From Chromatiales bacterium (GTDB taxonomy: Bacteria; Pseudomonadota; Gammaproteobacteria; Chromatiales; Chromatiaceae): DNA of 64,000 bases. This document shows positions 1 to 64,000 of this stretch, piece by piece. A program made the translations under genes and the position numbers. Under the pieces are notes generated by a model. It saw only the letters and a list, made by a program, of their open reading frames with translations, did not search any database and was not told the DNA's origin. The first letter of the stretch is position 1. Every line of letters starts with the position of its first letter. Location of the stretch: positions 1 through 64,000 of the forward strand of contig JAKSBX010000156.1 of assembly GCA_022360905.1 (NCBI GenBank). Direction: 5' to 3'.

Positions 1-1461
1 ATTCTCACCCGATCCACCCTTGGTGCTGCGACTCTTGATACCGCTCTGGGTCATATTCGCAGGAAGCCCATAGGGTGGCATCTGATCGGCGTTGTAGACC
101 CGCCCGGTGACGAGCGGCCGATCCGGGTCCCCTTCAAGGAACTCCACCACCACTTCCTGGCCAATCCGTGGAATATGCATGGCACCCCAGTTTTTACCGG
201 CCCACACCTGGGACACCCTTACCCAGCAGGAACTGTTCTCATCGCTGCCCCCATAACGGTCCCAGTGAAATTGAAGCTTCACGCGCCCATACTCATCCGT
301 GTAGATCTCCTCACCGGCCTTACCCACAACCACGGCGGTCTGTGGGCCCTGGACGATCGGTTTCGGCGTGCTACGGACACTGCGGTAGTTCTCTTTGCTC
401 ACGGAACATTTGAATTCGCAGGTAAAAATCGGCTCTTCAGCAATTTCCGGTACCGTTTCAAAGGCGTCGGAATGGAGCACACAGGTCGTGCCGGTGATCA
501 AATACTCTCTGTTCTGATCACCCCGGGGATGCTCAGTCAGGGTAAACAGCCCACCGCTGGCGATACCTCTTGCAATCGCCTCACCTTCAAGCACTTCATG
601 ACCACTCTGGAGCTCTTCAATCCGCTGTCGGGCGTAACTGTCTCCATCTCCCGACTCTTCGTATTCACCCGGATAGTCGAAGATCTCATATTCGGCATGG
701 GAGTGGCTTCGGGGTAGTGGCGCGGTGGCAAACAGATCCGATTTGGGTTTGGTGAAGTTGTAATCCGTGTGGGCGAAACTGCCCGGTTGTACTGACTTGG
801 TAAATTTCCAGGCGTGGATATAGTCCTTCCAGCGGGTACTTCCCTGCTCGCTTTGCGGCAGATAGGGAATCTCGGCGTAGGCTTCGAGCGGACTGTGCGA
901 GCTGTAACCGTCACACAACACCAGGGTATGTTTGCCATCGACATGGGCAATGTAATAATAGATGCCCTCCTGTTCCATCAGGCGACTGACGAAATTAAAA
1001 TCCGTTTCCCGATACTGGACGCAATACTCCCACTCCCGGTATGAGCCGCTCAGCTTGTCTTCAAAATCGCTGAAGCCATTATCCTGAAACACCTCTTTGA
1101 TAATATCCGGGACTTTTTTATTCTGGAAAATGCGGCAATCGGAAGTGCGGGTCAAAAACCACAGCCATGGACGCAGTGTGGCTCGATAGTGGGCGAAATA
1201 GGCAATATGGCCAATCTGGGTGAACTGGCTGACATAGCCATTGAAATACCGCTTTCCGCCGTCCACCAGATCCATCTGCACGGTCATCTGTTTACCCAAC
1301 AGATCATCGTGAGCAATCTCCTCATTGTCGCTCAGCAGATCTACAGTAAACTCAGACAATCGCCCCAACTCCTCTCTCGCCTCCATGCGCAGAATCAGAA
1401 GTTCATCTGGACCCAACGGGGTTTTTATCTGTAACTGCCGGTTACTCTGTGTAAACGCCAT
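1..1461 (-). CDS. vgrG: Type VI secretion tip protein VgrG/TssI (N-terminal part; truncated by left window edge)
   Basis: Minus-strand reading from CAT at 1459-1461 gives MAFTQSNRQLQIKTPLGPDELLILRMEAREELGRLSEFTVDLLS...GYVSQFTQIGHIAYFAHYRATLRPWLWFLTRTSDCRIFQNKKVPDIIKEVF, typical VgrG N-terminus; no stop before the window edge. Confidence 0.93.
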   Translation of the reverse strand, partial: MAFTQSNRQLQIKTPLGPDELLILRMEAREELGRLSEFTVDLLSDNEEIAHDDLLGKQMTVQMDLVDGGKRYFNGYVSQFTQIGHIAYFAHYRATLRPWLWFLTRTSDCRIFQNKKVPDIIKEVFQDNGFSDFEDKLSGSYREWEYCVQYRETDFNFVSRLMEQEGIYYYIAHVDGKHTLVLCDGYSSHSPLEAYAEIPYLPQSEQGSTRWKDYIHAWKFTKSVQPGSFAHTDYNFTKPKSDLFATAPLPRSHSHAEYEIFDYPGEYEESGDGDSYARQRIEELQSGHEVLEGEAIARGIASGGLFTLTEHPRGDQNREYLITGTTCVLHSDAFETVPEIAEEPIFTCEFKCSVSKENYRSVRSTPKPIVQGPQTAVVVGKAGEEIYTDEYGRVKLQFHWDRYGGSDENSSCWVRVSQVWAGKNWGAMHIPRIGQEVVVEFLEGDPDRPLVTGRVYNADQMPPYGLPANMTQSGIKSRSTKGGSGEN

Positions 1462-1877
1462 TCAAGACTCCTACCCAATCGAACAATCATAGCAAAGAAA
1501 AAGGCTCTCTTCTGAAAAGCAGGCTTTAACTTATACCACTAGTGAGTAAACACCCCGGTTCAACATTTTTTTGATCACGGCCAAATCGAGATGGTAATTG
1601 TAGCTATTTGAGATAAAGTATGTGTGTCAGAGCCACTGCGGTCAATGAAATCATGACGGTACTTTGTCACAGGGCTTGGTGTGATCTATCAGACTCATAA
1701 GTGATATCAGCGTGACACCAGACCATTGGTTGTGTTTCGCGCCTTGCAGCCAAAGGCATTTGCTACGGACATCCGGGGACAAAACAAGCCTCTTCTATCA
1801 TGCGTCCATATGAGTCTGTACATACGCCGCAAGACCTGCCTAAATGACAGGATCAGCTTACTTAAGGTGTAGTCGAC

Positions 1878-3263
1878 ATGGCACAACGATTGAATCTATC
1901 GGTTGAACTGGGAAAAAAGCGTCATAGTGGAGATGGCGGCAGCGCCGACAGTCAGCAACTCAAATTCATTCTCTTGGGTTGTTTTTCGGGCACCAGGAAT
2001 TCGTCTGATTCCCACGCCAATACTCACCAGGGCTTACGCCAGGTGGATCTCGACAACTTCGATGCTTTGCTCAGTGAAATACAACCTTCCCTGAAAATTC
2101 GCTTGAGTGACCAGGCTGAACCGCTTCAGCTCAGTTTTACCAGCCTGGATGACTTCCATCCGGACCAGCTCCATCAACAGCTGCCCCAACAGCAGAGTCC
2201 CTCTTCTGATGTGCGCAGAGAGCAGCAACCAGCCAACCCGCGACAGAGTACGTCAACCCGCGATCAGCAGGAGTCAGATCAACAGACTCTATCAAGACTA
2301 TTAGGTAAAGGAACCGTCACGACGCCATCAGCAAGCGGATCCCAAGCAAACCGTACATTGGTTGAATCGGTAGTTGGACGTCTGATAGATGGCTCACTCA
2401 AGCGAGAAGGATCAGAAGACACCAAGCAAGAAACCGATCATTCAGGACCACAAAGGAGTCTACTGAAACGTGTCATCCATCACCCCGAGTTTCAAGCCCT
2501 GGAGTCGAATTGGCGAGGCCTGGACTGGCTGGTTCGAAGTCTGGAATCGGATGAACTGAATACGGTTTTCATTTTTGATATGGCCAGTGACGAGTGGGAT
2601 CTCTTTTCTCAGAATGAATTGGATTTTCCAAAATCAGACTGCTATCGATCACTACTGGAACGTTTCAGCAACGATCATCCATCAGAACAGAAGTTTATTC
2701 TAATATGCGATAAATATTTTAATTCCTCGAGTGGAGATATTCGCCTATTGGAAAGTTTGTCACTACTGGGTAGATCCCTGAACGCCCAACTGATCGCAGC
2801 TAGCTCAGCAACACTTCTCTCGGAGTCGGATTCTGACCCCGATTCGATGAACCAATTGAAAGCCTTTCAACAAAGCGAGGCGGCAGCAAACGTCAGTCTG
2901 GTTCTGCCCCGCATCTTGATGCGAATGCCTTATGGCGAGCAATATGACCCTGTTGAATCCTTCGATTTCGAAGAACTGGACACTGAATGGTCAAACGATG
3001 AACTGCTTTGGGGCAATCCCGGTTATGCGTTGGCGATCCAATTGGCTGCGGATAATCAATCGGATCAGCAGCAGGATGCTGTCGCCTTGGCCGATTGCCC
3101 CTCCTTCGCCTATCGAAAAAACAGTGAAAGCCACCTGCAGCCCTGTACGGAAAGCCTGTTCACCGATCTGCAGTTGGAAACACTGGTTGAGCTTGGAATG
3201 GTCCCAATAGTCGGCAGCCGTCGCAGTAATGTGGTAAAGATACCTTGGTATCGAAGACTATAA
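1878..3263 (+). CDS. T6SS sheath-like composite protein (TssB-like N-terminal segment plus short TssC-like C-terminal segment)
   Basis: 461-aa ORF; VDLDNFDALLSEIQPSLKIRL and LQLSFTSLDDFHPDQL parallel TssB; HPEFQALESNWRGLDWLVRS and LPRILMRMPYGEQYDPVESFDFEE parallel TssC encoded at 5221-6717. Confidence 0.8.
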   Translation: MAQRLNLSVELGKKRHSGDGGSADSQQLKFILLGCFSGTRNSSDSHANTHQGLRQVDLDNFDALLSEIQPSLKIRLSDQAEPLQLSFTSLDDFHPDQLHQQLPQQQSPSSDVRREQQPANPRQSTSTRDQQESDQQTLSRLLGKGTVTTPSASGSQANRTLVESVVGRLIDGSLKREGSEDTKQETDHSGPQRSLLKRVIHHPEFQALESNWRGLDWLVRSLESDELNTVFIFDMASDEWDLFSQNELDFPKSDCYRSLLERFSNDHPSEQKFILICDKYFNSSSGDIRLLESLSLLGRSLNAQLIAASSATLLSESDSDPDSMNQLKAFQQSEAAANVSLVLPRILMRMPYGEQYDPVESFDFEELDTEWSNDELLWGNPGYALAIQLAADNQSDQQQDAVALADCPSFAYRKNSESHLQPCTESLFTDLQLETLVELGMVPIVGSRRSNVVKIPWYRRL

Positions 3264-3545
3264 TGAGTAACGGTGCGAACCATACATGACATAACAGAAC
3301 GGTATCTAACCAGTATTGGGGGTAGTATCAACAACATAGGTTGGTATTATTTCACTACCGTTCACTTATATATCGTGTAGTATCAAGTACAAGGGTTTTG
3401 TGCTAAACCTACCCAATGAAAGGGTAAGATCACAGAACGAAATCACCTGACCAGCCCGTATGGAATCAGGTATCAATAACCAAAATACAAGATTGACAGG
3501 TATGTTTACTTTTTCTATCAACTCAGTTTCAGGTTTGCCGTCGAT

Positions 3546-4604
3546 TTGTTATGCAAACCTTTGGGGGATGCAGGTTTGACAGGCACACTCGACCTTGACC
3601 AACTTCTCAGCGCAGTATCTGAAGAAGAGCCTGCCGGTTCCGATTTAGAGTACGACCCCCTGTTTGGTGAGATGGAAAGAGCTGCCGAAGGTAAGGAAGA
3701 GCAGCAATTCGGCGATACCATCATACCGGCTGAAGACCCGGATTGGCGGGAGCTGAAGAAAAAGTCACTCGAAGTGGCAAGCAAGAGCAGAGATCTGCGG
3801 GCCGCCATTCACCTGACCCGAGCTTTGATTCATACTGACGGCTTTGATGGTCTGGCCGATGGTTTGGCTCTGATCAAAGGCTATCTGGATGGTTACTGGG
3901 AGTCGGTACATCCACAACTCGACCCGGATGACGATAACGATCCAACGCTGAGAATCAATACTCTGATCAATATCTGCGATCCCTTCGACTACCTGGCCGG
4001 CATCAATAAGATCCCGGTGGTCTCTTCCACCGTCATGGGTAAGTTCAGTTACCGGGATATTCAGCTCGCCAACGGTAACCTGCAAACCTCTGATGCAGAT
4101 TCACAGGAGCTTTCCCTCGACCAGATCGATGCGGCATTCCGGGAATCCAGCGACGAGGACAACCAACATATGCTGGACCAGATTACGGCTTCAGCAGAGA
4201 CTGTGGTGGGTATTGAGTCCCGCCTCAACGAGCTGGTCGGCGTTGACCAGGCACCAAATCTCAGCGCCCTTGTCGAGCTGCTGAAAGAGATTTCCAATGA
4301 AGTGGCACAACGCTGCGGGCTGGAAAGTGCCTCCGAAACAGCAGAAACGGCAGCCGACGGCTCCGTAGCGTCGCTACAGAACCAACCAGCGGCACCAGGC
4401 TCGATCAACAATCGCGATGACGTCATCAAGACGCTCGAACGCATTACTCAATATTACGAGAAAAATGAACCATCCAGTCCGATCCCACTGTTACTCGACC
4501 GGGCAAAGCGATTGGTGAAAATGGACTTTTACGAGATTGTCCAGGACCTCGCACCAGGTGGTTCTTCTCATTTCGATTTCCTGTGGAAACAGGAAGATAG
4601 ATAG
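3546..4604 (+). CDS. tssA: Type VI secretion protein TssA (ImpA N-terminal family)
   Basis: LDLDQLLSAVSEEEPAGSDLEYDPLFGEME plus C-terminal RDDVIKTLERITQYYEKNEPSSPIPLLLDRAKRLV; start is TTG, TTG at 3576 is an alternative start. Confidence 0.9.
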   Translation: MLCKPLGDAGLTGTLDLDQLLSAVSEEEPAGSDLEYDPLFGEMERAAEGKEEQQFGDTIIPAEDPDWRELKKKSLEVASKSRDLRAAIHLTRALIHTDGFDGLADGLALIKGYLDGYWESVHPQLDPDDDNDPTLRINTLINICDPFDYLAGINKIPVVSSTVMGKFSYRDIQLANGNLQTSDADSQELSLDQIDAAFRESSDEDNQHMLDQITASAETVVGIESRLNELVGVDQAPNLSALVELLKEISNEVAQRCGLESASETAETAADGSVASLQNQPAAPGSINNRDDVIKTLERITQYYEKNEPSSPIPLLLDRAKRLVKMDFYEIVQDLAPGGSSHFDFLWKQEDR

Positions 4605-4686
4605 GTCGAGGATCCGGGCATAAGCCCTTGATTAGATAACAAACATACCGATTAAGGTACAGAGCACATTAATAGAGAGGTAGACC

Positions 4687-5217
4687 GTGGCAAAAGAGAG
4701 CAGCCAGAAGTTCATAGCCCGAAACCGAGCCCCCAGGGTACAGATAGAGTATGACGTGGAACTCTATGGTGCTGAAAAAATGATTCAATTGCCCTTCATC
4801 ATGGGCGTTATGGCAGACCTCTCGGGAAAACCCGAAGAGGCACTACCCCCTGTCGCCGATCGCAAGATGTTGGAAATCGATGTGGATAACTTCGATGAAA
4901 GGCTCAAAGCCATGAAACCCCGTACCGCATTCAGGGTGCCCAACACGCTGACCGGTGAGGGCAACATCAGCGTCGACATTACCTTTGAAAGTATGGATGA
5001 CTTCTCACCCGCTGCGGTCGCCAAAAAGGTCGGCGCGCTGCGCCAACTGCTGGATGCACGTACCCAACTGGCCAATCTGCTGACCTATATGGATGGCAAG
5101 GCCGGTGCGGAAGAGCTGATTACCAAGGCCTTGAACGATCCAACCCTGCTTCAATCCCTTGCCTCTTCCCCCAACCCTGACGATGCATCATCTGAAGATT
5201 CAACCGGCGAGGAGTAA
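4687..5217 (+). CDS. tssB: T6SS contractile sheath small subunit TssB
   Basis: KFIARNRAPRVQIEYDVELYGAEKMIQLPFIMGVMADLSGKPEEALPPVADRKMLEIDVDNFDERLK. Confidence 0.97.
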   Translation: MAKESSQKFIARNRAPRVQIEYDVELYGAEKMIQLPFIMGVMADLSGKPEEALPPVADRKMLEIDVDNFDERLKAMKPRTAFRVPNTLTGEGNISVDITFESMDDFSPAAVAKKVGALRQLLDARTQLANLLTYMDGKAGAEELITKALNDPTLLQSLASSPNPDDASSEDSTGEE

Positions 5218-5220
5218 AAG

Positions 5221-6717
5221 ATGGCTGAAACAGATACCCAACAAACAGCGGGCGAAGCGACAGAAAGCGTAGCACCGGATGAATTTTCAGCGCTGCTGCA
5301 ACAGGAGTTCAAACCGAAGACCGAGCGCACCAAGGAAGCCGTTACCAGCGCGGTGCAAACCCTTGCCGAGCAGGTCCTGAAAGAGACCGGCACCATCTCG
5401 GATGATGCGGTTGAGACGATTGAGGGGATCATCGCTGAAATCGACAAAAAGCTCACCGAGCAGGTCAACCTGATCCTCCATCATGAGGATTTTCAGCAAC
5501 TCGAAGGCAGCTGGCGCGGACTGCACCATCTGGTCAACAACACCGAGACCGATGAGATGCTGAAGATCAGGGTCATGAACATCTCGAAAAAAGAGCTGGG
5601 CAAGAACCTGAAAAAATTCAAAGGTACCGCCTGGGATCAAAGCCCGATATTCAAAAAGGTCTACGAGGAAGAGTATGGCCAGTTCGGTGGTGAACCATAC
5701 GGCTGCCTGGTAGGTGACTACCATTTCGATCACTCGCCACCGGATGTCGAGCTGCTCAACGGCATGGCACAAATTGCCGCTTCCGCACATGCGCCGTTCA
5801 TCGCCGGGGCAGCACCTACCGTCATGCAGATGGATTCCTGGCAGGAGCTGTCAAACCCCAGGGACCTGACCAAAATATTCCAGACACCGGAGTTCGCATC
5901 CTGGCGTTCTCTCAGAGAGTCCGACGATTCCCGATATATCGGTCTGGCGATGCCGAGATTCCTCTCTCGCCTGCCCTATGGAGCGAAGACCGATCCTGTG
6001 GAAGAGTTCGATTTCGAAGAGGACACGGAAGGTGCGGATCACAACAAGTACACCTGGTCCAACTCGGCTTATGCCATGGCCGTTAATATCAATCGTGCCT
6101 TCAAACTGTATGGTTGGACAACAAGAATCCGCGGTGTGGAATCAGGCGGTTCCGTCGAAGGACTGCCTACTCACACCTTCCCCACCGATGACGGTGGTGT
6201 GGATATGAAATGCCCTACTGAGATCGCCATATCCGATCGACGTGAGGCCGAATTGGCAAAAAATGGCTTCATGCCGTTGTTGCACCGTAAAAATTCCGAC
6301 TTTGCCGCCTTTATCGGCGCGCAATCACTACAAAAACCTTCGGAATATGACGATCCTGACGCAACAGCCAATGCGAATTTAGCTGCCCGATTGCCCTATC
6401 TGTTCGCCAGTTGCCGCTTCGCACACTACTTGAAATGTATTGTGCGTGACAAGATAGGCTCATTCAAAGAGCGTGATGACATGGAAAAATGGCTAAACAA
6501 ATGGATTATGAACTATGTCGAACCGAACCCGGCGACAGCTTCAGAAGAAGACAAAGCACGTAAACCGCTCGCAGCGGCAGAAGTGGTTGTCGCTGAAGTT
6601 GAGGGGAATCCAGGATACTACACTTCAAAGTTTTTCCTGCGCCCCCACTATCAACTGGAAGGTTTGACAGTCTCGTTACGTCTGGTCTCTAAGCTGCCAT
6701 CTGAAAAAACAGCTTAG
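5221..6717 (+). CDS. tssC: T6SS contractile sheath large subunit TssC
   Basis: HEDFQQLEGSWRGLHHLVNNTETDEMLKIRVMNISKKEL; MPRFLSRLPYGAKTDPVEEFDFEE; C-terminal VEGNPGYYTSKFFLRPHYQLEGLTVSLRLVSKLP. Confidence 0.98.
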   Translation: MAETDTQQTAGEATESVAPDEFSALLQQEFKPKTERTKEAVTSAVQTLAEQVLKETGTISDDAVETIEGIIAEIDKKLTEQVNLILHHEDFQQLEGSWRGLHHLVNNTETDEMLKIRVMNISKKELGKNLKKFKGTAWDQSPIFKKVYEEEYGQFGGEPYGCLVGDYHFDHSPPDVELLNGMAQIAASAHAPFIAGAAPTVMQMDSWQELSNPRDLTKIFQTPEFASWRSLRESDDSRYIGLAMPRFLSRLPYGAKTDPVEEFDFEEDTEGADHNKYTWSNSAYAMAVNINRAFKLYGWTTRIRGVESGGSVEGLPTHTFPTDDGGVDMKCPTEIAISDRREAELAKNGFMPLLHRKNSDFAAFIGAQSLQKPSEYDDPDATANANLAARLPYLFASCRFAHYLKCIVRDKIGSFKERDDMEKWLNKWIMNYVEPNPATASEEDKARKPLAAAEVVVAEVEGNPGYYTSKFFLRPHYQLEGLTVSLRLVSKLPSEKTA

Positions 6718-6751
6718 TACCAAAAATCTCACTTATTTGGAGGAATAAATC

Positions 6752-7237
6752 ATGGCAGTTGATATGTTTATGAAGATCGATGGCATCGATGGCGAAAGTA
6801 CCGATGACCAACACAAAGGCTGGATTGAGTTGGTCAGTGTCAATCATGGCGTGACACAACCCACATCCGGAGCCAGCGGCACGGGTGGCCGTACTGGTGG
6901 ACGAGCCGACTTCGAACCCTTTACCGCAATGAAGGAGGTCGATAAAGGCACACCGGATCTGAATATAAAGTGCGCCAAGGGTGAGCACATTCCGAAGATT
7001 GAAGTCCATCTTTGTGAAGCCGCCGGGGACAAGCACATTTTCATGAAATACACCATGGAAAATGTAATCGTTCAGGCGGTCATGCCGAGCTGCAGTAAAG
7101 GTGACATCAAGCCTATTGAAACCGTAAGCTTCGCCTATGGCAAAATCAAATGGGAGTACACAGAACTGGGTCAAGACGGTAAACCAGGCGGTTCAACCGA
7201 CAGAACCTGGAATTTGGAAACCAACAAGCAGGATTGA
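6752..7237 (+). CDS. hcp: T6SS tube protein Hcp/TssD
   Basis: MAVDMFMKIDGIDGESTDDQHKGWIELVSVNHGVTQP...; typical 161-aa Hcp. Confidence 0.97.
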   Translation: MAVDMFMKIDGIDGESTDDQHKGWIELVSVNHGVTQPTSGASGTGGRTGGRADFEPFTAMKEVDKGTPDLNIKCAKGEHIPKIEVHLCEAAGDKHIFMKYTMENVIVQAVMPSCSKGDIKPIETVSFAYGKIKWEYTELGQDGKPGGSTDRTWNLETNKQD

Positions 7238-7264
7238 TCCTTGCACAGGACAGTGCTTCAACAC

Positions 7265-7298
7265 ACCCATCTCTCATGCACGATGAGAGATGGGTTTT
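7265..7298 (+). terminator. Rho-independent terminator/attenuator between hcp and tagJ
   Basis: Perfect 12-bp stem cccatctctcat / atgagagatggg with loop gcacg, followed by TTTT. Confidence 0.75.
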
Positions 7299-7459
7299 GA
7301 ATGCAGAAAGGTTATTCGTTGCACAGATCAGACAGACATAGGAGACGTTTAATTTCAGTAACATCGTGCTGATCCGCTCTACATTGATCTGCAGACAGCA
7401 GTAACTTTGTTCTAGAGATATTGCAGATTGCCTCAAAACACAGAGAAGACAAAAACACC

Positions 7460-8272
7460 ATGACGGGCGCAAAAGAACTATTACAACAAGGCCAACTAGA
7501 TCAGGCTTTGGAAACACTACAGCAGTCGATACGCAACGCACCTTCAGACACCAAGCTGCGAGTCTTCCTGTTTCAGCTGCTCTGCGTGATGGGCGCCTGG
7601 GAACGGGCACTGAGTCAGTTGCAGGTTGCTGGTGACATGGACTCACTCAATCTACCCATGGCCCAGACCTATCGTGAAGCCATTCGCTGTGAACTGTTCC
7701 GACAGGAAGTCTTTAGTGGTGACAAATCACCACTGATTTTCGGCGATCCCCCGGAATGGACAGCGTTTCTCGTGGAGGCACTGAAGCATTCCGGTAAAGG
7801 GGAATACAGCCAAGCTGAAAGCTTGCGCAACCAGGCGTTTGAACTGGCACCCACCACACCCGGCACAATCGACGGGCAGGCTTTCGAATGGATTGCCGAT
7901 GCGGACTCGCGTCTCGGCCCTATGATGGAAGCCATAGTCAACGGCCGCTACTATTGGATCCCCATGCAGCGCCTGAAAAAAGTAACGATGGAGGCACCAG
8001 AAGATCTGCGGGACATGGTCTGGACACCGGCCCAGCTGACCTTTGAAAATGAGGGTGAAGCCGTGGCGCTGATCCCAAGCCGTTATCCTGGTACCGAGCA
8101 TGCAACGGAGCCGGCACTCAAGCTTTCTCACAAAACAGAGTGGCAGACACCGGTCGAAGGTGTCTACCTTGGAGTTGGCCAACGGATGCTGGCCACCGAC
8201 CAGGATGATTACCCCTTACTCAATGTCAGGGAGATACAATTCCAATCCGCAACGGACAGCGAAACTGAATGA
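7460..8272 (+). CDS. tagJ: T6SS accessory protein TagJ (ImpE family)
   Basis: AKELLQQGQLDQALETLQQSIRNAPSDTKLRVFLFQLLCVMGAWERALSQL; ATG at 7460 (ORF track begins upstream at 7421). Confidence 0.9.
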   Translation: MTGAKELLQQGQLDQALETLQQSIRNAPSDTKLRVFLFQLLCVMGAWERALSQLQVAGDMDSLNLPMAQTYREAIRCELFRQEVFSGDKSPLIFGDPPEWTAFLVEALKHSGKGEYSQAESLRNQAFELAPTTPGTIDGQAFEWIADADSRLGPMMEAIVNGRYYWIPMQRLKKVTMEAPEDLRDMVWTPAQLTFENEGEAVALIPSRYPGTEHATEPALKLSHKTEWQTPVEGVYLGVGQRMLATDQDDYPLLNVREIQFQSATDSETE

Positions 8273-8298
8273 GTCAATGAGGCGGAGATACCACTCAG

Positions 8299-8811
8299 TT
8301 GAAGGCCAGTAACCAACAACAGCTGCAACCATCCCTGCTTGACCGGTTGATCGACGATGAACCCGGCAAGACGAAAGAGTCCCAGGATAAGCGGGTCATT
8401 TCCATGCGCCGTCTGCGTCAATCCGTTTTACGCGACCTGGCCTGGTTGATGAATACCACCAATCTGGAAACCACCGAGGATTTGGAGGCTTACCCGGAAG
8501 TCGGCCACTCGGTCCTCAACTATGGCTTGGCAGAGCTTTCCGGGCATCTGGTTTCCGGCCTGGATTTAAACCGATTGGAGAGGATGGTGCGCCAAGCAGT
8601 TCAGGATTTCGAGCCGCGCATTATGCCCAATTCAGTTAAAGTACGTTCGGTCCGGGATGCCAGTAAGGAGAGCCACAATCAACTGATGTTCGAGATCGAA
8701 GGACAACTCTGGGCGGTACCCACTCCGACACACCTGTTGATCAAAACCCAGATAGACCTCGAAGAGGGTGGTGTAACCCTTGCTGACGCGTTTAGCACGG
8801 GCATGGAGTAA
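8299..8811 (+). CDS. tssE: T6SS baseplate subunit TssE (gp25-like)
   Basis: QPSLLDRLIDDEPGK...SMRRLRQSVLRDLAWLMNTTNLE..YPEVGHSVLNYGLAELSG; TTG start. Confidence 0.93.
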   Translation: MKASNQQQLQPSLLDRLIDDEPGKTKESQDKRVISMRRLRQSVLRDLAWLMNTTNLETTEDLEAYPEVGHSVLNYGLAELSGHLVSGLDLNRLERMVRQAVQDFEPRIMPNSVKVRSVRDASKESHNQLMFEIEGQLWAVPTPTHLLIKTQIDLEEGGVTLADAFSTGME

Positions 8812-8813
8812 TC

Positions 8814-10682
8814 ATGGATCCTCGTCTACTCAAATACTACAACCAGGAGTTGCAGTTCATGCGTGAGATGGGCGCAGAGTTCGCCCAGGCCTACCCGAAA
8901 ATAGCCAGTCGTCTCTCGCTGGATGAATTTGAGTGTGCCGATCCCTATGTTGAACGCCTGTTGGAAGGCTTCAGTTTTCTGACCGCCAGGATACAGCTGA
9001 AACTCGATGAAGAGTTTCCCCGTTTTACTCAACACCTGATGGAGCGGGTTTTCCCTCACTATCTCTGCCCCACGCCATCGATGATGGTGGTGCAATTTCA
9101 AGTCGATATGTTGGAGCCCTCATTGTGTGAGGGTTTTCTGCTACCCAGACATTCCACCATGCGCAGCCGAGTCGGCAAAGGCAGCCATACCGCTTGTATT
9201 TACCGTACAGCCCAGGATGTCACCCTTTGGCCGATCGAGATCCAGAGTGTCGACTATTTGGCCTCACCGGCTGCCATAGCGTTGGCCGGTATCGGTAAAC
9301 AGAGTGGCGCCAGAGCGGCAATCCGCCTCAGACTCAAAACCTCCGGTGATATCCCTTTCAATCACCTTAATCTGCAGCGCCTGCCAATCTATTTCACGGG
9401 TGGTGACAGCGGCATGCGTGCGTTTGAAGCCGTTGCCGGCCATACCATGAAGATTGTCGGCCGGGCAGTGGATTCGGATGAATACAGAACCACCACTTCA
9501 TCGCCAGTCCGAATCATGGGCTTCGAGGAACAGGAATCCCTGCTGCCCCATAGCCTGCGTTCTTTTCAGGGTTACCGCTTTTTGTCTGAGTACTTCACCC
9601 TGCCGGAACGTTTTATGTTCGTGGAACTGAATGATCTGCAGTCTGTGATAAAAGGGTGTGACCAACAGCAACTCGAGTTACTGCTACTACTGGACGAGAG
9701 CGATCCGGAGCTGGAGAGCAGTATCAGTGATGCCAATTTTTTACTCAACTGTACACCGGCCATTAACCTGTTTCCCAAGCGGGCGGACAGAATTCATCTC
9801 AACGACAAGGCAGCTGAATACCACATCCTGCCCGACCGTACCCGCCCTATGGACTACGAGGTCTATGAGATCGATAACGTGGTCGGATTCGGCACCAACA
9901 CGGAACAGCGTCAGACATTCCAGGCCTTCTACGCCAGCAATGATTTCATCGCCTCGGATCAACCCCGTGCCTACTACACCAACCGACGGGAACCCAGACT
10001 GCTCTCATCGAAACAGCAGCGCGAAGGGGCCCGATCCGGTTATATCGGCAGTGAAATCTACATATCACTCGTCGACGCGGATGAAGCACCCTTTCACAGT
10101 GATCTCAGACAGCTTGCCGTCAGCACCTTGTGCACAAACCGGGATCTGCCAATGCATATTCCACTGGGCCAGAGCGGCTCTCCATTCACCCTGGAGAGCA
10201 GTACGCCGGTGAACCATATTCGTTGCATCGGTTCACCGACCAGACCGAAACCGACAACACCACCGGGATCGATCAGCTGGCGACTGATCAACCACCTGTC
10301 GCTGAACTATCTCTCCCTCGCGAGTGAGGACCGGGAACAGAGTACGGCGGCACTGAAAGATTTTCTGCAGCTCTATGCCGACACCAGTGATCCTTCGATG
10401 CGCAAGCAGATCGAGGGGGTGATCTCAATCGACTCCAAGCCGGTGAACCGCCGCCTGCCGAGCCCTGGTCCGATCGCCTTCGGTCACGGCCTTGAGATAA
10501 CCCTGACCCTCGATGATCAGGCATTCGAGGGGAGTGGCGCCTTCCTGTTCGGCGCTGTGATGGAGCAGTTTTTCCGAAAATACACCGCAATCAATTCATT
10601 TACCGAAACCGTAGTCGTCACACAACAGCGGGGAGAGATCAAGCGATGGCCAGTAAGGCTGGGTCTGAGAAAAACCCTTTGA
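8814..10682 (+). CDS. tssF: T6SS baseplate subunit TssF
   Basis: MDPRLLKYYNQELQFMREMGAEFAQAYPKIASRLSLDEFECADPYVERLLEGFSFLTARIQLKLDEEFPRFTQ. Confidence 0.97.
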   Translation: MDPRLLKYYNQELQFMREMGAEFAQAYPKIASRLSLDEFECADPYVERLLEGFSFLTARIQLKLDEEFPRFTQHLMERVFPHYLCPTPSMMVVQFQVDMLEPSLCEGFLLPRHSTMRSRVGKGSHTACIYRTAQDVTLWPIEIQSVDYLASPAAIALAGIGKQSGARAAIRLRLKTSGDIPFNHLNLQRLPIYFTGGDSGMRAFEAVAGHTMKIVGRAVDSDEYRTTTSSPVRIMGFEEQESLLPHSLRSFQGYRFLSEYFTLPERFMFVELNDLQSVIKGCDQQQLELLLLLDESDPELESSISDANFLLNCTPAINLFPKRADRIHLNDKAAEYHILPDRTRPMDYEVYEIDNVVGFGTNTEQRQTFQAFYASNDFIASDQPRAYYTNRREPRLLSSKQQREGARSGYIGSEIYISLVDADEAPFHSDLRQLAVSTLCTNRDLPMHIPLGQSGSPFTLESSTPVNHIRCIGSPTRPKPTTPPGSISWRLINHLSLNYLSLASEDREQSTAALKDFLQLYADTSDPSMRKQIEGVISIDSKPVNRRLPSPGPIAFGHGLEITLTLDDQAFEGSGAFLFGAVMEQFFRKYTAINSFTETVVVTQQRGEIKRWPVRLGLRKTL

Positions 10683-11686
10683 GTCTGTTTGACAGACTGC
10701 AACAGGCGCCCTATCGGTTCGATTTCTATCAAGCCATGCGACGCCTGGAGTGCGCCTATCCGGATGAGCCCCGTTTGGCGCAATCCAGACATGCCAAACG
10801 GGATAAGATTCGCCTCGGCCAGGATCCAACCATGGCCTTTCAACCCTCCACCCTGAACTCGTTTCGCCAGGGTAAAGGGAGTCTGCCACCCCGTTTGGGG
10901 GTCTACTTCTTCGGTCTGTTCGGCCCCAACGGTCCATTGCCTCTGCATTTGACAGAGTTTATCCATGACCGTATGCACAATGAGCATGATCCGACCCAGG
11001 TCGCCTTCCTCGATCATTTTCATCACCGTCTGCTCAGCCTGTTCTATCGGGCCTGGGCAAACAGCCAACCCACCGTCAGTTTCGATCGGCCAGAGAGTGA
11101 CCAGTTCGGCAACTATCTGGGTTCGATGGTCGGTATCAGCTCACCCCATCTCAGAGATCGGGATGCGATGCCGGATCTCGCCAAACTGCACTATGCCGGT
11201 CGCTTCGCCAGCCATCCCCGCAATGCGGAGGGTTTGGAGGCAGTGCTGGCGGATTTCTTCCAACTCCCGGTCCGCATCGATGAGTTCATCGGTGCCTGGA
11301 TCGACCTGCCGGATAACAGCCGCTGTCGCTTGGGTGAATCCCTGGAGATCAGCATGCTTGGCACGAATATCATCCTGGGAGAACGGGTCTGGCAGGCACA
11401 ACAGAAATTCCGCATTGTGCTGGGCGCCTTGACCTTCAAGGATTACCAGCGAATGTTACCCGGCGGTGAGAGTCTGAAACGGCTGATCGCAGTGGTAAAA
11501 AACTATATTGGCGATGAGCAGGATTGGGAGCTGAACCTGATCCTCGAACAGCCAGAGGTCCCACAGCTCTGTCTCAACGGCGAAAGCCGTCTCGGCTGGA
11601 CCAGCTGGCTAGCACAACAACCACTGGGGCGGGATGGTGACGACCTGTTCCTACAACCCCTTGAACTAAGAGGTCTTCCCTCATGA
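10646..11686 (+). CDS. tssG: T6SS baseplate subunit TssG
   Basis: LFDRLQQAPYRFDFYQAMRRLECAYPDEPRLAQSRHAKRDKIRLGQDPTMAFQPSTL...YFFGLFGPNGPLPLHLTEF. Confidence 0.97.
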   Translation: MASKAGSEKNPLSLFDRLQQAPYRFDFYQAMRRLECAYPDEPRLAQSRHAKRDKIRLGQDPTMAFQPSTLNSFRQGKGSLPPRLGVYFFGLFGPNGPLPLHLTEFIHDRMHNEHDPTQVAFLDHFHHRLLSLFYRAWANSQPTVSFDRPESDQFGNYLGSMVGISSPHLRDRDAMPDLAKLHYAGRFASHPRNAEGLEAVLADFFQLPVRIDEFIGAWIDLPDNSRCRLGESLEISMLGTNIILGERVWQAQQKFRIVLGALTFKDYQRMLPGGESLKRLIAVVKNYIGDEQDWELNLILEQPEVPQLCLNGESRLGWTSWLAQQPLGRDGDDLFLQPLELRGLPS

Positions 11687-14415
11687 GCGAGATCAATCGT
11701 GCCGCCCTGTTCGGCAAGCTGAACAGCCTGGGCTATAAGGCCATCGAGAGTGCGACCGTATTCTGCAAGATGCGTGGTAACCCCTATGTGGAGCTGGTTC
11801 ACTGGATCCACCAGATCCTGCAACTACAGGATTCCGATCTGCACCGCATCATCAAGCAGTTCAACCTGGAACCCTCCCATCTGGCGAAAGACATTACCGA
11901 GACCCTCGACAGCCTGCCCCGAGGATCCACCTCGATCTCCGATCTCTCCTCCCATGTGGAAGAGGCTACGGAACGGGGCTGGGTGTACGGCACCTTGATG
12001 TTCGGAGACTCCCAGGTGCGAACCGGCTACCTGATGATCGGCATCCTGAAAACCAACAGTCTGCACAATGCGCTGCTGAGGATCTCCGATCAGTTTAAAA
12101 AGCTCAACATCGAAACCCTCACCGACCGCTTTACCGAGGTAGTCGAAGGATCCCCCGAAGAGGCGATGCGCTCCAACGACGGTTTTCAGGTGGGAGGTGG
12201 TGCCGCACCTGGTGAGGCCAGTGATGCGATGGCACCGGCCCAGATGGGTAAGCAACAGGCGCTGCAGCAGTTCTCGGTGGATCTCACTGAACGGGCCAGA
12301 AAGGGTGAAATCGACCCGATTGTGGGCCGGGATGATGAGATACGTCAGATTGTCGATATCCTGATGCGCCGACGGCAGAACAATCCGATACTGACCGGTG
12401 AGGCCGGAGTGGGTAAAACCGCCGTGGTCGAGGGCTTCGCTCTACAGATCGCCAGCGGTGACGTCCCTCCTCCGCTGAAAGAGGTCAGCCTGCGAGTGCT
12501 TGATGTGGGGCTGCTGCAGGCGGGCGCCAGCATGAAAGGTGAGTTTGAGAACCGTCTGAAACAGGTGATCGAAGAGGTTCAATCCTCGGAAAAGCCGATC
12601 ATTCTGTTTATCGATGAGGCCCACACCCTGATCGGCGCCGGTGGCAGTGCCGGTACCGGCGATGCCGCCAATCTGTTAAAACCCGCCCTCGCCCGAGGCA
12701 CCTTGAGAACCGTAGCCGCCACCACCTGGGCTGAATATAAAAAATATATCGAGAAGGACCCCGCCCTGACCCGTAGATTTCAGGTCGTACAGGTTGATGA
12801 GCCCGATGAGGATCGGGCGATCCGCATGATGCGCGGTATGGCTTCGACACTTGAGGATCACCACCAGGTACAGATCCTCGATGAAGCACTGGATGCTTCA
12901 GTGCGACTCTCCCACCGCTACATTCCGGCGCGCCAACTGCCGGACAAATCGGTCAGTTTGCTCGATACCACCTGTGCCCGGGTGGCGATCAGTCAGGCCG
13001 CGGTTCCCGCCGAGGTGGATGACAGTCGTCGCCGCATCGAGGCGTTGGAGACCGAGTTGCAGATCATCGGCCGGGAAAAGGCCATCGGACTCGACACCGA
13101 AGAACGTGAACAGGAGACGCAGGAAAAACTCGACCAGGAGCGACAGCGTCTCGAACAGCTGAGCGCCCGCTGGGAGGAAGAGAAAGGGCTGGTCGAAGAG
13201 CTGCTCAGTGTGCAGCAACAACTCAAAGGGGAACCGGTTGAGCGTGATGAAGCAGCCGACAGCGGTGATGACCAAGCCGCTTCATCGGAAGAAACCGCTG
13301 AGACGCCAGAGGCGCCGCCCCCCTCCAAAGAGGCTTTGCTGGAGCGTCTCAATGAGGTGAAGAGCAAACTCAATGAGTTACAGGGTGAAAGTCCGTTGAT
13401 CCTGCCCAGTGTGGATGCCCAGGCCGTCGCCTCGGTGGTCGGCGACTGGACCGGTATTCCGGTGGGAAGAATGGTGAAGAATGAGATCGAAACCATCCTC
13501 AACCTGAGTGACACCCTGGCCAAACGGGTGATCGGCCAGGATCACGCGCTGGAGATGATTTCACGCCGGGTGCAGACCTCCAGAGCCAATCTGGACAATC
13601 CCAATAAACCGATCGGCGTCTTCATGCTGTGCGGCCCCTCCGGCGTGGGCAAGACGGAAACCGGCCTGACGCTGGCAGAGAGCCTGTATGGCGGCGAGCA
13701 GAATGTAATCACCATCAACATGAGTGAGTTCCAGGAAGCGCATACCGTATCGACCCTGAAAGGCGCACCGCCAGGCTATGTGGGTTATGGCGAGGGCGGT
13801 ATCCTCACCGAAGCGGTCAGACGCAAACCCTACAGCGTGGTGCTGCTGGATGAGGTGGAGAAGGCCCACCCGGATGTACACGAGATCTTCTTCCAGGTAT
13901 TCGATAAAGGCTGGATGGAAGATGGTGAGGGTCGGCATATCGATTTTAAGAATACGCTGATTCTGCTGACCTCCAACACCGGCACGGAGATGATCGACAA
14001 CCTGTGTAAGGACCCGGAACTGATGCCGGAGCCTGATGCGATCGCTACCGCTTTGCGGGATCCCCTGCAGAAGGTCTTCCCGGCCGCACTGCTGGGGCGG
14101 CTGGTGGTCATCCCTTACTATCCGTTGAGCGATGAAGTACTGGCCAAGGTGGTACGCCTGCAACTGGGCCGAATCGAATCCCGGATCCTTGAAAACCATG
14201 GCATACCGCTTGAGATCGATGATGGGGTGATCAGTTTGATCATCAGCCGTTGCACTGAAGTGGAGAGCGGCGCGAGAATGGTGGATGCAATTCTCACCAA
14301 TACAATGCTACCTGAAATCAGCCGACATATTCTGATCGAAAAGATGGAGGGCCGTTCAATTGGCAATATCCGCATCGGTGTGGAGAATGATGAATTCAGC
14401 TATAACTTTTCCTAG
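11683..14415 (+). CDS. clpV: T6SS AAA+ ATPase TssH/ClpV
   Basis: Two Walker A motifs (GEAGVGKT, GPSGVGKT); N-terminal INRAALFGKLNSLGYKAIESATVFCKMRGNPYVELVHWIHQIL. Confidence 0.98.
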   Translation: MSEINRAALFGKLNSLGYKAIESATVFCKMRGNPYVELVHWIHQILQLQDSDLHRIIKQFNLEPSHLAKDITETLDSLPRGSTSISDLSSHVEEATERGWVYGTLMFGDSQVRTGYLMIGILKTNSLHNALLRISDQFKKLNIETLTDRFTEVVEGSPEEAMRSNDGFQVGGGAAPGEASDAMAPAQMGKQQALQQFSVDLTERARKGEIDPIVGRDDEIRQIVDILMRRRQNNPILTGEAGVGKTAVVEGFALQIASGDVPPPLKEVSLRVLDVGLLQAGASMKGEFENRLKQVIEEVQSSEKPIILFIDEAHTLIGAGGSAGTGDAANLLKPALARGTLRTVAATTWAEYKKYIEKDPALTRRFQVVQVDEPDEDRAIRMMRGMASTLEDHHQVQILDEALDASVRLSHRYIPARQLPDKSVSLLDTTCARVAISQAAVPAEVDDSRRRIEALETELQIIGREKAIGLDTEEREQETQEKLDQERQRLEQLSARWEEEKGLVEELLSVQQQLKGEPVERDEAADSGDDQAASSEETAETPEAPPPSKEALLERLNEVKSKLNELQGESPLILPSVDAQAVASVVGDWTGIPVGRMVKNEIETILNLSDTLAKRVIGQDHALEMISRRVQTSRANLDNPNKPIGVFMLCGPSGVGKTETGLTLAESLYGGEQNVITINMSEFQEAHTVSTLKGAPPGYVGYGEGGILTEAVRRKPYSVVLLDEVEKAHPDVHEIFFQVFDKGWMEDGEGRHIDFKNTLILLTSNTGTEMIDNLCKDPELMPEPDAIATALRDPLQKVFPAALLGRLVVIPYYPLSDEVLAKVVRLQLGRIESRILENHGIPLEIDDGVISLIISRCTEVESGARMVDAILTNTMLPEISRHILIEKMEGRSIGNIRIGVENDEFSYNFS

Positions 14416-14427
14416 GGCCTGTTAACA
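14415..14427 (+). repeat. Copy of dispersed motif GGGCCTGTTAACA (after clpV stop)
   Basis: gggcctgttaaca read directly; overlaps the clpV TAG stop. Confidence 0.7.
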
Positions 14428-14450
14428 GAAGACGGAAGCGGCAATTATAG

Positions 14451-15998
14451 ATGTACTCTGACAGCAACAGTGCAACCATTACCTTGACGGTGAGCCTCAA
14501 AGCGGGCTCAGCGCCTGCACAACCCATGTCGGCAACCTTTGACCAACAGGGTGGCTCGATCGGTCGCCGGGAGGAGAACGATTGGGTGCTGCCTGATCCC
14601 GAGCGCTTCATCTCCGGGCGCCATGCACTGATCTTCTACAGTGAAAATGCCTTTCACCTGACAGATACCAGTTCCAACGGGGTTTTCATCAATCATTCCG
14701 CCTCTGCCCTGGGTAAGGACAATGTCATCAAACTGGAGGATGGCGACACCATTGGGATCGGTGACTATGAGATCACGGTATCCCTACCCAAGGCAGAGAC
14801 CCTGGCAACGGAGGATTTTGACAATCTGGCTGACCCTTTTGCACAGATGTCTGAGCAATTGGCCGGTGAACCTGAAATCGCGGAAACGCCGCTTGCGGAT
14901 GCACCTGCCGATCTGGACCAGCCTGCCGAGGAACCAGTCTATACCCTCGATGAGCCGGACCCCTCCGAACTGGTGGTCGAACAGTCAGCCGATGAGCTCT
15001 CCCCCGCTCCGCTATCACAAACGGATCATACTTCTGACCTGAACGCCTATTTCAATCAACCGACACCGATTCCGGAAGATTGGGATCTGGATGAATCAGC
15101 GGCTGATGCCATACCGGCAGATGAGCCGATAACCTCACCCGAAATCTTGCCGCCACTGGATGATCAACCCGCATCCCAGGCCCCGTTTCCCGATTCCCAA
15201 CCGGTTGCCAAAGAGGAACCGGTAGCTCCGGCGCTTGCCCAGGAATCGATACCGCGTCCAGGCCTGAAGCCGAAACAGCCAGCGCCACAGAGCAGCCCAC
15301 CACAGAGCGCACCACAAAGCAGCCCGCCACCGGCAACTCAACCGACTGCTGCCACAGCCGGTATAACAAGTGATGATACAGGTTTGCGCCAGGCGCTCGC
15401 TGAGGGATTGGGTGTCCCGGAGTCCTACCTGGAGGGGGTATCCCTGGCTGAACTGCTGGGTAATCTGGGCAGCGCGATGCGAGCGAATGTGGAAGGCACC
15501 ATGTCAATTCTGCGCGCCCGAGCTCAGATGAAGGGTGAGTTTCGTATGTCGCAAACCATGATACAGCCGGTGGAGAACAACCCACTCAAGTTCTCCATCA
15601 ATACCGAAGAGGCGTTGCGACATCTGGTCAACCCCAGCCAGAAGAGTGGCTATCTTCCACCACTGAATGCCATTGAAGAGGCCCATGAAGACATCGAAGC
15701 CCACATGTTGGCTGTGATGGTCGGTATGCAGGCCGCCCTGCAAGTGGTGTTACAGCGCTTCAAACCGGAGATCCTGGAAAAGCGGCTTGGTCAATCCGCG
15801 TTGCTGGAAAAGCTGCCCCTCTATCGTCATGCAAAAACCTGGGATCTGTTTACCGAGCTCTACAGCGAAATTGCGGTGGAGGCGGAAGATGACTTTCACC
15901 AGCTGTTCGGTCGCACTTTTTCCCAGGCCTATGAAGAGCAGATTCGTCGCCTGGAAGCTCTGAAGCACACGGACCCCAAATTAGATAAAAGGTTTTAA
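14451..15998 (+). CDS. tagH: T6SS-associated FHA domain protein TagH/Fha
   Basis: FHA signatures GGSIGRREENDWVLPDPERFISGRHALIFYSENAFHLTDTSSNGVFIN; C-terminal conserved TagH domain. Confidence 0.93.
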   Translation: MYSDSNSATITLTVSLKAGSAPAQPMSATFDQQGGSIGRREENDWVLPDPERFISGRHALIFYSENAFHLTDTSSNGVFINHSASALGKDNVIKLEDGDTIGIGDYEITVSLPKAETLATEDFDNLADPFAQMSEQLAGEPEIAETPLADAPADLDQPAEEPVYTLDEPDPSELVVEQSADELSPAPLSQTDHTSDLNAYFNQPTPIPEDWDLDESAADAIPADEPITSPEILPPLDDQPASQAPFPDSQPVAKEEPVAPALAQESIPRPGLKPKQPAPQSSPPQSAPQSSPPPATQPTAATAGITSDDTGLRQALAEGLGVPESYLEGVSLAELLGNLGSAMRANVEGTMSILRARAQMKGEFRMSQTMIQPVENNPLKFSINTEEALRHLVNPSQKSGYLPPLNAIEEAHEDIEAHMLAVMVGMQAALQVVLQRFKPEILEKRLGQSALLEKLPLYRHAKTWDLFTELYSEIAVEAEDDFHQLFGRTFSQAYEEQIRRLEALKHTDPKLDKRF

Positions 15999-16005
15999 GA
16001 AAGAG

Positions 16006-16458
16006 ATGATCAAAAAACTTTTACTTGTTATCGGACTACTGACAATTTTTGTTGCATCAGGTTGTTCCAGTGTTTCCAGTGTCAAGGCCTCTCTGAATGC
16101 CGATAAAGGGGTCAACCCGGATATCAACGGCAGACCCTCCCCGATCGTTGCAAGAATCTACGAACTGAAGTCGTTGAGTGTTTTCAACAATGCGGACTTC
16201 TTCAATCTTTTCGAGCAGGATGTCGCCTTGTTGGGTGACGAACTGTTGATGCGTGATGAACTTCACTTTCAGCCTGGGGAGAGCAAATTGCTTGAGCGTG
16301 AATTGCAACCTGACACCAGATACCTTGGCGTCATTGGTGCCTACCGGGATATCGAAAACGCCACATGGCGCCGTACCATCGAGATCGATGTGAACGATGA
16401 AACAGCCTTTGTGATAGAGTTCGGTAAAAGCGGCATCAACATCCTGAAAAACAAATAA
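16006..16458 (+). CDS. tssJ: T6SS outer membrane lipoprotein TssJ
   Basis: Lipobox VASGCSS; GRPSPIVARIYELKSLSVFNNADFFNLFEQDVALLGDELL. Confidence 0.95.
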   Translation: MIKKLLLVIGLLTIFVASGCSSVSSVKASLNADKGVNPDINGRPSPIVARIYELKSLSVFNNADFFNLFEQDVALLGDELLMRDELHFQPGESKLLERELQPDTRYLGVIGAYRDIENATWRRTIEIDVNDETAFVIEFGKSGINILKNK

Positions 16459-16467
16459 GAGAAGCCC

Positions 16468-17802
16468 ATGTCTTGGATGTCTAGGATCGTTTGGTCGGAG
16501 GGGATGTTCCTCAGACCTCACCACTTTCAACAGCAGGAGCGGTTTTTAGAGCACCGCATCGAAACCCGATGCGCTGATCTTACCCCCTTCAGTTGGGGCT
16601 TCACCCATTTAAAAATCGATCGCCAGGCCCTGGCGCTCGGTCGTCTGGCGATAGAATCCTGTCGCGGTGTACTGCCGGATGGCACCACCTTCGATATCCC
16701 TGGACACGACAATCCCCCGCCACCTCTGGAGATCCCTGCAGAGCATAAAGGCGCCATCATCTACCTGGCACTACCCCTCTCAAGGCCAGGCACAGCCCAG
16801 GTCAGGTTCACCGACCAGGAAGCGGGCCTGGAACGCTACCTGGTGGATGAGATCGACATCAAGGATGGCATTGCCGGATCTTCCAACAGCTCCACCCTAC
16901 AGGTTGCCAAACCGACCATGCGACTGCTGATCGGAGACGCCGAACTGGAGGAGTTTGCCCATCTTGCCGTGGCCAAAATTGTCGAGCGTCGATCTGACGA
17001 TATGCTGGTGTTGGATGAGGATTTCATTCCTCCCTGTCTTGACTGCCAGGTATCCCCCAGACTTGCCGGTTACCTCAAAGAGATCGAAGGCCTGCTTCAT
17101 CACCGTGCCGATGCCATTGCCTCCAGACTGGTGGATGGGGGTAAAGGGATTGCGGAAGTAGCCGACTTTCTGATGCTGCAGGTCGTGAATCGCTACGAGC
17201 CGCTCTATACCCACTTTTGCAATCGGGTACCACTGCACCCGGTGGCCTTCTATGAAGCTGCCCTGGAACTGGCCGGTGAATTGGCAACCTTCACCAGCAG
17301 CAATAAGCGTCCGCCAACCTTCCCGCTCTATCAGCATCAGACTCTGCATGAGACCTTTCTGCCGGTCATCCGTGAGCTGCGACGATCTCTGAGCATGGTG
17401 CTGGAACAGAAGGCGGTTTCCATACCCCTGGAAGAGCGCAAGTATGGCATCCGGGTTGCCACCGTATCGGACCGCTCCCTGTTGAGCGATGCGGTATTCG
17501 TACTGGCGGTCAACGCAAGTATGACGGCGGATCTGCTACAGCGACGCTTTCCCTCTCAAACCAAGATTGGCCCGGTGGAAAAAATCCGCGATCTGGTCAA
17601 TCTGCAACTGCCCGGTATCGGGCTGCGCATTCTCTCCGTAGCCCCACGACAAATTCCCTACAACGCAGGTTTCAGTTATTTCGAGCTGGACAAGAATAAC
17701 GACTATTGGAACCTGCTTGAAACCTCAGGCGGATGTGCCATACATATAGGAGGTGAATTTCCGGGCCTGGAACTTGAACTTTGGGCGATAAAAGGTAATT
17801 GA
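16468..17802 (+). CDS. tssK: T6SS baseplate subunit TssK
   Basis: IVWSEGMFLRPHHFQQQERFLEHRIETRCADLTPFSWGFTHL. Confidence 0.98.
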   Translation: MSWMSRIVWSEGMFLRPHHFQQQERFLEHRIETRCADLTPFSWGFTHLKIDRQALALGRLAIESCRGVLPDGTTFDIPGHDNPPPPLEIPAEHKGAIIYLALPLSRPGTAQVRFTDQEAGLERYLVDEIDIKDGIAGSSNSSTLQVAKPTMRLLIGDAELEEFAHLAVAKIVERRSDDMLVLDEDFIPPCLDCQVSPRLAGYLKEIEGLLHHRADAIASRLVDGGKGIAEVADFLMLQVVNRYEPLYTHFCNRVPLHPVAFYEAALELAGELATFTSSNKRPPTFPLYQHQTLHETFLPVIRELRRSLSMVLEQKAVSIPLEERKYGIRVATVSDRSLLSDAVFVLAVNASMTADLLQRRFPSQTKIGPVEKIRDLVNLQLPGIGLRILSVAPRQIPYNAGFSYFELDKNNDYWNLLETSGGCAIHIGGEFPGLELELWAIKGN

Positions 17803-19127
17803 CCATGGATCACGACGACCCATTTGGCATGAAGCCCAACGAATCCGGCGATCGCACTGTCATCCGGCCAAGACCGGGTGGTAAGGGCCCTGCTACTCCC
17901 CCACCCCAAGCGGCACCGACCAGTCAGCCGCCCCCACAGCGTCCTCTGGGCCCAGCCCCGAGCCTGCCGATGCGTCATGGGGCGAATAAGCTTGAGGTCG
18001 CCGCCTCCTCGCTTCTATCGATGATGGGGCGACTGCGTGACACCCCTTCCCACTCCGATCCGGTCTCTTTGAAAAACTCCATTATCGATAAGGTCCGGGC
18101 CTTTGAAATGAAAGCTCAGGATCTGGGTGTGGAACAGGAGACCACCTTCTGGGCCCGCTATGTACTCTGTACGGTAACCGATGAGCTGGTCCTCACCACA
18201 CCTTGGGGCAATCAGAGCATCTGGCGCGATCAAAGCCTGTTGGTCACTCTGCATAAAGAGGCTTGGGGTGGTGAGAAGTTCTTTCAACTGCTGCAAAAAC
18301 TTCTGCAGAACCCTGCCAAGAATCTTGAGCTGCTGGAACTGATGTATGTCTGTCTCTCATTCGGCTTCGAAGGGCGCTATCGTCCTTTACCGGATGGCTA
18401 TGCACAACTGCAAACCCTCAAAGACAACCTGTTCCGCACGCTTCGCAATCACCGGGATGAGTATGAACGGGATCTCTCCGGACACTGGCAGGGAGAGCCG
18501 CTGAAACAGAATGCCCTGGTTCAGTATGTTCCGCTTTGGGTGGTGATGGCGATATCCGGTGTGGTGCTGATGTTGATGTTCTCCGGATTCAGTCTCAGCC
18601 TGAATGTCAAATCCGATCCGGTGCACGCCGAACTACACAACATTGCCCGCAATGTACAAACGGTGGTTGAACGTACCCCGCCGCCACCGCCCAAGCCGGA
18701 ACTTTCGCTCAGAGTGCTGCTCGCCAATGAGATTACTCAAGGCCTGGTCAGCGTTGCGGAGAATCATCTGGAGGGTACCGTCAGAATTGCCGGGGACGGC
18801 CTGTTCGCTTCCGGTAAAGTGGCGGTCAACAGTCAATTCCTGCCACTACTGAATCGTATCGCCGCGGCAATGGACAAACTCGAGGGACAGATTGTGGTGG
18901 TCGGTCATACTGACAACATTCCCATACGCAGTCTTCGTTACCCCTCCAACTGGCACCTCTCGAGGGCACGTGCTGAATCCGTGGCCAAACTGCTGGCACT
19001 GGATTTAAGCCAACCCGCAAGAATTCAGAGTGAAGGGCGCGGCTCGGCAGAGCCCCTGGCATCCAATGACACAAAAGAGGGACGTGCACGTAACAGACGT
19101 GTGGAGATCACTCTTGTAAAACAATAG
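17799..19127 (+). CDS. tssL: T6SS inner-membrane protein TssL with C-terminal OmpA-like peptidoglycan-binding domain
   Basis: DRTVIRPRPGG N-terminus, TssL/DotU core, TM VPLWVVMAISGVVLMLMFSGFSLSL, then VVGHTDNIPIRSLRYPSNWHLSRARAESVAKLL OmpA motif. Confidence 0.97.
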   Translation: MTMDHDDPFGMKPNESGDRTVIRPRPGGKGPATPPPQAAPTSQPPPQRPLGPAPSLPMRHGANKLEVAASSLLSMMGRLRDTPSHSDPVSLKNSIIDKVRAFEMKAQDLGVEQETTFWARYVLCTVTDELVLTTPWGNQSIWRDQSLLVTLHKEAWGGEKFFQLLQKLLQNPAKNLELLELMYVCLSFGFEGRYRPLPDGYAQLQTLKDNLFRTLRNHRDEYERDLSGHWQGEPLKQNALVQYVPLWVVMAISGVVLMLMFSGFSLSLNVKSDPVHAELHNIARNVQTVVERTPPPPPKPELSLRVLLANEITQGLVSVAENHLEGTVRIAGDGLFASGKVAVNSQFLPLLNRIAAAMDKLEGQIVVVGHTDNIPIRSLRYPSNWHLSRARAESVAKLLALDLSQPARIQSEGRGSAEPLASNDTKEGRARNRRVEITLVKQ

Positions 19128-19141
19128 GTATTGCGTACACC

Positions 19142-22100
19142 ATGCAGGCAATATTGAGAATCATAAAAAACCGCTGGTTTGTCGCCATCCTGGGACTGAT
19201 CGCCATCTCGGTGATCATCTGGTTGATCGGTCCCCTGTTTGCCTTTGCCGGCAGCGAGCCCCTCGCCTCGCCCATGGCCAGACTGATCACTATCGGTGTG
19301 ATCATTCTGCTCTGGGGAGCCAATCAGGCCAGACGGCTATTTGCGGCACGCAAGAAGAACCAGCAGATGCTGGAGTCCGTGGTCGGTCAGAAAGAACAGA
19401 CCTCCGTATCGACCCAGGAGTCGGCGGAAGAGGTGCAGATTCTCGGGCAACGTCTGGACAATGCCATCCGCATTCTCAAGGAGTCGAAACTGGGGGGTAA
19501 ACAGGATAGCCAATATCTCTATCAGCTCCCCTGGTATATGTTCATCGGTCCACCTGGAAGTGGTAAAACCACCGCTCTGCTCAACTCGGGGCTACACTTT
19601 CCACTGGCGGACAAACTGGGCAACGATGCGGTGCAGGGTATCGGTGGAACACGCAATTGTGACTGGTGGTTCACCGATGATGCGGTACTGCTGGATACCG
19701 CAGGCCGATACACCACCCAGGACAGTTACGAAGAGGTGGACCGGGCCGCCTGGATGGGCTTTCTCGATCTGCTGAAAAAACACCGCAAACGCAGGCCGAT
19801 CAATGGTGCCCTGGTGGCCATCAGCGTGGAGGACATTCTGCAGCTGACCGACATTGAGAGAATCAATCACGCCAAGGCGATACGTCTGCGGGTCAAGGAG
19901 CTGATCGACCACTTCGGCATCCGCTTCCCGATCTATGTGCTGTTCACCAAGTGCGACCTGCTGGCGGGTTTCAATGAATTTTTCGAAAACCTGAGTCGGG
20001 ATGAGCGTAACCAGGTCTGGGGAATGACCTTTCCGCTCAACGAAAAAGGCAGTCAGGGTGATGTGATCAACCACTTCAAGGATGAGTTCAAAGCCCTGGA
20101 ACAGCGTATCGATGCCCGCCTAATGGACCGGCTTGAACAGGAACGGGACGTCAAACGTCGGGTCTTGATCTACTCCTTTCCACAACAGTTCAGCGCACTG
20201 CGCGAAGCGGCAGAGACCTTTCTCCAGGAAGCCTTCAGCGAGAACCGTTTTCAGGAGACGCCAATGGTCAGGGGTGTCTACTTCACCAGCGGCACTCAGG
20301 AAGGCACCCCGATCGACCGTCTGCTTGGGTCGATGGCTCAGGAGTTTGGCCTCAACCGTCAGATTGCCCCGGCCTTTTCCGGTACCGGCCGCAGCTTTTT
20401 CATCAACCGACTGTTCAAGGATCTGATCTTTGCCGAATCCCATCTGGCCGGTATCAATACCCGTGTTGAGAAACAGCGGGCCTGGCTGCAACGTATCGCC
20501 TATGTGGGTGCCATCTCGCTGGCTCTGCTCGCCGGCATTGCCTGGTTCACCAGCTACAGCCGCAATCAAAGTTATATCGATCAGGTCGCCATACAGGCCA
20601 ATGCCGCAGACGAAAAAGTGAACGGAGTTGCCGCAGACGATCTGACATTGACCAATGTGGTACCCGCCCTGGAACTGGTGCGACGCATTCCCGGGGGTTA
20701 TGAGGATCAGCAGAAAGAGATCCCCTGGTTGATGGGATTGGGACTCTACCAGGGTGACAAACTGGGCAGCGAGGCGATCAACGCCTACCACACCAGCCTG
20801 AAGAACCTGTTTCTACCGCGCATTATTCTCAGTCTTGAAGATCAGCTTAAACAGCAGGGTAACAACCCGGACTATCTGTATGAGGCGCTCAAGGTCTATC
20901 TGATGTTCGATGATAAGGAACATTACGATGCCGAGACTGTGAAGGCCTGGATGCTGTTGCAGTGGCAACTCAGCCTGCCTGGTGGGGAAAACGCCCAGGC
21001 CCGTCAGGCCCTGGCGGGCCATCTGGACGCCCTGCTCAGCCAAATGCCGATGCCGCCAACCATCCCATTGGATGAGGTGTTGATCAGCCGGGTACGCAAT
21101 GACCTGTTAAGGGTACCGCTGGCGGATCGGGTCTATGATCGGATGAAACGCACCACGGCAGGTGGCTCGATAGCGGCATTGCGACTGACCCAGGAGATCG
21201 GCCCCGATGCGGAGCTGGTCTTCAGTCGACGCTCCGGTGAACCACTGGATAAGGAGATCCCCAGCCTGTTTACCTATGAGGGATATCACAAACTGTTCCT
21301 CAAGGATCACCTGTCGATCGCCAATAAATTGCTCGAGGAGAAGTGGATACTCGGCCCGGATCTGGAAAAAATCATCGGTAAAACCGACCTGGCCAGGCTC
21401 AGCAGCCGGGTCAAAGATCTCTACTACGCCGAGTACATCCGTATTTGGGAGCAGCAACTGGCAGATATTCGGGTAAAACCTTTCAACAACATGCGCCAGG
21501 CTGTCGAGGTGTTGAATGTTCTTTCAGGACCTACTTCTCCGCTACGCCGCTATCTGAAGCTGGTGCAGGAACAGACCACCCTCTCGCGCCTACCCGGTGG
21601 CGCACAAAAAGCGGCCGAGCTGGCGGCTGAGCACGGTTCCGGTATTACCCGTCAGCTGGCTTCAATACTGCAGGTATCACCGGATGAGAGCCAGCAGGCG
21701 CCTGAAAAGCAGTTGCTGAGCACACCGGTTGATCAACATTTTGCCGATCTGAATCGGATGATCGATGCCCAGGAGGGTGAGCAAGCTCCGCTGGAGAGAA
21801 CCCTGGAGATGCTTAACGAACTCTACGCCCATATGAACTCCATTGCCTCAGCCGGCAATCAGTCGAGTCAGGCGTTCAATGCCGCGCGAGATCCTGCATC
21901 CGGCGGCGTAATCAGCCGCTTGAAACTGGAAGCGCAGCGTCAACCCGGCCCACTGGCTGATATGATCAATACCCTGGCGGACGGCAGTTCCAATCTGACT
22001 GTGTCCGGGGTCAGGAGCCATCTCAACTCAGTCTGGAACACCCAGCTGCTGCCTTTCTGCCAGCGCAGTCTGGCCGGTCGTTATCCACTGGAACGCAACA

Positions 22101-22720
22101 GCGTTCGTGAAGTGACGATCAGTGATTTTGGACGTTTCTTCGGTCCAGGCGGGATGATGGAGAACTTCTTCAATACCTACCTGATCGATTTTGTCGATAC
22201 CTCACGCAGAGTTTGGCGTTGGAATGCGGCCGGCAACAAAACCCTGGGTATCCCAACCAGTACGCTGCGACAGTTTCAGCGGGCAGCGGTAATCCGCGAC
22301 GCCTTCTTCAGCGGCAGCAGTCCGGAGCCGAAGATCAACTTCGAAATCAAACCGCTGAGCATGGACACCACGATCACTCAGATCACCCTGTTGATCAATC
22401 AGCAGCGGGTCAGATACAACCATGGCCCGACCCGCTGGAACCGACTCACCTGGCCGGATGATTCCGGCATCAGCGATGCCAAGATTCTGCTTGCACCACC
22501 CGCTGGTAATAAACCCTCCGGTCTGACTGAGGATGGACCCTGGGGCTGGTTCCGCATGATCGATCAGGCTGCAACTGAAGCCACCAACACCCCTGAAACC
22601 ATCAATGTGACCTTTGATGTGGGTGGCCGCAAATCACGTTTTGCACTACGAGCAAGTGGTGCACTCAATCCATTTCAGTTAAAAGAATTGGCAGACTTCC
22701 GGTGTCCGAACAGACTTTGA
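19142..22720 (+). CDS. tssM: T6SS inner-membrane protein TssM (IcmF)
   Basis: YMFIGPPGSGKTTALLNSGLHFPLADKLG; CDWWFTDDAVLLDTAGRYTTQD; 1192 aa. Confidence 0.98.
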   Translation: MQAILRIIKNRWFVAILGLIAISVIIWLIGPLFAFAGSEPLASPMARLITIGVIILLWGANQARRLFAARKKNQQMLESVVGQKEQTSVSTQESAEEVQILGQRLDNAIRILKESKLGGKQDSQYLYQLPWYMFIGPPGSGKTTALLNSGLHFPLADKLGNDAVQGIGGTRNCDWWFTDDAVLLDTAGRYTTQDSYEEVDRAAWMGFLDLLKKHRKRRPINGALVAISVEDILQLTDIERINHAKAIRLRVKELIDHFGIRFPIYVLFTKCDLLAGFNEFFENLSRDERNQVWGMTFPLNEKGSQGDVINHFKDEFKALEQRIDARLMDRLEQERDVKRRVLIYSFPQQFSALREAAETFLQEAFSENRFQETPMVRGVYFTSGTQEGTPIDRLLGSMAQEFGLNRQIAPAFSGTGRSFFINRLFKDLIFAESHLAGINTRVEKQRAWLQRIAYVGAISLALLAGIAWFTSYSRNQSYIDQVAIQANAADEKVNGVAADDLTLTNVVPALELVRRIPGGYEDQQKEIPWLMGLGLYQGDKLGSEAINAYHTSLKNLFLPRIILSLEDQLKQQGNNPDYLYEALKVYLMFDDKEHYDAETVKAWMLLQWQLSLPGGENAQARQALAGHLDALLSQMPMPPTIPLDEVLISRVRNDLLRVPLADRVYDRMKRTTAGGSIAALRLTQEIGPDAELVFSRRSGEPLDKEIPSLFTYEGYHKLFLKDHLSIANKLLEEKWILGPDLEKIIGKTDLARLSSRVKDLYYAEYIRIWEQQLADIRVKPFNNMRQAVEVLNVLSGPTSPLRRYLKLVQEQTTLSRLPGGAQKAAELAAEHGSGITRQLASILQVSPDESQQAPEKQLLSTPVDQHFADLNRMIDAQEGEQAPLERTLEMLNELYAHMNSIASAGNQSSQAFNAARDPASGGVISRLKLEAQRQPGPLADMINTLADGSSNLTVSGVRSHLNSVWNTQLLPFCQRSLAGRYPLERNSVREVTISDFGRFFGPGGMMENFFNTYLIDFVDTSRRVWRWNAAGNKTLGIPTSTLRQFQRAAVIRDAFFSGSSPEPKINFEIKPLSMDTTITQITLLINQQRVRYNHGPTRWNRLTWPDDSGISDAKILLAPPAGNKPSGLTEDGPWGWFRMIDQAATEATNTPETINVTFDVGGRKSRFALRASGALNPFQLKELADFRCPNRL

Positions 22721-23496
22721 ACTCAATGCAAAACGAGGACTTTCCAGGCCTCTACGGTAAGATTCCTTCACTGGGGGATTTTGTCACCCGCCGGCTTCCC
22801 CGCGGCTTCATAGCCCCCTGGGAGACCTGGATGCAGGAGGCAATCGCCAACAGCCGGGAACAGCTGGGTGACTTCTGGCTGGATAACTATTTGACCAGTC
22901 CCATGTGGCGCTTCGCACTCTCCCCTGGGATCTGCGGCGAACAAGGGTGGGCAGGAATCCTGATGCCCAGCGTCGACCGGGTTGGTCGTTACTACCCGTT
23001 TACCCTGGCAGCAAAACTCGATCCCAAGTTTAATCTTTTTCTGTTCATGGAGGAGTCGGAAAGCTGGTTTGGGCGCCTGGAAGAGCTTGCCCTCTCCTGC
23101 CTGGAGGATGGCTTCCAGATGGAAGCATTGGAACAACAGCTGCGACAGCTCGGTGCACCGACGGCGGAACGCGAAGAGTTGGCTCAACCGGATGCACCCG
23201 TCACCCCGCTCAACAATGCCTGGCATGCACAGTTGCAGGAACAGTCTGCACTGCGTGGTCTCTATCCCCTGTTCATGCCCCATCTGATGAAGAAACTGTT
23301 ATTTGCCTACAGCATCTGGTGGACACAGGGTTCAGAACGGATCTCCCCCTCACTGCTGATCTGTCAGGGCCTACCGCAGATAAGAGGAGCCAGTGCCTTG
23401 ATCGATGGTGCCTGGACAGAACACGGCTGGGAAGAGATTGAAACCGGTGCCTACAGCATGGGATTCGCCACCTCAGAAACACCAGAATCCTTATGA
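22702..23496 (+). CDS. tagF: T6SS-associated protein TagF
   Basis: PGLYGKIPSLGDFVTRRLPRGFIAPWETWMQEAIANSREQLGDFWLDNYLTSPMWRFALSPGICGEQGWAGILMPSVDRVGRYYPFTL. Confidence 0.95.
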   Translation: MSEQTLNSMQNEDFPGLYGKIPSLGDFVTRRLPRGFIAPWETWMQEAIANSREQLGDFWLDNYLTSPMWRFALSPGICGEQGWAGILMPSVDRVGRYYPFTLAAKLDPKFNLFLFMEESESWFGRLEELALSCLEDGFQMEALEQQLRQLGAPTAEREELAQPDAPVTPLNNAWHAQLQEQSALRGLYPLFMPHLMKKLLFAYSIWWTQGSERISPSLLICQGLPQIRGASALIDGAWTEHGWEEIETGAYSMGFATSETPESL

Positions 23497-24248
23497 CCCA
23501 GAATCGATTCTATTGGGTCTCCGCCCACCTGACCGATAAAGGTAAAGTGCGCAGCATCAATGAAGATGCCTGCCTCGATCGAGCGGACCTGGGGATCTGG
23601 GCGGTTGCCGACGGCATGGGCGGGCACGCCGCCGGGGACCTCGCCTCAGGCATGATCGTGAGTGAATTAAAGTCGGTCAATCCGGGCAACTCACTCGGCG
23701 AACTGGCCGGAAATGTTGAACAAAGCCTGCATCAGGTCAATCAACACCTGCTGTTGGAATCCCACCAACGGGGTGGCGAGATCATCGGCTCAACCGTGGT
23801 TACCCTCTTGGCCTATGATGGCTACTGTATCTATCAATGGGCCGGTGACAGCCGCATCTATCTCTATCGTCGGGGCAATCTGAAGCAGCTGAGCCGCGAT
23901 CACAGCCAGATCGAGGAGATGATCGAACAGGGCCTGGTCACCTCCGATGAAGCGGAACAGTCATCCATCGCCAACTATATTACCCGGGCGGTCGGTGCTA
24001 CAGAGACCCTGGAGCTGGATGCGGAAATGGTGGAGCCCTGTGATGGTGACCTGTTTCTGCTTTGCAGTGACGGCCTGAACAAAGAGGTCAAGGATACGGA
24101 AATTGCTGAAATTCTAGGACGTTACAGCTTTCAGGACGCCATACAACAACTCATCAGCCTGGCCATGGACAGAGGCGCCAGAGATAATGTGACCCTGGTG
24201 ATGGTGCAGGCGAAAGCCGTACAAAACGAGCAAACCGATGAAATCTAA
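23493..24248 (+). CDS. pppA: PP2C-family Ser/Thr phosphatase (PppA-like)
   Basis: TDKGKVRSINEDACLDRADLGIWAVADGMGGHAAGDLASGMIV; AGDSRIYLYRRGNLKQLSRDHS; LLCSDGLNKEV. Confidence 0.95.
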   Translation: MTQNRFYWVSAHLTDKGKVRSINEDACLDRADLGIWAVADGMGGHAAGDLASGMIVSELKSVNPGNSLGELAGNVEQSLHQVNQHLLLESHQRGGEIIGSTVVTLLAYDGYCIYQWAGDSRIYLYRRGNLKQLSRDHSQIEEMIEQGLVTSDEAEQSSIANYITRAVGATETLELDAEMVEPCDGDLFLLCSDGLNKEVKDTEIAEILGRYSFQDAIQQLISLAMDRGARDNVTLVMVQAKAVQNEQTDEI

Positions 24249-24313
24249 TCTGCTATATTGATCGACATGACAACCCAGCTAATCGCTACAAGCAGCCAAA
24301 AGGAATCTAAGAA

Positions 24314-25675
24314 GTGATTGAGGTAACCAGCTTTCGGGATTTCTGCAAATTCCTATTTATTGTCATTTCCGTACTCGCCCTGAGTGCCTGTCAGTTGACC
24401 GGTCCAAAAAAAGCAGAACAACCGGTGGCCCAGGAACCGGAACCGATAGAAGAGACTATCCCGCCACCTACCGATTCTCTGACACCGAATCAGCGGGTAC
24501 GAAAAGCTCTGCAACATCTTCAGCAGGGAGACTATGAGAGTGCCCACAATCAGCTCAGTTGGGCTTTGATGAATGACCCTGAACATAGCCGGGCCAACCA
24601 TCTGCTTGAACAGATGGATGCTGACCCAATCGAGTATCTGGGACTGAAAAACTTCTTTTACGATGTGCAGCCAGGGGATTCACTATCTCTGATTGCCAAG
24701 AATTTTCTCAACGACCCCTATAAATTTGTCATTCTCGCCAGATACAACGATCTGGACAACCCCAGTAAACTGGCACCAGGACAGCGCATTCGCGTGCCTG
24801 GCATCATGCCGGAAAAGGTCAAAATCAAGGCGAAACCTAAAGCCAAGCACAGCCCCGAAACGGAGTTGACTGAAAAACCTGTAAAAACAGAAGCCAAACC
24901 CATCACTTCAACCGACCCGGAAACCGATTCTCCGCAGGTAGTTGAGCCGCAGCCAGCAACAACAACACAACCGGTTACGGATGTTGAGGCAACCTCAGAG
25001 ACAGCCCAGATCGTAGAGCCTGAAACCCCTCTCAATCAGCCAGAAGAGACTGAGGCTTCAGCCGTTGACAACTTACCAAGCAGCGATGACGCACTAAACT
25101 CTGCCCGGCAACTGCATGCTGAAAAAGACCTGCCTGCTGCCATCTATCTATTGGAAAGTGAAAACAGCCGTCACCCCGAAGCAGCAGAGATTCGTACACA
25201 GCTGGCAAGTTACTATACGGAATACGCCAATCAGTTGATCAAACAGGATGATCTGGAAGGCGCCAGAGATACACTGGAAAAGCTCATCATTCTCGATGCC
25301 TCCGATAACAGTGCAATCAATCAACTCATCTATGTGGAAGATAAGATCGAAGCTCGCAAGCTCCTGCAGAAAGGACAGAATGAAGAGCGTGGCGGACAAT
25401 ATCAAACGGCCTATCGCACCTATGGACAGGTATTGACCTATGACCCTGACAACCTATCAGCACAAGAGTCTCAAGTAAGGGTCAGAAATCAACTGACGGA
25501 CAGCTACCATCGCCAGGCTATGCAGCTGTTTCGAAGACAAGAGCTGGATGAAGCAATCGGTTACTGGAATAAGATCTTGGAACTCGATCCAAACCATTCA
25601 CTCGCCCCTGGTTACAAAGCACGAGCCCTGGAGATGAAACAGCAGCTTCAAAGGATCGACTCAAAACCCAATTGA
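24314..25675 (+). CDS. TPR/LysM-domain lipoprotein (T6SS-adjacent)
   Basis: Lipobox LALSACQLTG; LysM YDVQPGDSLSLIAKNFLNDPYKFVILARYNDLDNPSKLAPGQRIRVPG; TPR-like repeats; GTG start. Confidence 0.8.
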   Translation: MIEVTSFRDFCKFLFIVISVLALSACQLTGPKKAEQPVAQEPEPIEETIPPPTDSLTPNQRVRKALQHLQQGDYESAHNQLSWALMNDPEHSRANHLLEQMDADPIEYLGLKNFFYDVQPGDSLSLIAKNFLNDPYKFVILARYNDLDNPSKLAPGQRIRVPGIMPEKVKIKAKPKAKHSPETELTEKPVKTEAKPITSTDPETDSPQVVEPQPATTTQPVTDVEATSETAQIVEPETPLNQPEETEASAVDNLPSSDDALNSARQLHAEKDLPAAIYLLESENSRHPEAAEIRTQLASYYTEYANQLIKQDDLEGARDTLEKLIILDASDNSAINQLIYVEDKIEARKLLQKGQNEERGGQYQTAYRTYGQVLTYDPDNLSAQESQVRVRNQLTDSYHRQAMQLFRRQELDEAIGYWNKILELDPNHSLAPGYKARALEMKQQLQRIDSKPN

Positions 25676-26160
25676 TCGGATCCAGATGAGCATGGCTTAG
25701 CAAGTGTTCAGCCGGAGTGTGCTGGCCTACAGCAAGACATCAAAACACCGCTGTTGCACTGTGAAATAATTCAATCTTTTAACCAATCACCATGGTTATC
25801 AATGCCCAAACTGCGCCATGGATAACTCGCTGATCAGCGCAAGAATTTAATTCCCACGTTTATTCATAATGTCTGAAACAATCCGTTTTAGATCACAATT
25901 TTTCATGGCTATGAGCTATGCTTTAGATCTATTGACATTGCTCAATTGACTTATTTAAAGGGCCATGAATAATAGCGCTGCAAATATTGCCATCTACTGG
26001 ATAAATTCCTGGATTGGACAATATTTTTTGGAATTGTTTGCGGGGTAACCTCGAACGGAATCTGGCTGAAGGCAGAGTTTTGCTTATCGGTATGTAATCT
26101 TTAATGGAACATCAGTTCGCAAATAGATTTGATATTGATATCTAGCAAAACGGACTTAAT

Positions 26161-26895
26161 GTGCTTGAAGCACTTTCGACAACAAATCTAATCATTGCCG
26201 CAATCATTATCAGCTCTGCCTATCTGGTAAGAGGAATTGCAGGTTTTGGCTCAGGTCTCATTGCAATACCGTTACTTGCATTGATGCTTCCCTTATCAAT
26301 TGCAGTTCCATTGATTGTATTGCTTGATTACATTGCTTCTGCAAGCCATGGGGTAAAGCACCGAGAAGCGGTTTGCTGGCGGGATATTTTGCCGTTACTT
26401 CCCTTTTCAATCATTGGGGTTGTGATGGCTCTCTACCTGTTCAACTCGGTCGATGCTCAAGTACTTCGCTATGGCTTGGGTGTCTTTCTACTGTTGTTTG
26501 CTGTCTATTCGCTATTTTCCATTACGCCAAACGCGGCGCCCTCGCTACTTTGGGCAGCGCCAGGTGGAACGCTTGGAGGTTTTATTGGCACACTATTCGG
26601 TACGGGAGGCCCGTTTTATGTCCTCTATCTGAAGCTAAGAGGACTGAATAAGACAGAATTTCGTGCAACATTTGCAACCATCTTTCTAATTGATGGCATT
26701 GGCCGCATCTTAGGTTACTTGGCAACCGGTTTCTTTGACCTTGCATTACTCAAAATCGTGGCGATTGCGATCCCTCTGATGGCTATTGGTATGTACATTG
26801 GCGGACAAATTCATAGCAACCTATCCCAGCAGACCTTTCAACGGGGTATCAGTCTACTACTCATCATCAGTGGCATATCGTTATTGTTAAAATAG
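26161..26895 (+). CDS. TauE/SafE-family sulfite exporter-type permease
   Basis: SSAYLVRGIAGFGSGLIAIPLLALMLPLSIAVPLIVLLDYIAS; GGFIGTLFGTGGPFYVLYLKLRGL; multiple TM segments. Confidence 0.85.
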   Translation: MLEALSTTNLIIAAIIISSAYLVRGIAGFGSGLIAIPLLALMLPLSIAVPLIVLLDYIASASHGVKHREAVCWRDILPLLPFSIIGVVMALYLFNSVDAQVLRYGLGVFLLLFAVYSLFSITPNAAPSLLWAAPGGTLGGFIGTLFGTGGPFYVLYLKLRGLNKTEFRATFATIFLIDGIGRILGYLATGFFDLALLKIVAIAIPLMAIGMYIGGQIHSNLSQQTFQRGISLLLIISGISLLLK

Positions 26896-26903
26896 CCTGA
26901 CAA

Positions 26904-27671
26904 TCACTCAAATAGATTGACCAAAGAGCCAATTCCATCGATCTTTATTTCAACTGTACACCCTTGAGGCATAGGCCCGGCACCCAATGATGTGCCACAG
27001 GCTATGACATCTCCTGGATTGAGTGTCATATCTCTCGAAAGCCTGCTGACAATCTCCCTGGGTGAGAAAAACATGTCCTCAACTGGATAGTTCTGATGTT
27101 CTACGCCATCAACCAGCGTCTTAACGATCAACGAATCAACATCAAGCCCCGTGGCAACAACCGGTCCGACAGCGCCAAAGGTGTCAAAACTTTTGGCTCT
27201 GGTCCACTGAACAAATGAGGGATCTTCCTTCATCAGTCCTCTGGCTGTAACATCATTGACACAGGTGTATCCAAAAATGTACTTGTCAGCATCATCTTCG
27301 TTGATGTTGCAGCAACGTTCCCCGATCACTATGCCTAGCTCACCTTCAAATGCCACCGGACCATCATAGGTTTCGGGTTGCCGGATTGTTTGCCCTGTTG
27401 CCAGAAAAGAACCGTTGGCCTTCATGAAATAGAGTGGATGGTTAGGCTGAGACCACCCCTCCTTTGCCGCCCGTGAGCGAAAATTGTTCCACAAACCGAT
27501 CATTTTTGACGGCTGAGTGGGTATTAACAGATTAATATCCGAAACCGGTAGAAATTCACCCGTGGCTTTTGACTCCTTAAACATATCACCTTGATAAACG
27601 GCAACATGATCATTCCTCAAGGTGCCAAATCCCTGCTTGCCCAAATACTCGAACCTGACCCATAACTCCAT
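26904..27671 (-). CDS. Fumarylacetoacetate hydrolase-family protein
   Basis: PLYFMKANGSFLATGQTIRQPETYDGPVAFEGELGIVIGERC...YTCVNDVTARGLMKEDPSFVQWTRAKSFDTFGAVGP. Confidence 0.9.
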   Translation of the reverse strand: MELWVRFEYLGKQGFGTLRNDHVAVYQGDMFKESKATGEFLPVSDINLLIPTQPSKMIGLWNNFRSRAAKEGWSQPNHPLYFMKANGSFLATGQTIRQPETYDGPVAFEGELGIVIGERCCNINEDDADKYIFGYTCVNDVTARGLMKEDPSFVQWTRAKSFDTFGAVGPVVATGLDVDSLIVKTLVDGVEHQNYPVEDMFFSPREIVSRLSRDMTLNPGDVIACGTSLGAGPMPQGCTVEIKIDGIGSLVNLFE

Positions 27672-27731
27672 AATCCTTCTCCCTAATCTAATAGGCTTAA
27701 CCCAGTATTATCACCTTTAAGGCTTCCAGCT

Positions 27732-27927
27732 TTAGGGCCTGTTAACACGAATCCAATGCGCCCTACAGGGTTTGTTTTTGTCTCCAGCAAGGCAGAATGA
27801 ACGTCGTGTAGTGCCACAACCCGTTGCTCGTCGCTCGTTTGGACCAACCAAACCTCTCTCCTCGTGCCTTGATTGGTGCTTTTTCAGGCACAACTGGGTG
27901 CATTGGATTCGTGTTAACAAGCCCTAA
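27732..27927. mobile_element. MITE-like non-coding element with 28-bp terminal inverted repeats
   Basis: Left ttagggcctgttaacacgaatccaatgc (27732-27759); right gcattggattcgtgttaacaagccctaa (27900-27927), reverse complement matches the left at 27/28. Confidence 0.8.
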
Positions 27928-28231
27928 GTTACAGGCATAACAAGCTGATTTAAAAGAAATAGACCTTTTTATGAAAACCATGGTCATGATCGATAAAATG
28001 CGGCTTGGGTTGCCTGTTCCTGGCCAGAGTTATTTTCTTCTGACCGAGAGAAATCCATAAATAAGATTTCACTTCCCAGATTATCAATCTTACACGGAAT
28101 TTTATTCGCATCTTGCTGTTTTTTAAAGTCCTTTGGCTTAAGAACCCCTGAAATGAGTCGCTAACTCAAGGCAGATGGATATGTCACTGGTTACGTGGTT
28201 AAAGGACTGCAAGCCGAGTCGTAACTGAAGT

Positions 28232-28480
28232 ATGTTTGACCTTTGGCTATCAAATATGATGGAACAACTCTACAAAATAGCACTCACAAGTTTTACCATA
28301 GGCACCTTGTTTCTACCTTTGCTGCTATTTGTCCACCACCTCGAAGCCCGTTACCCGGCAACCACTCAGCTCACCAGCCTGGCTTGGTATGAATTGTTCA
28401 TCGTACTTGCATTACTGGTAGTTCCATTCGGCTCCTTGAAACTACTTCGCGTACCATGGAATAGTAAAGAGATACCTTAG
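28232..28480 (+). CDS. Small hypothetical membrane protein (about two TM segments)
   Basis: 82-aa ORF with two hydrophobic stretches (SFTIGTLFLPLLLFV, YELFIVLALLVVPFGSL). Confidence 0.4.
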   Translation: MFDLWLSNMMEQLYKIALTSFTIGTLFLPLLLFVHHLEARYPATTQLTSLAWYELFIVLALLVVPFGSLKLLRVPWNSKEIP

Positions 28481-28497
28481 GCCGAATGGCACTTAAT

Positions 28498-28608
28498 TTA
28501 AGAGAATAAGCCGCCAATCACCACGAATCTTCGCTAATAGAGTCCGCTATGTGAGAGTTTTTCGCGGCATTTTGCGGTGACTGGCGTTCATTGGCGGTTA
28601 ATCTCTAA
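28498..28608. repeat. Imperfect inverted-repeat element with gccgccaat / attggcggttaa ends
   Basis: Left ttaagagaataagccgccaat, right attggcggttaatctctaa; inner half-sites similar to gcggtgactggcgttcattggcggtt-type intergenic repeats. Confidence 0.5.
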
Positions 28609-28674
28609 AAGGTGACCCCCAACTTCTTCAGCAGAATTGGGGCGTAAATGACTTCAGTAAATACCATTCCCCTT

Positions 28675-28693
28675 AGAGCCTGTTGAGTAACTG
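28675..28693 (+). repeat. Diverged copy of dispersed motif (gagcctgttgagtaactgc)
   Basis: Similar to GGGCCTGTTAACA; preceded by TTA as in the 27732 element. Confidence 0.35.
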
Positions 28694-28711
28694 CCGCTAT
28701 CACAGCTGTTA

Positions 28712-29629
28712 CTAGCGATTTTCAAAAGTATCAATTCTCAATTGAGTACGCTTGTCATCGGGATCAAATTTTAACGCTATTCTCCAAAGCTCTATTGCGT
28801 TGACTGGTTCAGAACGGACCCTTCTTAGCCCTTTTAAATAAAGCTCTTTACCAAACTCTTTTCGAGCTTCAGACAACTTCTTCAGTAATTTTGCATCATT
28901 GCTCAACAGCTCTTCTGCCGCAGTTAAATGGTGCAGTGACTTATCGTACTCTGAGGCACGAAATGCTGCACGTGCCTGGACAACACGAACATTCATCAGC
29001 ATTACTTTCAGTTCCGTGTCATTTGGGTATTTTGTTATGTGCTTTTCCAGTTCTCCGATATAACTTGCCACATCTTTAGCACGGTTTTCTGCCTGTAGTA
29101 TGGCCTGACGGGAGTATATATACCCCTCATCTTCTGTCTGCTGGTTCTTCTTACGAATACTGTTTTTTCGGTAACGCTGAGACAGCGCCACTTTCTGTTT
29201 CATTTTCAGGTGAAGTTGTTTTTTGTTGATATCACGTAATCTATCAAATGCAGCTTTATGGGAGGGATCGAGGGTTAAAATTCTCAAGTACAACACCTCT
29301 GCACTTTGCAGCTTGCCTTTAGCCCGTTTTTTTTCTGCAATCGACATTAACTTGTCTGTTTTGTCTGATATTAGCTTTTCCAGCCTATCGACTTCTCTGT
29401 TCGGTTTGGAGCTACCAGGTGATAATGTACGCGCAATACGATATTCCATCAGCGCCTTGTATAAATCACCTTTCTGTTCATGATTCGATGCCGACCGCAT
29501 CAATCTCTGTGGATCCGCATAATTACCGGGAGCACCAACGGTGACTACTTGCCTGTTTGCGCAGCCTATGCTGGACAGTACAAATATTGAGACAACTATT
29601 ATTGAGAATGTGTGCAATAAACTGACCAC
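28712..29629 (-). CDS. TPR-containing lipoprotein
   Basis: Lipobox LSSIGCANRQ; YKALMEYRIARTLSPGSSKPNREVDRLEKL and later TPR-like helices. Confidence 0.75.
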   Translation of the reverse strand: MVSLLHTFSIIVVSIFVLSSIGCANRQVVTVGAPGNYADPQRLMRSASNHEQKGDLYKALMEYRIARTLSPGSSKPNREVDRLEKLISDKTDKLMSIAEKKRAKGKLQSAEVLYLRILTLDPSHKAAFDRLRDINKKQLHLKMKQKVALSQRYRKNSIRKKNQQTEDEGYIYSRQAILQAENRAKDVASYIGELEKHITKYPNDTELKVMLMNVRVVQARAAFRASEYDKSLHHLTAAEELLSNDAKLLKKLSEARKEFGKELYLKGLRRVRSEPVNAIELWRIALKFDPDDKRTQLRIDTFENR

Positions 29630-29633
29630 ACGA

Positions 29634-30725
29634 TCACCGGGCCTGAAAAGTCTTCAGCTTAGCGACAAAGTCATCCATGCCCCGGTCTCCGAAGATCATG
29701 CTTCTATTAAGAAGGTATGGGTAGGTAAATGCCGCATTAGCAGCAGACTGAACGGTCAAACCAAGCAGCAGACCATTCGCTTTTAGCTCATCGATCACCT
29801 GTGGGTTGGTATCACCGAATGGATAGGCATAGTATCTGGGCGCTTTGCCCAGCGTATTTTCCAACTTGCGGCTGGGAATCCGAACTTCATCCCTTACTCT
29901 TTTACGATAGGCAGACTTGCCTTCCCCGGCGCCATTCAATGCAAGATTCGAGTGAGTTTTGGAGTGCGGTTGTATACTGATCAAACCACTGGAATTCATA
30001 GTTTTTATTTCACTGGTTTTCAAGCCACCATTATTCATGTAGTCGCTATAGACAAAAACCGTTGCGGGAAAGTTATACTTTTTAAGCAGTGGATAAGCTA
30101 TTTTATAAATGGATCGATGACCGTCATCTATGGTTAATATCACGGAACGTTTAGGTAAGGCCTGTTCACCTTTCAAGAAACCATAAAGCTCATGAAGGTG
30201 AATCACTCTGTAATCATGCTGTTTGAGATATTTCAGCTGCTCTTCAAACTGTTTTGCACTAACTTCCAAACGTCTGCCCTTGTTGCCGAAACGGTGATAG
30301 CACAATATGGGAACAGTTTGATATCCCTCAAATTCGAAACCTATGGGATTTTTATTTTGCAGCGGGATAATGATCTCATTTCCGCTAACAATGGATCGAG
30401 GATAATTCGCATCTTCTATCAGCCAACCGAGTTTCTCATCACCTAAGTAGCGATGCGCCAAAGTATTGGCATCCTCATTTCCCACCCTGAGAACAATAAA
30501 TTCGCTATCCCGTGCTAAAACTTCAGACGTGGCAGGGAGTGATGAGCATCCCGAACCCAACAAAGCATAAACAATGAAAAACAAGCTGACGATGAGAAAC
30601 TTGTTCCGGTCAACAGCCTTTCTTATTGTTATTGCTCTCTCTCTGCAGCATCGATGGCATTCAGGCAGGATCCGCTTCACTGTGGCTTTATGCAACCTGG
30701 CTGTATGCCGAACAGAGATCATCAT
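29634..30725 (-). CDS. LysM-like/polysaccharide deacetylase family lipoprotein
   Basis: Lipobox LLGSGCSS; LysM-like NTLAHRYLGDEKLGWLIEDANYPRSIVSGNEIIIPL; VPILCYHRFG...VILTIDDGHRSIYKIAYPLLKKYNFPATVFVYSDYM deacetylase motifs. Confidence 0.88.
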   Translation of the reverse strand: MMISVRHTARLHKATVKRILPECHRCCRERAITIRKAVDRNKFLIVSLFFIVYALLGSGCSSLPATSEVLARDSEFIVLRVGNEDANTLAHRYLGDEKLGWLIEDANYPRSIVSGNEIIIPLQNKNPIGFEFEGYQTVPILCYHRFGNKGRRLEVSAKQFEEQLKYLKQHDYRVIHLHELYGFLKGEQALPKRSVILTIDDGHRSIYKIAYPLLKKYNFPATVFVYSDYMNNGGLKTSEIKTMNSSGLISIQPHSKTHSNLALNGAGEGKSAYRKRVRDEVRIPSRKLENTLGKAPRYYAYPFGDTNPQVIDELKANGLLLGLTVQSAANAAFTYPYLLNRSMIFGDRGMDDFVAKLKTFQAR

Positions 30726-30732
30726 GATGCCA

Positions 30733-32538
30733 TCAATTGCGTTTTATGATTCTGGTCGCATCATCCATGTTATCGTCAAGTTCCTGATTACCACCCTCAT
30801 CGGCAGAGCTATCCGACTGCCGGTTAAGGGGCGCAATTCGTGTCTCATCATCGTCCACTGGTTCAGGCTCCGCTGATGGTTGAGACTGTGCTGCAGTTTG
30901 TGTATTGAGTTCGGACTGAGTCTGATCCTCTGTCAACACATCGGCCTGCTCCTTGTTCTGCAGCTCCTCAGCCATCCTATTGTAATCTTTGAACATCAAG
31001 CCCAGTTCATCATTACGTTCCTGACGAATTCGATAGGCATAGTTACCTTGACTGATATGACGCATCGCCTTTCTCAGGATTTTCATGGGAAGCGTGATAC
31101 CTGTAGCCAATAGGTAAGCCACCACAACCACAGTCAGAACGACTGCCACCAATAGCCCCAGCATGGTATAAAAAGTTAGATCTGCTGCCGCAATCAGCGG
31201 CGTTTGCGACAACCCTAACTGCACGCCACCGATCGTTTTATTCTGAAAGATCAACGGGGCTTGAAAATCAAAGACATCCTGCCCCTGCCATTCGGCCTCA
31301 GAGATTACGATTCCGCCCTCCTCTCGCAGCATTTCTCCGCTTAAGGAGCGCTCGTGTGTTTCACCTACCTCTTCTGGTGATGTACTTGCACGTAATACCT
31401 GTTTGTGATCAAAGATCTTCAGGTAGCTGATCTGTTGACGATCGTTTATCTCCTGCACAAAGGTCTCAATGGCTACCCAATCCTGTATTAGGACAGCTTC
31501 CGCGCTTTCAATGGCGATAAAATCCGCTAAGGAGCCTCCTGAGTCCAAGGTCAGTTCGGTCATGGTCTCTACTTGTTTTTGATAGACCAGATAAGAACCT
31601 AAAATCATAGCCAGCGAGACCACCATTGCCATGACTGCAGTCCATTTGATGCGCAGAGGTAGAATCTTTGATTCATTGATATGCTGCTGTTTCTCATCGA
31701 TCTCATGGATCACCCGACGCAGCGCGTTGGCAAGTTCTTTTCCTGTTTGAAAACGATTATCCGGCTTTTTATTGAGTAGTTTCTCAACGATCGCTTTCAG
31801 GCTCTGAGGTATGTCTGTTTTCTTGATATCGATTGGTGCAGGTTCCTCCTGCACAATCTTCATCAACAGAGAGGTCAGCGTTTCCGAGACAAAGGGTTTT
31901 TCACCCGTGAGCAGTTGATAGAGGATCACACCAAGGGAAAACAGATCGGACCGACCGTCAACCTGCTGTCCCTCGACCTGCTCCGGAGACATATATTGAG
32001 GCGTTCCCAGAACAGAACCGATTCTGGTTTTATGCTCTTTATTCGGTGTATCAACCCTGGCAATACCGAAATCCGTTATGCGAAGCGTGTGGCCATAGCC
32101 AGGGGATATTATGTTGCCTGGCTTGACATCCCGGTGAACAATTCCCCTGGCATGGGAATAGTCGAGGGCTTCAGCCAGTTGTATCCCGTAGATGACCACA
32201 TCTCGGGTTGTAATATCCTGGTCACTATCCATGATCTCCTCAAGGGTTTGTCCCTCAAGAAACTCCATGGCGATATATGGCCCCTGTTCCACTTCGCCAA
32301 CATCGAAAATGGTGACAATATTGGGATGGGTCAGCTTTCCTGCAGCTTTGGCCTCCTGCAGAAAGCGATATCGGTACTCCGGATCAACAGCACACTCTCC
32401 ACGTAGCAATTTAATGGCCAAGGGTCGATTGATCTCGGGATCAAATGCTTTGTAGACGATCGACATTGCACCTTCGCCTACCTCTTCTACCAACTGGAAT
32501 CTACCGATCGATTCCGGCATAGGATATTGATTATCCAA
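30733..32538 (-). CDS. Transmembrane Ser/Thr protein kinase with HAMP domain and Thr-motif C-terminal tail
   Basis: IGRFQLVEEVGEGAMSIVYKAFD; HARGIVHRDVKPGNI; DFGIA; LGTPQYMSPEQVEG; TM around AVMAMVVSLAMILGSYLVY; second TM then HAMP GITLPMKILRKAMRHISQGNYAYRI. Confidence 0.95.
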   Translation of the reverse strand: MDNQYPMPESIGRFQLVEEVGEGAMSIVYKAFDPEINRPLAIKLLRGECAVDPEYRYRFLQEAKAAGKLTHPNIVTIFDVGEVEQGPYIAMEFLEGQTLEEIMDSDQDITTRDVVIYGIQLAEALDYSHARGIVHRDVKPGNIISPGYGHTLRITDFGIARVDTPNKEHKTRIGSVLGTPQYMSPEQVEGQQVDGRSDLFSLGVILYQLLTGEKPFVSETLTSLLMKIVQEEPAPIDIKKTDIPQSLKAIVEKLLNKKPDNRFQTGKELANALRRVIHEIDEKQQHINESKILPLRIKWTAVMAMVVSLAMILGSYLVYQKQVETMTELTLDSGGSLADFIAIESAEAVLIQDWVAIETFVQEINDRQQISYLKIFDHKQVLRASTSPEEVGETHERSLSGEMLREEGGIVISEAEWQGQDVFDFQAPLIFQNKTIGGVQLGLSQTPLIAAADLTFYTMLGLLVAVVLTVVVVAYLLATGITLPMKILRKAMRHISQGNYAYRIRQERNDELGLMFKDYNRMAEELQNKEQADVLTEDQTQSELNTQTAAQSQPSAEPEPVDDDETRIAPLNRQSDSSADEGGNQELDDNMDDATRIIKRN

Positions 32539-32690
32539 ATCACCTCTCCTACAACTGCGCCAACAAACACAGGAAGGCCTTCTTCCAAGCCCCTTGAGGA
32601 AAACATTGCCGACACCTTATCGGTCTTGTAATTCCGAGCCTTAACCGTACCAGCTATGCCAAAGGAGCCAATAGCTTACTGCACATCGTA

Positions 32691-32715
32691 CCGCCAGCTG
32701 ATGATGGCGGTTTTT
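32691..32715 (+). terminator. Plus-strand rho-independent terminator-like hairpin
   Basis: ccgcca-gctgatga-tggcgg followed by TTTTT. Confidence 0.45.
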
Positions 32716-32903
32716 GCCTTACTTCACTATACAATATCGTCTATTCTCCTGATAGAGTGTAGCAAATCAACAAAAACTTATTGACGTAACTCATTTATTT
32801 GATTAGCTTTCCTATGTAGGGAAAAGCATTGTGAAAAGGCTTTATCATATGGATGAACAGCCTGAAAATCCTGGTTCTCAGGCAAATAATAAGCGGGCAA
32901 CTC

Positions 32904-33692
32904 ATGACAGACTCTTTCGATATCCCAAGACTGATAGAACTCCGTAAGCTTACCCGCTCAGTATCTGAACGGATTGAGGCGCAGCTCAAGTCCTATTTAT
33001 CGACTTTGGCACCTCTTTTCTCACCTCAACCGATTCTCGGCGAGTACATCAGAGGTGGTTCCAAATCCTCGGTCAAAGGTGCCGAGAAGAGCTTTCAAGA
33101 ACTGAAAAAACAGTACCTCTCTATTGCCAGGCAAAAGCCATTCTCACTGGACAGCGATATCTCTCCACCACTGGATATTTTTGCAGCCACCCCCGCATTG
33201 ACGCCGGTCACTTACCCGTACAAAGCCGAAAATGACGGAAAATCCTCGGAACTTACGGTCACCTCACCCCTGAAATGGATTCTCTCCTATCCTGGAATGG
33301 CACCAAATCAAATCGCCGATCTGTTGAAAGGCAACAGAAGCCAGGTTCAGGATGAGTTGGCCCACACCCTACTGCAATGCCTGACTCTGAATCTTGTCCT
33401 GGAGAAACAGAGCGGCCTGAGAAATCTATTGAAGGATCTGCGCTTCAATCTGGAAACGATTCATGTAGATACCCTGGGTGAACTGCCTGTGTTACTGATC
33501 TCCTGCCCCGTTTCCACTGAATTGCCTTCTGATGATGTAATTATTCAGAATACTGAAATATCCGGTATTCCCTCTTTTGAAGAGATCATCAAAATCAATG
33601 ACATCAAAATAATGTCGGATCCACTTCGAGAAACGCTGCTCGGTATTACCCGGGAGGTGACACCGGAGATTTATCAGGAAATCGTCTCATAA
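32904..33692 (+). CDS. Hypothetical protein, no domain recognised
   Basis: Intact ORF (MTDSFDIPRLIELRKLTRSVSERIEAQLKSYLSTLAPLF...); ATG at 32904 chosen over the track start at 32853. Confidence 0.7.
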   Translation: MTDSFDIPRLIELRKLTRSVSERIEAQLKSYLSTLAPLFSPQPILGEYIRGGSKSSVKGAEKSFQELKKQYLSIARQKPFSLDSDISPPLDIFAATPALTPVTYPYKAENDGKSSELTVTSPLKWILSYPGMAPNQIADLLKGNRSQVQDELAHTLLQCLTLNLVLEKQSGLRNLLKDLRFNLETIHVDTLGELPVLLISCPVSTELPSDDVIIQNTEISGIPSFEEIIKINDIKIMSDPLRETLLGITREVTPEIYQEIVS

Positions 33693-33898
33693 CCTCGATT
33701 TGGCAGACATCCCGTCTGCTATAAAAAGTGGAGCCTATTCCTCATGCCGTAGCCTAGGATTGTCAAATCGACGTTTAGCTGTTGCCCCATTCAGGCTTTT
33801 CAATAATTACTATAAATAAAATATGGTTTATCTTGTTGGGTGTTCTTCCTAAAATCTGATCTATTCTTAGAATTCAACTCAAATAATAGGATTAAGAC

Positions 33899-34399
33899 AT
33901 GGCAACGATCACTCTAGAAGGCAACCCAATCAACACCAATGGCGAGCTGCCGGCAGTCGGCTCAGATGCACCAGACTTCTCTTTGACAGCTGGTGATCTT
34001 TCAGATGTTTCATTGGAGAACTATGCTGGCAAAAAGAAATTGCTGAATATTGTTCCTAGCCTAGATACCGGTGTCTGTGCTACCTCAACCATCACTTTCA
34101 ATAAAGCCATGGCCGACAAATCCAATTCTGTCGCCCTGGTCGTCTCAGCTGACCTCCCCTTCGCTCAAGGCCGATTCTGCAGTGCCGAGGGCGTAGACAA
34201 TGTGATTTCACTCTCCATGATGCATAACCGTAACTTTGCCAAAGATTATGGTGTATTGATCAGCGATGGTCCTCTGGCAGGTATCTGCGCACGCGCCGTG
34301 GTTGTGGTGGACGAGAACAACAAGGTCATCTACACCCAGCTTGTCCCGGAAATCGTCCAGGAACCGGACTATGATGCGGCGTTAGCTCATCTTGACTGA
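33899..34399 (+). CDS. tpx: Thiol peroxidase (Tpx)
   Basis: [67 protein letters not shown]. Confidence 0.96.
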
Positions 34400-34428
34400 T
34401 GGCTTAGCAATGAAAATTGTGTAGCAAT

Positions 34429-34458
34429 AAAAAAACGGGCTAATAGCCCGTTTTTTTT
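34429..34458 (+). terminator. Rho-independent terminator of tpx
   Basis: aaaaaacgggctaatagcccgtttttttt hairpin with T-tract. Confidence 0.9.
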
Positions 34459-34472
34459 ATCTGTATGAGAAG

Positions 34473-35600
34473 TTATCTGTAGTTGTAATAACCTTGATAA
34501 GGACCAGGCCCGTAGGGTCCGTAACCAGGGTTCGGATTACGCCACATGCGCGGTGGTGGAGGCATCATGGCTTCATGCAACTCTCTCTCAGCCTGCATTC
34601 TGTTCTGCATGGCTTCCATTTCAGCTTGTGCTGCATCTCTTAACTCATCGAACTCTTTGAGAATTTTTGTCACAGACTCTGCGTGCATATCCTGGACGCT
34701 CTGCGGCTTATCTTGAGCGGTGGCTGCTTCCTGGCCACCCTCTTGTTGTGTGGCTGCAACCGAAGTATCAGCGGATGACTGATCCGTCATGCCAGATGAA
34801 GCTTCAGCGGCTGGTTGGTGCATGACATTTGCTTCTGGTGAGATACTCGAACCGGATACAAGATTGCCGTCCGCATCGTCAGACGCGTCTCCTGCTGATG
34901 CCGGTTCACTCTGTCCACCCTCAGCTTCCGCTACACTCGCTTGCTGGGTGGCTGAGGCATCCTCACCAGATGCTGCCGCCGGGGCGGTAGAGGCGGTTGC
35001 CTCATCTGTCGCGGACTGGTCACCTGACTCCGAGGTGGCAACCTCAACCTGAGCGGATTCTGACAGCTCTCCTGTAGACTCGCCAACCGGGTTTTTAGCC
35101 AGTGAACGGATATACATGAAACCCAGAATGATAATAATCAGCCAGAAAATGACTTTTATCCAAAAGCCACCTGAGCTTTTTGTTTCTGTCGACATGGGTG
35201 TCTCCTCCAAAGTTTTATCTTTATCTTCTATTTGTTTCTGCACAACCACATTTGACGATGGCGCCTTATTACTCTCAGCGGTAGTGGTTGATGACGAGGC
35301 TTGAGCACTAGCGGCAGCTACCGTGGTTGGTGTTGCGGCTTTAGCTGCACTGTCGGCGAGCGGCTTGTCAGTCTGTGCGGTGGTTGTGTTTTGCGCGCTT
35401 GCAGCTTTGCTGCTCTCTGTTTTTTTGGCTGAGACCTTCTTCTTGGCAGCGGCTTTTTTCTTTGTTGTCGCTTTTTTCTTGGCTACCTTTTTCTTGGCAA
35501 CTTTCTTTTTCGCCGCTTTCTTTTTAACGGTTGTTGCTGTCTTTTCAGGTTGTTTTTCTACGCTTTCATCGGCGCTGTTAGTCTCATCAGCCATCTTCAC
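34473..35600 (-). CDS. Lysine/alanine-rich (histone H1/AlgP-like) N-terminal membrane protein
   Basis: KKKAAKKKVAKKKVAKKKATTKKKAAAKKK tract, TM FWIKVIFWLIIIILGFMYI, acidic/Ala linker, PPPPRMWRNPNPGYGPYGPGPYQGYYNYR tail. Confidence 0.8.
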   Translation of the reverse strand: MKMADETNSADESVEKQPEKTATTVKKKAAKKKVAKKKVAKKKATTKKKAAAKKKVSAKKTESSKAASAQNTTTAQTDKPLADSAAKAATPTTVAAASAQASSSTTTAESNKAPSSNVVVQKQIEDKDKTLEETPMSTETKSSGGFWIKVIFWLIIIILGFMYIRSLAKNPVGESTGELSESAQVEVATSESGDQSATDEATASTAPAAASGEDASATQQASVAEAEGGQSEPASAGDASDDADGNLVSGSSISPEANVMHQPAAEASSGMTDQSSADTSVAATQQEGGQEAATAQDKPQSVQDMHAESVTKILKEFDELRDAAQAEMEAMQNRMQAERELHEAMMPPPPRMWRNPNPGYGPYGPGPYQGYYNYR

Positions 35601-35671
35601 TCCCCTTTAACGACGTACATGTTTATTGCAACATTGTACCTGTAAACTGGTTGAATCGATAATATCGGCCC

Positions 35672-35793
35672 GGCGACCAAATCGTTTAGTTCCAGCCGCA
35701 GTAAACCTGCCTGCAGCGATGCATCAAGACACCGCTGTAGCACGCCCCAATCAAGGACATGCTGAAGCCCTGAAAGTAAACGATTTGGTTGCC
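35672..35793. repeat. Inverted pair ggcgaccaaatcgttta ... taaacgatttggttgcc
   Basis: 35672-35688 and 35777-35793 are reverse complements with one mismatch; exact reverse complement of the first arm recurs at 47849-47865. Confidence 0.6.
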
Positions 35794-35821
35794 ACCAGGT
35801 TAATACTACCATCACCGTCAG

Positions 35822-36505
35822 TCACTTAGGACCTGTTAACCAATCTGCAATCCAGGCCTGACTCAGATCTCTCGGGTCGATGGCGAGTAACCATTTTCCC
35901 TTGCGGTCGATAATAAACAGCCTGGCCCCAGCCTCAACCCGCTTCACCACCGGATGATCTGTTCCTGGGCCTGCACGTAAATTGACCACATCAGCCTTAA
36001 CCTTCCTCTGCTCACTGAGCCAATCTGACTCTAGCACTGTTTTGAGTTGATTTATCAGTGCTTTTTCCGGTTTCAGGAGCTTTGATTTTATGATGTCACG
36101 AGCATCTCCGTGCCCCCTCTCGGCTGCCATACGATACCATTTGAAGGCCTCTTGTTGATTCTTTTTGATACCTTCTCCGTTGGTGTAGGCCAATGCGAGG
36201 GCAAACATGGCTTCATTATGGCCCTGCGTAGCAGAACGTTTCCACCAGTAGACCGCCTTTTCGATATCAACCCTGAGTCCGTTCCCGTTAGCATAGAGCC
36301 AGCCCAGATGATAGGCCGCTTCCACATGACCTTGCATTGCCAATGGCCGCCAGAGACAGAATGCTTCTGCAAAATCACCATCGTTCAATGATGACATGCC
36401 CAGTTCAAAAGCTTCCCCATATAAGCTACGACTGTTGATTAGAATCAAAAGTAATAATGATCTATAACATACTGTTATTAAAATATTATTACTTCTGATA
36501 GTCAT
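35822..36505 (-). CDS. Sel1-repeat protein with C-terminal bacterial SH3 domain
   Basis: GHVEAAYHLGWLYANGNGLRVDIEKAVYWWKRSATQGHNEAMFALALAYTNGEGIKKNQQEAFKWYRMAAERGHGDA; VNLRAGPGTDHPVVKRVEAGARLFIIDRKGKWLLA. Confidence 0.9.
   Translation of the reverse strand: MTIRSNNILITVCYRSLLLLILINSRSLYGEAFELGMSSLNDGDFAEAFCLWRPLAMQGHVEAAYHLGWLYANGNGLRVDIEKAVYWWKRSATQGHNEAMFALALAYTNGEGIKKNQQEAFKWYRMAAERGHGDARDIIKSKLLKPEKALINQLKTVLESDWLSEQRKVKADVVNLRAGPGTDHPVVKRVEAGARLFIIDRKGKWLLAIDPRDLSQAWIADWLTGPK
35829..35841 (+). repeat. Copy of dispersed motif (ggacctgttaacc)
   Basis: 11/13 match to GGGCCTGTTAACA. Confidence 0.5.
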
Positions 36506-36529
36506 AGTATGTTAGTCTCTGAATCCGGC

Positions 36530-37273
36530 TTAGGTACGCTCCCGAAGCAGTATGCTCAGTAGCTTTCTTACTTGTTCCATCCCCAGAATCAGATTCTTTT
36601 CGATATCCTTCATGCTGATTGATGCCTCCTGCTTTCCAGCCCCCCAATTAGCCACCACGGCACAGGAGGCATAACAGAGCTCAAACTCCCTGGCCAAGGC
36701 CGCTTCCGGCATGCCTGTCATCCCTACGATATCACAACCGTCCCTTTCCATCCGAGTAACCTCTGCTGCGGTTTCCAGACGTGGACCCTGTGTTGCCCCA
36801 TAGGTACCTCCGTCAACACAGCCAACACCGCTGCTATTGGCGGCATCGATCAGACTTTGCCGCAATTGTTGACAATAAGGGTAGGTAAAATCGATATGGG
36901 TGACGTGTTGCAGATCCTTTTCGTAGATCGTGTGATCACGGCCAAAGGTATAATCGATAATCTGATCAGGAATGACAATCTTTCCTGGGGCCATTTCCGA
37001 TGTGATGCCCCCTACCGCAGCCACACCAATGACCCGATCCACACCAATATGGTGTAAGGCCCAGAGATTTGCCCGATAGTTGACCCGGTGCGGTGGAATG
37101 GTATGGGTTGCCCCATGCCTGGGAAGGAATACCACTTCACTTCCGGCAATTCTGCCGTGAGTCAGTGCTGCTGAAGGTTCGCCAAAAGGCGTATGGCAGA
37201 CCTCCCGGTGAGTAATTTCAAGATCCGGGATTTTGTTCAACCCGGTACCGCCGATGATCGCCAGTTTAGTCAT
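36530..37273 (-). CDS. S-methyl-5'-thioinosine / methylthioadenosine phosphorylase
   Basis: MTKLAIIGGTGLNKIPDLE...VVFLPRHGATHTIPPHRVNYRANLWALHHIGVDRVIGVAAVGGI; start ATG 37273 preferred over track start. Confidence 0.92.
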   Translation of the reverse strand: MTKLAIIGGTGLNKIPDLEITHREVCHTPFGEPSAALTHGRIAGSEVVFLPRHGATHTIPPHRVNYRANLWALHHIGVDRVIGVAAVGGITSEMAPGKIVIPDQIIDYTFGRDHTIYEKDLQHVTHIDFTYPYCQQLRQSLIDAANSSGVGCVDGGTYGATQGPRLETAAEVTRMERDGCDIVGMTGMPEAALAREFELCYASCAVVANWGAGKQEASISMKDIEKNLILGMEQVRKLLSILLRERT

Positions 37274-37356
37274 TCTTAAATAGGGTCTTTTATTGCTCGA
37301 TAATCCATGGTCATTGTGGCCGGCATCCACGCCGGCCACAATAGATTAAAGGTGGC

Positions 37357-37962
37357 TCAGAGGCTTTCGCTGTGGTCCGCCAGGTAGTTTGCAACCCCCT
37401 CGGGCGTATCCTTCATCCCCGCATCACCATCTTTCCAGCCAGCAGGACAGACTTCACCATGCTCTTCATTGAACTGAAGTGCATCGACCATGCGTATCAT
37501 CTCATCGATATTTCTGCCCAGCGGTAGATCATTGACAACCTGGTGGCGTACAACACCCGATCTATCGATCAGGAAGGAACCACGAAGCGCCACATTGCCG
37601 TCAGCGGTTTCCACATCATAGGCTTTACAGATGGCATGATTCATGTCCGCAACCAAAGGATAGCCAACCGGGCCGATGCCACCATCGTTAACCGGTGTAT
37701 TACGCCAGGCATTGTGGGTGTAGTGAGAGTCGATGGAGCATCCAACCACTTCAACTTGCCGTTTTTTAAACTCCTCCAGACGATGATCGAACGCGATCAG
37801 TTCTGAAGGGCAGACAAAAGTGAAGTCGAGCGGATAGAAAAACAGTACCGCATATCTGTTTTTGATCGTTTTACTGAAGTTAAAGTCATCTACGATCGAG
37901 CCATCACCAAGCACCGCTGCTGCTGTGAAATCCGGTGCCTCCCGTCCAACAAGTACGCCCAC
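37357..37962 (-). CDS. 2-Cys peroxiredoxin (AhpC/Prx type)
   Basis: VLFFYPLDFTFVCPSELIAFDHRLEEFKKRQVEVVGCSIDSHYTHNAWR; EVCPAGW resolving-Cys motif. Confidence 0.96.
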   Translation of the reverse strand: MGVLVGREAPDFTAAAVLGDGSIVDDFNFSKTIKNRYAVLFFYPLDFTFVCPSELIAFDHRLEEFKKRQVEVVGCSIDSHYTHNAWRNTPVNDGGIGPVGYPLVADMNHAICKAYDVETADGNVALRGSFLIDRSGVVRHQVVNDLPLGRNIDEMIRMVDALQFNEEHGEVCPAGWKDGDAGMKDTPEGVANYLADHSESL

Positions 37963-38284
37963 AATGAACCTCCTGAGAAATTTGCTTGAGTTGAAAAAAG
38001 TATGGATGAAAAAATCTGAGCGCTATATTAGAGACTCTTTACCCATGATGCTACGATTTGTCTCAATTTCCTCATAGGAATTTCGACAATCACCTTTGAC
38101 TCAGGCTGACTGGGGCAAGAAATAGGTATGTGATTGAAAGTTGGAGATAAGCAGATGCCTAAGGTGATCGACTGGCAGGCACTGTCGAGATGAGCAACCT
38201 GGCTGGGAATGAACTTTATTCCAGGCAAAAAAATAGGGGGTTAAACTACTACCCCCCGACACTTCTCCTCCAATGATCCTGATT

Positions 38285-38725
38285 TTATACTGCCTGGGCA
38301 AAAACCCCGGACTTTTCTAACGTTGGTATCAGGATCGTCTCTTCGCGCTGAATTCGGTCTTCGATCATGTCGAAAATCTCGAATGTGTCAGCGATAAACT
38401 CATCTGAAAAGTTGAAGTCGCAGTTCTTCAACCATTTATTATGATATCGTTCGAACTGTTTTCTAATGGGTTTTTGCCCATTCAGAAACCCCCAGGCCAT
38501 GGATTTCAACTTCGGATCTTGATGAGTCAGCAGGTCAGGATAGACACCTCGATCCTGGTCTGACATATGCCCCTTCATCATCTCCGCCAGATCGCAAATC
38601 ATCTTGTGGGTTGTCATTGCGTTTGGCCTTATGCTCAACTGTTCCCTGGTCATCATAGCTCTTAAATCACTGATAATCTGCTGCATATCAGTGTGGCTAC
38701 CTTTCATGCTTTCCAATGTGCTCAC
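38285..38725 (-). CDS. Hemerythrin-like HHE-domain protein
   Basis: MKGSHTDMQQIISDLRAMM...ICDLAEMMKGHMSDQDRGVYPDLLTH...EETILIPTLEK. Confidence 0.75.
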   Translation of the reverse strand: MSTLESMKGSHTDMQQIISDLRAMMTREQLSIRPNAMTTHKMICDLAEMMKGHMSDQDRGVYPDLLTHQDPKLKSMAWGFLNGQKPIRKQFERYHNKWLKNCDFNFSDEFIADTFEIFDMIEDRIQREETILIPTLEKSGVFAQAV

Positions 38726-38951
38726 ACTATACCCTCCTTTAACGGTGCAAACTCCGACTGTCAGCCGGAGAGACGCGAACTCGATTGAATTTATCAGAAC
38801 TCCCCAGTCTGATGCCGGGTTCCGTCATGATGGTACAAGCTTGTACTATTTGTGGGTAAATAGCAATAGGTGCCTAATATCTCTACTATTTTTCTAGGAA
38901 ATCGTAGCAGGGTTTACCCTTGTATAGCATTATTCAATATTAGGGAAATTA

Positions 38952-39509
38952 CTAACTCTCGGGGAGAGCGTAGATGGCTGCAGCGTTTCTGTGGTAACCC
39001 TTGTAGTCCATTCCATAGCCGAATACATAGCGGTCTTCCACCTGCAATCCGACAAAATCTGCTTTAAAACCGATCCCCCGGTCGTGCCTCTTTTCCACCA
39101 GAACGGCACTCAATACCTCCTCTGCACCTGCATCCCGACAAGCTTCCACAATGGCCGCCAATGTGATGCCATGATCCAGGATGTCATCAACGATGAGGAT
39201 TGTCTCTCCAGCCAGTGAGGCACTGGGATGCCCTTTCCACTCCAGCTCAGAGCCCGATGTCCCTCCCCTGTAGCGGGTCGCATGAATGTAGTCATGACGG
39301 AGCGGGAAACTCAGTCTGGTCAAGAGTTGTCCCGTTGGAATCAACGCACCGTTCATGACGCACAACACCAGCGGATCCCTGGTAGCGAGCCGGTCACTAA
39401 TCTCCAGCGCCATTTGATCCAGGGCTTGTTCAATCTGTTGACTGTCATAGATCAAATCTGCTGCAGCCAATACTTCGGCGGCCTGTTGTGCACTAATCGT
39501 CATGGTCAA
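38952..39509 (-). CDS. hpt: Hypoxanthine-guanine phosphoribosyltransferase
   Basis: PLVLCVMNGALIPTGQLLTRLSFPLRHDYIHATRYRGGTSG; ETILIVDDILDHGITLAAI. Confidence 0.93.
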   Translation of the reverse strand: MTMTISAQQAAEVLAAADLIYDSQQIEQALDQMALEISDRLATRDPLVLCVMNGALIPTGQLLTRLSFPLRHDYIHATRYRGGTSGSELEWKGHPSASLAGETILIVDDILDHGITLAAIVEACRDAGAEEVLSAVLVEKRHDRGIGFKADFVGLQVEDRYVFGYGMDYKGYHRNAAAIYALPES

Positions 39510-40551
39510 GTCCCAGATTTAGTGGTGTTTCATGGGGGATTACTGAAAGCTGGTTGACCGCCTGTTTCCAGCGAGAGTCCAGGTGGATCTGCTGTAAAGA
39601 TCGCTGCTTTCTACCATGCATCCTTACCAGTCGGACATGGGCAGCCGGATCGTTATAGGTTTTCAAGCGCTCCAACACCTGAATCGCTGCACGGCGGTTA
39701 TTACAGACTAGAATCATGTCGCATCCCGCCTCAAGTGCAACCATAGCGCGTTCAGCATAGTCCCCCGCTTCGCTGGCGGCAGCCATATCCAGATCATCAC
39801 TGAAAATCACCCCCTGAAATCCCAGCTGTTGCCTGAGTACCTGCTTCAACCAAAAGCCTGAAAATCCTGCCAGATCCTTGTCTATATGCTGGTAGATGAC
39901 GTGGGCAGGCATAATGGCTTCCATGCCCGCTTCGATCATACTTTCAAACGGCCTCAGATCCTCCATTTTCAGATCCTCGAATCGCCGCTGATCAATCGGC
40001 AGGGCCAGATGCGAATCAGCTGCCACCCCCCCGTGACCGGGAAAGTGTTTGCCAACCACAGCCATGCCCGCCTCATGACAGCCCTGCATCCATGCGTGAG
40101 CCAGACGGGTCACCTCATCCGGATTTTTGGAAAAGGCACGATCGCCGATCACTTCGCTGATGCCCAGACCCAGATCCAATACCGGGGCGAAACTGAAATC
40201 AACGCCACAGCTACGTAGCTCTGAGGCCATCAACCAACCGCCAAGCTCGGCCAGTCTCAAGCCCTGATCCGGGTGTTTACGGTACTGCTCCCCATACCAG
40301 GCAGCAGGCGGCAACTCTGAAAAGCCTGGCCGGAAACGCTGAACACGCCCCCCCTCATGATCCACAGCAATCAGCAACTGGGGAGTTCTGACGTTATGGA
40401 TATCGGTGCATAGCCTGCTGAGTTGCTCCATGGATTGATAGTTTCGAGAGAACAGAATGACCCCGCCCACCGCAGGGTGCCTCAGCAGCTCCCGTTCCTC
40501 CGGGGTAATCTCCAACCCTTCTAGATCAATCATCACCGGCCCGAGACTCAT
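39493..40551 (-). CDS. nagZ: Beta-N-acetylhexosaminidase NagZ
   Basis: MSLGPVMIDLEGLEITPEERELLRHPAVGGVILFSRNYQS; VGKHFPGHGGVAADSHLALPIDQR; start ATG 40551. Confidence 0.96.
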   Translation of the reverse strand: MSLGPVMIDLEGLEITPEERELLRHPAVGGVILFSRNYQSMEQLSRLCTDIHNVRTPQLLIAVDHEGGRVQRFRPGFSELPPAAWYGEQYRKHPDQGLRLAELGGWLMASELRSCGVDFSFAPVLDLGLGISEVIGDRAFSKNPDEVTRLAHAWMQGCHEAGMAVVGKHFPGHGGVAADSHLALPIDQRRFEDLKMEDLRPFESMIEAGMEAIMPAHVIYQHIDKDLAGFSGFWLKQVLRQQLGFQGVIFSDDLDMAAASEAGDYAERAMVALEAGCDMILVCNNRRAAIQVLERLKTYNDPAAHVRLVRMHGRKQRSLQQIHLDSRWKQAVNQLSVIPHETPLNLGLDHDD

Positions 40552-40767
40552 GCCATTTCTCCCTGATACAAACTGGCTTTCGCAGCTGACAGAAAGGAGT
40601 TCCAATTGACCTTTATGCAAAATCGAATGCTGTTTCCTGGTGCTTTTATGATCATTGAGTTTTAAATACTATCTGCTAGGGCTTATCATCGAAGCGCTTG
40701 CTTATGCTATTAATTTTTAGCTCAGTATGCCGCAAACATAGATGAAGTGAAAATCAGGGTTTGAATC

Positions 40768-41181
40768 ATGCGAAATCTCTTTTTGATCTGTCTTTTGCTG
40801 CTCCTTCCGACACAACTTATCTGGGCTGAGGATGAAAATGAAGATGAGGAAGGGGAAAAAGCACCCGTCAAAATCAGTTACTATCAGATCAAACCCTCGC
40901 TGGTCGCCAATCTGGCCGAGGGGGGGAAATACATTCGCTGCGATATTCAGCTGATGACCAAAGATGAGGCTTTTCTCGAATCCTTGGCACTGCATGGCCC
41001 GGCGATACGCCACGCATTGCTGATGCTGCTTTCCGAACAGGATGGAAAAACCCTCAAGTCCTCTGGTGGTAAGGAAGCGCTACGCAAAGCTGCACTCAGA
41101 GAAGTAAAAAAAATACTCGATGAAGCTACGGGTAAAGATGCCGTCGAGGCACTACTCTTCACAACCTTTTTTGTGCAATAG
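40768..41181 (+). CDS. FliL-like exported protein
   Basis: Signal peptide MRNLFLICLLLLLPTQLIWA; YYQIKPSLVANLAEGGKYIRCDIQLMT...VKKILDEATGKDAVEALLFTTFFVQ resembles FliL C-terminal domain. Confidence 0.7.
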   Translation: MRNLFLICLLLLLPTQLIWAEDENEDEEGEKAPVKISYYQIKPSLVANLAEGGKYIRCDIQLMTKDEAFLESLALHGPAIRHALLMLLSEQDGKTLKSSGGKEALRKAALREVKKILDEATGKDAVEALLFTTFFVQ

Positions 41182-41228
41182 GTTGAATTGTGGAACTTAT
41201 TAACCCGCTAGCCCAGTAAGACTATGGC

Positions 41229-42026
41229 TTACGAATGAGACCGGTGGTCCAAGCGGTCCCTCAGCCTGTCGCCGAGCATATTGAGTGACAGTACCACCAA
41301 CATAATCGCCACCCCGGGTGCCAATACCATATGGGGTGCCATCAACATATAGCTGGCACCATCCCTGATCAGACTCCCCCATGAGGCATCGGGCGGTTGA
41401 ATACCCAGCCCAAGGAAGGATAATCCTGCCTCGGCGATGACCATGCCTGCCATACCGAATGTCGCTTCCACGATCAGCGGTGCTGACAACAGGGGCAGTA
41501 GATGGCGTATCAGAATTAAATGACGGGGCGTTCCCAGAGCAATCGCCGCGGTTACATGATCCCGTTGTTTGAGTGACAGTACCTGTCCCCGGGTTAAACG
41601 GGCAAATCCCACCCAACCCACGGCAGAGAGTGCAATAATGAGATTATCCACCCCTGGTCCCATAACACCGGCCAGTGCAATCGCCAGGAGTATTCCGGGA
41701 AATGCCAGAAACACATCCATGATCCTGACCAGGATAAGATCCAGCCAACCGCCCTGATAGCCAGCAAACAATCCAACAGCCGTTCCAATCAACAGGGAGA
41801 GTGACACCACCCCAAATGAGACCAACAGGGATACCTGAGCGCCTACCCAAATCCGTTGCAGAATTGGACGCCCTAGATCGTCATAGCCCATCAATCCCTG
41901 ATCACCCGGTCGCATAAGAATTCGCTGCAGGTCTATCTGGTTGGCTGATTCCGTAACCCAGCCTCCGGTGAATGCCGCCACGGCCCATAGCGCCAGGATA
42001 CTAAGCGGAAACCAATACCTGATCAT
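41229..42026 (-). CDS. ABC peptide transporter permease (DppC-like)
   Basis: DLGRPILQRIWVGAQVSLLVSFGVVSLSLLIGTAVGLFAGYQGGWLDLILVRIMDVFLAFPGILLAIAL. Confidence 0.95.
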   Translation of the reverse strand: MIRYWFPLSILALWAVAAFTGGWVTESANQIDLQRILMRPGDQGLMGYDDLGRPILQRIWVGAQVSLLVSFGVVSLSLLIGTAVGLFAGYQGGWLDLILVRIMDVFLAFPGILLAIALAGVMGPGVDNLIIALSAVGWVGFARLTRGQVLSLKQRDHVTAAIALGTPRHLILIRHLLPLLSAPLIVEATFGMAGMVIAEAGLSFLGLGIQPPDASWGSLIRDGASYMLMAPHMVLAPGVAIMLVVLSLNMLGDRLRDRLDHRSHS

Positions 42027-42952
42027 TTAGCGTTATCCAGTCGGATGCGCGGATCGATCAATCCATACAACAGATCGGTTAGGGTATTGACCAGCACATA
42101 CATCAAGCTGATGAAGAGCACGCAACCCTGCACAACGGGATAGTCGCGTTTTTGAATCGACTCGATCATCAGTGAACCAATGCCGGGCCAATCGAACACC
42201 ACCTCGGTAACGACTGCCCCCCCCAGCAATGCGCCGAGCTGCAATCCGAGCAGGGTAACCACGGGAAGCCAGGCATTACGCATCGCATGTCGCCAGATCA
42301 CCTGTAACTCAGCAACCCCTTTAGCCCTTGCCGTGCGGACAAAATCCTCCCCCAGAACTTCCAGTAAGCTGCTGCGAACCATGCGCGCCAGTATGGCTGC
42401 AAATCCGGTCCCCAAGGTCACCGCCGGCAATATCAGGTTGGAGAGCCCCCCTCGCCCGCTGACCGGCGTCAACCCCAGCCACAATGAGAAACAGAGTATC
42501 AACATGGGACCCAACCAGAAATTGGGGATGGAGACGCCGAGCATGGAAAACCCCATCGCCCCCCAGTCCCAGGATTTACCCCGTTCCACGGCGGCCAGGA
42601 TGCCTAACGGAACAGCTATGACAACGGCCACAAAAAGGGCCGCAATCGCCAGCTCCAAGGTGGCCGGGATTCGCTCAGCCAGCAACTCGCTGACCGGTCG
42701 TTTGCTGTGCAGGGAGTGGCCCAGGTCGAAGTGCGCCAAGCCGCTGAAATAGTTTACCAACTGCTCATCAATCGGCTGATCCAGACCGAGGCTGGTTCGC
42801 AGCGCCTGCCGATCTGCCGGTCTTGCAGACTCCCCCAGCATCACATCTACGGGATCTCCCGGCACCAGGTGAATCAGTAGAAAGACCAGACAGGCAACAC
42901 CTAACATCGAACCGAGCGCCGTCACCACTCTGGACAACAGAAAACGCCCCAT
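42023..42952 (-). CDS. ABC peptide transporter permease (DppB-like)
   Basis: MGRFLLSRVVTALGSMLGVACLVFLLIHLVPGDPVDVMLG; start 42952 overlaps upstream TGA. Confidence 0.95.
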   Translation of the reverse strand: MGRFLLSRVVTALGSMLGVACLVFLLIHLVPGDPVDVMLGESARPADRQALRTSLGLDQPIDEQLVNYFSGLAHFDLGHSLHSKRPVSELLAERIPATLELAIAALFVAVVIAVPLGILAAVERGKSWDWGAMGFSMLGVSIPNFWLGPMLILCFSLWLGLTPVSGRGGLSNLILPAVTLGTGFAAILARMVRSSLLEVLGEDFVRTARAKGVAELQVIWRHAMRNAWLPVVTLLGLQLGALLGGAVVTEVVFDWPGIGSLMIESIQKRDYPVVQGCVLFISLMYVLVNTLTDLLYGLIDPRIRLDNAK

Positions 42953-43455
42953 CAGTCCCGGATCTCCACCAACATCCCAGGCTCGACCCAATCAAACAGC
43001 TCGATAAGATCCCGGTTGCGCATTCTGATACAGCCATGGGATTTCGCCACCCCCATGGGTTCACGGTCTGGTGTACCATGGATATAGATGTATCGTCTTA
43101 GGGTATCCACCTGGCCACCGCGGTTGAAACCGGGTTCAATACCGGACAACCAGATAATGCGTGTTAACACCCAATCCCGCCCCGGCTGCCGTTCAGCCAA
43201 TAACTCACTATAGCACTCGCCGGTTGGACGCCTGCCGGCAAACACCGTGTTAATCGGGCAGTCGGCACCGATTTTGATACGAACCCGGTGCTTGCCTCGG
43301 GGGGTACAACCACTGCCTACAGACTCACCAGGGCCGTTCAGCCCGGAGGAAACAGGATAACGTGCCACCTCTTGGCCGGATTCCAGACAGCTCAGTTGCT
43401 GTCTGGCAAGATCAATTTGCAGTTGCCGATTGCACATGGTGTCCATCCAACGCAC
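42952..43455 (-). CDS. L,D-transpeptidase (YkuD family)
   Basis: YIHGTPDREPMGVAKSHGCIRMRNRDLIELFDWV catalytic SHGCIRM motif. Confidence 0.93.
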   Translation of the reverse strand: MRWMDTMCNRQLQIDLARQQLSCLESGQEVARYPVSSGLNGPGESVGSGCTPRGKHRVRIKIGADCPINTVFAGRRPTGECYSELLAERQPGRDWVLTRIIWLSGIEPGFNRGGQVDTLRRYIYIHGTPDREPMGVAKSHGCIRMRNRDLIELFDWVEPGMLVEIRD

Positions 43456-44935
43456 GCTTCAGTTTCACTTGGGCCAAGCCATCATAATTACCGTCTGACC
43501 TCAGTTTATAGCCATTGATACGACTTCCTTGAGCAGACAGTTGGTCTTCATACCAGAGTGGGATATAGGGTAGATCCCGGTGTAGTTCAGCCGCCACTTG
43601 GTGGTAGAGGTCTGCCTGCACGGAGAGATTGTCCGCCCGCTCCGCCCGGTTCAGCAATTGATCGACTGTTTTGCTCGCATAACGACCCCGATTTGCCCCG
43701 CTTGGCGGCAGGGAGTCACTGGCAAAGATATCCCGATAGATGTCAGGCGTCCTGATACCGACCCAACTCAGACTATAGAGCTGGAAGTTACCCTGTTTGA
43801 TATCACCGAAGAAAGTGCCCCAATCGTAGCTGCGTAGATCCACCTCGATTCCCACCGCTTTCAACTGACTCTGGATCACAGTCGCGAGGCGAATCCGAAA
43901 CGGGTCACTGGAAGTTTTGTAGGTCAGTCTCAATGGGTTGCTATTGCTGTAACCCAATCCAGCAAGCAGTTCTCTGGCCTTTTCCGGATTGTATTCATAG
44001 GCGGTCAGCTGGTCTGCAGCCCAATGCTCCGGTGGGAACAGGGATTCCGCCTGACGTGCAGCCCCCTGCATTACCCAATGGATGATCGCCTGCCGGTCGA
44101 TGGCATGGGCAATCGCTTGTCGAATCCCCAGCTCCCCTGTCAGTCGATCCTGAAGATTGAAACCGATATAGGTGTAGTTGCTGCCTGGCTGCTGTTCCAC
44201 ACTCAAAACCGGTTGACTACGCAGATAGCCGATCAGTTCAGGGGAGAGATCGTTTTGCAGCAGATCGATCTCATTTCTCAGTAGCTTCAATACCCTTACC
44301 GTCGGGTTATTAACCGTGACGAGATGAAAAACCTGGCCATCAGAGCGCCTCTGCAAATGAAGCTCACCGGCTTGTGGCCAGGCAATCAAGTCAAAGGCAC
44401 CACTGCCGACAGGTTCTCGTGCAAAATCATGATCCTGTTCAATCAGTTCTGCCGGAAGAATATCCAGCGTCAGATAGGCGGGAAAAAGCGGATCGGCACG
44501 CTTCAGGTGGAAGTCGATCCGTTGCTCATCGACCTCTTCCATCGATGCGATCAGTTCCAGGCTCGCCTGCTTGGGAGACGCCAGGGCTGGCTCGAGTACC
44601 TGTCGATAGGTTGTAACCACATCCCGGGCATTGAGCTTTTCACCATGACCGAATATCCCGGCATGATTATTCAGGGTAAATCGATAGTGAATTGGTGTAA
44701 TCGCTTCCCAGCTTGCTATGCCTGGCCTCGGCATGCTGTTTGGATCAAACTCCACCAGTCGCTGATAGAGCAGCCTGTTAAGCCGTTCGGATGTTGCGTC
44801 GGTAGCAAAACGGGGATCGAGATTCAGCGGTGCATTGGCCAGCCCCATGCGGATCGCCTCTGTCTCCTGCTCCTGACATCCGCTAATCAGCAGACAGGAT
44901 AGCAACAGTGCCGTCAGGAGGTCTCCTCTCGGCAT
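43412..44935 (-). CDS. ABC transporter peptide-binding lipoprotein (SBP_bac_5)
   Basis: Lipobox CLLISGCQEQ; LNLDPRFATDATSERLNRLLYQRLVEFD; start 44935 (MPRGDLL) or 44950. Confidence 0.94.
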   Translation of the reverse strand: MPRGDLLTALLLSCLLISGCQEQETEAIRMGLANAPLNLDPRFATDATSERLNRLLYQRLVEFDPNSMPRPGIASWEAITPIHYRFTLNNHAGIFGHGEKLNARDVVTTYRQVLEPALASPKQASLELIASMEEVDEQRIDFHLKRADPLFPAYLTLDILPAELIEQDHDFAREPVGSGAFDLIAWPQAGELHLQRRSDGQVFHLVTVNNPTVRVLKLLRNEIDLLQNDLSPELIGYLRSQPVLSVEQQPGSNYTYIGFNLQDRLTGELGIRQAIAHAIDRQAIIHWVMQGAARQAESLFPPEHWAADQLTAYEYNPEKARELLAGLGYSNSNPLRLTYKTSSDPFRIRLATVIQSQLKAVGIEVDLRSYDWGTFFGDIKQGNFQLYSLSWVGIRTPDIYRDIFASDSLPPSGANRGRYASKTVDQLLNRAERADNLSVQADLYHQVAAELHRDLPYIPLWYEDQLSAQGSRINGYKLRSDGNYDGLAQVKLKRALDGHHVQSATAN

Positions 44936-44939
44936 CCTG

Positions 44940-45407
44940 TCACCATTCACTAAACGGGTGTTTCACCAGATTGGCATTGTAATAGCGGGTATCCCCCGAT
45001 ACCTCTTCACCAGCCCACTCCGGCATAACGAACGCCTCATCTTCCCGGCCCAACTCGACCTCGGCCATCACCAGACCCTGATTGGCACCGTGAAACAGGT
45101 CCAGATCCCAGATATGCTCACCGCAGCGGACCTTGTATCGGACTTTATCGATTGCCGCTCCGCTTACCAGATGGTCGAGGAGTTCCAATGCTTCATCGAG
45201 CGGAATCGGGTATTCATACTCCCGTCGACTGATACCATCAGTGCGTCCCTTGATGTTGATATTGGCCTCATCCCCATCCACCCTGACACGCACCGTGGCA
45301 CGATCTGTGGTTGCCAGATACCCTTGCTTTATGACCGCTTCGCGGATGATGGAATCTTTCCATTTATCATTAATAACCAGGAACTTACGCTCTATTTCTA
45401 AAGCCAT
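44940..45407 (-). CDS. CYTH-domain protein (triphosphate tunnel metalloenzyme)
   Basis: MALEIERKFLVINDKWKD (ExExK), KQGYLATTDRATVRVRVDGDEANINIKG. Confidence 0.94.
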   Translation of the reverse strand: MALEIERKFLVINDKWKDSIIREAVIKQGYLATTDRATVRVRVDGDEANINIKGRTDGISRREYEYPIPLDEALELLDHLVSGAAIDKVRYKVRCGEHIWDLDLFHGANQGLVMAEVELGREDEAFVMPEWAGEEVSGDTRYYNANLVKHPFSEW

Positions 45408-46745
45408 TTACTTAACCCTTTCGAAGAGTGCGATGGATTCCACGTGAGCGGTGTGGGGAAACATATCCATGACCCCGGCACTGATCAGCCGGTAACCGTG
45501 CTCGGCCACTAAAATACCCGCATCCCTGGCCAGAGTTCCAGGATAGCATGAGACATAGACAATTCGATCAATACCCAGTTTCGGCAGATGGTGCAGTACC
45601 TCCTGCGCCCCGCTCCGGGGTGGGTCCAGCAGAGCTTTGTTGAATGAGGCCTGCAGCCAGGGCTCATTATCCAGTGCCTCATAGAGGTTTGCTGTATAGA
45701 AACGGGCATTGTCGAGATTGTTTCTGCTGGCGTTATCCCTGGCCCGCGCCACCAGCCCTGCATCACCTTCAACACCGGTGACTTGTGCAGCATGGCACGC
45801 CATGGGCAGGGTGAAGTTACCCAATCCACAGAACAGATCCAATACCTGGTCATCCCCCTTCAGGCCCAGCAGATCCACAGCACGCTGAATCATCTGCCGG
45901 TTGATATCGCTGTTTACCTGGGTAAAGTCACTGGGCAGAAAATCCAGAGTCAGGTCGAATGCCGGCAGCTGATAGCTGAGCGTCACGCCTTCATCCCCCA
46001 GCGGGCGAATGGTTTCCGGTCCACCTTCCTGGAGATAGATGGTTATTTTGTGAGCTGGAGCAAATGCCTGAAGTTTCGCCAAATCTTCATCACTGGCCGG
46101 CTCGAGCAGCCGAAAGATCAACACACAGACCTCATCACCCATGGCCATTTCAATCTGAGGTATCTGATCTCTGATCGATAACTGGTCGATCAGACGACTC
46201 ATCTCCGGCAACAGCTCTCCCACCCGTGGATGCAGGATGTGACAGCAATCGATATCCGTGATGAATGAGGAACCCCGCTCCCTGAAACCGATCAGAGTCC
46301 CCCCCTTTTTAGGTACAAAGCGGACACCCAAACGGGCCTTGCGCCGATACCCCCAGGCCGACTCACCGACCAGCGGCGGCAGTATCTGTTCAGGCTCCAC
46401 TTTACCAATGTGCTCCAGGCTCTCCAGCATCGACTGCTGTTTGGTCTGCACTTGTGCCTTAATGTCCTGATGTTGCAGGCTGCAACCACCACACACCCCG
46501 AACTGACTGCATTTGGGTTCGACCCGCTGCGCGGAAGGTTTGAGGACCTCTACGACTCTGCCTTCGTCATATTTACGCCAACGCCCGGTATAGAGGAAAC
46601 GGACCGTCTCTTCCGGTAAGGAGCCATGCACAAAGGTGGCCTTGCCATCGATGTGCGTTACCCCTTTGGCATCATGGGTCAGGGACTCAATTTGAGCTTC
46701 AACCGGCTCTGTCGGCAGCTGCTTACGCCTACGCTTTCTGGCCAT
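45408..46745 (-). CDS. rlmD: 23S rRNA (uracil-1939-C5) methyltransferase RlmD
   Basis: TRAM-like N-terminus; CSQFGVCGGCSLQHQD; DLFCGLGNFTLPMA; LLDPPRSGAQEV; VSCYPGTLARD. Confidence 0.96.
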   Translation of the reverse strand: MARKRRRKQLPTEPVEAQIESLTHDAKGVTHIDGKATFVHGSLPEETVRFLYTGRWRKYDEGRVVEVLKPSAQRVEPKCSQFGVCGGCSLQHQDIKAQVQTKQQSMLESLEHIGKVEPEQILPPLVGESAWGYRRKARLGVRFVPKKGGTLIGFRERGSSFITDIDCCHILHPRVGELLPEMSRLIDQLSIRDQIPQIEMAMGDEVCVLIFRLLEPASDEDLAKLQAFAPAHKITIYLQEGGPETIRPLGDEGVTLSYQLPAFDLTLDFLPSDFTQVNSDINRQMIQRAVDLLGLKGDDQVLDLFCGLGNFTLPMACHAAQVTGVEGDAGLVARARDNASRNNLDNARFYTANLYEALDNEPWLQASFNKALLDPPRSGAQEVLHHLPKLGIDRIVYVSCYPGTLARDAGILVAEHGYRLISAGVMDMFPHTAHVESIALFERVK

Positions 46746-46747
46746 GA

Positions 46748-47647
46748 TCAGTACGCAGGGAATACGTCAGTAGACAGATATCGATCACCACGATCACAAA
46801 TAATCGCCACGATCACTGCATTTTCAACAGTTTGCGAGAGCTTCAGTGCAGCGGCCACCGCGCCGCCGGATGAGATGCCGGCAAAGATTCCCTCTTTGGC
46901 CGCTAAATCACGGGTGGTCTGCTCAGCATCCTGTTGGGAGATATCGATAATCCGGTCAACCCGGCTGGCATCGTATATTTTCGGCAGATACTCTTCCGGC
47001 CAACGGCGGATACCTGGAATGCTGGCGCCTTCCATAGGCTGGACACCAACGATCTCGATCTGAGGGTTTTTCGACTTCAGGAAGCTTGAGGTTCCCATGA
47101 TAGTCCCGGTTGTGCCCATGGCGCTGACAAAATGGCTTATCCTGCCGTCCGTATCCCGCCATATCTCAGGCCCGGTACCCTCGATATGTGCCTGAGGATT
47201 ATCCTGATTGGAGAACTGATCCAGAATCACCCCTTTACCGGCCGCCTCAAGCTCTCGAGCTTTATCGATTGCAGCTTCCATACTGCCCTCTTTCGGGGTA
47301 AGAACCAGCTCGGCACCATAGGCTTTCATCACGGCCCGGCGCTCAAGACTCATATGCTCGGGCATGACCAGTACCATATGGTAGCCCTTGATCGCGGCAG
47401 CCATGGCCAGAGCGATCCCAGTATTGCCACTGGTGGCCTCGACCAGAGTGTCTCCGGGCTTGATGCTGCCCCTCGCCTCTGCAAGGCGGATCATGCTCAA
47501 GGCGGGCCGGTCCTTCACCGACCCGGCGGGATTATTCCCTTCCAGTTTCACCAGTACGGTATTGCTGTTATCGACGGCAAGGCGCTGCAGACGAACCAGC
47601 GGGGTATTGCCAATGAAGTCTTCGATGGTTTTATATTGCATACTCAC
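46748..47647 (-). CDS. cysM: Cysteine synthase B
   Basis: IEDFIGNTPLVRLQRL; LEGNNPAGSVKDRPALSMI; VEATSGNTGIALAM; GTTGTIMG. Confidence 0.96.
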   Translation of the reverse strand: MSMQYKTIEDFIGNTPLVRLQRLAVDNSNTVLVKLEGNNPAGSVKDRPALSMIRLAEARGSIKPGDTLVEATSGNTGIALAMAAAIKGYHMVLVMPEHMSLERRAVMKAYGAELVLTPKEGSMEAAIDKARELEAAGKGVILDQFSNQDNPQAHIEGTGPEIWRDTDGRISHFVSAMGTTGTIMGTSSFLKSKNPQIEIVGVQPMEGASIPGIRRWPEEYLPKIYDASRVDRIIDISQQDAEQTTRDLAAKEGIFAGISSGGAVAAALKLSQTVENAVIVAIICDRGDRYLSTDVFPAY

Positions 47648-48026
47648 GATTCTACCCCGAATTAGGGCATTTGATCAGTACTATTTTGCACAACATCAGA
47701 CTTATTAGTCCGCTAACCATAGTGCTCAGTTTCAGAGCATCAATCGCGCCCTGGAGCAAAGCGTGGCTTCCAAAGAGGGGTTGCTCCCTTGTCAACAGCC
47801 ACGCTCCAGAGCAGCGTATGTTCAAAGCCCCTGCTATACATCTGCCAGTAAACGATTTGGTCGCCGGAATAATGGTGTGGAAATCTACCTCAGCCGAGCC
47901 GAACTCCGGATGTTGTTCTATTATTGAGAGAAATTCTCGTAAATTAAATTCAACACCAGGGGCGGTTACATTTACCCGGCAACTCAATCTGTCGTATAAA
48001 TAACAATAATCCTGAAGGAGAGGTCA

Positions 48027-48455
48027 ATGACTAGCGTGAATCAACTGTTACAGAACAAAGGATTCGATATTCTTAGCGTCGATGCCAATGAGACTGTCTT
48101 TCGGGCACTTGAGATCATGGCTGAGCACGGTATCGGCTCATTGCTGGTGATGGATGGTGAAAAAGTGGCGGGGCTGTTTTCAGAGCGAGATTATGCCCGT
48201 GGCATTATCCTAAAAGGCCGCACCTCCAAAGAGACCAAGGTCAAGGAGATCATGACCAGCCAGGTTGTGGTGGTCACTCCGGAACAGAGCATCGAGGAGT
48301 GTATGGCCATCATGACCGAAAAACGGGTTCGCCATCTGCCGGTCATGAAAGATGACAAGCTGGTCGGCATCATCTCAATCGGCGATCTGGTAAAGGCGAT
48401 CATCGAGGAACAACAGTTCATGATTGAACAGCTGGTAAGCTATATCAATCGCTGA
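48027..48455 (+). CDS. CBS-domain-pair protein
   Basis: DANETVFRALEIMAEHGIGSLLVMDGEKVAGLFSERDYAR; SIEECMAIMTEKRVRHLPVMKDDKLVGIISIGDLVK. Confidence 0.95.
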   Translation: MTSVNQLLQNKGFDILSVDANETVFRALEIMAEHGIGSLLVMDGEKVAGLFSERDYARGIILKGRTSKETKVKEIMTSQVVVVTPEQSIEECMAIMTEKRVRHLPVMKDDKLVGIISIGDLVKAIIEEQQFMIEQLVSYINR

Positions 48456-48550
48456 CAAGCACCCCGTATTGGGCAGAAAGAGCGTTCAATAGATGTGACA
48501 CTTGATACCTGGAGCATGGACAATTAAGGTATTGACGACCCGGTACCTGA

Positions 48551-49357
48551 TTGACAGATATAATCAGCCCCATGCCCAGTAGCACACCACCCTTTATCGA
48601 TCTTGCCTGGTTCAAAATGGCAAAGCTTCAGGCTACCCGCATCAGCTGTTCAGTTCAGCACAGTTGCCAGATCTTCGAATACGATAGCCTACGCTGGATC
48701 TGCACATCCGATGGTGCTGTACAGTCGATGCTTTTCACTGAAGACCACAGTTATCCCGTCCTACACTATATCAAGGCCTTGTTATGTTCGCTGGTGTTTG
48801 TAGATCAACCTGGGAAAATGTTGAATCTAGGCTTGGGATCGGGTGCCATTGAACGCTACGTAGAGTCTCATCACCCAGACATTGCCATGACTTCGGTTGA
48901 ACCGGAAGTCGATATGATCACCCTTTCCAAGGAGTGCTTCTATCTTGACAGTAACTATCAAGTTAGAAATGAATCAGCAGAGTCTTTTCTGCAAAGCAAT
49001 CAACAGCAGTTTGATCTCATCATTTGTGATATTTATTGCCCCCCAGGTCAGCCAAACCCAATTGAAACAAACCCTTTTTTGCAAAACTTAACCAATGCGT
49101 TATTGCCTCAAGGCGTTGTTGCGATTAATTTCCTGGCAGAGAGTGAAACACATATCGTCAACATGCTCGTACGCTTGCGACAGATGTTTGAACAGGTCAC
49201 TCTAGTTGATGTCTCAAGGCAGCAAAATATTGTTTTCTATTGCTCGAATACCCGGTTTCCAGCACAAACCGAACTCACTGTAAAAGCAGCCTTGCCTCAG
49301 TATAGAAATTTACAAGCAGAAACCATTATTTCGCAACTGATCTGGCTACCGGAGTGA
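48551..49357 (+). CDS. Spermidine synthase-like SAM-dependent protein
   Basis: KMLNLGLGSGAIERYVESHHPDIAMTSVEPEVDMITLSKECF; QFDLIICDIY. Confidence 0.8.
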   Translation: MTDIISPMPSSTPPFIDLAWFKMAKLQATRISCSVQHSCQIFEYDSLRWICTSDGAVQSMLFTEDHSYPVLHYIKALLCSLVFVDQPGKMLNLGLGSGAIERYVESHHPDIAMTSVEPEVDMITLSKECFYLDSNYQVRNESAESFLQSNQQQFDLIICDIYCPPGQPNPIETNPFLQNLTNALLPQGVVAINFLAESETHIVNMLVRLRQMFEQVTLVDVSRQQNIVFYCSNTRFPAQTELTVKAALPQYRNLQAETIISQLIWLPE

Positions 49358-49402
49358 TCTCAACTTTTACGTTAAAATTGATTTTTTCCGCCAGGAACTG
49401 AA

Positions 49403-50392
49403 ATGAAGTTAATTGAAGTTATCGCTAGATCGAGCAGTGAAAAAACCATTACTGCAATCGCTGAAAAATTCAAAGCACGGGACTTCCGTACTGGCCGGGA
49501 AAGTGAAGACGGTAGACAGGCAATACGTATCCTATTGACGGATGAGAATGTTCAACCAGCACTGGATGCCCTGCAGACTATACTGGGCGCACAATCCACG
49601 GCACGGATTATCGTTTTTCCGATTGATGCCACACTGCCTCAACCATCGAATGAAAAGGAAAAAGATCAGGATAAAGCCATCTCATCGAGAGAATCAATGT
49701 ACGCCAATGTGGACAAGAATACCCATCTTGACAGTAATTTCATTATTCTTGTCATACTCTCCACTTTGGTCGCTGCCATCGGTTTGGTGAAAAACAATGT
49801 GGCCGTTGTGATTGGTGCAATGGTGATTGCTCCCCTGTTAGGCCCGAACCTGGCGTTTGGCTTGGGAACTGCACTCGGGGATATGCATTTGATGAAGAAA
49901 TCCCTGAAAACACTGCTTGCGGGGATATTCATTGCCATAATGCTCGCTTACATCATCGGCCTGCTCTGGCCATTTGAGCTGAACAGCCCAGAGTTGATGG
50001 CACGTACTGAAGTGGGCCTCGACTCTCTGGCTCTGGCATTGGCTTCAGGCGCTGCGGCTGCGCTCTCCTTAACCAGCGGCCTGCCCAGTGTTCTGGTAGG
50101 TGTGATGGTCGCAGTGGCACTACTCCCGCCAGCTGCAACGCTAGGTTTGACCTTGGGTCATGCCAGGGTTGACCTGGCGATGGGTGCCGGTTTGTTACTC
50201 GTCGCAAATATCGTCTGTGTCAACCTGTCCGCGAAACTGCTATTCCTGTTCAAAGGTATACAACCTCGCAGCTGGGCTGAAAAAGCCAAGGCCAAACGTG
50301 CCATGTCCATCTATTTGGGAGTCTGGGCAATCACCCTCGCATTGGTGGTACTGGCAATCATTGCCCGTCCACACATTGAAGGGCCGTTATGA
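49403..50392 (+). CDS. TIGR00341/DUF389-family membrane protein
   Basis: FIILVILSTLVAAIGLVKNNVAVVIGAMVIAPLLGPNLAFGLGTALGD; VALLPPAATLGLTLG. Confidence 0.92.
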   Translation: MKLIEVIARSSSEKTITAIAEKFKARDFRTGRESEDGRQAIRILLTDENVQPALDALQTILGAQSTARIIVFPIDATLPQPSNEKEKDQDKAISSRESMYANVDKNTHLDSNFIILVILSTLVAAIGLVKNNVAVVIGAMVIAPLLGPNLAFGLGTALGDMHLMKKSLKTLLAGIFIAIMLAYIIGLLWPFELNSPELMARTEVGLDSLALALASGAAAALSLTSGLPSVLVGVMVAVALLPPAATLGLTLGHARVDLAMGAGLLLVANIVCVNLSAKLLFLFKGIQPRSWAEKAKAKRAMSIYLGVWAITLALVVLAIIARPHIEGPL

Positions 50393-50428
50393 CTCACTAG
50401 GCCCGAGTTAGTAAGTTGGAATATGAGG

Positions 50429-51163
50429 CTATCTGCTCATCAATCCTTTCATTTCGCGGACTGCCTGGTCAAACCCGCTGAAGAGTGCTCGACAAACGAT
50501 GGAGTGTCCGATATTCAATTCTCTGATACCTTCAATTTCCACGATTGAAGCCACATTATGATAATCAAGACCATGCCCCGCATTAACCTGAAGCCCCAGG
50601 CCTTTGCCATAGGCAACGGCATCAACAATTCGCTTCAATTCAGCTTGGCGCGCTGTTTCATTGGTCGCATCAGCATAGTGGCCGGTATGAATCTCTACGA
50701 CGGGCGCGCCTGATGCCTTGGCAGCATCCAACTGTTTTAAATCAGCATCGATGAAGAGCGATACCCGGATCCCTGCCTCTTTCAATTCCGTGCAGTAATC
50801 TGTCATATAATCGAGTTTGGATGCCACATCGAGACCGCCTTCGGTGGTCAACTCTTCACGTTTCTCAGGTACCAGACAACAATCGTGGGGTTGAAACCGG
50901 GTGGCTATGGCGGCCATTTCTGATGTTGCTGCCATTTCCAGGTTCATTCGTGTCTGTAAAAGATCGGAGAGTATCTCCACATCCCGATCCTGAATATGAC
51001 GTCTGTCTTCACGTAGATGCAGCGTAATCGCATCGGCTCCCGCCTGCTCGGCCGTCAACGCAGCCTGAACCGGCTCTGGATAACGGGTACCCCGAGCTTG
51101 GCGCAAGGTCGCAACATGGTCGATATTGACCCCGAGTAACATTACATTCTTTGTCATACCCAT
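50429..51163 (-). CDS. pdxJ: Pyridoxine 5'-phosphate synthase
   Basis: [54 protein letters not shown]. Confidence 0.98.
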
Positions 51164-51399
51164 ACCTTTAGAATCATAGGTAACAGAAACCCCACACTGT
51201 TTATCAACCTGTCTGACAATTCGTTATGGTGTAAATATATCTTTTTTACACCTGTTTGCCTAACTTGATAGATATCTTCATTGAGAGATGAAGTACCGTC
51301 CAATGAAGAATGTAAATAGCAACTATTTTGAAACGCTGATTGGGATTTATAACAACATTTTACCAATCGAACGTCAGCTCTATTATTAACCCGGCGACC

Positions 51400-52110
51400 T
51401 CACCAACCAGTTGGGCCAGTAAAAAGCTCCCTGCTTTTCAAAGGTTTGTCTCCCAGATAGTGGGACAGCACAAAGCGCATCAATTGTTTTGCCTCTTTAG
51501 CAGACTGTTTTGCCAAAGACGTACCATTATGCAGACCGATCAGGGTACTGCCATGAATCCTCATTCCGGAACCGCCGGATGACGATAATACAGGGCCCGC
51601 TTCGATGAAATAGTCGTAAACCAATTCCTGTTTTATAGGTTCCCCACTATCCGCTGTGTGGTCCAGTAATAAGCCATAACCCAGCTCTGTTAGTAGCCGT
51701 AGTTCAAATTGTCTCAGTATCCGATCGACAGGCTCTGTTGAAGCCAGCTGCGCCAGGCTCTGACAATAGTGGACAAAGAGAGAAGGAAATGGATCATCCC
51801 TTTCGATCAACCTCACAATCAGTTCATTCAGGTAAAAGCCGCAATAGATACGCTCGCCGAGCAGTTTGAATGGCTGGCCATCCTGTTCGACTTCGATCAG
51901 GCTTTTTATCTCTCCCCTTCCACTTAGGGAGATACGCAGGGGTAGAAAGGGTTGTAACAATATTGCCTTGCTGGAACGCCCCGATTTAGCACCTTTGGCT
52001 ATCGCCGGGAGACGCCCTTCATTTGGCGTGAACAATTCCACCAACAAACTGGAATTTTGGTAATCACGCCGATGCAAAACATAGGCAGGTATAAAGTTGA
52101 TACGGGACAT
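51400..52110 (-). CDS. recO: DNA repair protein RecO
   Basis: PAYVLHRRDYQNSSLLVELFTPNEGRLPAIAKGAKSGRSS; operon context. Confidence 0.95.
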   Translation of the reverse strand: MSRINFIPAYVLHRRDYQNSSLLVELFTPNEGRLPAIAKGAKSGRSSKAILLQPFLPLRISLSGRGEIKSLIEVEQDGQPFKLLGERIYCGFYLNELIVRLIERDDPFPSLFVHYCQSLAQLASTEPVDRILRQFELRLLTELGYGLLLDHTADSGEPIKQELVYDYFIEAGPVLSSSGGSGMRIHGSTLIGLHNGTSLAKQSAKEAKQLMRFVLSHYLGDKPLKSRELFTGPTGW

Positions 52111-52162
52111 CTGTGATGTCTCAATTTAAATGGTAGTAGCAATCAGGCTTCTATTACTAGTT

Positions 52163-53062
52163 TCACTGCTCACCATAGCCAAGTCTGACCAAAGCCGCCT
52201 CGTCACTCGACCAACTCTTTTTTACTTTAACCCAGAGTTCTAAATGAACCTTACAATCAAAAAAGGATTGCATGGCTTTTCTGGCTTGTACTGCAACCTC
52301 TTTCAATGCCTGGCCGTCTTTACCGATGATAATGCCTTTTTGACCCGGCTTTTCCACCCAGATGACCGCATTGATGCGGTACAGACCCTGCTGCTCTTCG
52401 AAGCGTTCTATCTCAACAGAAACAGCATAGGGCAACTCCTTTGCATAGCGCCTTGTTATCTGCTCTCTGATCATTTCCGCGGCAAAAAACTTTTCCGGGC
52501 GATCGGTCAGTTGGTCATCGGGGTAGACATTATCAGCCTCCGGAAGAGCTCCTAATACCAGACCCTCAAGAGCATCAAGATTTTTGCCCTTTTTCGCCGA
52601 CAAGGGGACTATTTCAAGGAATTCATAACCTGTAGAGAGTTTAGACAGGTAAGGTAACAATGCCTCTTTTTGTTTGACCAGATCCACTTTATTGACAACG
52701 GCAATCGTTGGTAATTTACTCTCTTTGATCAAATTGAGTACCTTTTCATCCTCCTCAGTCCAACGCAGCGCCTCGACTACAAAGATCAGCAGATCAACAC
52801 CGGTGAGTACAGATTGGGCAGTCCGGTTGAGATAGCGATTCATCGCATTATCACTACGCTGGTGGATGCCTGGGGTATCGACGTAGATAATCTGTCCCCC
52901 TTGCAGGCTATTCACCCCCAAAACACTATGTCTTGTCGTTTGCGCTTTATGCGAAGTAATGGCCAGCCTGACTCCGAGGATCTGGTTCAACAGGGTGGAT
53001 TTACCGACGTTAGGCCGCCCGACGATGGCAGCGTATCCACAGTGATTTATCTGCTTACTCAT
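52163..53062 (-). CDS. era: GTPase Era
   Basis: GYAAIVGRPNVGKSTLLNQILGVRLAITSHKAQTTRHSVLG; KH domain C-terminus. Confidence 0.98.
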   Translation of the reverse strand: MSKQINHCGYAAIVGRPNVGKSTLLNQILGVRLAITSHKAQTTRHSVLGVNSLQGGQIIYVDTPGIHQRSDNAMNRYLNRTAQSVLTGVDLLIFVVEALRWTEEDEKVLNLIKESKLPTIAVVNKVDLVKQKEALLPYLSKLSTGYEFLEIVPLSAKKGKNLDALEGLVLGALPEADNVYPDDQLTDRPEKFFAAEMIREQITRRYAKELPYAVSVEIERFEEQQGLYRINAVIWVEKPGQKGIIIGKDGQALKEVAVQARKAMQSFFDCKVHLELWVKVKKSWSSDEAALVRLGYGEQ

Positions 53063-53732
53063 GATTCAGATCCGACAACATTTTGAATGCGGCATCCTGT
53101 TCCGCCTTTCTTCGACTGTTACCCTCACCCACACTCTTTTTCTTAAGGTCTTCAACAGCACACTCAACCCTAAAATGTTGGGCATGGGGGTCACCACTGA
53201 CATCCAATATGATGTAGCTGGGAAGTGAGATCTTTTTCGCCTGCAAAAACTCCTGCAGTTGGGTTTTAGGATCTTTTTGCTGATTTTCCGGGCTCAGTGC
53301 AATCAATCGGGGTGAAAATATTCGCAGGATGACTGACCGGGTCGCATCATATCCACCATCGAGATAGATCGCTGCCAGCACCGCTTCAAAACTGTCAGCC
53401 AATATGGAATCTCGGCTCTGACCCCCGCTGCGAAGTTCTCCCTGCCCCAACTTCAGGTATTCACCAAGAGCAAACTCTCTTGCTATCTGGGCAAGTGTAT
53501 CCCGTTTCACCAATGCAGAACGAAGTCGGCTCAACTGCCCTTCACTGGCCTCGGAAAAATGGCTAAACAGCGCATCTGCAATGACAAACCCCAGTATGGA
53601 ATCACCCAGATATTCAAGACGCTCGTTGTTTTTGCCACCTGCACTACGATGGGTTAATGCCTGTTCAATCAACGTTTGCTGATTGAAGGTATAGCCCAGA
53701 TCACGGCATAATTTATTGGTGTCGGCCTTCAA
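53055..53732 (-). CDS. rnc: Ribonuclease III
   Basis: NERLEYLGDSILGFVIADALF; dsRBD C-terminus VGEGNSRRKAEQDAAFKML. Confidence 0.98.
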   Translation of the reverse strand: MKADTNKLCRDLGYTFNQQTLIEQALTHRSAGGKNNERLEYLGDSILGFVIADALFSHFSEASEGQLSRLRSALVKRDTLAQIAREFALGEYLKLGQGELRSGGQSRDSILADSFEAVLAAIYLDGGYDATRSVILRIFSPRLIALSPENQQKDPKTQLQEFLQAKKISLPSYIILDVSGDPHAQHFRVECAVEDLKKKSVGEGNSRRKAEQDAAFKMLSDLNHE

Positions 53733-54103
53733 TTCGCAGTTATCTCAACTGTCTCATCGAACGTCATGACGAGTGCAGCATTATAAGCGATATGTCGACG
53801 AACTTCGTAGGAAATGTTGATAATTCTGGTGCCTGAGGAACTTTTAATCTTGATATGTTCCCTGGTTACATGACGTATACTATTGATATTGAGACGTTTC
53901 AAAATCATGTTACGTAACTCTACCTTGGATTTTCGTTCTGCAAAAGGTTCTTTTTGAACGGATTCAAGTGCAGATTTTATAGCAAAGTGGTCAATATATA
54001 CCGGCGTTATCTTGATACCAACCATCACCAGAAATCCAGCAACAATTAAGATAACCAGCCAGCTGATGAATGTAAGTCCACGCTGTTTTTTGATGGATTG
54101 CAT
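53729..54103 (-). CDS. DUF4845-family membrane protein
   Basis: QRGLTFISWLVILIVAGFLVMVGIKITPVYIDHFAIKSALESV; located between rnc and lepB. Confidence 0.88.
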   Translation of the reverse strand: MQSIKKQRGLTFISWLVILIVAGFLVMVGIKITPVYIDHFAIKSALESVQKEPFAERKSKVELRNMILKRLNINSIRHVTREHIKIKSSSGTRIINISYEVRRHIAYNAALVMTFDETVEITAN

Positions 54104-54341
54104 ATCTACTTCCTCAAATAAGTCATACCGATCGATTCACTTCAGGCTGAGAGTCAGTTTTTTATTACTATCTACAATAGTTACTTCTTTGGCCTACGCA
54201 GCTTAGGGCTCTTCACTGATCAGTCATCAGCATTCAGTTTGCCGCCTCTTACAATTGATGTGTCATTTCCCGAGTCACAGCTTTATTCTTCGCCATCTCC
54301 ATTGAAAATCCAAGCTACCCTGTTTCTCAGTGATTCCTCAA

Positions 54342-54360
54342 GGGCCTGTTAACACGAACC
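54342..54360 (+). repeat. Copy of dispersed motif (gggcctgttaacacgaacc)
   Basis: Matches gggcctgttaacacgaatcc end of the 27732 element except at the last position. Confidence 0.75.
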
Positions 54361-54367
54361 CTATTCC

Positions 54368-55216
54368 CTAATCGATACCTTTACCAATTCTTTCCCAGGC
54401 AATTGGGGGAAAACCACTGATATTGGAATCCCAATTCATCCAGATGCCAAAAGCTTTGCCGACAAGATTCTCATCAGGCACAAACCCCCAGCAACGGCTG
54501 TCATTACTATTATCCCGGTTATCACCCATGACAAAATATTGTCCTTCCGGAACTGTAATTGGTCCTTGCCTCAAGACCTGACACCCCATTGGCAGATCGG
54601 GCGCCAGCGGATTGATTAAAATATTGTGCTCAATCCCATCAAGATTTTCTACCGCCATGACCGCACCGGTCATCCGAGAGCCGCTACCTACACCGGTGTA
54701 TTGCCCCAACAACATCTGTTTCATCGGCTCGCCGTTGACGAAAAGAGTTTTATTACGATAGTAGAGTTTGTCTCCAGGAACAGCCACTACTCGCTTGATA
54801 TAGTCAATCCATGGTTGCTTTGGGTAACGAAAAACAACCGGGTCACCCCGCTGTGGGTCACCCAGATCGATAACTTTTTTGTTCAATACCGGCAGGCGAA
54901 TGCCGTAACTGAATTTGTTAACCAGAATGAAATCACCAACCAGCAGGGTCGGCATCATGGAGCCGGAGGGAATTCGAAAAGGCTCTACTAAAAAAGAGCG
55001 TAAAATGAGTACAGCGAAAATCACAGGGAAGAAAGATTTTGAGTACTCAACCAGTAGAGGCTCTTTTCTTGCTACTTGGTTTGCGTCGTCTGCCTCTTCT
55101 CCCACTTCCGGAGCCAACGCACTTCGTTTGTTGGCAAAGAATATACTATCCAATAGCCAGATGCCGCCTGTCACTGCACTTGCGACAACAAGAAAAGTTG
55201 GAAAATCGAAATTCAT
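54368..55216 (-). CDS. lepB: Signal peptidase I
   Basis: FLVEPFRIPSGSMMPTLLVGDFILVNKFSYGIRLPV; YFVMGDNRDNSNDSRCWGFVP. Confidence 0.98.
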   Translation of the reverse strand: MNFDFPTFLVVASAVTGGIWLLDSIFFANKRSALAPEVGEEADDANQVARKEPLLVEYSKSFFPVIFAVLILRSFLVEPFRIPSGSMMPTLLVGDFILVNKFSYGIRLPVLNKKVIDLGDPQRGDPVVFRYPKQPWIDYIKRVVAVPGDKLYYRNKTLFVNGEPMKQMLLGQYTGVGSGSRMTGAVMAVENLDGIEHNILINPLAPDLPMGCQVLRQGPITVPEGQYFVMGDNRDNSNDSRCWGFVPDENLVGKAFGIWMNWDSNISGFPPIAWERIGKGID

Positions 55217-55267
55217 GGTTTACCTGCGTCCTCTCCCGTGATGTGCATGAAGTTAGAGCCTGCTAGG

Positions 55268-55280
55268 GGGCCTGTTAACA
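55268..55280 (+). repeat. Copy of dispersed motif GGGCCTGTTAACA near lepA stop
   Basis: Exact 13/13 match; preceded by gagcctgctagg. Confidence 0.7.
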
Positions 55281-55283
55281 ACA

Positions 55284-57089
55284 CTAATTATCCTTTCCGA
55301 CCTGAAGTACAGCAAGAAAGGCGTCTTGAGGTATCTCCACCTTACCAACCTGCTTCATACGCTTTTTACCCGCTTTCTGCTTCTCCAGCAATTTACGCTT
55401 TCGTGTAATATCACCGCCGTAACATTTGGCGGTGACGTTCTTCCTCAGCGCCTTGACCGTGGTGCGGGCGATTATCTTACTGCCGATTGCCGCTTGAATG
55501 GCTACCTCGAACATCTGCCTAGGGATGATCTCCTTCATCTTTGAGGTCAGATCACGTCCTCGGAACTGAGCCTGATCCTTATGCACAATCAGAGATAGGG
55601 CATCCACTCGATCACCATTGATCAAGATATCAAGCTTGACCAGTGGTGCGGCCTGAAAATGGGTGAACTCATACTCAAAAGAGGCATAGCCTCTGCTGAC
55701 CGACTTTAACCGATCAAAAAAGTCGAGTACCACTTCATTCATCGGCAACTCATAGCTTAACTGCACCTGTCCGGCCAGATATTGTAGATTTTTCTGTACC
55801 CCACGCTTTTCAATACAAAGCGTAATCACGTTACCAAGATAGTCTTGTGGTACTAGGATGGTTGCAACAATAATCGGTTCGCGGACCTCTTCCAGCTTGC
55901 CGGGTTCGGGTAGCGCCGCTGGATTTTCGATATGAATGAGTTCTCCGTCATTTTTCAGCACTTCATAAACCACGGAAGGCGCGGTTGTGATCAGATCCAG
56001 GTCATACTCCCGTTCGAGCCGTTCCTGAACAATCTCCATATGCAGCATGCCGAGGAATCCGCAACGGAAGCCAAATCCCAGCGCCTGCGAGGTTTCCGGC
56101 TCATAGTGCAGTGCCGCATCATTGAGGCGCAGTTTCTGCAGAGCATCCCGCAGCCCTTCATAATCATCGGAGCTGACTGGATAGAGTCCGGAGAAAACCC
56201 GCGGATGCATCTCCTCAAATCCCGGCAGAGGTTGATCAGCCTGCCGGTTTTCCAAGGTGATGGTGTCGCCGACCGGCGCACCGTCGACCTCTTTGATGCC
56301 GGCGATCAGGTAGCCAACTTCTCCAGCTTTCAATGAGGCTTGACTGAGCTGTTTGGGGGTGAACACGCCAACCTGCTCAACCTGAAAAACCCGCCCGGTA
56401 GACATGATCCGCATCTTGTCTTTCGGCTTGATCTCACCGTTCATCACCCTGATCAGTGAAATGACCCCGACATAGGGATCAAACCAGGAATCAATGATCA
56501 ACGCTTGCAGCGGCGCTTCATAGTCACCGGCCGGAGGGGGGATCGTGACAACCAGTTGCTCCAACAGCGACTCGATGCCCAAGCCGGTCTTGGCACTTAC
56601 GTGGACCGCCTGATCGGCCTCGATGCCGATGATCTCTTCAATTTCATTGATTACCCGTTCCGGTTCCGCCGATGGGAGATCGATTTTGTTGAGGACCGGC
56701 AGTACCTCCAGCCCCTGCTCAATCGCGGTATAGCAATTTGCCACACTCTGGGCCTCAACGCCCTGCGCCGCATCCACCACCAGCAGCGCCCCTTCACAGG
56801 CTGCCAGGGAGCGGGAAACCTCGTAGGAGAAATCCACATGACCGGGCGTATCGATGAAGTTGAGCTGGTAGGTGATTCCGTCTTTGGCCTGATATTCCAG
56901 GGTGACGCTTTGGGCTTTGATGGTGATGCCCCGCTCCCGCTCCAATTCCATGGAATCACACACCTGGTCAGCCATCTCCCGGTCACTCAGGCCACCACAG
57001 GTCTGAATGAACCGATCGGCTATGGTGGATTTACCATGATCGATATGAGCAATGATGGAAAAGTTGCGGATGTGTTGAAGGTCAGCCAT
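55284..57089 (-). CDS. lepA: Translation elongation factor 4 (LepA)
   Basis: [60 protein letters not shown]; start 57089. Confidence 0.98.
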
Positions 57090-57109
57090 AAAGCCTTGAA
57101 TTGTCACTG

Positions 57110-57140
57110 AAAAAACAAGAAACGCCCCGTTTCGGGGCGC
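57110..57140 (-). terminator. Minus-strand rho-independent terminator after the rpoE-rse-mucD-grx genes
   Basis: cgccccg-ttt-cggggcg stem with T-run (plus-strand aaaaaacaaga) on its 3' side in the minus sense. Confidence 0.75.
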
Positions 57141-57183
57141 TTCAACGATAACGTGTTGCCACAAAAAAGGAGATGATACCAAA

Positions 57184-57426
57184 TCATACGTCGCGCAAAT
57201 AGCTCAGAAGTCTGGAATGGTCGAGATAGTGTTCACTCAGTAAAACACCATCCGGCCCTTCCAGGCAGGGAATTCGCAGGCCATAGAGCGCTTTGATTTC
57301 GGAATTACGGTCGATATCGACCTTCACCAGCTGAATTCTCTCCAGCCCATCCACCCCTGAGAGCTCCTCCCACATCTCGTCACAAAGGTGGCATCCCTGC
57401 CGATGGTAGAACTTGAGCTCAATCAT
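57184..57426 (-). CDS. Glutaredoxin-family thiol protein
   Basis: [22 protein letters not shown]; start ATG 57426. Confidence 0.88.
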
Positions 57427-58858
57427 TTTCCGGCACATGCAGGGCAAGAAAGATCGGCCCTGTGTTGCGGTGCACAAGCAAGGCAACTGTTTTCTCCCCG
57501 GGCAACTCTTTAACCAAACGGTTAAAGTGCTCCACCCCCTCCACATCCATATTATTGATCATCGTAATAATGTCGCCCTGTTGGATTCCAGCCTCACGGG
57601 CTGCCTTACCGGTTACCGACTCAACCATAACCCCCCGTCGAGATGGCAGACGCAATTCTTGCTGAACCTGCTCACTAACACTTGAAACCATCAATCCCAA
57701 GCGGTTTTCAGATACTTTAGGTGGGGTGTTTTCGGCCATTTCCAGCTGATCATCGGAGGGTAGTTCACCGATATTGACATCCACCATCTTGGTTTTTCCC
57801 TTCCTCAGAATCTTCAGCGAGGCTGGTCTATCCACATTGCTACGACCAACTAAAGGAGGCAATTCCGATGAGGTGTGTATGGGGGTGCCATTGAATGACA
57901 GAATCACATCACCCACCTGAAGTCCCGCTTTTTCCGATGGACTCTGGGGCAGAACCCGGGCAATCAATGCGCCCCGGGGATGATCCATGCCAAAACTGTC
58001 GGCAAGATCCTTGGTAACGTCCTGAATCAATACCCCCAGCCAACCACGGGTTACCCGTCCCCGGGTTTTTAACTGGTCTGCAACATTCATTGCCATCTCT
58101 ATGGGAATAGCAAAAGATAGCCCCATGAATCCGCCTGAGCGGCTGTAAATCTGGGAGTTGATACCAACCACTTTACCTTCCATGTTAAACAGCGGACCAC
58201 CGGAGTTACCAGGATTGATGGCAACATCGGTCTGAATGAATGGTACATAGTTCTCGCTTGGCAGGTTTCTTCCCTTTGCACTGACAATTCCAGCGGTTAC
58301 TGAATGGTCAAAGCCAAAAGGTGACCCGATTGCCAACACCCACTCACCGACTCTCAGTGCATCGGAGTCACCGATTTCAACCATTGGCAGGTCATCAGCA
58401 TTAATTTTAATTAACGCAATATCGCTACGTTCGTCTTTGCCGATCACTTTGGCGACAAACTCACGACGGTCGTTCATCCTTACCAGAATTTCGTCAGCCT
58501 CTTCCACAACATGATTGTTGGTCAATATATAGCCATCCTCTGAGATGATGAACCCAGATCCCAGCGAGCGCTTTTCCACATCACTTTCCGGCATACGATA
58601 GCCATGATTGCCAAAAAACTTTTTCATCAGTTCACCCAAAGGACTGCCTTCAGGTAAGCCCTCTAATTCGGGCATATTAAATGGCGACATCTGATTTCTG
58701 GACGAGGAGGTTCTGGTACTGATATTGACCACGGAGGGTGCATTATGCTCTGCCAGATCTGCAAAATTGGGCAGATCGCGCGCCATCAGGGGGAGCGATG
58801 TCAGCAGCGCCATTGCCACAACCGCTAGCATTAGATAGTGAAATTTCTTGTCTCTCAT
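57419..58858 (-). CDS. mucD: Periplasmic serine endoprotease DegP/MucD-like
   Basis: GSGFIISEDGYILTNNHVVEEADEILVRM; SDIALIKI; TDVAINPGNSGGPLFN; two PDZ regions. Confidence 0.97.
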   Translation of the reverse strand: MRDKKFHYLMLAVVAMALLTSLPLMARDLPNFADLAEHNAPSVVNISTRTSSSRNQMSPFNMPELEGLPEGSPLGELMKKFFGNHGYRMPESDVEKRSLGSGFIISEDGYILTNNHVVEEADEILVRMNDRREFVAKVIGKDERSDIALIKINADDLPMVEIGDSDALRVGEWVLAIGSPFGFDHSVTAGIVSAKGRNLPSENYVPFIQTDVAINPGNSGGPLFNMEGKVVGINSQIYSRSGGFMGLSFAIPIEMAMNVADQLKTRGRVTRGWLGVLIQDVTKDLADSFGMDHPRGALIARVLPQSPSEKAGLQVGDVILSFNGTPIHTSSELPPLVGRSNVDRPASLKILRKGKTKMVDVNIGELPSDDQLEMAENTPPKVSENRLGLMVSSVSEQVQQELRLPSRRGVMVESVTGKAAREAGIQQGDIITMINNMDVEGVEHFNRLVKELPGEKTVALLVHRNTGPIFLALHVPEND

Positions 58859-58916
58859 TGAAACAACTCCTGGAGGAAAGAGGGATCTAACGACTACAGA
58901 TCAGAAGTAAAAGGCG

Positions 58917-59387
58917 TCAGACAAAGGGTATAGACACTTTATCTGCATGACGCAGCATGACAGCTTGATAACCTGGGTCGTGTCGATTTTTATATGCAAG
59001 TAGTCTCAATAGAAAAAACCCGCCAATCAGCCCCAATAGACCACCGATAACTTGCGGTAGTTCCCCTGTGTGAGCACTAAAAAAACCAAACAGGTACTGA
59101 GCAGCGATGGCTGCCAGAATCATGCTAAACAGCGGTAACAGATAAGCAAGCAGTGAGAGTTTCAGAAAGGCCTGTTCCTGCAAACCGATGATTACCTGCT
59201 CACCAGGTTTAGCCAATACCGTATTCAATACTTTCAGATGGTTATAACGACGTTTGAACAAACCCGCCAGAACACTGGTACTGCAGCTTCCCTGGCTCTG
59301 ACAAGACCCGCAGGCGGCACGCTTTTCCGTTTCGACAAAAGCGTACTCACCTTCAATACGCACGACCCTGGCGGTCTCTTCAATCAT
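58917..59387 (-). CDS. rseC: SoxR-reducing / sigma-E regulatory protein RseC
   Basis: MIEETARVVRIEGEYAFVETEKRAACGSCQSQGSCSTSVLAGLF. Confidence 0.94.
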   Translation of the reverse strand: MIEETARVVRIEGEYAFVETEKRAACGSCQSQGSCSTSVLAGLFKRRYNHLKVLNTVLAKPGEQVIIGLQEQAFLKLSLLAYLLPLFSMILAAIAAQYLFGFFSAHTGELPQVIGGLLGLIGGFFLLRLLAYKNRHDPGYQAVMLRHADKVSIPFV

Positions 59388-60372
59388 TCGAGCTCTTCAG
59401 CTTCATCCCTTGAACCACACCCAATATGGTGACGGCAGGCACTTCACCGACTGCTGTCACCTGGTATCCGGCCACCTGGCCGCCCCAGGCGTTAATCGCA
59501 CCCAATTTGGATACCCCACTGAAGGCTTCGCTACGGGTTTCCGCTTCGATAAAAACAGATAATGAGCCCAATCCGTCACTGAATACATACTGCTCGATTG
59601 GGGCACTCAGCATCGGGTCGTGCAGCTGGTGCTGCATACTCAATCTAAAACCAGCTGGAAGCTTGAGGAAATCCCATCGACTGTCGGCCTCATTGGAGAG
59701 ACTGGTGCCTTCATTATTTTTTAGCCGGTAGGTGAACAGTGATTCTCGCTGGTGTAGTTCGCTGATTTCAGCCACACCAATCTCCAGATCGGTGAACATG
59801 GTCTGTTCCACCGCTTCACCATGCTCGTTCATCAAATCCGATTTGAGGGGTAAGCCGCTCTCTACATCCAGATAGAACCGATAGCCGTAGCGAAGCCGGT
59901 CATTGGGCATGATCACCACAACCTGAGCCTGGCGATTGGCAATTCGGTCCTTTCCGCTCATGCGAAAGCTGTAGTGATCCTCAAGCTGGGCCAGGTCCTG
60001 AGGCAGAATATTGAGAAATTTCTTACTTGGGGAACGCTTATCGACTGAGATTTCATTACTGTCAGGCAACACACAGGTAACCGACTCTTCATCACGAATC
60101 ACTTCACGGGGTGCTCCGTTCAGGGACATCAGGCTCTCTCGGACCTTGTCACCCTTCACCGCGTGGGCGATTTTCATGATCTCCAGCTGATTGTCATGGA
60201 GATAGACAAAGGTTCCCTGATAGTTCAGCTTTTGCACCGCGTCCATCATTCGCTCAAGCCAATCCCTGGGGGTAAGCTGCTCAGCAGCTAAAATTGGCTG
60301 GCTACAGACCAGCAGAAGAAGAAAACCGAGCCAATTTTGTCTCGAAGCAGCTCTGGAAGACGAAAAATTCAT
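59380..60372 (-). CDS. rseB: Sigma-E regulatory protein RseB/MucB
   Basis: LTPRDWLERMMDAVQKLNYQGTFVYLHDNQLEIMKIAHAVKGDKVRESLMSLNGAPREVIRDE. Confidence 0.95.
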   Translation of the reverse strand: MNFSSSRAASRQNWLGFLLLLVCSQPILAAEQLTPRDWLERMMDAVQKLNYQGTFVYLHDNQLEIMKIAHAVKGDKVRESLMSLNGAPREVIRDEESVTCVLPDSNEISVDKRSPSKKFLNILPQDLAQLEDHYSFRMSGKDRIANRQAQVVVIMPNDRLRYGYRFYLDVESGLPLKSDLMNEHGEAVEQTMFTDLEIGVAEISELHQRESLFTYRLKNNEGTSLSNEADSRWDFLKLPAGFRLSMQHQLHDPMLSAPIEQYVFSDGLGSLSVFIEAETRSEAFSGVSKLGAINAWGGQVAGYQVTAVGEVPAVTILGVVQGMKLKSSND

Positions 60373-60387
60373 CCGATCAGCTCAATC

Positions 60388-60966
60388 TTATTTTTGTTTG
60401 TTTTCATCGTAACTGACGAAGGTTGCAAAGGGCATGATCCCTTTGATGTTGCTCGACGGTGACCGCTCCTGATGATTGACCAGATAGGCATTAAGTCGCG
60501 ACTCCACTTCGGGCTTTTTCAGCAGCTCCCAGCGCGTGCCGTCTTCCGCAACGTAGAGGGTTTCTGTTACCGGTTTCTGGGTAGCCGCGATATTCGCCGG
60601 CGGCGCTTCGGATCCCTCCGGATTGATCAGTTGAGGGGCCATCACCACTGCGACGGCGGCTAAAGAGGCGGCGACAGCCAACCCGGTGAAGGAACGCTTT
60701 TTCACTCCAGAACGACGTTTGCTGGCAGCAGCCGGTGCCAGTACAACCGGCTCATCCTCCAACTGCTTGCTGATCGCCTGTGCCAACCCCGGGTTGTACA
60801 TTGAGCCGGTCTCGCCACGCATGGCATCACCGATCAAATGGTACCTGGACCAGGTGTCCCGATTCACTGCATTATTCGCCAACTTATTAATTTCCATAGA
60901 GATTTCTTCTTCTGAAATCTCATCATCAACCAGTGCGGATAATCTTTCGTACTCTTGCTCAGTCAT
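60388..60966 (-). CDS. rseA: Anti-sigma-E factor RseA/MucA
   Basis: RLSALVDDEISEEEISMEINKLANNAVNRDTWSRYHLIGDAMRGE. Confidence 0.94.
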   Translation of the reverse strand: MTEQEYERLSALVDDEISEEEISMEINKLANNAVNRDTWSRYHLIGDAMRGETGSMYNPGLAQAISKQLEDEPVVLAPAAASKRRSGVKKRSFTGLAVAASLAAVAVVMAPQLINPEGSEAPPANIAATQKPVTETLYVAEDGTRWELLKKPEVESRLNAYLVNHQERSPSSNIKGIMPFATFVSYDENKQK

Positions 60967-60983
60967 CTGTGCTATGCCTGATA

Positions 60984-61562
60984 TTAAGGTTTCAGTAATG
61001 GGCTCAGTCTCTTATCAATCGCCTCACGTGCCCTGAATATACGGGAGCGAACCGTACCTACAGGACAGGACATGGCATTGGCGATCTCTTCATAACTCAT
61101 GCCTTCCAGCTCTCTCAGTACAATGGCGGTTCTTAGATCTTCAGGCAGATCATCGATCGCCTGCTGAACCGTCATGGTAATCTCTTCGGTCAATACATGA
61201 TTTTCCGGTGTGCCTGTCTCCTTTAGACGCACACCGACATCCATTTGTTCAGCCACTTCTGCCTCCACATCGTCTGAAGGGGGGCGTCGTCCCTGGGCTA
61301 CGAGGTAATTCTTCGCTGTATTGATGGCTATTCGATAGAGCCACGTATAAAAAGCACTGTCACCCCGGAACTTGGGTATGGCCCGATAGGCCTTGATAAA
61401 GGCTTCCTGGGTCACATCCAGTACCTCATGAGGATCTCGGATATAGCGGGAGATCAGATTGGTGATTTTCTGCTGGTATTTCAATACCAGCAGGTCAAAC
61501 GCCTTTTTGTCACCCTGTTGAACTCGAGCTACGAGCTCCTGATCAATTAACCGCTCGCCCAT
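60984..61562 (-). CDS. rpoE: RNA polymerase sigma-E factor RpoE/AlgU
   Basis: MGERLIDQELVARVQQGDKKAFDLLVLKYQQKITNLISRYIRDPHEVLDVTQEAFIKAYRAIPKFRGDSAFYTWLYRIAINTAKN. Confidence 0.97.
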   Translation of the reverse strand: MGERLIDQELVARVQQGDKKAFDLLVLKYQQKITNLISRYIRDPHEVLDVTQEAFIKAYRAIPKFRGDSAFYTWLYRIAINTAKNYLVAQGRRPPSDDVEAEVAEQMDVGVRLKETGTPENHVLTEEITMTVQQAIDDLPEDLRTAIVLRELEGMSYEEIANAMSCPVGTVRSRIFRAREAIDKRLSPLLKP

Positions 61563-61608
61563 CCGGGCTATTACCTCCTCGTGACGAGCACATCCTGTGC
61601 ACAGTCCC

Positions 61609-61635
61609 ATTGACAGTCATGGATTGGATAAGTTC
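61609..61635 (-). promoter_or_regulatory. Candidate sigma-E autoregulatory promoter of rpoE
   Basis: On minus strand GAACTT (61635-61630), 16-nt spacer, TCAAT (61613-61609), about 47 nt upstream of ATG 61562. Confidence 0.45.
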
Positions 61636-61764
61636 TCGCAATTCCAGCTTTAGTTGATCGACATCAGTCTGCCGATGCGATTGGTTCAACCAAACGCGGT
61701 TTTAAGCTAGGATGCATTGCAACTGGAAACGCATTATCACCATAACGACCCTACCCCGCAAATT

Positions 61765-63384
61765 ATGACGACAGATCACCAACATGATGTACTGATCATC
61801 GGCAGTGGCGCCGCAGGATTGAGCCTTGCCCTGCACCTGGACCAGAAGCTGAAAATCGCAGTCATCTCAAAGAAAGAGCTGAAAGAGACTAATACCTATT
61901 ACGCTCAGGGAGGGATCTCAGTGGTCCTCGATGAGGAGGACAGCATCGCCTCCCATGTCAAGGACACCCTCAACGCCGGTGCCGGTCTGTGTGACGAGGA
62001 GACCGTGCAACTGGTGGTGGAAAACGGCCCATCCAATATCGACTGGCTGCTCAAGGGCGGGGTTAATTTCACCCGGGACGACAAGGCCGCATCGAGTGGC
62101 GGCTACCATCTGACCCAGGAAGGCGGGCACTCCCACCGGCGGGTCATTCACGCAGCAGATGCTACCGGCAGAGAGGTGGAAACCACCCTGCAGGGACAGG
62201 TCAAGGCCCGCTCGAATATCGAAATCTTCGAACACCATATCGCCATCGACCTGATCACCAGTGAAAAGGAGCAAACCAAGCACCAGAAACGCTGCTATGG
62301 CGCCTATATCCTTGATCACAAAAGCAATCATGTGCAGACCTTCCGGGCCCGATTCGTCGTTTTGGCGACCGGCGGCGCCAGTAAGGTCTATCTCTACACC
62401 AGCAACCCGGATGTCTCTACAGGCGACGGTATCGCGATGGCCTGGCGGGCGGGCTGCCGGGTTGCCAACATGGAGTTCATCCAGTTTCATCCAACCTGCC
62501 TCTACCACCCGGAGGCGAAGAGTTTCCTGATTTCCGAAGCGGTCAGAGGTGAAGGAGGTCAACTCAAGCTTCCCGACGGCAGCCGCTTCATGGATCGCTT
62601 CGATGAACGCGGGGAACTGGCGCCAAGAGATATCGTCGCCCGGGCGATCGATCATGAGATGAAGCGCATTGGTGCCGACTGCCTCTACCTGGATATCAGC
62701 CACAAACCGGCTGAATTCATCCAGGAGCACTTCCCCACCATCTACCAGCGCTGTCTCGACTTCGGCATCGACATGTCGAAACAACCGATTCCCGTGGTGC
62801 CGGCAGCCCACTACACCTGTGGTGGCGTGATGGCGGACCATAAGGCGCGTACCGATATCGCCGGACTCTATGTGGTCGGTGAGAGTGCCTACACAGGTCT
62901 TCACGGTGCCAATCGAATGGCCAGCAACTCACTGCTTGAGTGTCTGGTCTTTGCCAAACTTGCTGCAGAGGATATTCAGGATCTGGATTCCACCACACCT
63001 GAGCCTCCACAGATTGCCCCCTGGGACGAAAGCCGCGTTACCGAGCCGGATGAAGAGGTAGTGGTATCCCATAACTGGGACGAGTTGCGCCATTTCATGT
63101 GGGACTATGTGGGTATCGTCAGGAGCAACAAACGCCTGGTACGCGCCCGCCGCAGAGTTGACCTGCTACAACGGGAAATTGTCGAATATTACAGTAATTT
63201 CAGGGTCAGCATGGATCTGCTGGAGCTGAGAAATCTGGTCGATGTGGCCGATATGATCATCCGTTCGGCCCAATGTCGACGTGAGAGTCGAGGACTCCAT
63301 TTCACTCTGGACTTCCCCTACCCCGATGACCGGGTGCAGAACAAACCAACCATATTGATCCCAGAGGCCTATTCTCCCTATTGA
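61765..63384 (+). CDS. nadB: L-aspartate oxidase
   Basis: [63 protein letters not shown]; start ATG 61765. Confidence 0.97.
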
Positions 63385-63487
63385 GAGCTGGCTCATACCA
63401 CAAGAATACTCGTTGGGTTATTGCTGAGTTGTGGATAGGCAATCGAATTCACCGCCGGCTGGCCCTGGCCTGGCATTTCCAGTTTGA

Positions 63488-63940
63488 TCAGACAACCGGC
63501 TCCTCCCTGGTGAATGAGCCATGCTTCAAAAATATCCTTAAACTGCGCATTTCTGTCGGCGGTAAAGTATCCTGAAAAAGCACCATCACCGGATGGCGCC
63601 AGCGCCCCCGGACATCAAATCGCAATAAGATCAGCCAGGGTGTTACCAGGCTATCAGTACGTAATCTCGCTGTACGTTTCGTCCCATCTGCCAGGACAAT
63701 TTTCGACCAGCCATTGCCTTTGATTACCGCTTTTATTACCTGTTCAGGGGTAAATTTCCCGTAAACCGGCAGTTTGGTCAGCAAAAGTACGATCAAAAGT
63801 AGAATTTTGACGATCAGTCCAATCGAGGCAGAGATAATCGCCAGAAATGTCATGAGGTAGAGACTGCGATGCCAGATCACCTGCTGTCTTGAGGGACCTG
63901 GCTTTATATGGATTGCCGGTAATCGATTGGTCATATCCAC
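63488..63940 (-). CDS. YgfX-like membrane protein
   Basis: Two adjacent hydrophobic segments then GWSKIVLADGTKRTARLRTDSLVTPWLILLRFD...RHPVMVLFQDTLPPTEMRSLRIFLKHG; adjacency to nadB typical. Confidence 0.75.
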   Translation of the reverse strand: MDMTNRLPAIHIKPGPSRQQVIWHRSLYLMTFLAIISASIGLIVKILLLIVLLLTKLPVYGKFTPEQVIKAVIKGNGWSKIVLADGTKRTARLRTDSLVTPWLILLRFDVRGRWRHPVMVLFQDTLPPTEMRSLRIFLKHGSFTREEPVV

Positions 63941-64000
63941 AGCCTCCTTGCTGTTGGTTATGTTCTACAGATTTTTCAGAACCACCCTAACCCGTAACCC

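Follow-up and report, generated by a model that had tools for sequence, protein, structure and literature searches.

The T6SS sheath is made of the subunits TssB (VipA) and TssC (VipB); in the solved structure its outer layer is a three-helix bundle, and its middle layer packs two TssB strands with five TssC strands (PMC5807055). Strands β11 and β12 of TssC take up β13 from a TssC of the same protofilament and β1 from a TssB of the next one (PMC5807055). These handshake strands connect disc to disc and the bottom disc to TssE (PMC5807055, PMC5924787), the C-terminal strand of TssC in the bottom disc being thought to plug into a similar sheet of TssE (PMC5924787). The N-terminal segment of TssC holds the ClpV-binding LLDEIM in V. 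cholerae VipB and EFASLL in P. aeruginosa HsiC1 (PMC4239648), and in E. coli the binding of TssB to TssC requires the C-terminal α-helix of TssB (PMC3840085).

The composite TssB-TssC gene described here resembles several known components and differs from each. First, both of its domains are homologous to the sheath subunits and its product is predicted to fold as one protomer, but it is a single polypeptide without the handshake domain, evolves fast, and coexists with the canonical pair. Second, the TssC40/TssC41 (ImpD/ImpC) tandem (PMC3702570) also adds another TssC-like protein to a T6SS cluster, but these proteins are full length and separate from TssB, whereas the composite has a TssB part and no TssC C-terminus. 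Third, the sheath initiator TssE (phage gp25) is likewise an incomplete relative of the sheath proteins and no bulk subunit; it consists of a handshake-like fold only, and the composite is the converse, everything but the handshake. Finally, the nearest functional parallels are TagB1 and TagJ (PMC7896307), encoded as accessory genes in a short-TssA T6SS with tagB1 also first in its cluster, although TagB1 is a 30 kDa protein with no reported sheath homology and TagJ has its own gene in the window. No published description of the composite was found in the open-licence full-text literature, where absence is not proof, and it appears to be an undescribed family of sheath paralogues.

The composite gene and its T6SS cluster

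The window (the whole 64,000-nucleotide stretch of DNA that was analysed) belongs, by the names of its closest relatives, to Candidatus Thiodiazotropha, sulphur-oxidising symbionts of lucinid clams. It contains a complete T6SS cluster, running from the composite gene through a PP2C phosphatase gene:

1..1461, minus strand: vgrG, 3′ part cut by the window edge, divergent from the composite (PF05954, PF04717)
1878..3263, plus strand: composite TssB-TssC-N gene, 461 aa (ORF; PF05591 and PF05943, without PF18945; conserved in the genus)
3546..4604, plus strand: tssA, short form, 352 aa (TIGR03363 above cut-off; ImpA_N)
4687..5217, plus strand: canonical tssB, intact (TIGR03358, PF05591)
5221..6717, plus strand: canonical tssC, intact, with handshake domain and N-terminal motif EFSALL of the HsiC1 class (TIGR03355, PF05943, PF18945)
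6752..7237, plus strand: hcp (PF05638)
7421..8272, plus strand: tagJ (ImpE) (PF07024, 1.2e-47)
8299..8811, plus strand: tssE, gp25-like (PF04965)
8814..10682, plus strand: tssF (PF05947)
10646..11686, plus strand: tssG (PF06996)
11683..14415, plus strand: clpV (AAA/ClpB domains)
14451..24248, plus strand: rest of the cluster, with fha, tssJ, tssK, tssL, tssM, tagF and the PP2C phosphatase gene (Pfam)

The groove residues of ClpV (R6 and the ISD aspartate), as read from its sequence, place it in the P. aeruginosa ClpV1 class as defined in PMC4239648. By these residues, the TssC motif EFSALL and the presence of tagJ, the window T6SS is assignable to the P. aeruginosa H1 class (PMC4239648). The first-pass annotation had the composite heading the T6SS operon. 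It does occupy the first position, but only positionally: vgrG is divergent upstream, and a 282-bp gap separates the composite from tssA, so that the two are at most candidates for co-transcription. A search upstream of the composite for an RNA element or promoter gave nothing above chance. Between the composite and tssA (window 3322-3397) lie two imperfect 21-bp direct repeats (GTAGTATCAA...), 55 bp apart.

There are several defining features of the composite itself. First, positions 1878-3263 form one unbroken ORF of 461 aa with an ATG start. Second, Pfam matches above the gathering scores identify T6SS_VipA (PF05591, E 4.1e-9) in residues 28-104 and VipB (PF05943, E 2.4e-34) in residues 195-451. 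Third, VipB_2 (PF18945), which Pfam describes as a tail-sheath gpW/gp25-like domain and which is the "handshake" domain of TssC, has no Pfam match in the window composite at E ≤ 10, whereas the window canonical TssC carries it at E 2.7e-44; nor does Pfam find a GPW_gp25 domain in the composite, one being present in the window tssE. Fourth, the end of the protein aligns at about residue 370 of the 498-aa canonical window TssC. The composite is a covalent TssB-TssC fusion, cut exactly before the gp25-like handshake domain of TssC. Its parts are as follows:

1878..1916, plus strand: residues 1-13, MAQRLNLSVELGK, conserved N-terminal arm, located where TssB has its β1 strand (relatives' M-x-G-R-x-x-F pattern)
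1956..2189, plus strand: residues 27-104, TssB core including the DDFHPDxL signature (PF05591, 4.1e-9; profile match to solved TssB chains)
2190..2267, plus strand: residues 105-130, Q/S-rich disordered linker (pLDDT < 50 over 108-130; alignment)
2271..2306, plus strand: residues 132-143, ESDQQTLSRLLG, segment corresponding to the TssC N-terminal motif (aligned by profile with the N-termini of TssC; helix predicted over 134-141)
2460..3230, plus strand: residues 195-451, TssC N-terminal (VipB) domain (PF05943, 2.4e-34; Foldseek)
3231..3263, plus strand: residues 452-461 and stop, conserved truncation point with the handshake domain missing (0 of 74 relatives with PF18945; post-LPYG length)

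These results bear out much of the first-pass annotation, which had proposed a composite TssB/TssC-like ORF: the two Pfam domains lie in a single frame, and the motif pairs that it had matched by eye are true alignments to the window TssB (BLASTP 5e-6) and TssC (BLASTP 4e-23). The stop that it placed before the C-terminal part of TssC and the canonical tssB (4687-5217) and tssC (5221-6717) that it saw beside the composite, both intact, are likewise real. It had allowed for the lack of a TssB-like fold in residues 1-110; homology to TssB is clear by profile over residues 28-104, and no such lack was encountered. The Q/S-rich linker that it described is present, but is not all filler: inside it, at the position of the TssC N-terminal segment, is the short helix TLSRLLG.

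The composite falls below the cut-offs of both NCBIfam equivalogs, with 107.1 bits against 271.5 for TssC (TIGR03355) and 34.2 bits against 97.25 for TssB (TIGR03358), and a profile built from its relatives matches solved chains of both subunits, TssC at E 3e-84 and TssB at E 3e-13. Routine annotation probably files such proteins under TssC, so that sheath counts and TssC phylogenies may be contaminated.

Several other origins were considered. A chance or low-complexity match is ruled out by the E-values and profiles, a frameshifted or read-through tssB-tssC pair by the single ORF in nearly all relatives together with the presence of the canonical pair, and a phage-derived sheath by the lack of a PHROG match to the composite. 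In plasmid records no place covered 80% of the query, and the annotations listed were those of canonical sheath genes.

Distribution and evolution of the family

A pattern-based scan of one genome per species yielded 307 related stretches, of which the best 80 were retrieved; owing to the patterns used (DFHPDxL and LExxWRxxDW), members in which these motifs are retained are over-represented. The best 80 of 307 span gamma-, beta- and alphaproteobacteria, deltaproteobacterial (Desulfobacterota-type) lineages, Planctomycetota, Acidobacteria, Nitrospira-related bacteria and others, and nearly all of those retrieved are full-length single ORFs. Culturable carriers include strains of Methylobacter marinus, Rugamonas and Pseudoduganella. 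Among 74 aligned full-length relatives VipB is found in all 74, VipA in 73 and VipB_2 (PF18945) in none. The composites have 108-127 residues after LPYG versus 240-248 in canonical TssC, which amounts to one constant truncation. In one locus (L070:7935-9461) the composite lies in two adjacent ORFs (160 and 348 aa), through sequencing error or decay.

When the region shared with TssC was used for a tree, 90 composites split wholly from 61 canonical TssCs (support 1.0, branch 0.87); among the latter are TssCs of the composite-bearing genomes and second TssCs of the tandem type. In this tree the composites are a single ancient clade apart from canonical TssC. The sampled tandem copies fall with canonical TssC, which rules out the composite as a tandem TssC of the ImpC/ImpD type; the comparison with the Rhizobium/Agrobacterium ImpC/ImpD pair (TssC41/TssC40) offered by the first-pass annotation thus fails, those second TssCs being full length and grouping with the canonical proteins. 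Its other concern, that the gene might be a degenerate tssC paralogue without conservation, is answered by conservation that spans phyla. A recent local duplication is ruled out by the single deep clade. A mirror-tree test of the composite against canonical TssC over the whole set showed no sign of co-evolution: rho was 0.08, a value equalled or exceeded in 384 of 2000 permutations.

The composite is carried in addition to the canonical genes. An even sample of 281 genomes from the class contained 53 with a TssC-like match, and 16 of these 53 have a composite, as judged from the spans of the matches. Among 34 composite-bearing genomes from several phyla, canonical TssC is present in 33 and TssK in 32; the one genome with neither is a metagenome assembly, in which the genes may simply be missing. 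The composite is a conserved T6SS accessory, encoded on top of a normal sheath.

Within the genus, 22 genomes were surveyed with the composite profile and with TssK (PF05936) on the same set. All 18 genomes with a T6SS of the window type have the composite; three genomes have neither TssK nor composite, and in the remaining one TssK clearly belongs to another type and the composite is absent. Pairwise dN/dS for the composite is 0.14-0.27, indicating purifying selection, and together with the conservation this rules out a pseudogene. The values for tssB and tssC are 0.00-0.04 and those for vgrG, tssA, hcp, tagJ, tssE and tssF are at most 0.18, such that the composite evolves at about ten times the rate of tssB and tssC and is the fastest-evolving of the genes compared. 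This fast evolution is unlike that of a subunit packed in a helical lattice. Besides its first copy, one Thiodiazotropha genome has another composite, truncated by the contig and sharing about 30% identity with the window protein (L025, G021:C50).

Predicted structure and a proposed role

The AlphaFold2 model of the full-length composite has a good core (mean pLDDT 78.8, pTM 0.77), and the best Foldseek matches to it are all TssC/VipB chains (E 1.4e-15 to 6.7e-10), no other solved structures being matched with confidence. Residues 50-104 of the TssB half have pLDDT of about 90-97 in the full-length model and below 80 when that half is modelled alone (mean 57.6, pTM 0.41). Because confident pLDDT is reached only with the TssC half present, these models suggest that the TssB half needs the TssC half to pack on while folding, as TssB does on TssC in the heterodimer. 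Residues 1-13 have low pLDDT in the monomer model, as expected for a donated strand, and by analogy with the solved sheath (PMC5807055) we infer that they may be TssB β1, the strand given to a sheath neighbor. The composite keeps the N-terminal arm of TssB, the middle layer and the N-terminal helices of TssC, and has nothing of the handshake domain. At the linker position most relatives retain the TssB α-helix (FxxLRxxRxRLxxPxxFAxAAAEL), and the window protein has the disordered Q/S-rich stretch instead (alignment, pLDDT); covalent fusion might relax the need for this helix in TssB-TssC binding.

These features suggest how the protein could act. It would fold like one sheath protomer, its TssB half packed on its TssC half. 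With the N-terminal strand of TssB, the middle layer and the N-terminal segment of TssC all retained, it could touch sheath, baseplate or ClpV partners. It would present no sheet into which the next disc could insert its strand, and would itself have no C-terminal strand for the disc below or for TssE. Such a protein might dock but not pass the chain on, and would stop or gate the addition of discs. We tentatively propose, with rather less than even confidence, that the composite is a low-copy, sub-stoichiometric dead-end protomer with this effect. Its part as a terminator is deduced from the missing handshake domain, which also makes a bulk sheath subunit unlikely, in keeping with the original suggestion of a fused, tail-less protomer, for which cap, starter ring and assembly regulator had been put forward as candidate roles. 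The baseplate/VgrG end, where the first discs would be held back or timed, is slightly favored over the distal TssA end because vgrG is the commonest neighbor. The dead-end protomer is favored by the uniform domain content and truncation, the single clade, the tie to T6SS-bearing genomes, purifying selection at a rate unlike that of a lattice subunit, the predicted packing of the two halves and the vgrG neighborhood. Against it stand the loci with neither vgrG nor a core gene nearby and the negative mirror-tree test; moreover, the TssB strand is the only sheath arm kept, and docking could be weak or elsewhere. It is possible, if doubtful, that this fused protomer without the inter-disc linker is a widespread, ancient and undescribed component that naturally ends the chain in sheath polymerisation or gates its start, and thus the converse of the TssE/gp25 initiator. 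As a sheath protomer from which precisely the disc-linking domain has been cut away, the protein is in any case a ready-made probe of how sheath growth starts, stops and is limited in length, particularly where TssA is short.

Alternative roles and gene neighborhoods

A second explanation starts from the gene neighborhoods. In all Thiodiazotropha loci with enough flank vgrG is divergent from the composite. Outside the genus, 38 loci have enough flank to be counted: vgrG lies within 4 kb of the composite in 23, mostly divergent upstream (18 genes); 6 have vgrG and no core T6SS gene within 8 kb, and 13 have neither vgrG nor a core gene nearby. Further neighbors are DUF4123, PAAR and DUF2169 genes and clpV, and in Competibacter and its relatives the composite faces a vgrG-DUF4123 island apart from the core cluster. 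The composite could on these grounds be a VgrG-linked assembly factor acting outside the sheath, its sheath-like fold now serving as an adaptor or checkpoint that ties the initiation of a sheath to a given VgrG/effector load. The frequent and often divergent pairing with vgrG, including in DUF4123/PAAR/DUF2169 islands without a core gene, agrees with this, as do the fast evolution of the composite and a correlation between composite and VgrG distances (rho 0.26; 10 of 1000 permutations). However, this correlation is weak and may reflect shared ancestry, several lineages have clpV or no T6SS genes as neighbors, and we regard the explanation as unlikely.

Two further arrangements were seen in these neighborhoods. 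Divergent pairing with vgrG-DUF4123 islands that have no core T6SS genes occurs in Competibacter-type and other gammaproteobacterial loci (L049, L055, L061, L066, L081 and L098), and a GNAT acetyltransferase gene directly adjoins the composite in deltaproteobacterial and Nitrospira-type loci (L085:3919-4386, L079 and L101).

In a third explanation the composite is a baseplate stabiliser like TagB1/TagJ, which would work with short TssA, gather at the baseplate and lend support to the sheath as it extends. TssA is of the short form in this cluster, the composite is the first gene as tagB1 is in P. putida K1 (PMC7896307), and the composite adjoins tssA both here and in relatives of the genus. 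Nonetheless, tssA is not adjacent in most other lineages, TagJ, proposed for that role in this T6SS class, is already encoded (PF07024), and the composite, at about 51 kDa and with sheath homology, differs in these respects from TagB1, a 30-kDa protein that failed to bind TssB1 (PMC7896307). This role is quite unlikely.

A fourth explanation arises from the retained TssC N-terminal segment, which the composite might present to ClpV, modulating sheath disassembly or recycling assembly-incompetent subunits. The type of this segment goes with the class of canonical TssC that the genome encodes: where canonical TssC is of the LLDQII type (LLDxI) the composites usually have LLDQVL or similar, and where it is of the FxxLL type they usually have (x)RLLG or DFASLLG, with exceptions in L112 and the Bryobacteraceae copies L050 and L105. 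The match fits co-inheritance of the composite with the T6SS class, but it was noticed post hoc, maps mostly to one main clade and counts as few independent events. Moreover, although clpV neighbors the composite in several lineages, the TssC N-terminus is dispensable for ClpV1 binding in the P. aeruginosa class (PMC4239648), and a ClpV-side regulator is improbable.

A decaying, functionless tssB-tssC duplicate is largely refuted and scarcely credible, since the ORFs are intact with one constant truncation point across phyla and dN/dS is clearly below 1, even though the composite is shorter than TssC, evolves fastest of the cluster genes compared, and is split in the L070 copy.

Two composites, L063:7992-9824 and L115 (the G209 composite), have C-terminal extensions with two or three (E/D)LDALLA(S/E)L repeats, which recall the FxxLL N-terminal motif of TssC.
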